The position numbers and the translations under genes were made by a program. Positions 1-31,497 of a stretch of DNA of 31,497 nucleotides are shown piece by piece. How positions within the stretch are numbered: the stretch's first letter is position 1; every line of letters starts with the position of its first letter. The notes under the pieces were generated by a model. The model was not told where the DNA came from. It searched no databases and was given only the letters and a program-made list of their open reading frames with translations. Origin of the DNA: a virus; IMG/VR virus record IMGVR_UViG_3300034198_009554, positions 1-31,497 of that record; one strand, 5' to 3'.

Positions 1-149
1 TCTAAGAATATCTCTGGATATGCTGTTTTGTTCTCGTGGATATTGCTTGGCCCAAAATGCCAGTCGAAACTGTAGTCCTTAGTCATATCATTTAAATGAA
101 ACTGATATGTAGGAGTAACAATATCGTCGAGAACAATTACATCATCCAT
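1..149 (-). CDS. Partial CDS, N-terminus only; possible 2OG-Fe(II) oxygenase
   Basis: An open frame starts with ATG at 149-147 and runs 49 codons off the left edge. Its ATG overlaps the ligase stop codon by one base (TAATG), the usual arrangement of coupled genes here. The visible protein begins MDDVIVLDD and continues with FDWHFGP near residues 28-34. This start pattern (a short hydrophobic strand, acidic residues, then an aromatic 'F-W-x-F' stretch) resembles the N-termini of phage 2OG-Fe(II) oxygenases. No catalytic residue lies in the visible part, so the family call is only a guess. That a gene starts here is well supported by the overlap and the uninterrupted frame. Confidence 0.6.
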   Translation of the reverse strand, partial: MDDVIVLDDIVTPTYQFHLNDMTKDYSFDWHFGPSNIHENKTAYPEIFL

Positions 150-1444
150 TAGATCTTTTCGCCAGCTGTAAAACCACGGAATCGCAGGAATCTTGGAAAG
201 CGCAAACTATAAGTTCCGTCCTGATTTTGGGTAATAGCATCTGCACGGACTTCAACTACTTGCCCGTCAACTTTGCATGACCAAAACTCATCGCGATCTT
301 CATCGCTAAATCCAGAACCTACATTGACCTTGATCAACTTGCCGTCCTCAGTACCTTCGCAAACTAATGCACCCATCTTGCCTACGTTACGGCCGGTGCC
401 TTCCTCTGTTTCTAGTACAGTGAGACTAACTTCAATAAATGGCTTTTGCTTTAACCAGCTGGTTGAGCGTTTGCACTCGTAAGGAGCATTAGGATCTTTA
501 ATCATAATACCTTCAAACCCTTTGGCAATAGCTTCCTTATTAAATTCTTTAAACTGCATCTCGCCAACGTATCCATCTAAGTCAACTTCAGTTTGTTCAA
601 TAACATCGATGCTACCACACTTGACAAAAGTGGGTTTAAGCGTTTTGAGTAATGCAGAGCGGCGGCGCTGGCCCATTACTGATTTACCTTTTTGGAATTC
701 TGAAAGCGGCACAATGTCGAACAACATAAGACGTGCATCTTGTGCTTGGACGTCATCTTTGCGATGAACCTGATTCATTAGATCTTGGAAGCTCTTGCTG
801 ACTACTTCTCCGTCGAGCACATAGCTTCTACCCAAGTCATCGATATTAGCCAAAAGGCTATCTGATATGTGGCTAAAGTTTTCCAACACTTTGCCATTTC
901 TTGTGTATTGAACAACGGTTCGAGCTTCATAGTTGACAACGGTGATACATCGTACTCCGTCCAACTTTGGTTCGAGCAGTTTAACACCTGTAATTTTCTT
1001 CTCATGATTGGCTCCATCATGGGCAAGCATACATTCGAATACAGGGATAGGATCAATGCTTGTTCCTTTTACTGCTTTATTTACAGTCTTTTCGCTTACG
1101 CCGCAACGCAGGTCCTTGATAAGGATACGGCGATACCAGTAGTTCCACTGATCACCTGTGCTTGCGGCTAGGGCAAGTTCGATAGCATTTTTAGCATCGT
1201 TACCTGTAAGCTGACGTGTATAAAGCAAATGTGCTAATTCTTGGAATGCCTGATAGGGCAAGCCTTGTCCGTCAGGACCTGAGTGCGTAGGAACCTTCTT
1301 AACACCAAAGGTTATATAATTGTTGAGTGCGAGATGCACACCTGCAAAGAATTCAGTGTTGCCGGCTTTGGCTTCACGTTCAATAATAGCTTCTTTAGCC
1401 AAACGACTGTTATCTGATTCAAGCTCTTTGATGATATTATGCAT
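149..1444 (-). CDS. ATP-dependent DNA ligase
   Basis: A 431-aa nucleotidyltransferase of the ATP-dependent DNA ligase family, which seals nicks during phage replication, recombination and repair. Motif I is EPKLDGVR at about 158-165, with K160 as the expected AMP-accepting lysine. Motif III is VLDGEV (209-214), motif IV GFEGIMIK (309-316) and motif V SWLKQK (329-334). The rest of the C-terminus (from about 335) looks like the OB-fold domain, with a basic end (RFPRFLRFRGF). Length lies between the T7-type (about 360 aa) and T4 gp30 (487 aa) ligases. The start is supported by AAAGG about six bases upstream and by a consensus sigma70-type promoter at 1471-1499, so it can be transcribed independently of the genes upstream. 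It is the last complete gene of a leftward operon. Confidence 0.93.
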   Translation of the reverse strand: MHNIIKELESDNSRLAKEAIIEREAKAGNTEFFAGVHLALNNYITFGVKKVPTHSGPDGQGLPYQAFQELAHLLYTRQLTGNDAKNAIELALAASTGDQWNYWYRRILIKDLRCGVSEKTVNKAVKGTSIDPIPVFECMLAHDGANHEKKITGVKLLEPKLDGVRCITVVNYEARTVVQYTRNGKVLENFSHISDSLLANIDDLGRSYVLDGEVVSKSFQDLMNQVHRKDDVQAQDARLMLFDIVPLSEFQKGKSVMGQRRRSALLKTLKPTFVKCGSIDVIEQTEVDLDGYVGEMQFKEFNKEAIAKGFEGIMIKDPNAPYECKRSTSWLKQKPFIEVSLTVLETEEGTGRNVGKMGALVCEGTEDGKLIKVNVGSGFSDEDRDEFWSCKVDGQVVEVRADAITQNQDGTYSLRFPRFLRFRGFTAGEKI

Positions 1445-1470
1445 GGTTACCTTTCTAACTGTATAGCTAT

Positions 1471-1499
1471 ATTATAGCTGATTTTTACCAGTTTGTCAA
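1471..1499 (-). promoter_or_regulatory. Consensus sigma70-type promoter for the ligase gene
   Basis: Read on the minus strand, TTGACA (1499-1494) is followed by exactly 17 bases and then TATAAT (1476-1471), a perfect match to the bacterial sigma70 consensus. Expected transcription start is near 1464, leaving about a 20-base leader with AAAGG before the ligase ATG at 1444. The -35 box lies inside the last codons of the upstream 83-aa gene. A promoter this strong fits early or middle expression by host RNA polymerase, in contrast to the TATAAATA-type boxes elsewhere. Confidence 0.85.
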
Positions 1500-1736
1500 G
1501 ACCTGAATGGTTAATTCGGTGTTTAAACCGTTGGTTATACGCACTTTACCACTTACTTTGGTAGCATAAGTCATTGTAAAAGTTGAACGAATATTGCCTT
1601 TTTCGGTTAACCAATGCAGGAAAACCTTACAATTTGGGCTAGGAACTAGGATAGCTTCATCGCCAAAATCCTGCTCTAAAACAGCATTTCCGCCCATTTG
1701 GATCTGTCTAGTGTGTAATTGTTTGTACAAGCTCAT
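1485..1736 (-). CDS. Small hypothetical protein (83 aa)
   Basis: I do not recognise this protein. A start at 1736 is preferred over an in-frame ATG at 1763 because ATG 1736-1734 overlaps the stop of the upstream oxygenase as ATGA, the dominant coupling style in this window; the earlier ATG would give a 31-base overlap. The product is a soluble protein with no membrane segment and no signal peptide. It has strand-like alternation in its second half (FTMTYATKVSGKVRITN) and only one cysteine. Its 3' end contains the -35 box of the ligase promoter. Real coding status is inferred from the ATGA overlap and from its filling the space exactly. Confidence 0.65.
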   Translation of the reverse strand: MSLYKQLHTRQIQMGGNAVLEQDFGDEAILVPSPNCKVFLHWLTEKGNIRSTFTMTYATKVSGKVRITNGLNTELTIQVLTNW

Positions 1737-2326
1737 ATCAAAGGAATCCAATGATTTTCCCATACTCGGTTGTCAATAAACTCGCCGGGGACAATATCGA
1801 ACGCAATAGTAATCCTTGGTCTGTCTTTAATCTTCCAAGGAATGTTTCTGTGTAGGTCATTACTGCTCAACCCCATAACCAGCATGTTGTCGCGTCCTAC
1901 TACATCGATTAGCTCATACTCATCGTTATGTTCTAACACACCCCGATACTGATCTGCTACATCTCTGCTTTGTTTGTAATGGTGCGGCTGTAATGCATAG
2001 GTAGTTTTACTCACGTCAACATCTAAACAATAGTATCCGTGCCAGGCCTGCATGTGTTCGGGCCAATGGTGATGCCAGCCAATACTTTCTGCACCTTCCT
2101 CGTAGATATTGATCCACGCTTGCATATAGTGTATTTTGTCAGTAGTCTTAACAGTTTGCCAGAACTGGCTTATTTCTTTAAACAGTTCCCATAGGGGCTG
2201 TGCAGAAAACATAAACACATTATATTTTTCAAATGTTTTTGTTGTGCCTTTGAATCCGTTAGAATCAACAGAATCTTCAGGATAACGAATCTTAACTGTA
2301 TTTGCGGCCATCATGGTACTGGCCAT
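1733..2326 (-). CDS. 2OG-Fe(II) oxygenase-like protein
   Basis: A probable 2-oxoglutarate/Fe(II)-dependent dioxygenase of the prolyl-hydroxylase-like type common in marine phages. With the start at 2326 (197 aa), GWHHHWPEH at 83-91 occupies the place of the proximal metal motif. It contains HxH rather than a clear HxD. After a GYYCLDVD strand, the distal half reads DLHRNIPW (H159) and RITIAFDI (R171), matching the distal iron-binding His and the 2OG-binding Arg. The open frame extends up to an ATG at 2458, but that would overlap the IscA gene by 77 bases, so the first ATG after the IscA stop was chosen. No good ribosome-binding site is visible for it, so the start is uncertain. Substrate unknown. 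Confidence 0.7.
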   Translation of the reverse strand: MASTMMAANTVKIRYPEDSVDSNGFKGTTKTFEKYNVFMFSAQPLWELFKEISQFWQTVKTTDKIHYMQAWINIYEEGAESIGWHHHWPEHMQAWHGYYCLDVDVSKTTYALQPHHYKQSRDVADQYRGVLEHNDEYELIDVVGRDNMLVMGLSSNDLHRNIPWKIKDRPRITIAFDIVPGEFIDNRVWENHWIPLI

Positions 2327-2381
2327 CAAATTTTTAAGATTAAGGTTTAGTTGCTTTATCTTGAAATAACCTGCGGTCCAC

Positions 2382-2690
2382 TCACTCTGGGCTGAATGAG
2401 CTTCCACATCCGCAGGTTGTAACCGCGTTGGGGTTTTTAATACTAAATTGGGATCCATTAATATCTTCTTTATAATCTATCGTAGCATCGGTTAGATATT
2501 GCATACTCATAGAATCCACTACTACGTTATCAAACTCGAAGTCATCTTCGTTGAGTGTATTCTCTATGGTAAAACCGTATTGCATACCGCTACATCCGCC
2601 ACCTTGCACAAATGCACGGACGTACTTGCTACCATCTTCTAGTAAGATGTCAGCTATTTTAATCTTTGCAGATTCTGTAATAGTAATCAT
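2382..2690 (-). CDS. A-type iron-sulfur cluster carrier (IscA/ErpA/HesB family)
   Basis: A 102-aa protein of the A-type Fe-S carrier family, which holds and delivers Fe-S clusters to apo-proteins. All three conserved cysteines are present: C33 in GGGCSGMQY and C93/C95 in TTCGCGSS, with the usual spacing and total length. The start overlaps the stop of the halogenase-like gene as ATGA, so the two are translationally coupled. HesB-like proteins are known from T4-like cyanophages. A second, diverged copy sits at 4003-4329 on the other strand. Possible clients in the window are the radical SAM enzymes. Confidence 0.9.
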
Positions 2691-3943
2691 AATATCATCC
2701 TTCCACCAGTATTTAAGTTGCGTTCTACGGCCTCGAGAGTTTTCTTGTTCTTTTCAAGATCGGTAAAATAGTTGTAGCCAAACTTTTTATCTATCAAGTG
2801 TAAGTGATAACCGCTGAACACCCAACTTTCAGCAAAATGAGGCAGGCCATCTTGTCCTTTACGGAAGCAATCAACCAATGCTCTTTTAAAGTGCGGGCTG
2901 TTCATTATAGTCTTGGTTGAGCGTTCTTTTGCCATACGCCAGAACGGAGTATCAAACGTACTTCCACCGTGATAGAAGAAACAGATCAAGTGCTCTAGTT
3001 GGACAGCATAGTCAATAAATCGTTCATTGACATCTTCTATTTTTAAATTGCCTTTTAAGAATTCTATAAACAAATAGTTTACATATATGTAGAAGTAGAT
3101 TCCTGTAGCGGTAATAGGTTCAAAGAAAATAGCACGGTTGCCGTTTTTAAGAACGTTACCTTCAAATACAGTTTTTGCGTAGTAGCTATTAAAATGATAG
3201 TCAACTGGCGCACCTTTGCGTCCAATCTTATCCGGAGTTGTGTTGAATATTTGAGCCATGTCTTCTAGAGCTTCTTCTCTAGTAGTTACAGTATCATTAT
3301 ACATATAACCGTGTGTATGTCTAGTAGTCAGCGGTACTCCAAACATCCAGCCATTTTTTGTAGCCATATGTTCAGTGTACTGCCAGTTGCCAGGTTCTTC
3401 TACAGTATGTATGATTCCGCTGTTAATGCTAATGCTTTCTGCAATATTATACTGATCCCAATCTGTAGGGCTTCCTCTAGTATCAACTACAAAATCAAAG
3501 TACTCAACGCGGCCGTCAATAGTTATATTAACTCCGCGGGCTAGATTTTCTAAGCTAGAAACTGTGCCTTGCATTAGACTAAACTTGTTAGGCCAACGCT
3601 CTAGGCACTTTTTAAACACATACTCTTTTAGTTTAAAGTTGTTAATGTGTATAGCCACACCACCGTCTAACAAGGGATTAAACCAATCCTGTTCGCGCCA
3701 GTTGATGAATTTATTACCAAATTTTAGTGTACTATCCATTTCATGCAGGTCTTCCATGAATTCAAACCCGCATGCTTGTTCTAGAACTGTAATGAATCCA
3801 GAATTAGTACTTTCGCCGATCTGGAACATAGGAATGTTAGGATCGTGTATGTTTACGACCTTTATTCTGTTGGGAACATTTGCACAAAGCTGTGCAGATG
3901 TAATGACTCCGGCGGAACCTGCTCCTAATACGGCTATTTTCAT
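2687..3943 (-). CDS. Flavin-dependent tryptophan-halogenase-like protein
   Basis: A 418-aa flavoprotein of the tryptophan halogenase family. The N-terminus has the FAD-binding Rossmann motif GAGSAG (7-12). [11 protein letters not shown] has a lysine (K74) in the position of the catalytic lysine of PrnA/RebH, and GWMFGVP (198-204) replaces the diagnostic WxWxIP motif with Phe for the second Trp. EPITATG (275-281) aligns with the family's EPLESTG, so the Glu-Ser pair next to the chloride site has become Thr-Ala. Halogenation may therefore be altered or lost, or the halide differs. The cyanophage enzyme VirX1 shows that marine phages do carry active halogenases of this family. First gene of a leftward operon, with a late-type box about 42 bases upstream. 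Confidence 0.82.
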
Positions 3944-3968
3944 ATTGTTTTTCTTTATAGTTTTATGC

Positions 3969-3976
3969 GCTAAATA
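3969..3976 (+). promoter_or_regulatory. Possible T4-type late promoter box, rightward
   Basis: GCTAAATA matches the T4-type late box TATAAATA at six of eight positions and lies 26 bases before the ATG of the rightward IscA-like gene. It would drive the IscA/tail operon. The match is weak in AT-rich DNA, and support comes mainly from its position in a divergent intergenic region. Confidence 0.35.
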
Positions 3977-3984
3977 CAGGTAGA

Positions 3985-3992
3985 TATTTATT
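3985..3992 (-). promoter_or_regulatory. Possible T4-type late promoter box, leftward
   Basis: On the minus strand this reads AATAAATA, seven of eight matches to TATAAATA, and lies about 42 bases upstream of the halogenase-like start. An identical box stands in the same role in front of the leftward operon starting at 17657. Confidence 0.5.
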
Positions 3993-4002
3993 GTAGCATA
4001 TT

Positions 4003-4329
4003 ATGATCAATTTAACAACTGAAGCCGTTAAAAAAGTAAGCGAAAATCTTAAAAAGCGCGGTAAAGGTGCGGGGATCAGGATAGGCGTAAGAACAACAGG
4101 GTGTAGCGGTCTAGCCTATGTGCTAGAATACGTCGACAAATACGAAAGTGAAGAGGGTGTTATCAACTATGCCCAGCAGGACTTTGTAGTATTGGTCAGT
4201 CAAAAAGATGATCCTTATCTACGTGGCCTAACAATGGATTGGGTGCGTAATGGTCTTAATGAAGGCTTTGATTTTTCAAACCCAAATGAAAGAGATCGTT
4301 GCGGGTGCGGAGAAAGTTTTAGAGTTTAA
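4003..4329 (+). CDS. A-type iron-sulfur cluster carrier, second copy (IscA-like)
   Basis: A 108-aa A-type Fe-S carrier, closer to bacterial IscA than the copy at 2382-2690. It has GIRIGVRTTGCSGLAYVLEY with C34 and ends in CGCGESFRV with C100 and C102. The C-terminal GLNEGFDFSNPNE stretch is also typical of cellular IscA. Length and cysteine spacing are normal, so it should be functional. It is the first gene of the rightward operon that continues into the tail proteins, 11 bases before the next ATG. This suggests expression together with virion genes. Confidence 0.92.
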   Translation: MINLTTEAVKKVSENLKKRGKGAGIRIGVRTTGCSGLAYVLEYVDKYESEEGVINYAQQDFVVLVSQKDDPYLRGLTMDWVRNGLNEGFDFSNPNERDRCGCGESFRV

Positions 4330-4340
4330 CAGGAAAGTAA

Positions 4341-5255
4341 ATGGCCACAAGTAAAATTACCAAAGATACCTTCAACGGGATACAGGCAAAAATTGCTTCT
4401 ATTCTAGGAGCGCCTGATCAATCTCAAGTAGATTTGGGATACAACTTGACCTTTAATAGTTCACAAGTCCAGACCAATGCTATAGTCTACGGAGACGATG
4501 CAAACAAAGCCATTGGCGATCTTAACACCATTGTGCAACACCAAACTGGGTATCCCACTGCATTACCTTTATTTTCCCAAGGTCAATTAATTACCGTAAA
4601 TGATTTAACACAGCTATCATCTATCACTACTTCTGCTGTGACATCTCGTAATACAGTAGCGGCATCATTGTTAGCTGTAAAAATTTCCGACTCTTATAGT
4701 GATGGTAGTACCTGGAGTACCCTAAGACAACATGGAGTTACTTTAGATTGGGGTAACAATAATAATTTCCGAGGATGGACTAACGCCGGCGGCTTTATAA
4801 CGGTTTCGGCCAGCTTCTCTGGTGGTAGCGGAACTAGACAAACAGGGTCATGGGCAACCTTATTAAATTCAGCAGGTACTCTTGTATTTTCAGGTAACGC
4901 CGCGTTTCAGACCAACAGCGATCGACCCGGCAGTATCCCCAATGGCGGATTATATAATATTATACAAAATGGACAATCACCCGGCCATGATGGTATCGCT
5001 TTTAGATTATTAGCGACAGAAGCAAACTATACATCCAATACTTACAAGCTGACTATTAATCCTTATCCAGACGGAACTGGAATGTTTAACTGCACTGGAT
5101 TCACACTAACAGCGACTATGACTGACCCGCACACTGCTCCTGCTCACACTTCGGATGACTATATCGATTCGTTGTTCTCTTGGTCAGTTAATACATATTA
5201 TGCTTACCAACAACAAGTACCAACCGTAGTTGGCACAACAAATACTATAACCTAA
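4341..5255 (+). CDS. Tail-fibre/virion structural protein, module A
   Basis: A 304-aa protein rich in Ser, Thr, Gly and Asn with no cofactor motif, as expected of a beta-rich phage surface protein. The N-terminal segment (about 5-70: DTFNGIQAKIASILG, then SSQVQTN and a second helix) and the middle motif DWGNNNNFRGWTNAGG match the C-terminal part of the 1451-aa protein two genes downstream (DWNLLQSKISAVLG, SSQVQTN, DFGSNRAFREFWNGGG). It therefore belongs to a three-member paralogous set. AGGAAAG precedes the ATG. A role in the tail tip, fibre or baseplate decoration is inferred from composition, context and resemblance to structural proteins of marine T4-like phages. Confidence 0.75.
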   Translation: MATSKITKDTFNGIQAKIASILGAPDQSQVDLGYNLTFNSSQVQTNAIVYGDDANKAIGDLNTIVQHQTGYPTALPLFSQGQLITVNDLTQLSSITTSAVTSRNTVAASLLAVKISDSYSDGSTWSTLRQHGVTLDWGNNNNFRGWTNAGGFITVSASFSGGSGTRQTGSWATLLNSAGTLVFSGNAAFQTNSDRPGSIPNGGLYNIIQNGQSPGHDGIAFRLLATEANYTSNTYKLTINPYPDGTGMFNCTGFTLTATMTDPHTAPAHTSDDYIDSLFSWSVNTYYAYQQQVPTVVGTTNTIT

Positions 5256-5265
5256 GGAATAAACT

Positions 5266-6120
5266 ATGTCACAAGTATCACATAACGATTGGAATCCCCT
5301 AGTAAGTAGTATACAGACTATTATGACCAGCTGGGGTGTAGGATACAGCAGTTATGCAGTTGCTACTGGAAACACAGTTAATCATAATGATTTCAATGCA
5401 CTGGTCAGCGATATTAATGTATGCTACCAACACATATATGGTACTAACAGTTCGATTTCAACAGTGGCTCAAGGAACTCGGATATCACAGGCCTATTTGA
5501 CAAACGCTTCTGCCGCTGTTAGCAATATCGTTACCAATCGTTACGCGGCTACTTCCAGTATACGAACACAAGTCACATTCTACGACAGTGGTAATGTACC
5601 TGTTGGCCCCTTCAACAGCTATTGGACCGTGCAGTGGACTGTTAATTGGGGAAGCTCTAGTGCTTACCAGCTGTTTTGGAATAACGGTGGTTATTTTGAA
5701 TTTGCAACAGGTGGCGGAGGAGGATCAAACGGTCAAAGCGTTGAGATTGGCAAACTGTTTCAAAACATGGGAGTCCTTGTTATGACTGCTAATAGCTGTT
5801 ATCAATCAGGACAAACTTGGACTGGTACCATTTATTTCCAAGGAGCCTTAAATGCTGCCTCCGGAGGATCAACTTGGCTTTATCTCTCTAATCCAGATTC
5901 GTCATACACTGCGGATTATATGACAGTAGCCTATACTCCAAACGGCACATTCACTTCAGCCAGCTCAGCTGTAGTTACCTTGGCTGTTTATAATGGACGA
6001 ACAACTTTGGGGGGAGCGCCTAATACAATATTAACATCTGGAGAGGGTGTGTTCTATCTTAACTATGTCAACGGGCATAGCTTATCAAGTATCACATTAA
6101 CCAGCCAGACAACAGTCTAA
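5266..6120 (+). CDS. Tail-fibre/virion structural protein, module B
   Basis: A 284-aa Gly/Ser/Thr-rich protein homologous to its upstream neighbour and to the C-terminal third of its downstream neighbour. It carries the module twice in short form at the N-terminus (SHNDWNPLVSSI and NHNDFNALVSDINVCYQHIYG), followed by NWGSSSAYQLFWNNGG near 135-150. CYQHI is shared almost exactly with the 1451-aa protein. The ATG follows AAGGA at good distance, and the same TAAGGAATAA string (stop plus ribosome-binding site) also precedes the next gene. No enzymatic motif is visible. Probably a virion component acting with the two neighbouring proteins. Confidence 0.75.
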   Translation: MSQVSHNDWNPLVSSIQTIMTSWGVGYSSYAVATGNTVNHNDFNALVSDINVCYQHIYGTNSSISTVAQGTRISQAYLTNASAAVSNIVTNRYAATSSIRTQVTFYDSGNVPVGPFNSYWTVQWTVNWGSSSAYQLFWNNGGYFEFATGGGGGSNGQSVEIGKLFQNMGVLVMTANSCYQSGQTWTGTIYFQGALNAASGGSTWLYLSNPDSSYTADYMTVAYTPNGTFTSASSAVVTLAVYNGRTTLGGAPNTILTSGEGVFYLNYVNGHSLSSITLTSQTTV

Positions 6121-6128
6121 GGAATAAT

Positions 6129-9100
6129 ATGAGCGATCTAAAAGAGTATATAGTAATAGTACACAACATCGAAGACAAGCAGGCTTTGCATGATGAAATT
6201 ATCAACTCGGGAGGCAGTGAATGCGTTCCTGATCGTGAAGTAGAATGCGCATTGAATCCAACTACCAGTCGTTGTACTCATTATATGATGACTGAAGAAG
6301 AAGCTCAATTGCTAATGAATGATCCTAGAGTTTGGGATATTTCTAGAACAGCACAAGACCTAGGAATTGAATTCAGACCAAATTCTTCATACACACAGAC
6401 TTCTAATCTTTGGAGTAGAGGTTATATAAGCGCACAAGGTGATAATAACTGGGGTATGCTTAGAGCAGTCGAAGGTGTGCAGAGATTCCAATGGGGTAGC
6501 GACAGTCCACAACAGTTGTACGATGTTTCAGCTACGGTCAATATACCACATGCAGGAGATAATGTAGACGTTGTGATAGTAGATGGTCACGCAGATCCAG
6601 CTCACCCAGAGTTTGCCCTTAATAGCGACGGCACAGGTGGAACTAGATACAATCAATTCAACTGGTTAAGCCTTAACAGCGGGTTATGGGGAACAGCTAA
6701 CGGTACCTATATATACACTCCATATGGTCAATCACAAGGAGCCACTGCCGCGTTAGAAGCAAATAATTCGCACGGTTCACACGTTGCGGGTACTGCATGC
6801 GGTAACACTAACGGATGGGCGAGAAAAGCAAACATCTATAATATATATCCATATGGCGGCAATGATAGCAATACCTTTAACTTTACTACCAATCAGTTCA
6901 TCAACAGTTACTTTTTCGAATACGTAAGGTATTGGCATCAGACTAAAGCGATTAATCCTGCAACAGGCACTAGAAACCCTACCATAATGAACAATAGTTG
7001 GGAAACAGGCGTAACTGTTAATATTTCCGCAATCACTTCAATAAATTATCAAGGCACAACATATACCGCCCCATCAGGCGGCTTTAGTCAAGCAACACTA
7101 AATGGTTTTGGAATTCCTGACTATACTTCTACACAAATTAAATTTCCTATTAGATATTCTCCGTACGAAGCACAGGTGCAGGATTGTATAAATGCAGGAA
7201 TCATAGTCACAGCCGCCGCAGGCAATAGTTCATATAAAATCGCCAGAGATGATCAATCAGGAACTGATCCTGATTATAATAATAGTGTCACGTATACATC
7301 GAATGGCAGTACCGTTACTTACAACTATAACAGAGGATCTTTCCTTGCATGTAGTAACACAATTTTAGTAGGAGCTCTAAGTTCTTCATACATTGATATT
7401 AAATCAGGGTATTCTAATACCGGTCCCCGCATAGATGTATTTTCGCCCGGATCTTATATTATGAGTTCTTTCTTTAACACCACAGCTTTCGGCGGTGTTC
7501 CTGATGCTAGAAATACCAATTACTATCAAGGAAAGATTAATGGAACCTCAATGGCCTGTCCACAGGTAACAGGCTTGTTAGCTACACTTTTAGAAATATT
7601 TCCTACAGCCAGCCAAGCCGATGCTCAGACCTATCTAGCTACCAATTCAAAAACTGGCCAAATGCAAGACGGAGGATATAATGTTATCAACCCAAACTAT
7701 GATACAGGCAAGTTACAAGGAGCTCCAAACAGAACGTTGTATGCCTATTGGCCTCCATCACCAACAGCTACAGTCGCCATACCATCAGTCACTGTTAAGA
7801 CAGGTAGTCAAGTTAAATTTACTCCAGTAGTAGGTTCGGGAGGAGTTGGTAATCTTGTTTATACTATTAATCCTGCACTACCAAGCGGTACCAGTTTTAC
7901 AGGTTGGATAGAATCTATACCAGGAAACACAGCCAACGCCTATCTACACATAACCGGCGGAAACGCTTCTTTACTACAGGTTAATGATTATATTACAGGA
8001 CCGGGAATTGTCGATAGTACATTTTTATCATTTCCAACAGACGGAACACAGGCAATTTTTACCATTTATCCCGGTTATAGCTCTAATGTGGGTAGTGCTG
8101 GCAGTCCTATCACGTTCAATAACGGCATGCATATAAATTCTACCACAGGTGAAATTACAGGCAGGACCGATACAACACAAGGATCAACTTCGTATACGGT
8201 TACAGTTACTGGTAACGGAATATCTACACAGCAAAACTTTTCTCTTACTGTACAGACTCAGGCCATCTACTATAGAACCAATGAAGTCTCGTATGGAACA
8301 GATCTTTTACAGCGTTGCGACATCTATCAGCAATTTAATTCAACTCCGAAGGGTGTTATTTTGTGGGTACATGGCGGAGGATTTACAGGGGGAGCCAAAT
8401 CTCCATTTGGGTATCAGTCTAACCAAGGCGGTAATTGGGTCAATGATTATCATCAGATAAATCAACTGGCTAACCAAGGTTATATTGTTGTTAACTGTAA
8501 CTATAGATTAGCCAATGCTTTGGGATCCGATGATGCCAATCAATATGTTCCAGCTGGAGGTAGTACTGGAAACTATTTTCCAGCCGGTGGTAACGATATC
8601 GAAACAGTGATAAGATTCTGTACTATTGCAGGTGCAGGAAGTTCTTTTAGCTCAGTTTGGGATTATGTTGTTACTGCGGTTAATACTTACGGTCTTATAA
8701 TATCTGGAGCAAGCGCCGGTGGTTGGATGGTAGCGTATGCCGGCATGAAATATATTAATGATTATGGCAATAATAAAATCCTTGCAATATGTCCAGTAGT
8801 AGGTCCGATGGATCTTGATTATGTAACACTAAACGACTCTACTATTAGTGCAACTGCTAAAGGCATAGCTGATAATTTTATCAATAGTTCTCCTAATAAT
8901 AGTTCAGCATTACGTGCGGCAAGTCCTAGATATCTTTATGGTACTACAGGTAGTCCCGGAATTTGGCATTCTGCTGTGCTAAATTCCGGAGTAAAGTGGA
9001 TCTTTGTTAACAACCTAAACGATACTCTTGTAGTGCCCGCGTTAACTGATAATTTTATTAACACATTGCAATCTGAATTAGGCAACACTCGAGTAACGTA

Positions 9101-10484
9101 TATTAAACTCAATGAAGGATCAAAATGGTCTTCAACTATAATCAACCATAATCTAGAATCACCGCTTTCTGTTATCATTGAAAACATAGCAAGCGTTTCA
9201 TTTTCATTGACTCCGCAGGTACAAACCGCATCAAAGATAATTACAGCAGGTACCTCAATCGGAACATTTACTCCAATAATATTTGTAGGAGGTAGTGGAA
9301 CTAAGACCTATAGTATATCCCCTGCGTTACCTGCCGGACTGAGTTTCAATACAACCACAGGAACTATTACAGGAACACCAACAAGCAGTTCACAAACCAC
9401 AACTTATACTATCACAGCTACAGATGCCGCTAACAATACGGCGTCTGCGACATTCACACTATCAGTATTGGCCTATAGTGTAGGTGGCGGATCAGTCGTT
9501 AATCACAACGACTGGAATCTGTTACAAAGTAAAATTAGTGCAGTATTAGGAACACCAGATCTAAACACCGTAGATATCGGTTGGAATCAGTCAGGAAGCA
9601 TCACAAGTTCTCAGGTTCAAACTAATGCTAAAATAACAGGAATCGAATTTGATCAAATAGCCAAAGATGTAGACGTCTGCTATCAGCATATTAATAATAC
9701 TAGATATCAACCTACTTCTAGGGTTCCAACAAGCTCAAAATATTTTGTTACGCAGTCTGATTACACAGGACTAAGCTCAGCCGTTGACTATTGTTACTCT
9801 AATAGGACTACCGTGTCCCCTACAAAGCTGACCAATTACAACTGGACAGCTCACGATACATTATCATTCAATACTGTTTTTGGGTATCATATATGGGTTG
9901 ATTTTGGATCGAATCGTGCATTTAGAGAATTTTGGAATGGTGGCGGATCTATAAATCTTTCATTTAGTTTTTCAGCCTCTAGTGGATCGCCTGTTAATCA
10001 GGCTGTTACAGATCTTGTTAGTAATATGGGAACATTTACTCTTTCTAGAAGTTCATTTACGCAAAACAATGCTACCGGAGGATATAATGGAACTGTAAAC
10101 ATATCGGGCGGTGCCTATGGAGGCAATTTACCACAAGATCCCGACCCTATTGCTAACCCCAGCGTACAAAATATGATTTTGATTAGAGAACAAGAAGCAC
10201 ATTATACTGATAGCTATTTCAATTTATTCATTGGATTGGATAACACTAATCTGTTTGCCGCTACTTCTATTACAGTGATAGGATCTTATGTAAACAGTTA
10301 TACAGGACAAGGAGGTTTTACCACAGGTCCGTCCGGTACATTTGGAGAGAGTATAACAGTATCACTGCCTTTCAATATGTCGGCCCCAGTGTTCAACCAT
10401 TCGTATAATTACATTGACGGCACTTACGGTTATGCCAATGGCAATATAGCACCTTTTTCTTCTATGAGAGGTGGCCGACAATAA
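6129..10484 (+). CDS. Giant adhesin: subtilase + Ig-like + esterase + Ig-like + tail module
   Basis: A 1451-aa multi-domain protein. Residues 1-75 resemble a subtilase I9-type propeptide (YIVIVHN start, then EEAQLLMNDPRVWDIS). Residues about 140-510 form an S8 subtilisin-like protease with its full active site: D152 (VIVDGHAD), H215 (HGSHVAGT), N366 (AAAGNSS) and S474 (GTSMACP). About 547-710 is a He_PIG/Ig-like domain with an insert. About 713-1020 is an alpha/beta-hydrolase of the esterase/lipase type: HGGGF (748-752), nucleophile elbow GASAGG with S862, and likely D965 and H1007. A second Ig-like domain (about 1024-1114, GLSFNTTTGTITGTP) follows. From 1118 the protein is homologous to the two preceding tail proteins. 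There is no signal peptide, which fits a virion protein and not a secreted enzyme. Expected role: receptor recognition plus surface protein and ester hydrolysis. Confidence 0.87.
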   Translation: MSDLKEYIVIVHNIEDKQALHDEIINSGGSECVPDREVECALNPTTSRCTHYMMTEEEAQLLMNDPRVWDISRTAQDLGIEFRPNSSYTQTSNLWSRGYISAQGDNNWGMLRAVEGVQRFQWGSDSPQQLYDVSATVNIPHAGDNVDVVIVDGHADPAHPEFALNSDGTGGTRYNQFNWLSLNSGLWGTANGTYIYTPYGQSQGATAALEANNSHGSHVAGTACGNTNGWARKANIYNIYPYGGNDSNTFNFTTNQFINSYFFEYVRYWHQTKAINPATGTRNPTIMNNSWETGVTVNISAITSINYQGTTYTAPSGGFSQATLNGFGIPDYTSTQIKFPIRYSPYEAQVQDCINAGIIVTAAAGNSSYKIARDDQSGTDPDYNNSVTYTSNGSTVTYNYNRGSFLACSNTILVGALSSSYIDIKSGYSNTGPRIDVFSPGSYIMSSFFNTTAFGGVPDARNTNYYQGKINGTSMACPQVTGLLATLLEIFPTASQADAQTYLATNSKTGQMQDGGYNVINPNYDTGKLQGAPNRTLYAYWPPSPTATVAIPSVTVKTGSQVKFTPVVGSGGVGNLVYTINPALPSGTSFTGWIESIPGNTANAYLHITGGNASLLQVNDYITGPGIVDSTFLSFPTDGTQAIFTIYPGYSSNVGSAGSPITFNNGMHINSTTGEITGRTDTTQGSTSYTVTVTGNGISTQQNFSLTVQTQAIYYRTNEVSYGTDLLQRCDIYQQFNSTPKGVILWVHGGGFTGGAKSPFGYQSNQGGNWVNDYHQINQLANQGYIVVNCNYRLANALGSDDANQYVPAGGSTGNYFPAGGNDIETVIRFCTIAGAGSSFSSVWDYVVTAVNTYGLIISGASAGGWMVAYAGMKYINDYGNNKILAICPVVGPMDLDYVTLNDSTISATAKGIADNFINSSPNNSSALRAASPRYLYGTTGSPGIWHSAVLNSGVKWIFVNNLNDTLVVPALTDNFINTLQSELGNTRVTYIKLNEGSKWSSTIINHNLESPLSVIIENIASVSFSLTPQVQTASKIITAGTSIGTFTPIIFVGGSGTKTYSISPALPAGLSFNTTTGTITGTPTSSSQTTTYTITATDAANNTASATFTLSVLAYSVGGGSVVNHNDWNLLQSKISAVLGTPDLNTVDIGWNQSGSITSSQVQTNAKITGIEFDQIAKDVDVCYQHINNTRYQPTSRVPTSSKYFVTQSDYTGLSSAVDYCYSNRTTVSPTKLTNYNWTAHDTLSFNTVFGYHIWVDFGSNRAFREFWNGGGSINLSFSFSASSGSPVNQAVTDLVSNMGTFTLSRSSFTQNNATGGYNGTVNISGGAYGGNLPQDPDPIANPSVQNMILIREQEAHYTDSYFNLFIGLDNTNLFAATSITVIGSYVNSYTGQGGFTTGPSGTFGESITVSLPFNMSAPVFNHSYNYIDGTYGYANGNIAPFSSMRGGRQ

Positions 10485-10498
10485 AAAGGTAAACAGCA

Positions 10499-10840
10499 AT
10501 GGACGACAGATTAGTCAAAGCTCTTGAACACGCAAACTACAGACAGACATTAGGAATAGAAAGACAACGTCTTAAAGATAAGGCAAAATCAGAATTAGTT
10601 ATAGCCTATAACGGTGGACTGTTTTCAGTTGATAGAACATTGATCGGATTTATCAATTCAATCAAAGACTACGGTTCGGCAGTAATTTTAGACGACAACG
10701 ACTATCCAGTAGAGATAGAAGATTTAGAAGAGTTTCAAGCAAGAGTTGTTGGTACATATTTCGAAGTTACTAATCGATACTTAACAGATTATAACGAAAT
10801 CAAACAAAAACGTAATGCGGCAAAATTGGTGGATTTATGA
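10499..10840 (+). CDS. Small conserved phage-type protein downstream of tail adhesin
   Basis: A 113-aa soluble, charged protein with predicted helices at both ends (KALEHANYRQTLGIERQRLKDKAK; FQARVVGTYFEVTNRYLTDYNEIKQKR) around a short central strand region (VILDDNDYPVEIEDLEEF). It resembles short uncharacterised proteins found near structural genes in T4-like cyanophages, but I cannot assign a function. A role in fibre folding or attachment is only a guess from position. AAAGGTAA lies about eight bases before the ATG, and the stop overlaps the next start as ATGA, tying it to the sugar-transferase block. Confidence 0.7.
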   Translation: MDDRLVKALEHANYRQTLGIERQRLKDKAKSELVIAYNGGLFSVDRTLIGFINSIKDYGSAVILDDNDYPVEIEDLEEFQARVVGTYFEVTNRYLTDYNEIKQKRNAAKLVDL

Positions 10841-11634
10841 CCTGCGGTTGCGTTATCTTTGCCTATGACGGCGACATAGCCTACGGACCTCAAGCAGTTC
10901 TTGCCGCAAGACTGGTTAAGAAATATCTCAAAATTCCCGTAACATTAATCACTAATCAATCTACAGCTTCTAAGACCGATATAGACTCATTTGATTCTGT
11001 AATCTATTCCGAAATAACCGACACAAAGAATTATCGGATACTGTCAGGACAACAAATAACTTTTAAAAATACCAACAGAGGCTCTGTTTATGATCTAACT
11101 CCTTATGACAGAACGCTGGTTATTGACAGCGACTTCCTAGTGTTTAGTAGTCGTTTAAAGGAATATCTAAACACTAATTACGATTTTATGATATGCGAGC
11201 AAATGCATGATTTAGTTCCGGGTAGACCAGGAAGCAAAGTTCGATTTAACCCTAGCAGTTTAGATATGCTATGGGCTACAAATATCATATTCAATAAAAC
11301 TCCGGAAGTAGAATCATTATTTGGATTGGTCGAGCATATTAGAGAAAATTGGTACTGGTATAGTGCTTTGTACAAATTTAATCCAGAAAGATTTCGAAAC
11401 GATTACGCATTTACTGTAGCAAGTCACATGATGGGAGATAAGTTTCACAGAAGTTTGCCAAGTCCGATCTTGTTCAATGATCGAGATAAACTTGTGAAGA
11501 TAAGTGATACAGGACTTTCGTGGGTAGCAGGGGATCAAAACCAACTCATAAAAACATCTGGCCAAGATATCCACATGATGAACAAATTTGATCTACTAGA
11601 CAATATAGATAAGCTAATGGAGTTGACTAAATGA
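10837..11634 (+). CDS. Glycosyltransferase-like protein (GT-A, DxD), pair 1 first copy
   Basis: A 265-aa protein with the outline of a GT-A nucleotide-sugar transferase. It opens with VIFAYDGDIAYG and a helix (VLAARLVKKYL), then a strand (PVTLITN), and has the metal/nucleotide-binding DSD at 97-99 in TLVIDSDFLVF. The following 'ICEQMHDLVPG' and 'WATNIIFNKTPEVESLF' segments fit the acceptor side. The next gene is a paralogue, sharing TPY..T..IDSDFL. Overlaps on both sides are ATGA. Probable role: transfer of a sugar to a virion, DNA or host-envelope acceptor; donor and acceptor cannot be read from the sequence. Confidence 0.7.
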   Translation: MTCGCVIFAYDGDIAYGPQAVLAARLVKKYLKIPVTLITNQSTASKTDIDSFDSVIYSEITDTKNYRILSGQQITFKNTNRGSVYDLTPYDRTLVIDSDFLVFSSRLKEYLNTNYDFMICEQMHDLVPGRPGSKVRFNPSSLDMLWATNIIFNKTPEVESLFGLVEHIRENWYWYSALYKFNPERFRNDYAFTVASHMMGDKFHRSLPSPILFNDRDKLVKISDTGLSWVAGDQNQLIKTSGQDIHMMNKFDLLDNIDKLMELTK

Positions 11635-12494
11635 TCGAAAAACTGCTAGATCGAGGTTATTTTATGATAGCTATTCCTGCTAAAGGTACGGACTATCTTA
11701 GATTAGCGTATGTTACAGCTCTTACAATTAAACTAACACAGCCAGAGGGATATAATTCAGTCTCTATCAGCACTACCCAGGTTAAAAATGCGCAGAATTT
11801 TAAACTGCCGTGGGTATTTGATAATATTATAGAGTATGAAGGTCCGAAAGGAATGAACTCGCGGTCGAGGGCATACGAACATACTCCTTACAAAGAAACA
11901 GTTTTTATCGATAGTGATTTCTTATTTCTTAATGACGTCAGCCACTGGTGGCCCTACATGCAAAAACACGACTTATGGTGTGCTACTCGCCCTATGACCT
12001 TTCGAGGTGAAACTATGGAAAGCAAGTATTATCGAAAAGTTTTTTTAGATAATAATTTACCAGATTTTTATTCTGGCTGGCTGTATTTTAAACAAAGCAG
12101 AGAGACATCTAAGTTTTGGGATATAATGAGAGCGTTAACTGATTATCCTGAAACATGGAAAGACCAGTTAATAAATTGTAATTTTGAAAGCATACCTACA
12201 GATGAAGCTTGCGCATTAACAGCTAAGATGTTAGATATGGTTGAAGATATGAGCGACCCGACTCTTCCTTTTCCGAGATTCACTCATATGAAACCAAGAA
12301 GTCAAGACCTGAGTCACAGTGGCACCGACTGGACTGATAATATTTCTTTTTATTACGACAATGATTTTAAAGTTCGAATTGGTCCTTTTTTACAACAAGA
12401 CATACTACACTATACTAAAAAAGATCTTATATCCGATTCGTTTATAAATTTGCTAGAGGATAAGGTATGGAACCTGTACAAGAACATTTTGTAA
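11631..12494 (+). CDS. Glycosyltransferase-like protein (GT-A, DxD), pair 1 second copy
   Basis: A 287-aa paralogue of the preceding gene. FMIAIPAKGTDYLRLAYVTALTIK at the start matches the nucleotide-binding half, and DSD at 94-96 in TVFIDSDFLFL is the likely metal-binding motif. Tryptophan-rich segments follow (HWWPYMQKHDLW, FYSGWLYFK). The start at 11631 is favoured by the ATGA overlap and GGAG eight bases upstream, but an ATG at 11664 with GAGG seven bases upstream would still give the whole fold. Overlaps the next gene by 28 bases. Specificity unknown. Confidence 0.7.
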   Translation: MIEKLLDRGYFMIAIPAKGTDYLRLAYVTALTIKLTQPEGYNSVSISTTQVKNAQNFKLPWVFDNIIEYEGPKGMNSRSRAYEHTPYKETVFIDSDFLFLNDVSHWWPYMQKHDLWCATRPMTFRGETMESKYYRKVFLDNNLPDFYSGWLYFKQSRETSKFWDIMRALTDYPETWKDQLINCNFESIPTDEACALTAKMLDMVEDMSDPTLPFPRFTHMKPRSQDLSHSGTDWTDNISFYYDNDFKVRIGPFLQQDILHYTKKDLISDSFINLLEDKVWNLYKNIL

Positions 12495-13027
12495 AATTTA
12501 ACTCATCTACGCTACACATATATTCTGTAGGTGCTCATGCTGTAGAAGAAGCGGGCTTTACTATCATGCCAGTGAAATGGGAATTAATAGAACCCTTCAT
12601 CACCCAATTTAAAAACTTATCGGACTATTTTCCTTTATTTGAGAACGGCTCTTTAATTGGATTTAGAAAAAAGAAAATGATTGCGTCACAGATCGTAAAA
12701 AATGACGATTCCGAAACTGTAAAATCTATACAGCCTTATGAAAATTTTATTGCAGACTGCGCTATCAATATACGGGTAAAAGATACTTCTATCCAACTTA
12801 CCTATGACTCATATTACTTTAATGCAGTAGATAATCAAGAAAACATAGATCGGTTGACTTTGGTCAAAGGAAATCAGTATAATATACATATAACCCAAAA
12901 AGGAAATCCCTACTTCTTGTACGATAGCCGCATGATTACATTGGATAATTTCTTAGAAGGGAAACCAATCGAAGTGGAATATAGCGGACCAAAGGATATA
13001 TCAGTTTATGTCGTTGCTAAAAATTAA
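12467..13027 (+). CDS. Hypothetical protein (186 aa) in the glycosyltransferase block
   Basis: I do not recognise this protein. It has no membrane segment, and its second half (from about 85) looks like a small beta-rich domain (CAINIRVKDTSIQLTYDSYYF; IEVEYSGPKDISVYVVAKN). The start is well supported by AGAGGAT seven bases upstream, despite a 28-base overlap with the preceding gene. It overlaps the next gene by 20 bases. Lying between the two transferase pairs, it may be an accessory or binding partner, but nothing in it proves this. Confidence 0.6.
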   Translation: MEPVQEHFVKFNSSTLHIYSVGAHAVEEAGFTIMPVKWELIEPFITQFKNLSDYFPLFENGSLIGFRKKKMIASQIVKNDDSETVKSIQPYENFIADCAINIRVKDTSIQLTYDSYYFNAVDNQENIDRLTLVKGNQYNIHITQKGNPYFLYDSRMITLDNFLEGKPIEVEYSGPKDISVYVVAKN

Positions 13028-13883
13028 TGAATTAGATTGCATATTCATCTCGTACGACGAACCGAATGCAGAGTTAAACTATGCAAAGCTATTACAAGAA
13101 GCTCCGTGGGCTAAACGTGTACATGGGGTTAAAGGTAGCGACGCCTGCCATAAAGCCGCGGCCAATCTAAGTAATACAGAATGGTTCGTCACTGTAGACG
13201 CAGACAATATTGTTAATCCCAAATTCTGGGATTTAGAAATTGGCTTAGACAAATATCCAAATGCACAAGCATTTAACTGGCCGGGACGCAATAATATCAA
13301 CGGACTACGGTACGGTAATGGCAGTCTTAAAGCGTGGCGTAAAGAATTTGTGCTTAATATGAAAACGCACGAAGCCGCAGAAGAAGATAAAGGTCAAGTA
13401 GACTTTTGCTGGGAAGCAGGATACTATCCATTAACAGTAAGCTACTCGGATACGATTATAAACACTACTCCACTGCAGGCATGGAGGGCAGGATTCCGTG
13501 AAGGTGTAAAGATGTGCTTAGATCGCGGCATACGATTAGAACAGGGTAAACCAGCAACTGAAGTAATCTGGTGGGAGAACCTGCATAGACTAAAGCAGTG
13601 GCTTACATTGGGCATACATGCCAATCAAGGTGCATGGGCAATAGTCGGTGCGTGGCAAGGCGTGTATCTCACAATGTGTACCGATTGGGATATTACTAAT
13701 GTTCGAGACTTTGAAATACTAAATGAAATGTTTAATAGAATAGCTGGCATAGACCCGTTAGAACTAATTCAAATGTATCAAATAAAAACAAAAGATTTTA
13801 TTAGTGTGCCTGTACTTAATGCAGACACAAGCGCCTATGTAGTAAACACATTTGACGAATTTTACAGGCTCAATCGTGTATGA
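13008..13883 (+). CDS. Glycosyltransferase-like protein (DxD), pair 2 first copy
   Basis: A 291-aa protein with a GT-A-like beginning: CIFISYDEPNAELNY, VHGVKGSDACHKAA and a DAD motif at 64-66 in WFVTVDADNIV. This order (strand, E-P-N-A-E-x-N-Y, a helix, DxD) is repeated in the next gene (IIFISYGEPNAEENY ... VVDGDAHI), so they are a tandem pair. It is unlike the first transferase pair upstream. Later parts are Trp-rich (AWRAGFREGVKMCL, EVIWWENLHRLKQW), and 'W(R)xxFRE' recurs in the paralogue. AAAGGA lies eleven bases before the ATG, a long spacing. Probable sugar-transfer role, acceptor unknown. Confidence 0.65.
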   Translation: MSLLKINELDCIFISYDEPNAELNYAKLLQEAPWAKRVHGVKGSDACHKAAANLSNTEWFVTVDADNIVNPKFWDLEIGLDKYPNAQAFNWPGRNNINGLRYGNGSLKAWRKEFVLNMKTHEAAEEDKGQVDFCWEAGYYPLTVSYSDTIINTTPLQAWRAGFREGVKMCLDRGIRLEQGKPATEVIWWENLHRLKQWLTLGIHANQGAWAIVGAWQGVYLTMCTDWDITNVRDFEILNEMFNRIAGIDPLELIQMYQIKTKDFISVPVLNADTSAYVVNTFDEFYRLNRV

Positions 13884-14607
13884 TATAATTTTCATTAGCT
13901 ACGGAGAACCAAATGCTGAAGAAAACTATCAGCGGGTTAAGACACGGTTTCCATTAGCTAAACGTGTCAAGGATACTAAGGGAATTCATCAGGCGCATAT
14001 AAAAGCCGCACGTATGAGTTTTACTGAAATGTTTTGGGTAGTCGACGGTGATGCACATATATTAGATTCTTTCAACTTTGATTACAAAGTACCCGAATGG
14101 GATTTAGAATGTGTGCATGTGTGGCGCAGTCGCAACCCGCTTAATAATCTTGAATACGGCTACGGAGGTGTTAAACTTCTACCTAAGAAACTAACAATCA
14201 ATATGGACATATCAAAGCCAGATATGACTACCAGTATTAGCACTAAGTTTAAGGCTATGGAAGAAGTTAGTAATATTACTGCGTTCAATACTGATGCATT
14301 TAGCACTTGGCGAAGTGCTTTTAGAGAGTGTGCCAAACTTGCCAGTAAAACTATCGACGGACAAGTAACTGAAGAAAGCGAAGCTAGACTTTATTTTTGG
14401 TGTCAATTAAACACCTATGCTAAGTTTGGTTCGCAAGGGTATGCGGGTGCATTGTCCGGGAAGCAATTTGGGTTAGATAATAAACACGATATAACTAAGA
14501 TTAACAACTATGAATGGTTAAAGGAACAATATGAAAACATTACTGGAAATATTAAAGAATCCTTATCAGTGGTTCAAGACTCGTCAGCGGATCAAAGAGC
14601 TTCGTAA
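13876..14607 (+). CDS. Glycosyltransferase-like protein (DxD), pair 2 second copy; GTG start
   Basis: A paralogue of the preceding gene: YDIIFISYGEPNAEENY, KDTKGIHQAH, a DGD motif in WVVDGDAHI, and STWRSAFRECAKLA in its second half. The frame is open from a TTG at 13852, but I chose GTG at 13876. It gives only an 8-base overlap, has AGG seven bases upstream, and aligns the N-terminus with the paralogue (243 aa). The copy is shorter at its C-terminus than its neighbour, and its last 77 bases are overlapped by a 33-aa ORF in another frame. Role inferred as sugar transfer. Confidence 0.62.
   Translation: MYDIIFISYGEPNAEENYQRVKTRFPLAKRVKDTKGIHQAHIKAARMSFTEMFWVVDGDAHILDSFNFDYKVPEWDLECVHVWRSRNPLNNLEYGYGGVKLLPKKLTINMDISKPDMTTSISTKFKAMEEVSNITAFNTDAFSTWRSAFRECAKLASKTIDGQVTEESEARLYFWCQLNTYAKFGSQGYAGALSGKQFGLDNKHDITKINNYEWLKEQYENITGNIKESLSVVQDSSADQRAS
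14520..14525 (+). promoter_or_regulatory. Strong ribosome-binding site inside a coding region
   Basis: AAAGGA stands five bases before ATG 14531, within the upstream transferase gene. It supports translation of the otherwise hidden 33-aa ORF, and through the ATGA at 14629 also supports coupled translation of the carbamoyltransferase homologue, which has no ribosome-binding site of its own. Confidence 0.65.
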
Positions 14608-14632
14608 GCGAGATCCTTTTATTTACAAATGA
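14531..14632 (+). CDS. Hidden small protein (33 aa), basic
   Basis: A 33-codon frame out of phase with the end of the upstream transferase gene. It begins MKTLLEILKNPYQWFK and ends KELRKRDPFIYK. It has an AAAGGA ribosome-binding site, and its TGA overlaps the next ATG as ATGA. The product is strongly basic with an amphipathic first half and a KRDPFIY tail. Short basic proteins with a similar 'kelrkrDPFIY' end seem familiar to me from T4-like cyanophages, but I cannot verify this here. It may act as a leader that couples translation of the next gene, as a small membrane-surface protein, or both. Confidence 0.62.
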   Translation: MKTLLEILKNPYQWFKTRQRIKELRKRDPFIYK

Positions 14633-15573
14633 TAAACTGGGGAATAAATGCTCTTAATCACGGCAGTAGTCTGGCTGTGTTTAAAGACAGTAAGTTAGTA
14701 TTACAGACTACAAGTGTAGAAGACAACCTAGATAGTAGTCAATACGTTCAGGCATTAAACTACGGTAGTCCAGATCGTATCTTCTGGTACGAACGTCCGT
14801 GGGTTAAGAAAGCAAGACAAATTTATGCTGGACAATATTCAACAGCATTAGACATGTCGGTCCTGCCAAAACGCCATCTAAGGCAATTTAAGTACGCACC
14901 GGTAACCTACACACCCCATCACGGTAGTCATGCCGCCGCAGGTTATTATACAAGCCCGTTCAACCATTGTGCTATCGTAGTACTCGATGCTATTGGAGAA
15001 TTTGAGTGTGCAACTATTTGGGAAGGTCTCCACGGTGAAATTCGTAAAGTATGGAGCCGTAGCTATCCAAATAGCTTAGGCCTGTTTTATAGCGCCTTTA
15101 CACAATTTGTTGGGCTAACTCCTATTAAGGATGAATATCTGTTACAAAAGATGGCAGAAAAAGGTGACCCCAACAGGTATTATCAAGTAGTCCGTAATTA
15201 CTTCGGACATTGGACATTAGATTTAAAATATAATTTTCACAGGGGTGTACCAAATTGGCCATGCGAAACAGCAGACTTACAAAACCAATGTGACATAGCG
15301 GCCGCAGTACAAAAAGTATTTGAACTACAGATTGAAAATGTTATGTGGGAAGCTAAAAAACGGATTAAATCTGATTGCTTGGTATATATGGGAGGGTGTG
15401 CCATGAACAGCAAGGCTAATAAAGATGTTGTCGAAAATTTCTTTAACTATAGATGGAGTCTTCCCAATCCAGGAGATCCTAGCTCAAGTATTGGTGCAGT
15501 ATTGTATCACACTAAACAACGTGTATGGGATTATCGATGGGATCCAGTCAAACACATTGCAATTAACGTGTGA
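14629..15573 (+). CDS. Carbamoyltransferase homologue, Kae1-like half only
   Basis: A 314-aa protein matching the N-terminal Kae1-like (ASKHA-fold) domain of the NodU/CmcH/TobZ O-carbamoyltransferases. Visible family marks: HHGSHAAAGYY (97-107) with metal-binding histidines; LDAIGEF (119-125) in the place of DGxGE; YSAFTQFVGL...KDEY...MAEKG (154-179); GGCAMNS (255-261); PGDPSSSIGA (281-290). Usual members are about 500-600 aa with a C-terminal YrdC-like domain, which is absent here. The missing half may be supplied in trans, or the protein may do a different nucleotide-dependent reaction. No ribosome-binding site is seen; its start is coupled by ATGA to the 33-aa ORF. Next to sugar transferases, a role in sugar decoration is plausible. 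Confidence 0.8.
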   Translation: MINWGINALNHGSSLAVFKDSKLVLQTTSVEDNLDSSQYVQALNYGSPDRIFWYERPWVKKARQIYAGQYSTALDMSVLPKRHLRQFKYAPVTYTPHHGSHAAAGYYTSPFNHCAIVVLDAIGEFECATIWEGLHGEIRKVWSRSYPNSLGLFYSAFTQFVGLTPIKDEYLLQKMAEKGDPNRYYQVVRNYFGHWTLDLKYNFHRGVPNWPCETADLQNQCDIAAAVQKVFELQIENVMWEAKKRIKSDCLVYMGGCAMNSKANKDVVENFFNYRWSLPNPGDPSSSIGAVLYHTKQRVWDYRWDPVKHIAINV

Positions 15574-15575
15574 TT

Positions 15576-16346
15576 TTAGATAACCCAGCCAAACCCTTTT
15601 AGTGTAATTTTTAAATTAGAATCGTCGGGCAGTTTGTCAGCAACTTCTTGCGCGAATTCGTGATCTTGACTGCATTGCGATCCAATAACATCCATAATTT
15701 CGTAACTAGATATCCATAAACTTTCTGGAAGCTGAACTACCTGTTTTGAAATATTAATATCTCGCTCCATTACAGCCGCTACTTGTCTTCTAATATCCCC
15801 CGAAAATCCAAATTCGCTTGCCAATGCCGCAGGTGCTGTACTAGGATCCAATGCTATTCCTCTCACCAAAGCTATGCGATTTTCATCTTCACGCAATTTT
15901 TCTGCTTCTCTTAGTCGGGCTGTTTCTTCAGTTAGTTGGCGCTGTTCAATTAACATTTCTTGGTACCGATCAAAAGACTCTTGAGCTTGTCTTTGCAAAA
16001 ATTTAACTTCGTTTGCTTGGGCTTCGATATCTTGCTGTTGTCTTAAAATTTCTAGCCCAGCTTGCTGATGCTGAGTCTCTAATTCTAAATTTCTGTGAAA
16101 TTGAATCTGCTGATATATAACTTCTGCTTCTGTAACATTCTTATCTTCTGGATCGATAGGATATCCTATGCTATCAATGATCGATGAGTTACCATCTATG
16201 TTAACTCTTAATTTTCTAGATTTAGAACCTGTCTCTGTTAAAGTGCGTATATGATTAAGCAGATCATAAGGAATCTTACCTGAACAGAGTATTGTTTCGC
16301 TTTCGAGTATTTCGTATTGTATTAAAGAGTATGAAATGTTAAACAT
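15576..16346 (-). CDS. Hypothetical coiled-coil protein (256 aa)
   Basis: I do not recognise the family. Residues about 80-165 are rich in Gln, Glu, Leu and Arg with heptad-like spacing (HQQAGLEILRQQQDIEAQANE; ERQ..LTEETARLREAEKL) and should form a long coiled coil. This is flanked by a small N-terminal strand-rich domain (with VNIDGNSSIIDSIGYPIDPED) and a C-terminal globular part ending ITLKGFGWVI. No signal or membrane segment. Last gene of a leftward three-gene unit. It converges with the carbamoyltransferase gene with only two bases between the stop codons. A structural or scaffolding role is possible but unproven. Confidence 0.7.
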   Translation of the reverse strand: MFNISYSLIQYEILESETILCSGKIPYDLLNHIRTLTETGSKSRKLRVNIDGNSSIIDSIGYPIDPEDKNVTEAEVIYQQIQFHRNLELETQHQQAGLEILRQQQDIEAQANEVKFLQRQAQESFDRYQEMLIEQRQLTEETARLREAEKLREDENRIALVRGIALDPSTAPAALASEFGFSGDIRRQVAAVMERDINISKQVVQLPESLWISSYEIMDVIGSQCSQDHEFAQEVADKLPDDSNLKITLKGFGWVI

Positions 16347-16358
16347 GATTTATTTTCT

Positions 16359-16988
16359 TTATGAGCGTGTTTTTACGTCGGTGATATATTGATTAAAAAT
16401 ATCCGACGGTTCTATTGATTTTTTTACAGGAAACCTACCTACAAGAAAATAGCTTTGTGTACCTGGATCATAATAAACATGCTCATACATGTCTATATAT
16501 TCAGAGTAATCATTTTGACCGGCTTTTATCGATAAATCTTTAAGTTGTTCTTTTATTTTAGCACGTTCTGTTTCTACAATATCAGTACCTGTTTCGAGGT
16601 CGGCATTCAAACATGCGATGTTTAGCCCACAAAATCCTAAATTATTATAGGGCCTGGATTCCTCAACATAGGTATATATGATTTCGTAGATTGTTGTAAT
16701 TTGTATTAAGTCTGGTCTTTCGATAGGAATGCTATTGTATTCAACAGATGCATCACTTAGGGCCTGTTTATTTGTATATTCTACACTAAGATCACCCAAC
16801 AACAATGAGTATACTTTTCCGTTATAATCAAAATATGCAGAATATGTGGAATCATATAAAAAATAACCCGTAGGAGCTATTTCCCAGATTCTATTACCAG
16901 TAGGAACGAATCGTGGCATATTATTATAAAATTGATCTGCCTTCTCGGGAGACCAGCTGAGTAGTTTTTGTTGAAGGATATCTAGCAT
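16359..16988 (-). CDS. Hypothetical protein (209 aa)
   Basis: I do not recognise this protein. It is acidic and aromatic-rich, with alternating Tyr/Phe strands (GYFLYDSTYSAYFDYNGKVYSLL; YVEESRPYNNLGFCGLN) and no enzyme motif. The start is uncertain: ATG at 16988 is used here, but a TTG at 17003, three bases after the upstream stop, would add five residues. Neither has a ribosome-binding site. A late-type box at 16994-17001 lies exactly five bases before the ATG, which would make that transcript leaderless. Ends 12 bases before the coiled-coil gene starts. Confidence 0.62.
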   Translation of the reverse strand: MLDILQQKLLSWSPEKADQFYNNMPRFVPTGNRIWEIAPTGYFLYDSTYSAYFDYNGKVYSLLLGDLSVEYTNKQALSDASVEYNSIPIERPDLIQITTIYEIIYTYVEESRPYNNLGFCGLNIACLNADLETGTDIVETERAKIKEQLKDLSIKAGQNDYSEYIDMYEHVYYDPGTQSYFLVGRFPVKKSIEPSDIFNQYITDVKTRS

Positions 16989-16993
16989 ATTTT

Positions 16994-17001
16994 TATTTAT
17001 C
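16994..17001 (-). promoter_or_regulatory. Possible T4-type late box abutting a start codon
   Basis: On the minus strand this reads GATAAATA (seven of eight to TATAAATA), followed by five bases and ATG 16988. In T4 the late box covers about -13 to -6, so transcription would begin at or next to the ATG. The arrangement is the same as at 21243-21250. Confidence 0.4.
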
Positions 17002-17006
17002 AAATA

Positions 17007-17657
17007 CTATACTTGGGTCTCTTGCATATTAACTGCATACATTTTTCCGTAGATTTCTTCAAGCAGACTGCCTAACCAAGCAGAATTTTTGTAAACATAT
17101 TCTTCTAGATACTTGAAATCAAATCTACCGTGTTCTGTGTTTGATCGTACAATTTGAGATGCATCTGGGCTAAACGTTGGCATCATTATCTCCATTCCTA
17201 CTGGTTGTTCTCCGTATGTAAAACAATTAAAAAATCCAAATGTCTTAAGGTTTTTATCTTCATCGATAAAGAAATATTCAGGATCCATAGTAACTTTATA
17301 GATCTTTTCTTGCCTAAAATCTAGGCACATTTGTGTCAGCTGTTCTTTCCAATCAGGGCAGTATTCATCTAACACTTCTCCTCTATCAAGGATGTCTTTG
17401 CAAAAATGGCCGCCAAATCTTAGGTAGATTCTCCAACCGTCTCTGTTATCTTGACCAAACTGAGGACACCATCTGTATTTAGATAAAGGACCGGTTAGAT
17501 GATTAAGGTCTCGTACAAAACACGATCTCACCAGTAGCATAGGATGCGTTGGTCGTTCAACGTAGGCTGTACAAAAATAGCTGTTATCGTTGGCTTTATA
17601 AAGATGGAACAATCCTTCCCTTATAAGTTTCCAATTATCGCTCATCGGTTCTCTCAT
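17007..17657 (-). CDS. Kinase-fold-like protein, first of two dispersed copies
   Basis: A 216-aa protein of unknown function whose middle (about 103-153: WKEQLTQMCLDF, then IYKVTMDPEYFFID, LKTFGFFNCF) aligns with a segment of the protein at 29053-29739 (WQDQMINIIKAH, HKYSMHPSSYFVV, LKSINYFFTY). The layout, helix then 'H/D-P-x-x-(Y)F' loop then 'L-K-x-x-x-FF', resembles the catalytic-loop and DFG region of aminoglycoside-phosphotransferase-like kinases with the catalytic Asp residues eroded. That fold call is inference. GAGG stands about six bases before the ATG; an in-frame ATG at 17645 is an alternative. First gene of its unit, 29 bases after a late-type box. Confidence 0.62.
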   Translation of the reverse strand: MREPMSDNWKLIREGLFHLYKANDNSYFCTAYVERPTHPMLLVRSCFVRDLNHLTGPLSKYRWCPQFGQDNRDGWRIYLRFGGHFCKDILDRGEVLDEYCPDWKEQLTQMCLDFRQEKIYKVTMDPEYFFIDEDKNLKTFGFFNCFTYGEQPVGMEIMMPTFSPDASQIVRSNTEHGRFDFKYLEEYVYKNSAWLGSLLEEIYGKMYAVNMQETQV

Positions 17658-17685
17658 TCCTTACCTCGTAATAGTTATATACCAC

Positions 17686-17693
17686 TATTTATT
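17686..17693 (-). promoter_or_regulatory. Possible T4-type late promoter box, leftward
   Basis: AATAAATA on the minus strand (seven of eight), 28 bases before the start at 17657. The sequence is identical to the box at 3985-3992 and is paired with a rightward box at 17713-17720 in the same short divergent gap. Confidence 0.5.
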
Positions 17694-17712
17694 ATATCGT
17701 AGCTGAGCTGTC

Positions 17713-17720
17713 CATAAATA
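17713..17720 (+). promoter_or_regulatory. Possible T4-type late promoter box, rightward
   Basis: CATAAATA (seven of eight to TATAAATA), 26 bases before ATG 17747, with AGGAT in the resulting leader as ribosome-binding site. Spacing is what is expected for a late gene. Confidence 0.55.
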
Positions 17721-17746
17721 GATAATAATTACCAATCAGGATCGAT

Positions 17747-18385
17747 ATGTACTATAAAAAGATGACTACTATGCCTAGTCTACCGGAAGATCTAAAAAAG
17801 GATCTAATAGAAGAAGCAATCAAGATGTTTGAAACACAACAAGAAAATAGAATCTTATACCATAGAAGATTTGAGCACGAAGATAAAAATAGTTTAAATT
17901 GCATGACAAATGAGGACATGAATTTTTACGAAACATCGGGCGGTGTATCATGCATGGCCATGAATCCCAGCCTCGAAGCAAGATTGTTTGATTTTTTTAA
18001 AGAAGCCAATCATCCAATAACCAATCAATTTCAATATTACGGGTTCCTCTATGTAGAAGGCGGTCCTTATTGTGCTCCACACATTGATGATATTAATAGA
18101 CGAAGAAATGGATTTCAACTTTTATTAAAAGCAGGCGGCGACGATGTACACACCGCGTGGTGGGAGCCAAAAGAAAATGTTAAAGATTTAACAATTATAG
18201 ACTATAGTGCTATTCCTTATAGTAAATTAAATCTTGCATGCGAGGAGCGTCTAGAAGAAAACACGTGGTACTGGATGAAGTTTGATTCTATACATAGTGT
18301 TGAAAAATTAGAAACTTTAAGAATATTTCTAGCAAGCGGAATAGAAGGAATTGGCGACATCTCATACCTTGCTAAAGATAATTAA
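17747..18385 (+). CDS. 2OG-Fe(II) oxygenase-like protein
   Basis: A 212-aa 2-oxoglutarate/Fe(II)-dependent dioxygenase-like protein. The double-stranded beta-helix core runs from about 95: YGFLYVEGGPYCAPHIDDINRR carries HxD as H112 and D114, and the end has IHSVE (H183) and LRIFLAS (R192) for the distal His and the 2OG-binding Arg. All expected ligands are therefore present. The N-terminal 90 residues are helical and charged. The ATG is preceded by AGGAT, and further upstream by a late-type box. It starts a rightward unit with another oxygenase and a radical SAM enzyme. Substrate unknown. Confidence 0.75.
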   Translation: MYYKKMTTMPSLPEDLKKDLIEEAIKMFETQQENRILYHRRFEHEDKNSLNCMTNEDMNFYETSGGVSCMAMNPSLEARLFDFFKEANHPITNQFQYYGFLYVEGGPYCAPHIDDINRRRNGFQLLLKAGGDDVHTAWWEPKENVKDLTIIDYSAIPYSKLNLACEERLEENTWYWMKFDSIHSVEKLETLRIFLASGIEGIGDISYLAKDN

Positions 18386-18387
18386 AA

Positions 18388-18933
18388 ATGTCAAAAGTTT
18401 TTGAGTATCTAGATATTAAAGACCACGAAATAGTTAGTAAGAAACTATATCAGTATGTTTTAGAACACACGGATATACTTGAAAATAAAATTTATTGGAA
18501 CACGTTAAATGTAGAACATGTGTTAGAACATGTTCCTGAATTGACGCAAGCAGTGAGTCAGATAATTCCTGCACGTATGTTTATGATAGCTATATTTTAT
18601 ACTCCTCCGGGATTTTCTGGCGGGGTACATATCGATTCTAATGTTTTAGATTATCGAGTGTTATGGCCAGTGCATAATTGTGAGAGCTCCTATACTAAAT
18701 TTTTTGATCTTAACGGTAATCGTCTAGTAGAAATGTTTACCGACGGGAAAGATCCATATATGTCAGTAGAAGAAAAATATCCCTTAATTGAAATAGCAAG
18801 CGCCGAAACTCGAGCACCGTTAGTATTTCATGTAAAAACTCCACACGGTATATATACCAACCCATCTTGTACCGGGCCACGATTAACAGCTACTATTGGG
18901 TTTGACTATCCTTTAGAAACTTTTTTAACTTAA
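18388..18933 (+). CDS. 2OG-Fe(II) oxygenase-like protein
   Basis: A 181-aa protein with the same catalytic pattern as its neighbour but little overall similarity. FMIAIFYTPPGFSGGVHID gives HxD at H81 and D83; PLVFHVKTPHGIYTN supplies H153, and GPRLTATIGFDY supplies R165. The TPPG/HID part resembles small phage oxygenases of the aspartyl-hydroxylase-like shape, including the one at 23537-24097 (YTPANGGKLPVHTD). Two bases separate it from the preceding stop, so it is co-transcribed. Substrate unknown; the radical SAM gene directly after it suggests that they act in the same pathway. Confidence 0.75.
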   Translation: MSKVFEYLDIKDHEIVSKKLYQYVLEHTDILENKIYWNTLNVEHVLEHVPELTQAVSQIIPARMFMIAIFYTPPGFSGGVHIDSNVLDYRVLWPVHNCESSYTKFFDLNGNRLVEMFTDGKDPYMSVEEKYPLIEIASAETRAPLVFHVKTPHGIYTNPSCTGPRLTATIGFDYPLETFLT

Positions 18934-18934
18934 T

Positions 18935-20443
18935 ATGAATCACGCATTAATTTTTTCTTCTAGAACTTATCCCTGGGAACGTAGTAGCGGTGCCCATAGG
19001 ATAGCTACCTATCTAAGAAAAAACGAGATGGACATCGAAGTAGTAGATTTTGCGGCGCATTGGCCTCTAGAACAGTTAAAAGAATTTACACGCAAGTCTG
19101 TTACTAATAAAACATTATTTTTTGGATTTAGTACGTTTTTCTCTTTTTGGACTGATATATTAACTGATTTTACGGCATGGTTAAAAAAAGAATATCCACA
19201 TATCAAGACTGTTATAGGTGGACAGAATGTATTACACACTGCCGCACAGAACATAGATATATGGGTGGATAGTTACGGAGAAGAAGCTATGCTGGCGTTA
19301 GCAAAAGCATTAGCGGGAAATTCTACATCGGGGATTATTTTTGAACCAGCGTTTTTTGGCACAAAGAAAGTTATTAAAGCCATACACGCTTATCCGGCAG
19401 TTAATCTCGGAGACTATTCTGTTATTATGGAAAAAAGAGATTTCCTAGAATCTTGGGAATGGTTAACTGTAGAGTTTAGCAGAGGATGCAAGTTCAGCTG
19501 TGCGTTCTGCAATTTTCCTGTATTAGGATTGAAAGAAGATACTTCTAGATCGCAAGAAAGTTTTGAATACGAAATGCGATATAATTATGACAGCTGGGGT
19601 ATCAATAGATATTATGTAGCAGATGAGACGTTTAATGATCGTGTAGAAAAAATTACTAAGTTTGCTGATGTAGTAGAACGATTAGACTTTGATCCCTTCT
19701 TCAGCGGATTTATTCGGGCAGACTTACTCCAAACTAAAGGCATGATTAGCGAGCTTGCTAGAATGAATTTTGGCGGACAATATTACGGTATAGAAACATT
19801 CAATAAAAAAAGTGGCCAAGTGGTCGGTAAAGGCATGGAACCAGACAAGGTAAAGCAGTTAGTGTTAGATACTAAAAATTATTTCCAACAACAAGGTAAA
19901 CCATATAGAGGAACAATAAGTTTGATTGTAGGATTACCGTATAGCGTCGAACAAGAATGGCACAACGCTATGCAATGGTTAAGAGAAAATTGGATTACAG
20001 AATCTCTAGTACTATTTCCGTTGATAGTAGAAAATCTAGCAGAAGGTCAGGAAAAGGATCATACTAACGTAAGTAAATTTGCTAAGAATTTACAAAAATA
20101 TGGTCTTAGAAGATTAGGATCACAGCAAGTAGATTTTTTTGGAGACCCTAGTACAATGTATAACTGGAAGGAAGGAAATTATTCTAGCGATGAAGTGCTG
20201 TGGGAACACGACACAATGAATATTTTCGATGCCAAGAGAATATCAAATAGTCTGCAAGATGCTGTTATTAATGAATTTAATTTAGATTGCTGGCAACTAG
20301 GCTATCCCGAACATGCGGCTAGATCTAAAAGCACAGATTTAAAATCTATCATTAACTTGCCTAAGGCTATTGCTGTAACTAATTTGCATCATGCTCATGA
20401 TCATTTTTTAGATAGTTATATTTCTAAAAAATTAAGTAGTTGA
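18935..20443 (+). CDS. Radical SAM enzyme with B12-binding-like N-terminal domain
   Basis: A 502-aa radical SAM protein. The N-terminal 130 residues look like the Rossmann-type cobalamin-binding domain found in class B radical SAM methyltransferases (VIGGQNVLHTA at 93-103, then VDSYGEEAMLALAKAL). The DxHxxG motif that ligates cobalamin is not seen. The core has GCKFSCAFC with C185, C189 and C192 for the [4Fe-4S] cluster, then SGFIRADLL, YGIETFNKKSG and TISLIVGLPYS, normal for the partial TIM barrel. Likely action: radical methylation, or another C-H functionalisation, of an unknown substrate. Its last 28 bases overlap the opposing SGNH gene. Confidence 0.85.
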   Translation: MNHALIFSSRTYPWERSSGAHRIATYLRKNEMDIEVVDFAAHWPLEQLKEFTRKSVTNKTLFFGFSTFFSFWTDILTDFTAWLKKEYPHIKTVIGGQNVLHTAAQNIDIWVDSYGEEAMLALAKALAGNSTSGIIFEPAFFGTKKVIKAIHAYPAVNLGDYSVIMEKRDFLESWEWLTVEFSRGCKFSCAFCNFPVLGLKEDTSRSQESFEYEMRYNYDSWGINRYYVADETFNDRVEKITKFADVVERLDFDPFFSGFIRADLLQTKGMISELARMNFGGQYYGIETFNKKSGQVVGKGMEPDKVKQLVLDTKNYFQQQGKPYRGTISLIVGLPYSVEQEWHNAMQWLRENWITESLVLFPLIVENLAEGQEKDHTNVSKFAKNLQKYGLRRLGSQQVDFFGDPSTMYNWKEGNYSSDEVLWEHDTMNIFDAKRISNSLQDAVINEFNLDCWQLGYPEHAARSKSTDLKSIINLPKAIAVTNLHHAHDHFLDSYISKKLSS

Positions 20444-21183
20444 GATACTCTTGTTGAGATCTTCTGATATCCTTGTTCTGTAGGGTGTCCACATACTGCC
20501 CAATCTGCTTTATTAGTTAGCCAGTCGCTTGCTACCTGTGACTCGTGTAGTCTATGACTACCTTGATAAGAAATCTCGTTAGAAAATGCTGGGATCCATG
20601 CAAACTTCCAGCCTAGCGATTGGCAACGCATGTGTGCGGCCTGAATATAAAACTGCGATTCCTTTTCCATTCCGTATTCGAAGTCCTGACTTTGAATAAA
20701 CCATCGTACTAATTCAGTATGTGCTTCAGCCCGGGTAGGATCTATATCACTTCCTAACGGTGATCCAATTATTGCAGGTTGATAGTTCCAAATACCTGAT
20801 TTGTGATAAAAACTAAATCGATCCGGACTGGTGGTCATGAATATTACCTGCACTGGACCTTGCAGAGAGGTCGGATCTAACTCATACAGTAGTTTAACTT
20901 GTCCGCTGTTACTGTCGCCAGCCCGTGCCAGATTAATTAATTCACTATCAAATTGCTGACTCAGTAGCGCAGGCCAACTATACCGAGCCGCCCGGTTTCG
21001 AGTCTCTGAGCTCTGCATGAACTTCTGCCATTCTGCACTGGCCGACCATAAATTCTTTGAATGCTTCGACAGACTCCACATTCTATCCATAAACTCGGGA
21101 TCAGCATGGCCATAGCATCCTGTACCTTCAGTCCAGCTGTCTCCTAGTGTGATCAATGTGGGTTTGAAAAAATCGACGTTCAT
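20416..21183 (-). CDS. SGNH/GDSL-type hydrolase
   Basis: A 255-aa SGNH-family esterase-like protein. Block I is ITLGDSWTEG with S16 as nucleophile, block II is INLARAGDSNSG (83-94), and block V is CGHPTEQGYQKIS with H233. No signal peptide, so it acts in the cytoplasm or on the virion. Enzymes of this fold remove or transfer acyl groups on glycans, which would fit the sugar-modification genes. It lies divergently from a second SGNH-type gene at 21256, and its 3' end overlaps the radical SAM gene on the other strand by 28 bases. Specificity unknown. Confidence 0.78.
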   Translation of the reverse strand: MNVDFFKPTLITLGDSWTEGTGCYGHADPEFMDRMWSLSKHSKNLWSASAEWQKFMQSSETRNRAARYSWPALLSQQFDSELINLARAGDSNSGQVKLLYELDPTSLQGPVQVIFMTTSPDRFSFYHKSGIWNYQPAIIGSPLGSDIDPTRAEAHTELVRWFIQSQDFEYGMEKESQFYIQAAHMRCQSLGWKFAWIPAFSNEISYQGSHRLHESQVASDWLTNKADWAVCGHPTEQGYQKISTRVSQLLNFLEI

Positions 21184-21242
21184 ACGGTACTTATGCTATG
21201 AAAAGTCACAGCCATTAATTCTTAATCTGTATTATAACGGTC

Positions 21243-21250
21243 TATAAATA
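21243..21250 (+). promoter_or_regulatory. Perfect T4-type late promoter box, five bases from an ATG
   Basis: TATAAATA, a full match to the T4 late consensus, is followed by TTTCC and then ATG 21256. No ribosome-binding site exists between box and ATG, and the frame is closed upstream by a stop at 21235-21237, so the start cannot lie further upstream. Transcription from this box would start at the ATG itself. Confidence 0.55.
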
Positions 21251-21255
21251 TTTCC

Positions 21256-21951
21256 ATGAAAAAGATTAAATCTGTTTTAGCATTCGGAGATAGCACAACT
21301 GCCGGACTAGAGCTTCACTATCCATTAAGCGTTTTCAAAAGTAGAGCTTATCTCGTAGATAAAGTTCCTATAGATGAGCTTGATGCGCCTGGCAAATTGT
21401 TAACTTTCCCCCAAAAAGTTGCAGATGCGTTAGGAGTACCCTGCTATAATTTTGCTATGTCTGGTGGGACCAATCAACGAAGTATAAGATTGCTAACCAA
21501 AGCTGTTCAAGAATATCCAGACAGTTTGGTGCTTTTCAGTTGGGGTAGGCCCGATATGGCCGAGTTATACTGCCCGGAAGGAGGAGTAGGTTGCGACTCT
21601 GACAATTATTTCCAAGCAGGTAGCGGCAATTTTGAGTCTGAAATGAATACTAAATGGCTTGAAATCTATCACTACAAAAATCATCTAGAGCAACAGATGT
21701 TTATCGTTGATGCTATCTGTAGATTATATACAGCAGATTTCTTACAGATTCCGTTATATCTAAAATCCACCGAACCTGATTACGTACCTAATACTCCTAA
21801 TCTACTGAATTTCGAGGAATTTACAAATGCCGAAGACTACGCTATTTCAAAAGGATGTACGCAGTTAGTCATACACTATGCTGAAGATTTCCATGTAGTA
21901 TTATCTGATCTAATAATTAATAGTCTTAAAAGAAAAGGAACTATAGAATGA
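21256..21951 (+). CDS. SGNH-like hydrolase, divergent second copy
   Basis: A 231-aa protein with SGNH blocks at the N-terminus: VLAFGDSTTAG with S13 and YNFAMSGGTNQ (64-74), followed by LFSWGRPD (94-100). The C-terminal His is probably H207 or H213 in VIHYAEDFHVVL, but spacing to the usual DxxH is not clear. Activity is thus likely but less certain than for the neighbour on the other strand. Only ATG 21256 can serve as start. It has no ribosome-binding site and sits five bases after a perfect late box. Its stop overlaps the next start as ATGA, leading into five consecutive oxygenase genes. Confidence 0.7.
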   Translation: MKKIKSVLAFGDSTTAGLELHYPLSVFKSRAYLVDKVPIDELDAPGKLLTFPQKVADALGVPCYNFAMSGGTNQRSIRLLTKAVQEYPDSLVLFSWGRPDMAELYCPEGGVGCDSDNYFQAGSGNFESEMNTKWLEIYHYKNHLEQQMFIVDAICRLYTADFLQIPLYLKSTEPDYVPNTPNLLNFEEFTNAEDYAISKGCTQLVIHYAEDFHVVLSDLIINSLKRKGTIE

Positions 21952-22724
21952 TAAAAGGTCAGTTATACCTCGATCTAGCAAAATATATAGATTTAGAAAA
22001 GTTTGATTCATTGATCCCTGGTATATGTAGAGGCATGGCCACTGCCAGTCATCTTGCTGTGTCTGGTCTACAGATATATCACCCCGGGACTGTACATCCT
22101 AAAGCACAAGGCTTAGATATGAAACCATTATCAGAAGCCTATACAGATTTTATGTCTTTGCCAGATAATCATCCTTTAAAAATAGCCGGTAAAGATCTTA
22201 CATATAATCAACGCACAATATTTTTAAAATATGGGCTGAATGCCTACGACCATTATTATGTTTATAAAATACTAGACGAAACATATAGAACAAAAGGTGT
22301 AGGAGAGGTAGGATCCCACTTTCCCGAATTAGTCGCTTGGATACAGAGTTTAAAAGATGCCGGTATATTCAAAAGTTTCTGGAGCGCGACTATCATGGCG
22401 CTCGATGCAGGAGGAATACCTTGGGAACATCATGATCCAGAAGATCCTATCACAGGCATCTTTGATCCTAATGCCAAGCATGAATATAAGCAGATTACAG
22501 AGTTTATACATATCAAGACTGATATGGACCGCCCTTTTTATATGATCGATCCTGCAACCAAAGAAAGAGTATACCACAATACTAGAGTTGCTTGGTGGGA
22601 TGAAAGAGATTGGCATGGTGGGGAACCTATAAATCGTCCCACATTCACTGTACGGGTAAATGGAAGATATACCGACGAGTTTAAGAAGTTACTTGGCATA
22701 GAAGGTTATGAAGATGAATTATGA
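21948..22724 (+). CDS. 2OG-Fe(II)/Asp-hydroxylase-like oxygenase
   Basis: A 258-aa oxygenase-like protein. After an alpha-helical N-terminal half, the core has IPWEHHDPED with HxD at H161 and D163, then EFIHIKTDMDRPFYMID, WHGGEP with H223 and FTVRVNG with R236. These fit the facial triad and 2OG-binding Arg of aspartyl/asparaginyl-hydroxylase-like enzymes. The start is fixed by ATGA overlap with the SGNH gene. It is the first of five adjacent 2OG-oxygenase-like genes on this strand and is not closely similar to the TauD-like ones after it. Substrate unknown. Confidence 0.7.
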   Translation: MIKGQLYLDLAKYIDLEKFDSLIPGICRGMATASHLAVSGLQIYHPGTVHPKAQGLDMKPLSEAYTDFMSLPDNHPLKIAGKDLTYNQRTIFLKYGLNAYDHYYVYKILDETYRTKGVGEVGSHFPELVAWIQSLKDAGIFKSFWSATIMALDAGGIPWEHHDPEDPITGIFDPNAKHEYKQITEFIHIKTDMDRPFYMIDPATKERVYHNTRVAWWDERDWHGGEPINRPTFTVRVNGRYTDEFKKLLGIEGYEDEL

Positions 22725-23544
22725 TCTGCATGCTAATGGTTGGACCACATACATCGATATCGACTTAAAAATCTGTACACAGGAAGACATAAATTCTATA
22801 GCAAAGATTATTAGTCAAAACAGTTTGGTTGTTTTTAGAAAGCAATTCTTATCAGTTGAAGAAGAGCTAAGACTTATCCATATGTTCAAAGATCCTACAA
22901 AACAATTTGACAAGGATCATCATGGGTTTAGTGATTATGCTGTTGACCCGGATGCATTTATCTGTAGAGTCACAGCAGGTTTAAAAAAAGGTAAACCTGG
23001 AATGGGCGGATGGCCGACTGCACACGAGTGGCACGTAGACGACGCACCTAATCCAGAAAGAAAAGATCTACTCTATATGCATGGTGTTGAAGGAATGCAA
23101 GGATCTCGCACATCGTTTACTAACAGCTTAATTGCTTACGAGAATTTAGATGATAATATAAAAACTGTTATCTCAAATCTACATTGCATTTATAGTAATA
23201 CATACGCACCCCACGATCCCGACTTTACTGAAATAAAGTTTAATGATAAATGGGACCCTAGCATTGTCCGTAAGAACGTTGCAGGCAAACTAGGACTGTA
23301 TTATATCCCATTCCAAATGAAGAAATTTATAGAGCTATCACAGGAAGTATCGGATAGCCTAAAAGAAATACTCACAGATCATATATTCAATAAACAATAT
23401 GTATATCATCACGATTGGGAAGATGGAGATATAGTAATATCAGATCAATGGTACGGAATGCACAAGAGATGGGCGTTTGATAAGATGCATGTGAGATTAT
23501 TACATAGAGCATCTATGAGCTATCCTGAACAAGACTATGAATAA
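22714..23544 (+). CDS. TauD/TfdA-like 2OG-Fe(II) oxygenase, copy 1 (canonical HxD)
   Basis: A 276-aa member of the TauD-like 2OG dioxygenases. The start at 22714 is preferred over an ATG at 22708: AGAAGG lies eight bases before it, and the N-terminus (MNYDLHANGW) then aligns with the two paralogues downstream (MIDYRLHENGW, MKYHLHDNGW). EWHVDDAP gives a normal HxD at H107 and D109; GSRTSFTNS is the TauD-like Thr region; GMHKRW gives H250 and RLLHR gives R265. Of the three paralogues only this one keeps the Asp ligand. Likely to hydroxylate a small acidic or amino-acid-like substrate. Overlaps the next gene by eight bases (ATGAATAA). Confidence 0.83.
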   Translation: MNYDLHANGWTTYIDIDLKICTQEDINSIAKIISQNSLVVFRKQFLSVEEELRLIHMFKDPTKQFDKDHHGFSDYAVDPDAFICRVTAGLKKGKPGMGGWPTAHEWHVDDAPNPERKDLLYMHGVEGMQGSRTSFTNSLIAYENLDDNIKTVISNLHCIYSNTYAPHDPDFTEIKFNDKWDPSIVRKNVAGKLGLYYIPFQMKKFIELSQEVSDSLKEILTDHIFNKQYVYHHDWEDGDIVISDQWYGMHKRWAFDKMHVRLLHRASMSYPEQDYE

Positions 23545-24097
23545 CATCTATCATAGATATCTAGATATTCCGGTTGATCCTAACATAGATCTATTCAGCA
23601 GGATGAAATATGATCCTACGCAATATCATCACGTTAAAGTAGAAAAAGAAGAAATCAATCTAGATCTTATCGAATGGTTCAAACTGTTTAATGTCGAAGT
23701 TGTTTGGTTAGAAGCATTTTACACTCCGGCTAACGGTGGGAAATTACCTGTACACACAGATGCTGGTAAAATAAATGATTATGTAAAAGTGAATTGGACA
23801 TATGGTGCTCCTGGCAGTAAATTAATCTGGTGGCATCCTATAGACGATAAGTACATCACCGCAGTAAAAACTGTTTTTGGAACTGAATACCTAACAATAG
23901 ACGAAGACAAGTGTGTGAAGTTATATGAAACCGAAATAACACAGCCTAGCCTAGTAAATGCAGGACAGTTTCACAGCACGTTCAACCCTAGTACAGAAGG
24001 AAGATGGACACTGAGTTTGCCATTATTAGAAGGTCCTAATAAAACTAATATATCATGGAACAGTGCAGTTACTAAATTTGAAAGGATTATAAAATGA
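23537..24097 (+). CDS. 2OG-Fe(II) oxygenase-like protein
   Basis: A 186-aa oxygenase-like protein inserted between TauD-like copies 1 and 2. EAFYTPANGGKLPVHTD provides HxD at H73 and D75; NAGQFHSTFNPSTEGRWTLSLPL provides H146 and R156. It resembles the protein at 18388-18933 (same 'YTPxxGG...H-x-D' layout and size) more than the TauD copies around it. It overlaps the upstream gene by eight bases and the downstream gene as ATGA. Co-translation with the TauD copies suggests that these enzymes act in sequence on one substrate, which remains unknown. Confidence 0.75.
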   Translation: MNNIYHRYLDIPVDPNIDLFSRMKYDPTQYHHVKVEKEEINLDLIEWFKLFNVEVVWLEAFYTPANGGKLPVHTDAGKINDYVKVNWTYGAPGSKLIWWHPIDDKYITAVKTVFGTEYLTIDEDKCVKLYETEITQPSLVNAGQFHSTFNPSTEGRWTLSLPLLEGPNKTNISWNSAVTKFERIIK

Positions 24098-24951
24098 TTG
24101 ATTATAGATTACATGAGAACGGTTGGACTGTTTTCATTGAAGATTTAGATATGCGACAAGCATCGCAAGAGCAAGTAAATCAGATAGCCAAACTTATCGC
24201 TACAAATACATTAGTAATTATTAGGAATCAAAACCTAACTGCCAATGATGAAGTACAGATAATTAGGAAGTTTAAAAACCCGCAGACTTTTGTTGTGCCA
24301 GAGGCTACTAACTATGTAAGCGGGCTAGAGGGAGCAGTAGTAGAAGGGTCTGAAGATTTATTCCTAAGAGTTAGCGGAAAACCAGACGATCATGGGCGTG
24401 TTGGTATAGCGGCATATGAAAGCGAAATGGTCTGGCACTGCAATGATCCCGGTGAGGCTAATAGACTACCTATGGTTTGGTTATACGGTGTAGAAGGTAC
24501 CGTAGGATCTAGAACCAGCTACAACAATAATATATTATCTTATAATGATCTGCCAGGCGATTTTAAGACCGAAATTGAAGACTACCATATGGAAGTTATC
24601 AGAGAGATGGGCCTAGATATTAACAATCTAGCCACTAACGGTATCATAGCCGACTATAAGCCGCGTCTTGTGGTTACAAATATAGCCAACAAGAAGGGAC
24701 TTTATTTTCCAATGTATCATGTATCTAAAATACAAGAAGCTTCGGAAGAACGTAGCAGAGAAATATTAGATTTCTTGCGAGAGCATACTGTACAAGAACA
24801 ATATGTTTATCATCACGATTGGAGAGACGGGGATATTGTAATCGGTGAGCAAAATTTAGGAATACACAAACGCTGGCCTTTCAAACAAATAGGTCAGCGC
24901 ACCTTGCATAGGGCCGCATTTGATTTTCCAGATCAAGATTATACAGCATGA
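24094..24951 (+). CDS. TauD-like oxygenase, copy 2 with HxN in place of HxD
   Basis: A 285-aa paralogue of the TauD-like gene at 22714. The fold marks are all there: MVWHCNDPG, GSRTSYNNNILSY, HHDWRDGDIVIGEQ, IHKRW with H258 and LHRAAF with R273. The proximal metal motif, however, reads H115-C116-N117, with Asn where Asp normally binds iron. In 2OG halogenases such as SyrB2 the same Asp is replaced by Ala, opening a site for halide, so loss of this carboxylate can mark a changed reaction. Asn could also weaken iron binding, and D118 next to it might substitute. ATGA overlaps on both sides. Confidence 0.8.
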   Translation: MIDYRLHENGWTVFIEDLDMRQASQEQVNQIAKLIATNTLVIIRNQNLTANDEVQIIRKFKNPQTFVVPEATNYVSGLEGAVVEGSEDLFLRVSGKPDDHGRVGIAAYESEMVWHCNDPGEANRLPMVWLYGVEGTVGSRTSYNNNILSYNDLPGDFKTEIEDYHMEVIREMGLDINNLATNGIIADYKPRLVVTNIANKKGLYFPMYHVSKIQEASEERSREILDFLREHTVQEQYVYHHDWRDGDIVIGEQNLGIHKRWPFKQIGQRTLHRAAFDFPDQDYTA

Positions 24952-25802
24952 AATATCACTTACATGATAACGGCTGGACTGTGTTAGTAGATGAATTTGA
25001 TTTCAAAACTGCTACACAGGAGGACATAAATCTAATAGCTAGATTGATTGCCAGCAACACCTGTGTGGTGTTTAAGAATCAATTGTTATCTGTTGAAGAT
25101 GAGTTAAAAATAGCCCATATGTTCAAACGCCCCAAACCCTTGTTTAATTCTAAAGAAGAAGAAAACTTTAAAAACTGGGCAGTAGACGCCGATGGTATTA
25201 TTGCAAGAGTAACCGGCGAACTAAACGAAAGAGGTAAACCTGGTATAGCAGGACACGAGGATGAAATGGTATGGCATTGTAATATGCCCCAAGACAGAGA
25301 TCGCTGTCCTATTATTTGGCTCTATGCCGTTAGAGGATCCAGAGGTTCTCGAACCAGCTGGAACAACAACATATTGTCTTACAATGATTTAGATCCTGCT
25401 ACCAAAGAAAAGCTAAAGACATTAAAATGTATCTATATGGGCGGGGCTATTGTAGACGAGCATGGACAAAATAGTAAATTAGAATATACAGCTACAGTAG
25501 TTGAGGAGTTTCAACCTCCATTAGTCTATACAAATAATGCTGGCAAAACTGGTTTATACCTTTCATTCCTACAGCTAGATTCCTTTGTAGGCATGACCAA
25601 AGAAGAGTCTATTGAATTAATCAAACCCATCTGGGAACATACTATACAAGACAAGTATTGCTATCACCACGATTGGGAAGATGGCGATATCGTTATTGCA
25701 GAACAATGGCTAGGCGTACATAGACGCTGGCCGTTTGAACGTATCGAAGAACGACTGTTACACAGAATAGCTATTGATTTTCCAGATCAAGATTACAGTT
25801 AA
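24948..25802 (+). CDS. TauD-like oxygenase, copy 3 with HxN in place of HxD
   Basis: A 284-aa protein closest to copy 2 (shared EMVWHCN, SRTSxNNNILSYNDL, FPDQDY). Distal His and Arg are intact as H258 (GVHRRW) and R273 (LLHRIA). The proximal motif is H110-C111-N112 and is followed by Met and Pro, so, unlike copy 2, there is no nearby Asp that could take over. This makes a simple shift of the ligand unlikely and points to an altered metal site. The gene ends in a 4-base overlap with the converging oxygenase gene at 25799. Substrate unknown. Confidence 0.8.
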   Translation: MKYHLHDNGWTVLVDEFDFKTATQEDINLIARLIASNTCVVFKNQLLSVEDELKIAHMFKRPKPLFNSKEEENFKNWAVDADGIIARVTGELNERGKPGIAGHEDEMVWHCNMPQDRDRCPIIWLYAVRGSRGSRTSWNNNILSYNDLDPATKEKLKTLKCIYMGGAIVDEHGQNSKLEYTATVVEEFQPPLVYTNNAGKTGLYLSFLQLDSFVGMTKEESIELIKPIWEHTIQDKYCYHHDWEDGDIVIAEQWLGVHRRWPFERIEERLLHRIAIDFPDQDYS

Positions 25803-26446
25803 GGTAGTTCGTCTATACTAATATAGTCGCCAATAATACCCTGTTTAGCAGATGCCTTTTCTATCAATGCTTTCCATTCTTCGGTAGAATCATGCCTGGC
25901 AATAATCATATGAATACGATCTTTATTACTATTGTTAACTACAGAATGATCATAGTATAGATTCATAGCATACACACCGCCCGGCTCCATATCTAGTTCT
26001 TCACCATCGCCCCATATCCATTTACATCCTGCAGGATTATTAAGGGCAATATTAATATTTTCAATTAGCTTTATGCTAGAGTCCTTGTGCAAAGCAATGC
26101 TTCCTCCTGCACGTAGCAACATAAATCTAACTCTACCGTATTTGTTACAAGGAAATACTTCTTTAAGCCAACGAGTCGTTATAGGACACAGATCTGCTAT
26201 CTCAGTCCAAAACATATCGTTACTGGCGTCTTTTCCTGTAGCATACCCGTATTCTTTATAGCTTTCATGCTTATCGTGTCCTAATCCATGTATAGTTAAA
26301 CTTTTCCAACCGTCATGTGCATATTCACCATCTCTATGCGGTGTAAATTTGTGAAGCAATGCAAATGCTTCTTCGTACATTTTTTCATATGGAAGTTCTA
26401 TATCTAGTTTTAGATAGCGAGCGTCAGATTGATAATATTCTTTCAT
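25799..26446 (-). CDS. Aspartyl/asparaginyl beta-hydroxylase-like oxygenase
   Basis: A 215-aa 2OG-Fe(II) oxygenase-like protein of the aspartyl/asparaginyl beta-hydroxylase shape. RVRFMLLRAGGSIALHKDSS holds H120 and D122; NINIALNNPAGCKWIWGDGE is the typical central stretch; YYDHSVVNNS holds H167 and DRIHMIIAR holds R177. The frame is open to an ATG at 26497, but the start at 26446 makes an ATGA overlap with the upstream PP-loop gene and keeps the whole domain. It is the last gene of a leftward five-gene unit and converges with TauD-like copy 3. Known family members hydroxylate Asp/Asn in proteins; the target here is unknown. Confidence 0.8.
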   Translation of the reverse strand: MKEYYQSDARYLKLDIELPYEKMYEEAFALLHKFTPHRDGEYAHDGWKSLTIHGLGHDKHESYKEYGYATGKDASNDMFWTEIADLCPITTRWLKEVFPCNKYGRVRFMLLRAGGSIALHKDSSIKLIENINIALNNPAGCKWIWGDGEELDMEPGGVYAMNLYYDHSVVNNSNKDRIHMIIARHDSTEEWKALIEKASAKQGIIGDYISIDELP

Positions 26447-27099
26447 AGATGCCCAAATGCCCACATACGTTCTTGACACCACCAGCACTGCCCGCAATGG
26501 CTATCTTGATGATCGTCATTCTCGCAACTTCTAGTAACAGGAAATAACGAGTTCTCTAAGTCCAGAGTTCGATATAATCTTGCTATGTCTTTTTTATTGT
26601 AATTGCGCAATGGTACATAGGTTCTTGTATCTAAACTTAGTGATTCTATAGTTAATCCAAACAGCGGATGTTTTACTTCATCGCTTCTAAATTTATTATG
26701 CCAGTCTTCCTGTTGTTGTTCAAACGTTAGATAAACATCTTTAGGTGGAAATGTAGTTACGCCCATATACATAATATCGACTTCTTTATTGTCAAGCGCG
26801 GTTGTTAACATATCAAAGTAAAACTCAATGTTTTCTCTTGGCTCAACTTGATGTTTATGAACAATATAATTAGTATTTCCAGTTAGCCGTGAGCATGTTC
26901 CAATTACTGCATCAACACTTTTAGCAAATGAATATTTTCTGCTACTAGACCACATGTTATAAATGTGAATAGGTTGTGTTACATTAGACATCAATATGTA
27001 AAGTAAAATAGCACTATCTGCCCCGCCACTAATACCTACACCGATCGGTCCATCGTCATAGATGCCAAATGGAATATTATCAATGCTAATATAGTTCAT
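26443..27099 (-). CDS. PP-loop ATPase, QueC-like
   Basis: A 218-aa N-type ATP pyrophosphatase. The PP-loop is SGGADS (24-29). The C-terminus has the Cys set typical of QueC, with C192 in TRSCEN, then HCGQCWWCQERMWAF with C202, C205 and C208, and LRNYNKKDIARLY before it. QueC makes 7-cyano-7-deazaguanine (preQ0), the precursor of queuosine and of 7-deazaguanine DNA modifications in some phages. No partner (QueD, QueE, GCH-I, DpdA) is in this window, and the middle of the protein is diverged. A related adenylate-forming amidation or thiolation is also possible. ATGA overlaps on both ends. Confidence 0.72.
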   Translation of the reverse strand: MNYISIDNIPFGIYDDGPIGVGISGGADSAILLYILMSNVTQPIHIYNMWSSSRKYSFAKSVDAVIGTCSRLTGNTNYIVHKHQVEPRENIEFYFDMLTTALDNKEVDIMYMGVTTFPPKDVYLTFEQQQEDWHNKFRSDEVKHPLFGLTIESLSLDTRTYVPLRNYNKKDIARLYRTLDLENSLFPVTRSCENDDHQDSHCGQCWWCQERMWAFGHL

Positions 27100-28526
27100 A
27101 TAACTCCTAAAGGACGACTGCTATTGTGATTCCAATCGTCGACGTGCCAAACGGGTATTTTCAATTCGTTGATATCAGTGTATACAAAATTTTTAACTGT
27201 ACTTATATAATGCTCCGGCCTAGTTTTCCAAAATCCATCAGCCGCCCTTGCTGTTAGCATAAGCGTTATGTTTGGATCTTTAGCTGTGAGCTTTTGCAAT
27301 AGAGTGTTTTCACAGGCTATTCGATATTTTAAACTCGTTGTGGCAATAAAAGGACCATGATTATATAGGTTGCTTAAATTTAATAGTGTTTTCTTTTCGG
27401 TGTCTAGCCAATCAAAATTAAACGATGCTGTATAATCTATTAAAACATAATCAAATTTTAACTCTTTAACTCTGTTCCATAAGGAATCCCAATCGTCGAT
27501 AGTTGCTAAGAAGTTTTTCCATTGCACCCGTATCTGCTCTTTGTAATCCTCTGCGATATACGGAGGATTATTGGGCAACATAGGTTTATGCTTCCAATAG
27601 AAATCTTCGTAATCTTTGCCATCCCATTCTTCTACCATCGTCTTCATAAACTGCAAACAGCTATGATTAATATCTGTAAAAATTACACGGGTGTTTTCTG
27701 TAAAGCCTACGAGATTTAGATTCTTAATCCAATTAAACCCTATACCAACTGTAGCATACTGTTCAACAGGACCATCAAACGGAATGTTATCTTTTAGCTG
27801 ATCCGAATTCCATCCGGCAAAAAAGTTTGTAGCAAAGAATTGATAATATTTTATATCAGCTAATCTTGTTAGGAATACATGGTCGTACTCATAATATAGG
27901 TAACGTTTGCTTGATCTTACACTTGAGCTGATTTGTATTATGCGTTTATTATTCTCTAGTCCTACATTTAAAATGTTCCAACCATGTAGTTTAACTTGAG
28001 ATGTTTCGACTGTACTACCTTGCGTAATATATTGAGGAAGTTTGGGATCATTGAATAGATAATCTTCACTACGTATATATGAAATACGTTGATGTTCTAC
28101 CCATTGCTCTTTACCCACGTCTGGACAGTTTAATTGCTTATAATCTATTAAATTTATAATGTAAAACTGTTGATGTAATTCAATTCCGTTTTTATAATGA
28201 TCATTGTCGCTTCTATCAATAATATGTCCGGCTATGAAAAACTCTTCTCTGCATTGATCTTCTATTGCATCAAAAAGTCTATCTGATAATCCTAAACTTG
28301 TACCTGCCGAGACAACTACAGCGTGTGTATAATCGTTGGCTACTTCTCTTAATAGTTCATCTTCATCTTTGCCGATAACAATATCGTAGTTGTATAGATC
28401 ACATCTGTGAATTAAAAAATCAGTTAGATTAATACAAATTTCTTTAGCATATCCACTTTTACAATTATCAGTAATATCTAATATGCAAAAGACAATTGAT
28501 CGGTTTTGTTCAGCGCGGAATTTCAT
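27096..28526 (-). CDS. Large unknown protein, SAM-methyltransferase-like second half
   Basis: A protein of about 476 aa with two probable parts. The second half has a Rossmann-like pattern: ATVGIGFNW near 259-266, VIFTDIN near 281-287 as the acidic end of strand 2, and FDYVLIDYT later, compatible with a class I SAM-dependent methyltransferase. The first half (HAVVVSAGTSLGL, AGHIIDRSDNDHY, IELHQQFYIINL) looks like a separate nucleotide- or sugar-binding domain. Proteins of this general look occur in marine phages without known function. The start at 28526 makes an ATGA overlap with the upstream gene and has GAGA at good distance; ATG 28532 is an alternative. Function tentative. Confidence 0.6.
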   Translation of the reverse strand: MKFRAEQNRSIVFCILDITDNCKSGYAKEICINLTDFLIHRCDLYNYDIVIGKDEDELLREVANDYTHAVVVSAGTSLGLSDRLFDAIEDQCREEFFIAGHIIDRSDNDHYKNGIELHQQFYIINLIDYKQLNCPDVGKEQWVEHQRISYIRSEDYLFNDPKLPQYITQGSTVETSQVKLHGWNILNVGLENNKRIIQISSSVRSSKRYLYYEYDHVFLTRLADIKYYQFFATNFFAGWNSDQLKDNIPFDGPVEQYATVGIGFNWIKNLNLVGFTENTRVIFTDINHSCLQFMKTMVEEWDGKDYEDFYWKHKPMLPNNPPYIAEDYKEQIRVQWKNFLATIDDWDSLWNRVKELKFDYVLIDYTASFNFDWLDTEKKTLLNLSNLYNHGPFIATTSLKYRIACENTLLQKLTAKDPNITLMLTARAADGFWKTRPEHYISTVKNFVYTDINELKIPVWHVDDWNHNSSRPLGVI

Positions 28527-29065
28527 TGCCATCTCTTTACTTTACTTAATTGATCTAAAAAGACAGACTTGTTTAATTTCCAAAATGTTTGTACATGCCC
28601 TCTATACTCTTTATTAAATGCTTGTTCTAAACATCCAGTCGCTGACAAAGAAGGACCCCATACTGTGTGTACTAATCGTTGCGTACCTACTTCGCTAGGG
28701 TGTGTGGTTATGTACATATCGTTGTCTCCAACCCATTCAATGCATTGCGGAATAAAAAACTGTGCTGTTACATTTTGATGCGTAGTAATTCCTTCTCTAG
28801 TGCGCAAATGATCAATGGGCATCATGTCTGTAAAAGCACATGTCCTGGCACAGATCCGATATCCTAAATCATCAAGAGTATGTGCGGCAACTGAACCAAC
28901 TGCGGTGTCTTTGTAGTATAATATCCAGACTGCCCATTTAGTTTCGTTACGGAAACAGTCAACCATGGCCTTTTGACTAGAGTTGTTCGTAAATCCTCTG
29001 CGTTCTGCTTCTGCATAAAAGTCAGAAAGATTCAATTCCTCGCTCCAAGGAATTATACTATACAT
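28523..29065 (-). CDS. GNAT-like hypothetical protein
   Basis: A 180-aa protein starting MYSIIPWSEELNLSDFY. WAVWILYYKDTAVGSVAAHTLD followed by RICARTCAFTD has the strand order and 'xGSvaa' turn of GNAT acetyltransferases. The acetyl-CoA-binding Q/R-x-x-G-x-G/A loop is not clear; GTQRLVHTVWGPSLSATG may stand in its place. It resembles uncharacterised proteins of T4-like cyanophages. Function as an acyl- or aminoacyl-transferase is inference. It overlaps the upstream kinase-like gene by 13 bases and the downstream gene by ATGA, so all are probably co-transcribed leftwards. Confidence 0.62.
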   Translation of the reverse strand: MYSIIPWSEELNLSDFYAEAERRGFTNNSSQKAMVDCFRNETKWAVWILYYKDTAVGSVAAHTLDDLGYRICARTCAFTDMMPIDHLRTREGITTHQNVTAQFFIPQCIEWVGDNDMYITTHPSEVGTQRLVHTVWGPSLSATGCLEQAFNKEYRGHVQTFWKLNKSVFLDQLSKVKRWQ

Positions 29066-29739
29066 TTTACCTTCTCTATAAAGTCTGCAGGGTAGTTAGT
29101 GCTAAAACTCTGCCAACATAATTGATCCATTGTGTTCCATGATTGTGGCTTGTCCCACTCAATGCCTAACGAGTCTAAATGCTTACGCATCTCATCTTGT
29201 CTTGTGCTGTATATATGGCTTTCTACATCGGCAATACTAATGTTAGGTTCATCTTTGTGATAGGTAAAGAAATAATTGATGCTTTTAAGTTTACCATTTA
29301 CAACAAAATAACTGCTAGGATGCATACTGTACTTGTGCCAGCCATGTGATTTATGTGCCTTGATTATGTTGATCATTTGATCTTGCCAGTCTGGCAATAT
29401 ACTATCATAGTTTGCTTGGTCGCATCCTGATTGTTCCCAAAAGTCCGGACCGTCTACTTTAAGATAGATTTTACGTTCAGGAACATTGACTTCTAATATC
29501 TCCGGAACCATATCTGGAAAATGATAAGCCATATTGTGTAGGTAGTGCATTTCTCTATACCATTTTTCATCCATTTTTTTAGGATCAACTACTTGGTTTT
29601 GATCCTTATGATATTCAGTATCGTTGTAGTACCATTGCATAAACACTTTTTTATCAGTGGATATCAGGCTGGTGTAAATAAGATTGTTCCGACACAGCCC
29701 TTGTCCCGGTACATTGTTATAGTAATATTCGTATTTCAT
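29053..29739 (-). CDS. Kinase-fold-like protein, second dispersed copy
   Basis: A 228-aa relative of the protein at 17007-17657. The similar stretch (about 118-160) is WQDQMINIIKAH, HKYSMHPSSYFVVNG and LKSINYFFTY, in the place where small-molecule kinases have their catalytic loop and metal-binding DFG-type motif. Here H140-P141 stands where HxD..N would be, so phosphotransfer may be lost or altered. The upstream part (VFMQWYYND; KIYLKVDGPDFW) would be the N-lobe and hinge. The start at 29739 is chosen over ATG 29787 because the latter overlaps the divergent radical SAM gene. First gene of the leftward unit. Confidence 0.62.
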   Translation of the reverse strand: MKYEYYYNNVPGQGLCRNNLIYTSLISTDKKVFMQWYYNDTEYHKDQNQVVDPKKMDEKWYREMHYLHNMAYHFPDMVPEILEVNVPERKIYLKVDGPDFWEQSGCDQANYDSILPDWQDQMINIIKAHKSHGWHKYSMHPSSYFVVNGKLKSINYFFTYHKDEPNISIADVESHIYSTRQDEMRKHLDSLGIEWDKPQSWNTMDQLCWQSFSTNYPADFIEKVKCIV

Positions 29740-29779
29740 AACTTTAATTATCTGTAAAATATGTGCCTGATAAAATAAT

Positions 29780-30814
29780 ATGACCAACCAAACAATATCT
29801 TTATGCGAAACATGTTATCGTCATATACCGGCTGAACGATTTGAAAAAGATGGTAAAATGATGCTGGGCAAGACTTGTCCAAAGCACGGTTATCAAGAGG
29901 CAATATTAGATTGTAACATAGATTTTTATAAGAGTCAAGAATATCAAAGACGTAAGCCGAGCAGTTACTGGCTAGACATTACTAATCGCTGTAATTTAGA
30001 TTGTCCACATTGCTATCAGATGCCTGATAACACCAGCAAGGATCCTAGTATAGATTATCTACTATCAGAAGTTATGAGTTGGCCAGATAACGGTTTTCCT
30101 GTTAGTTTAGTCGGTGCCGAGCCCACTGTACGGAAAGACTTACCCGATCTAGTTCAAGCGATACACGCATTGCCTATCAAGCCTAGAACTGTCATGATAG
30201 TAACCAACGGAGTGTATCTAGCCAAATGGGATTATGTTGAACGATTTAAAGATATACCAAATTTAAAATGGACCTTTGGTCTTAACCACCCAGACTACAA
30301 TGGTGGGCAGATCAGAGACAAACAAATGATAGGATTAGAAAACTGTATTAAGTTAGGACTAGATGTTAAGACGCTAACCTATACCCTAGCTAATTTAGAA
30401 CAGTTGACAGATGTCATGCATGAAGTACAAAAATTTAAGATCAATGCTAGAATACAGTTAGGTGTTGAAATTGGTCGTGTGCCAGAAGGTGATTTTAAGG
30501 AGCTGTATTTGTCAGAACTTGTTGAAAGAGCAGAACAGTTCTGCAAGGATAACAACTGGATTTGGGAACCTGACTTAGTGGGTGGTAATCGCACACACTA
30601 TGCTGTAAGAATAAATGGTATAGAACATAAGTTTATCAAATGGTGTGATGTGCGTACCATAGACTTAGAAGAAGTACAAAGCGAATCGTGGGCCAGTATA
30701 GTACCGGGTAAGCCAATGAGTCCATTATTACATCAAGTTATACTACGCGATCAAGCAGTTAATAGAGGGCAGATGTTGTTAGATACAGTACCTGAAAAAT
30801 ATAGACATGAATAA
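29780..30814 (+). CDS. Radical SAM enzyme with N-terminal Cys-rich element, copy 1
   Basis: A 344-aa radical SAM protein. Residues 9-36 form a zinc-ribbon-like element (CETC at 9-12, then CPKHG with C33 and H36). This arrangement is seen in MJ0619-like and tetraether-synthase-like radical SAM proteins. The cluster motif is CNLDCPHC with C71, C75 and C78. It is followed by VGAEPTVRKDLPDL (a GGEPT-like motif) and IVTNGVYLA, normal for the SAM-binding barrel. There is no SPASM domain, but late Cys residues (WCDV) exist. Likely a C-C- or methyl-transfer type reaction on an unknown substrate. A paralogue begins before this gene ends (8-base overlap). It starts divergently from the kinase-like gene with about 40 bases between. 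Confidence 0.85.
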   Translation: MTNQTISLCETCYRHIPAERFEKDGKMMLGKTCPKHGYQEAILDCNIDFYKSQEYQRRKPSSYWLDITNRCNLDCPHCYQMPDNTSKDPSIDYLLSEVMSWPDNGFPVSLVGAEPTVRKDLPDLVQAIHALPIKPRTVMIVTNGVYLAKWDYVERFKDIPNLKWTFGLNHPDYNGGQIRDKQMIGLENCIKLGLDVKTLTYTLANLEQLTDVMHEVQKFKINARIQLGVEIGRVPEGDFKELYLSELVERAEQFCKDNNWIWEPDLVGGNRTHYAVRINGIEHKFIKWCDVRTIDLEEVQSESWASIVPGKPMSPLLHQVILRDQAVNRGQMLLDTVPEKYRHE

Positions 30815-31497
30815 AATACACGATACAACATCTATATGCGAACATTGCTATAGGCATATTCCTGCTGTTCTATTTGAAAGAGATAAATCTATATGGCTTT
30901 CAAAGAGATGTATTTGGCACGGAGAAAGCGAGCATTTGGTAGAACCGGACGCAGAATTTTATCTCAATTACAAATATCCAGAAGCCAATAATCATTGTTA
31001 CTGCTTAGACATTACTAATCGCTGTAACTTAAACTGTCCGCATTGTTACCAGATTCCAGACAACATGAGTAAAGATCCTAGCATAGAAAGCATATTAGAT
31101 ATTATTCAAGGATGGGAGGATGATGGATATTCTGTAGCTTTAATGGGCGCAGAACCTACAACTAGAAAGGACTTACCCGAACTGTGTCGTGCAATACAAA
31201 GTATGCCAGGTAAACAAAGATCAATCATGATCCTAACCAACGGCGTATATTTAAGTGACTTAGATTACGCACAGCAATTCGCAGACATGCCTGAAGTATT
31301 TTGGACGATAGGACTCAACCACCCCGACTATCAGGGTGCTACTGTTAGAAAGAAACAAATTGAAGGTATTGAAAATTGTTTGAAACTAGGCATGAAAATT
31401 AAGAATGTTAGCTATACACTTGAAACTATTTCTCAACTAGAATACTGCCTAGAAGAAATACAAGAGTTTGGTGAACGAATTTGCAGTCAATATCGAA
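30807..31497 (+). CDS. Radical SAM enzyme with N-terminal Cys-rich element, copy 2 (partial)
   Basis: The open frame starts with ATG 30807 (ATGAATAA overlap with copy 1) and runs off the right edge after about 230 residues. It repeats copy 1: CEHC at 11-14, CIWHG with C35 and H38, CNLNCPHC with C73, C77 and C80, MGAEPTTRKDLPEL and ILTNGVYLS. A 22-base run around the cluster motif is identical in the two genes (29973-29994 and 31006-31027), so the duplication is recent or under strong constraint. Function is as for copy 1; the two may act as a pair or on successive positions of one substrate. Confidence 0.85.
   Translation, partial: MNKIHDTTSICEHCYRHIPAVLFERDKSIWLSKRCIWHGESEHLVEPDAEFYLNYKYPEANNHCYCLDITNRCNLNCPHCYQIPDNMSKDPSIESILDIIQGWEDDGYSVALMGAEPTTRKDLPELCRAIQSMPGKQRSIMILTNGVYLSDLDYAQQFADMPEVFWTIGLNHPDYQGATVRKKQIEGIENCLKLGMKIKNVSYTLETISQLEYCLEEIQEFGERICSQYR

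Follow-up and report, generated by a model that had tools for sequence, protein, structure and literature searches.

The gene at 6129-10484 of the window (the whole stretch of DNA analyzed, an IMG/VR virus record of 31,497 bases), from an uncultured T4-like phage, encodes a large, probably tail-associated protein in which a structural module of phage type is linked to two complete enzymes, a subtilisin-type protease and an esterase. The open reading frame runs uninterrupted from ATG to stop, without an internal stop codon, and specifies 1451 amino acids (aa). From the N terminus, the module order is prosegment, subtilase, Ig-like domain, BD-FAE-type esterase, He_PIG domain, and a C-terminal module of ~330 aa. 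The features of the gene and of the operon to which it belongs are as follows.

3970..3976, + strand: CTAAATA, a T4-type late promoter-like box, 33 nt ahead of the first gene of the operon
4003..4329, + strand: A-type Fe-S carrier-like gene, 108 aa, first gene of the operon (phrog_17776, E 3.4e-34)
4341..5255, + strand: stand-alone paralogue of the C-terminal module, 304 aa (blastp against residues 1119-1451, 29.8% identity, E 7e-21)
5266..6120, + strand: stand-alone paralogue of the C-terminal module, 284 aa (blastp, 28.4%, E 3e-12)
6129..10484, + strand: fused protease-esterase protein, 1451 aa (open frame; five-module order kept in relatives)
6129..6368, + strand: N-terminal prosegment, residues 1-80 (I9-like by topology only; conserved in 13 homologues)
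6558..7658, + strand: subtilase (S8), residues 144-510, catalytic D152, H215, N366, and S474 (PF00082, E 8.2e-21; PHROG 9158)
7764..8264, + strand: Ig-like (He_PIG-type) linker domain 1, residues 546-712 (second He_PIG stretch and resemblance to linker 2)
8265..9188, + strand: alpha/beta-hydrolase esterase, residues 713-1020, with HGGG at 748-751, S862, D965, and H1007 (PF20434; invariant triad)
9201..9473, + strand: Ig-like (He_PIG) linker domain 2, residues 1025-1115 (PF05345; the nearest solved structure is a SraP adhesin domain)
9483..10481, + strand: C-terminal phage module, residues 1119-1451, helices followed by a beta-rich region (model pLDDT 84.4)

A Pfam scan of the full chain matched Peptidase_S8 at residues 144-510 (E 8.2e-21), BD-FAE at 731-935 (E 3.9e-9), and He_PIG in two stretches (best, 1044-1113; E 9e-15), all above the curated cutoffs; an Rfam scan returned no match. 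For the subtilase, PF00082 scored 75 bits against a curated cutoff of 21.8, and 15/15 homologues match the same profile. PHROG 9158, a phage family without an assigned function, spans residues 4-545 (E 1.6e-90). The preliminary description of this DNA had placed the subtilisin active site at D152, H215, N366, and S474, which is exactly where we located it: a family profile aligns these positions to the catalytic motifs in the solved structures of keratinase, aqualysin, and proteinase K, and D152, H215, S474, and the oxyanion Asn (N366) are invariant in 15 homologues, including those of Synechococcus and Prochlorococcus phages.

The region ahead of the catalytic domain had been called an I9-like propeptide. 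A conserved prosegment is indeed present; the I9 label is weaker, given that Pfam found no I9 match in the protein itself and that matches came from cyanophage homologues alone, all of them below threshold (best E of 0.005, missing the cutoff). Among S8 subtilases, an inhibitory propeptide of the I9 type is frequent but not present in every member. The beta-alpha-beta-alpha-beta order of the prosegment comes from a low-confidence model. Inspection by eye revealed no apparent signal peptide at the N terminus. Residues 81-143 form a variable linker that joins the prosegment to the catalytic domain, and the subtilase may process itself in this region (near residues 75-140).

The esterase matches PF20434 (BD-FAE) at 36.8 bits within the full chain (cutoff, 26.8), as do 10/10 relatives. 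The HGGG motif, GASAGG, and the Asp and His that had been proposed are all present, with HGGG starting at residue 748 and S862 lying within GASAGG. D965 and H1007 were assigned from invariance and the usual strand and helix order rather than from a profile or structure; together with S862 and H748-G751, they are invariant in relatives as distant as 46-48% identity. By sequence, and also by low-confidence fold, the nearest solved structure is the feruloyl esterase 4zrs. The domain thus resembles the BD-FAE family and 4zrs in its profile match, HGGG oxyanion motif, and GxSAGG nucleophile, but differs in being part of a phage chain that also carries a protease. A search for relatives in bacterial and archaeal genomes gave 70 pattern matches and 0 true relatives, and tblastn found no match to the esterase in cultured phages.

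The claim of two Ig-like linkers is upheld by the two stretches matching the He_PIG profile (PF05345). The preliminary description had proposed structure prediction of the full chain. The model of residues 1-1118, built with 12 relatives, has a mean pLDDT of 53.6, too poor for active-site geometry or assembly to be read, and its Foldseek matches back the esterase and Ig domains only; the C-terminal module was modeled at a pLDDT of 84.4.

The C-terminal module constitutes a separate family. Comparison of the C-terminal 333 aa with the two genes directly upstream bore out the proposed homology to both neighbors; their description as tail-type is less secure, as neither matched a named tail family. 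The module itself has no match in Pfam or among the PHROG tail families, and neither Pfam nor PHROG matched the two paralogues. In cultured phages, tblastn detected neither the module nor the first paralogue. A search of PDB folds gave no credible match; fold matches to plant and insect virus capsid proteins were rejected (TM below 0.2), and three uncharacterized viral proteins matched at a TM of about 0.65. The module occurs without the enzymes in four contigs (L049-L052), and a distant member (L053) forms the N terminus of a protein with Calx-beta repeats on contig G016, which carries T4-like terminase, sheath, tail tube, and replication genes. The most economical account is that an enzyme cassette became fused ahead of one gene in a structural array that was already there.

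The operon sits among metabolic and glycosyltransferase-like genes, outside the core structural cluster. Its first gene, read by eye as an A-type carrier from a CGCG motif, keeps its place in relatives. CTAAATA lies 33-34 nt upstream of this first gene in 6/6 contigs tested and also precedes the same operon in L049/L050, where the enzyme gene is absent. The word occurs twice in the window against 10.4 expected matches, and across five contigs it was the rarest relative to expectation among 105 letter permutations (26 seen, 90.5 expected). On the T4-like contig G016, CTAAATA stands ahead of the tail sheath gene, the tail tube gene, and a tail fiber gene. For phage Aeh1, a comparison of five T4-like genomes names CTAAATA as its putative late promoter (PMC1524935). 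A scan for sigma-70 promoters and terminators showed no excess above shuffled sequences. Judged from the CTAAATA box, at the level of sequence, the operon is most likely a late one.

Homologues of the subtilase are found in 49 cultured-phage records, and 44 of these bear the name of a Synechococcus or Prochlorococcus phage. In cyanophages S-H38, Sf-FR1, and S-CREM1, the subtilase gene adjoins one annotated "baseplate wedge subunit and tail pin." The PHROG 9158 proteins of these phages (PQC14_gp095, SfFR1_192, and SCREM1_165, respectively) and of P-SSM2 (PSSM2_297) belong to the same family over residues 4-545, at identities to the fused subtilase of about 39-41% for the first three and 29% for P-SSM2. 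They share its prosegment and catalytic residues and lie beside tail or baseplate genes; they differ in being stand-alone proteins of about 550-610 aa without the esterase, Ig domains, or C-terminal module. In three contigs related to the window (G001, G004, and G013), both forms occur together: a 521-aa stand-alone subtilase within a cluster of tail-fiber-like genes and, about 14-16 kb away, the fused gene. A parallel in layout is S-SCSM1_228 (1411 aa), in which a subtilase of the same family likewise begins a long chain with accessory domains, but with LamG lectin domains in place of the esterase and phage module. This fusion is labeled "(virion protein)," and several other structural genes in that record do not carry the label; the S-SCSM1 paper gives 45 virion proteins by mass spectrometry (PMC9602691). 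Within the literature collection searched, nothing specific on phage virion subtilases turned up.

Taken together, we lean toward the view that the protein is a virion component made late by a T4-like phage and belongs to the adsorption apparatus (tail fiber or baseplate periphery), where its esterase and its latent protease would point outward. The C-terminal module, common to the two operon neighbors, would dock the protein in the particle, and the Ig-like spacers would hold both hydrolases outward. The subtilisin-type protease would be made as a latent zymogen behind its N-terminal inhibitory prosegment, and the esterase would be of an acyl type (acetyl- or feruloyl-). When the particle meets a cell, surface proteins would be cut back by the protease and ester groups stripped from surface glycans by the esterase, so that the receptor could be reached. 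Within this scheme, we infer virion presence, C-terminal attachment, zymogen activation, enzymatic activity, and the substrates. The earlier name for the protein, tail adhesin, is plausible: the late box, the sister subtilases in tail clusters, and the S-SCSM1 label indirectly support a virion or tail role, but "adhesin" itself we infer, because the C-terminal module has no counterpart among named tail families.

The protease module also moves between phages. L012 and L013 are mostly 97-100% identical along 18 kb but only 75-83% identical in the protease module (L013 7900-9100), while L013 and L037 show the reverse, with 99-100% identity in the protease stretch and 62-88% in most of the remainder. 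The edges of the swap lie at the gene start and near codon 410-450, and L013 and L015 have another partial stretch in common. In the window, the protease is closest to that of L013/L015 (75-77%) and the esterase to that of L009/L011 (71-72%). These patterns indicate that the protease module was replaced by recombination between otherwise distinct phages, although chimeric assembly of the metagenome contigs could account for part of the signal and may affect any single contig. Independent exchange is typical of host-facing parts. We tentatively propose, at somewhat less than even confidence, that these phages set two chemistries, protease and glycan esterase, on one adsorption chain and use its protease as an exchangeable host-range cassette that recombines at its edges, while already possessing a second, stand-alone virion subtilase.

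The exchange also bears on the main rival reading, which we consider unlikely: that the subtilase serves in assembly or maturation, cutting itself and perhaps neighboring fiber proteins during morphogenesis, and leaves the esterase alone to act on the host. Recombination of the protease module by itself is expected of a host-facing part, not of a housekeeping one, and the lineage already has a second, stand-alone subtilase in its fiber cluster. The stretches between modules showed no conserved cleavage motif. One-off maturation cleavages are nonetheless used by many phages, and a role of this kind would suit both the prosegment and variable linker (81-143) ahead of the catalytic domain and the position of stand-alone homologues next to fiber genes.

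The operon context raises another alternative, in which the protein is a late soluble product that is not bound to the virion but is freed at lysis or active in the infected cell, for example, digesting host proteins or shedding surface polymers from debris. The protein lacks a named virion-anchoring domain, and the neighborhood is not purely structural, as the operon starts with an Fe-S carrier-like gene and glycosyltransferase-like genes come after it. We nevertheless regard this reading as quite improbable. The C-terminal module is common to two nonenzymatic neighbors and stands alone in relatives, which fits a structural over a secretory role; moreover, the N terminus is not signal-peptide-like, and a homologue is labeled a virion protein.

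The complete chain was recovered in seven other IMG/VR contigs (L009 [= L010], L012, L013, L014, L015, L037 [= L036], and L046), and copies cut by contig ends were present in L011, L016, L017, L018, L019, L020, and L048. A search of IMG/VR with a single subtilase query found one relative; queries with the esterase and C-terminal module yielded more. Every domain has a dN/dS of 0.03-0.22 (pairs with unsaturated dS), and the catalytic residues of both sites are invariant in all relatives covering them. Such conservation speaks for functional selection on both enzymes. The original claim of two complete hydrolases in one chain is supported by the domain profiles, the unchanged active-site residues, and the purifying selection.

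Dead enzyme folds are sometimes kept in phage receptor-binding proteins, and the two domains could in principle be catalytically silent binding domains. We judge this very doubtful and rejected it on the conservation of the catalytic residues, all of which are invariant across relatives at both sites and, for the protease, across cyanophages too. That two genes were merged in frame as an assembly artifact, a concern with a window of metagenomic origin, has a negligible probability and is refuted by the conserved architecture: the same full-length order in seven other, independent contigs from several metagenomes, all domains having a dN/dS far under 1, excludes a chance fusion.

The preliminary description also considered protease plus esterase on one fiber to be unusual. 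The protease part was already known, as a mostly unnamed cyanophage family; what appears new is only its combination with an esterase and the C-terminal module. Phages are already known to strip ester groups from surface polysaccharide with virion proteins, as in tailspikes and fibers with esterase or deacetylase domains, for example those of Acinetobacter phage Aristophanes (PMC8471582) and Pectobacterium phage PP99 (PMC6989608). As described in titles and abstracts, these tailspikes and fibers have no protease in the same chain.

The arrangement of the chain and the swapping of its protease suggest a modular device for host-surface attack. Glycan-degrading virion enzymes are well known, whereas little characterization exists of virion proteases directed against the host surface, and the subtilase family is common in cyanophages, where it is often annotated as just hypothetical. 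If our reading is correct, proteolysis of surface proteins would be a common, overlooked entry step of T4-like aquatic phages, and this lineage would pair it with de-esterification in one swappable chain.

In and around the probable late operon that carries the fused protease-esterase gene, and in one relative, the following features were located:

Window 3970-3976, CTAAATA, candidate late promoter-like box
Window 4003-4329, A-type Fe-S carrier-like gene heading the probable late operon
Window 2382-2690, second A-type Fe-S carrier-like gene of the window
Window 2687-3943, minus strand, tryptophan halogenase-like gene (PF04820)
L022 14698-15078, NifU-like gene in the relative G004

CTAAATA is strongly avoided in the window and in the related T4-like contigs G001, G004, G006, G013, G014, and G016. 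Judged from these sequences, the phages of this uncultured T4-like lineage most likely use it as a box of late-promoter type; the same motif has been reported as a putative late promoter in phage Aeh1 (PMC1524935). The halogenase-like gene, also present in several cyanophages, is kept close to the fused-gene operon in the window's relatives. Fe-S assembly genes adjoin structural genes both in the window (A-type carrier-like) and in G004 (NifU-like).

Downstream of the fused gene, the window holds the following:

10837-15573, glycosyltransferase-like genes in a row, then a carbamoyltransferase N-terminal domain gene
20416-21951, two weak GDSL-type lipase/acylhydrolase matches in divergent orientation
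17747-31496, a single stretch that encodes several 2OG-Fe(II)/TauD-type oxygenases, radical SAM proteins, and a QueC-like protein

The carbamoyltransferase-domain gene encodes 314 aa, versus 497 aa at the equivalent place in G004.

Subtilase features of other contigs are these:

L002 8223-10856, subtilase of the family shared with the window's protease
L012 5013-6250, L013 7853-9100, and L037 2653-3900, protease modules with a recombination signal

In the L002 subtilase, an insertion of ∼340 aa separates the catalytic His half from the Ser half. Among the metagenome contigs L012, L013, and L037, the recombination signal is reciprocal and confined to the protease module, a sequence pattern suggesting that this module by itself has been exchanged between phage genomes that are distinct elsewhere.
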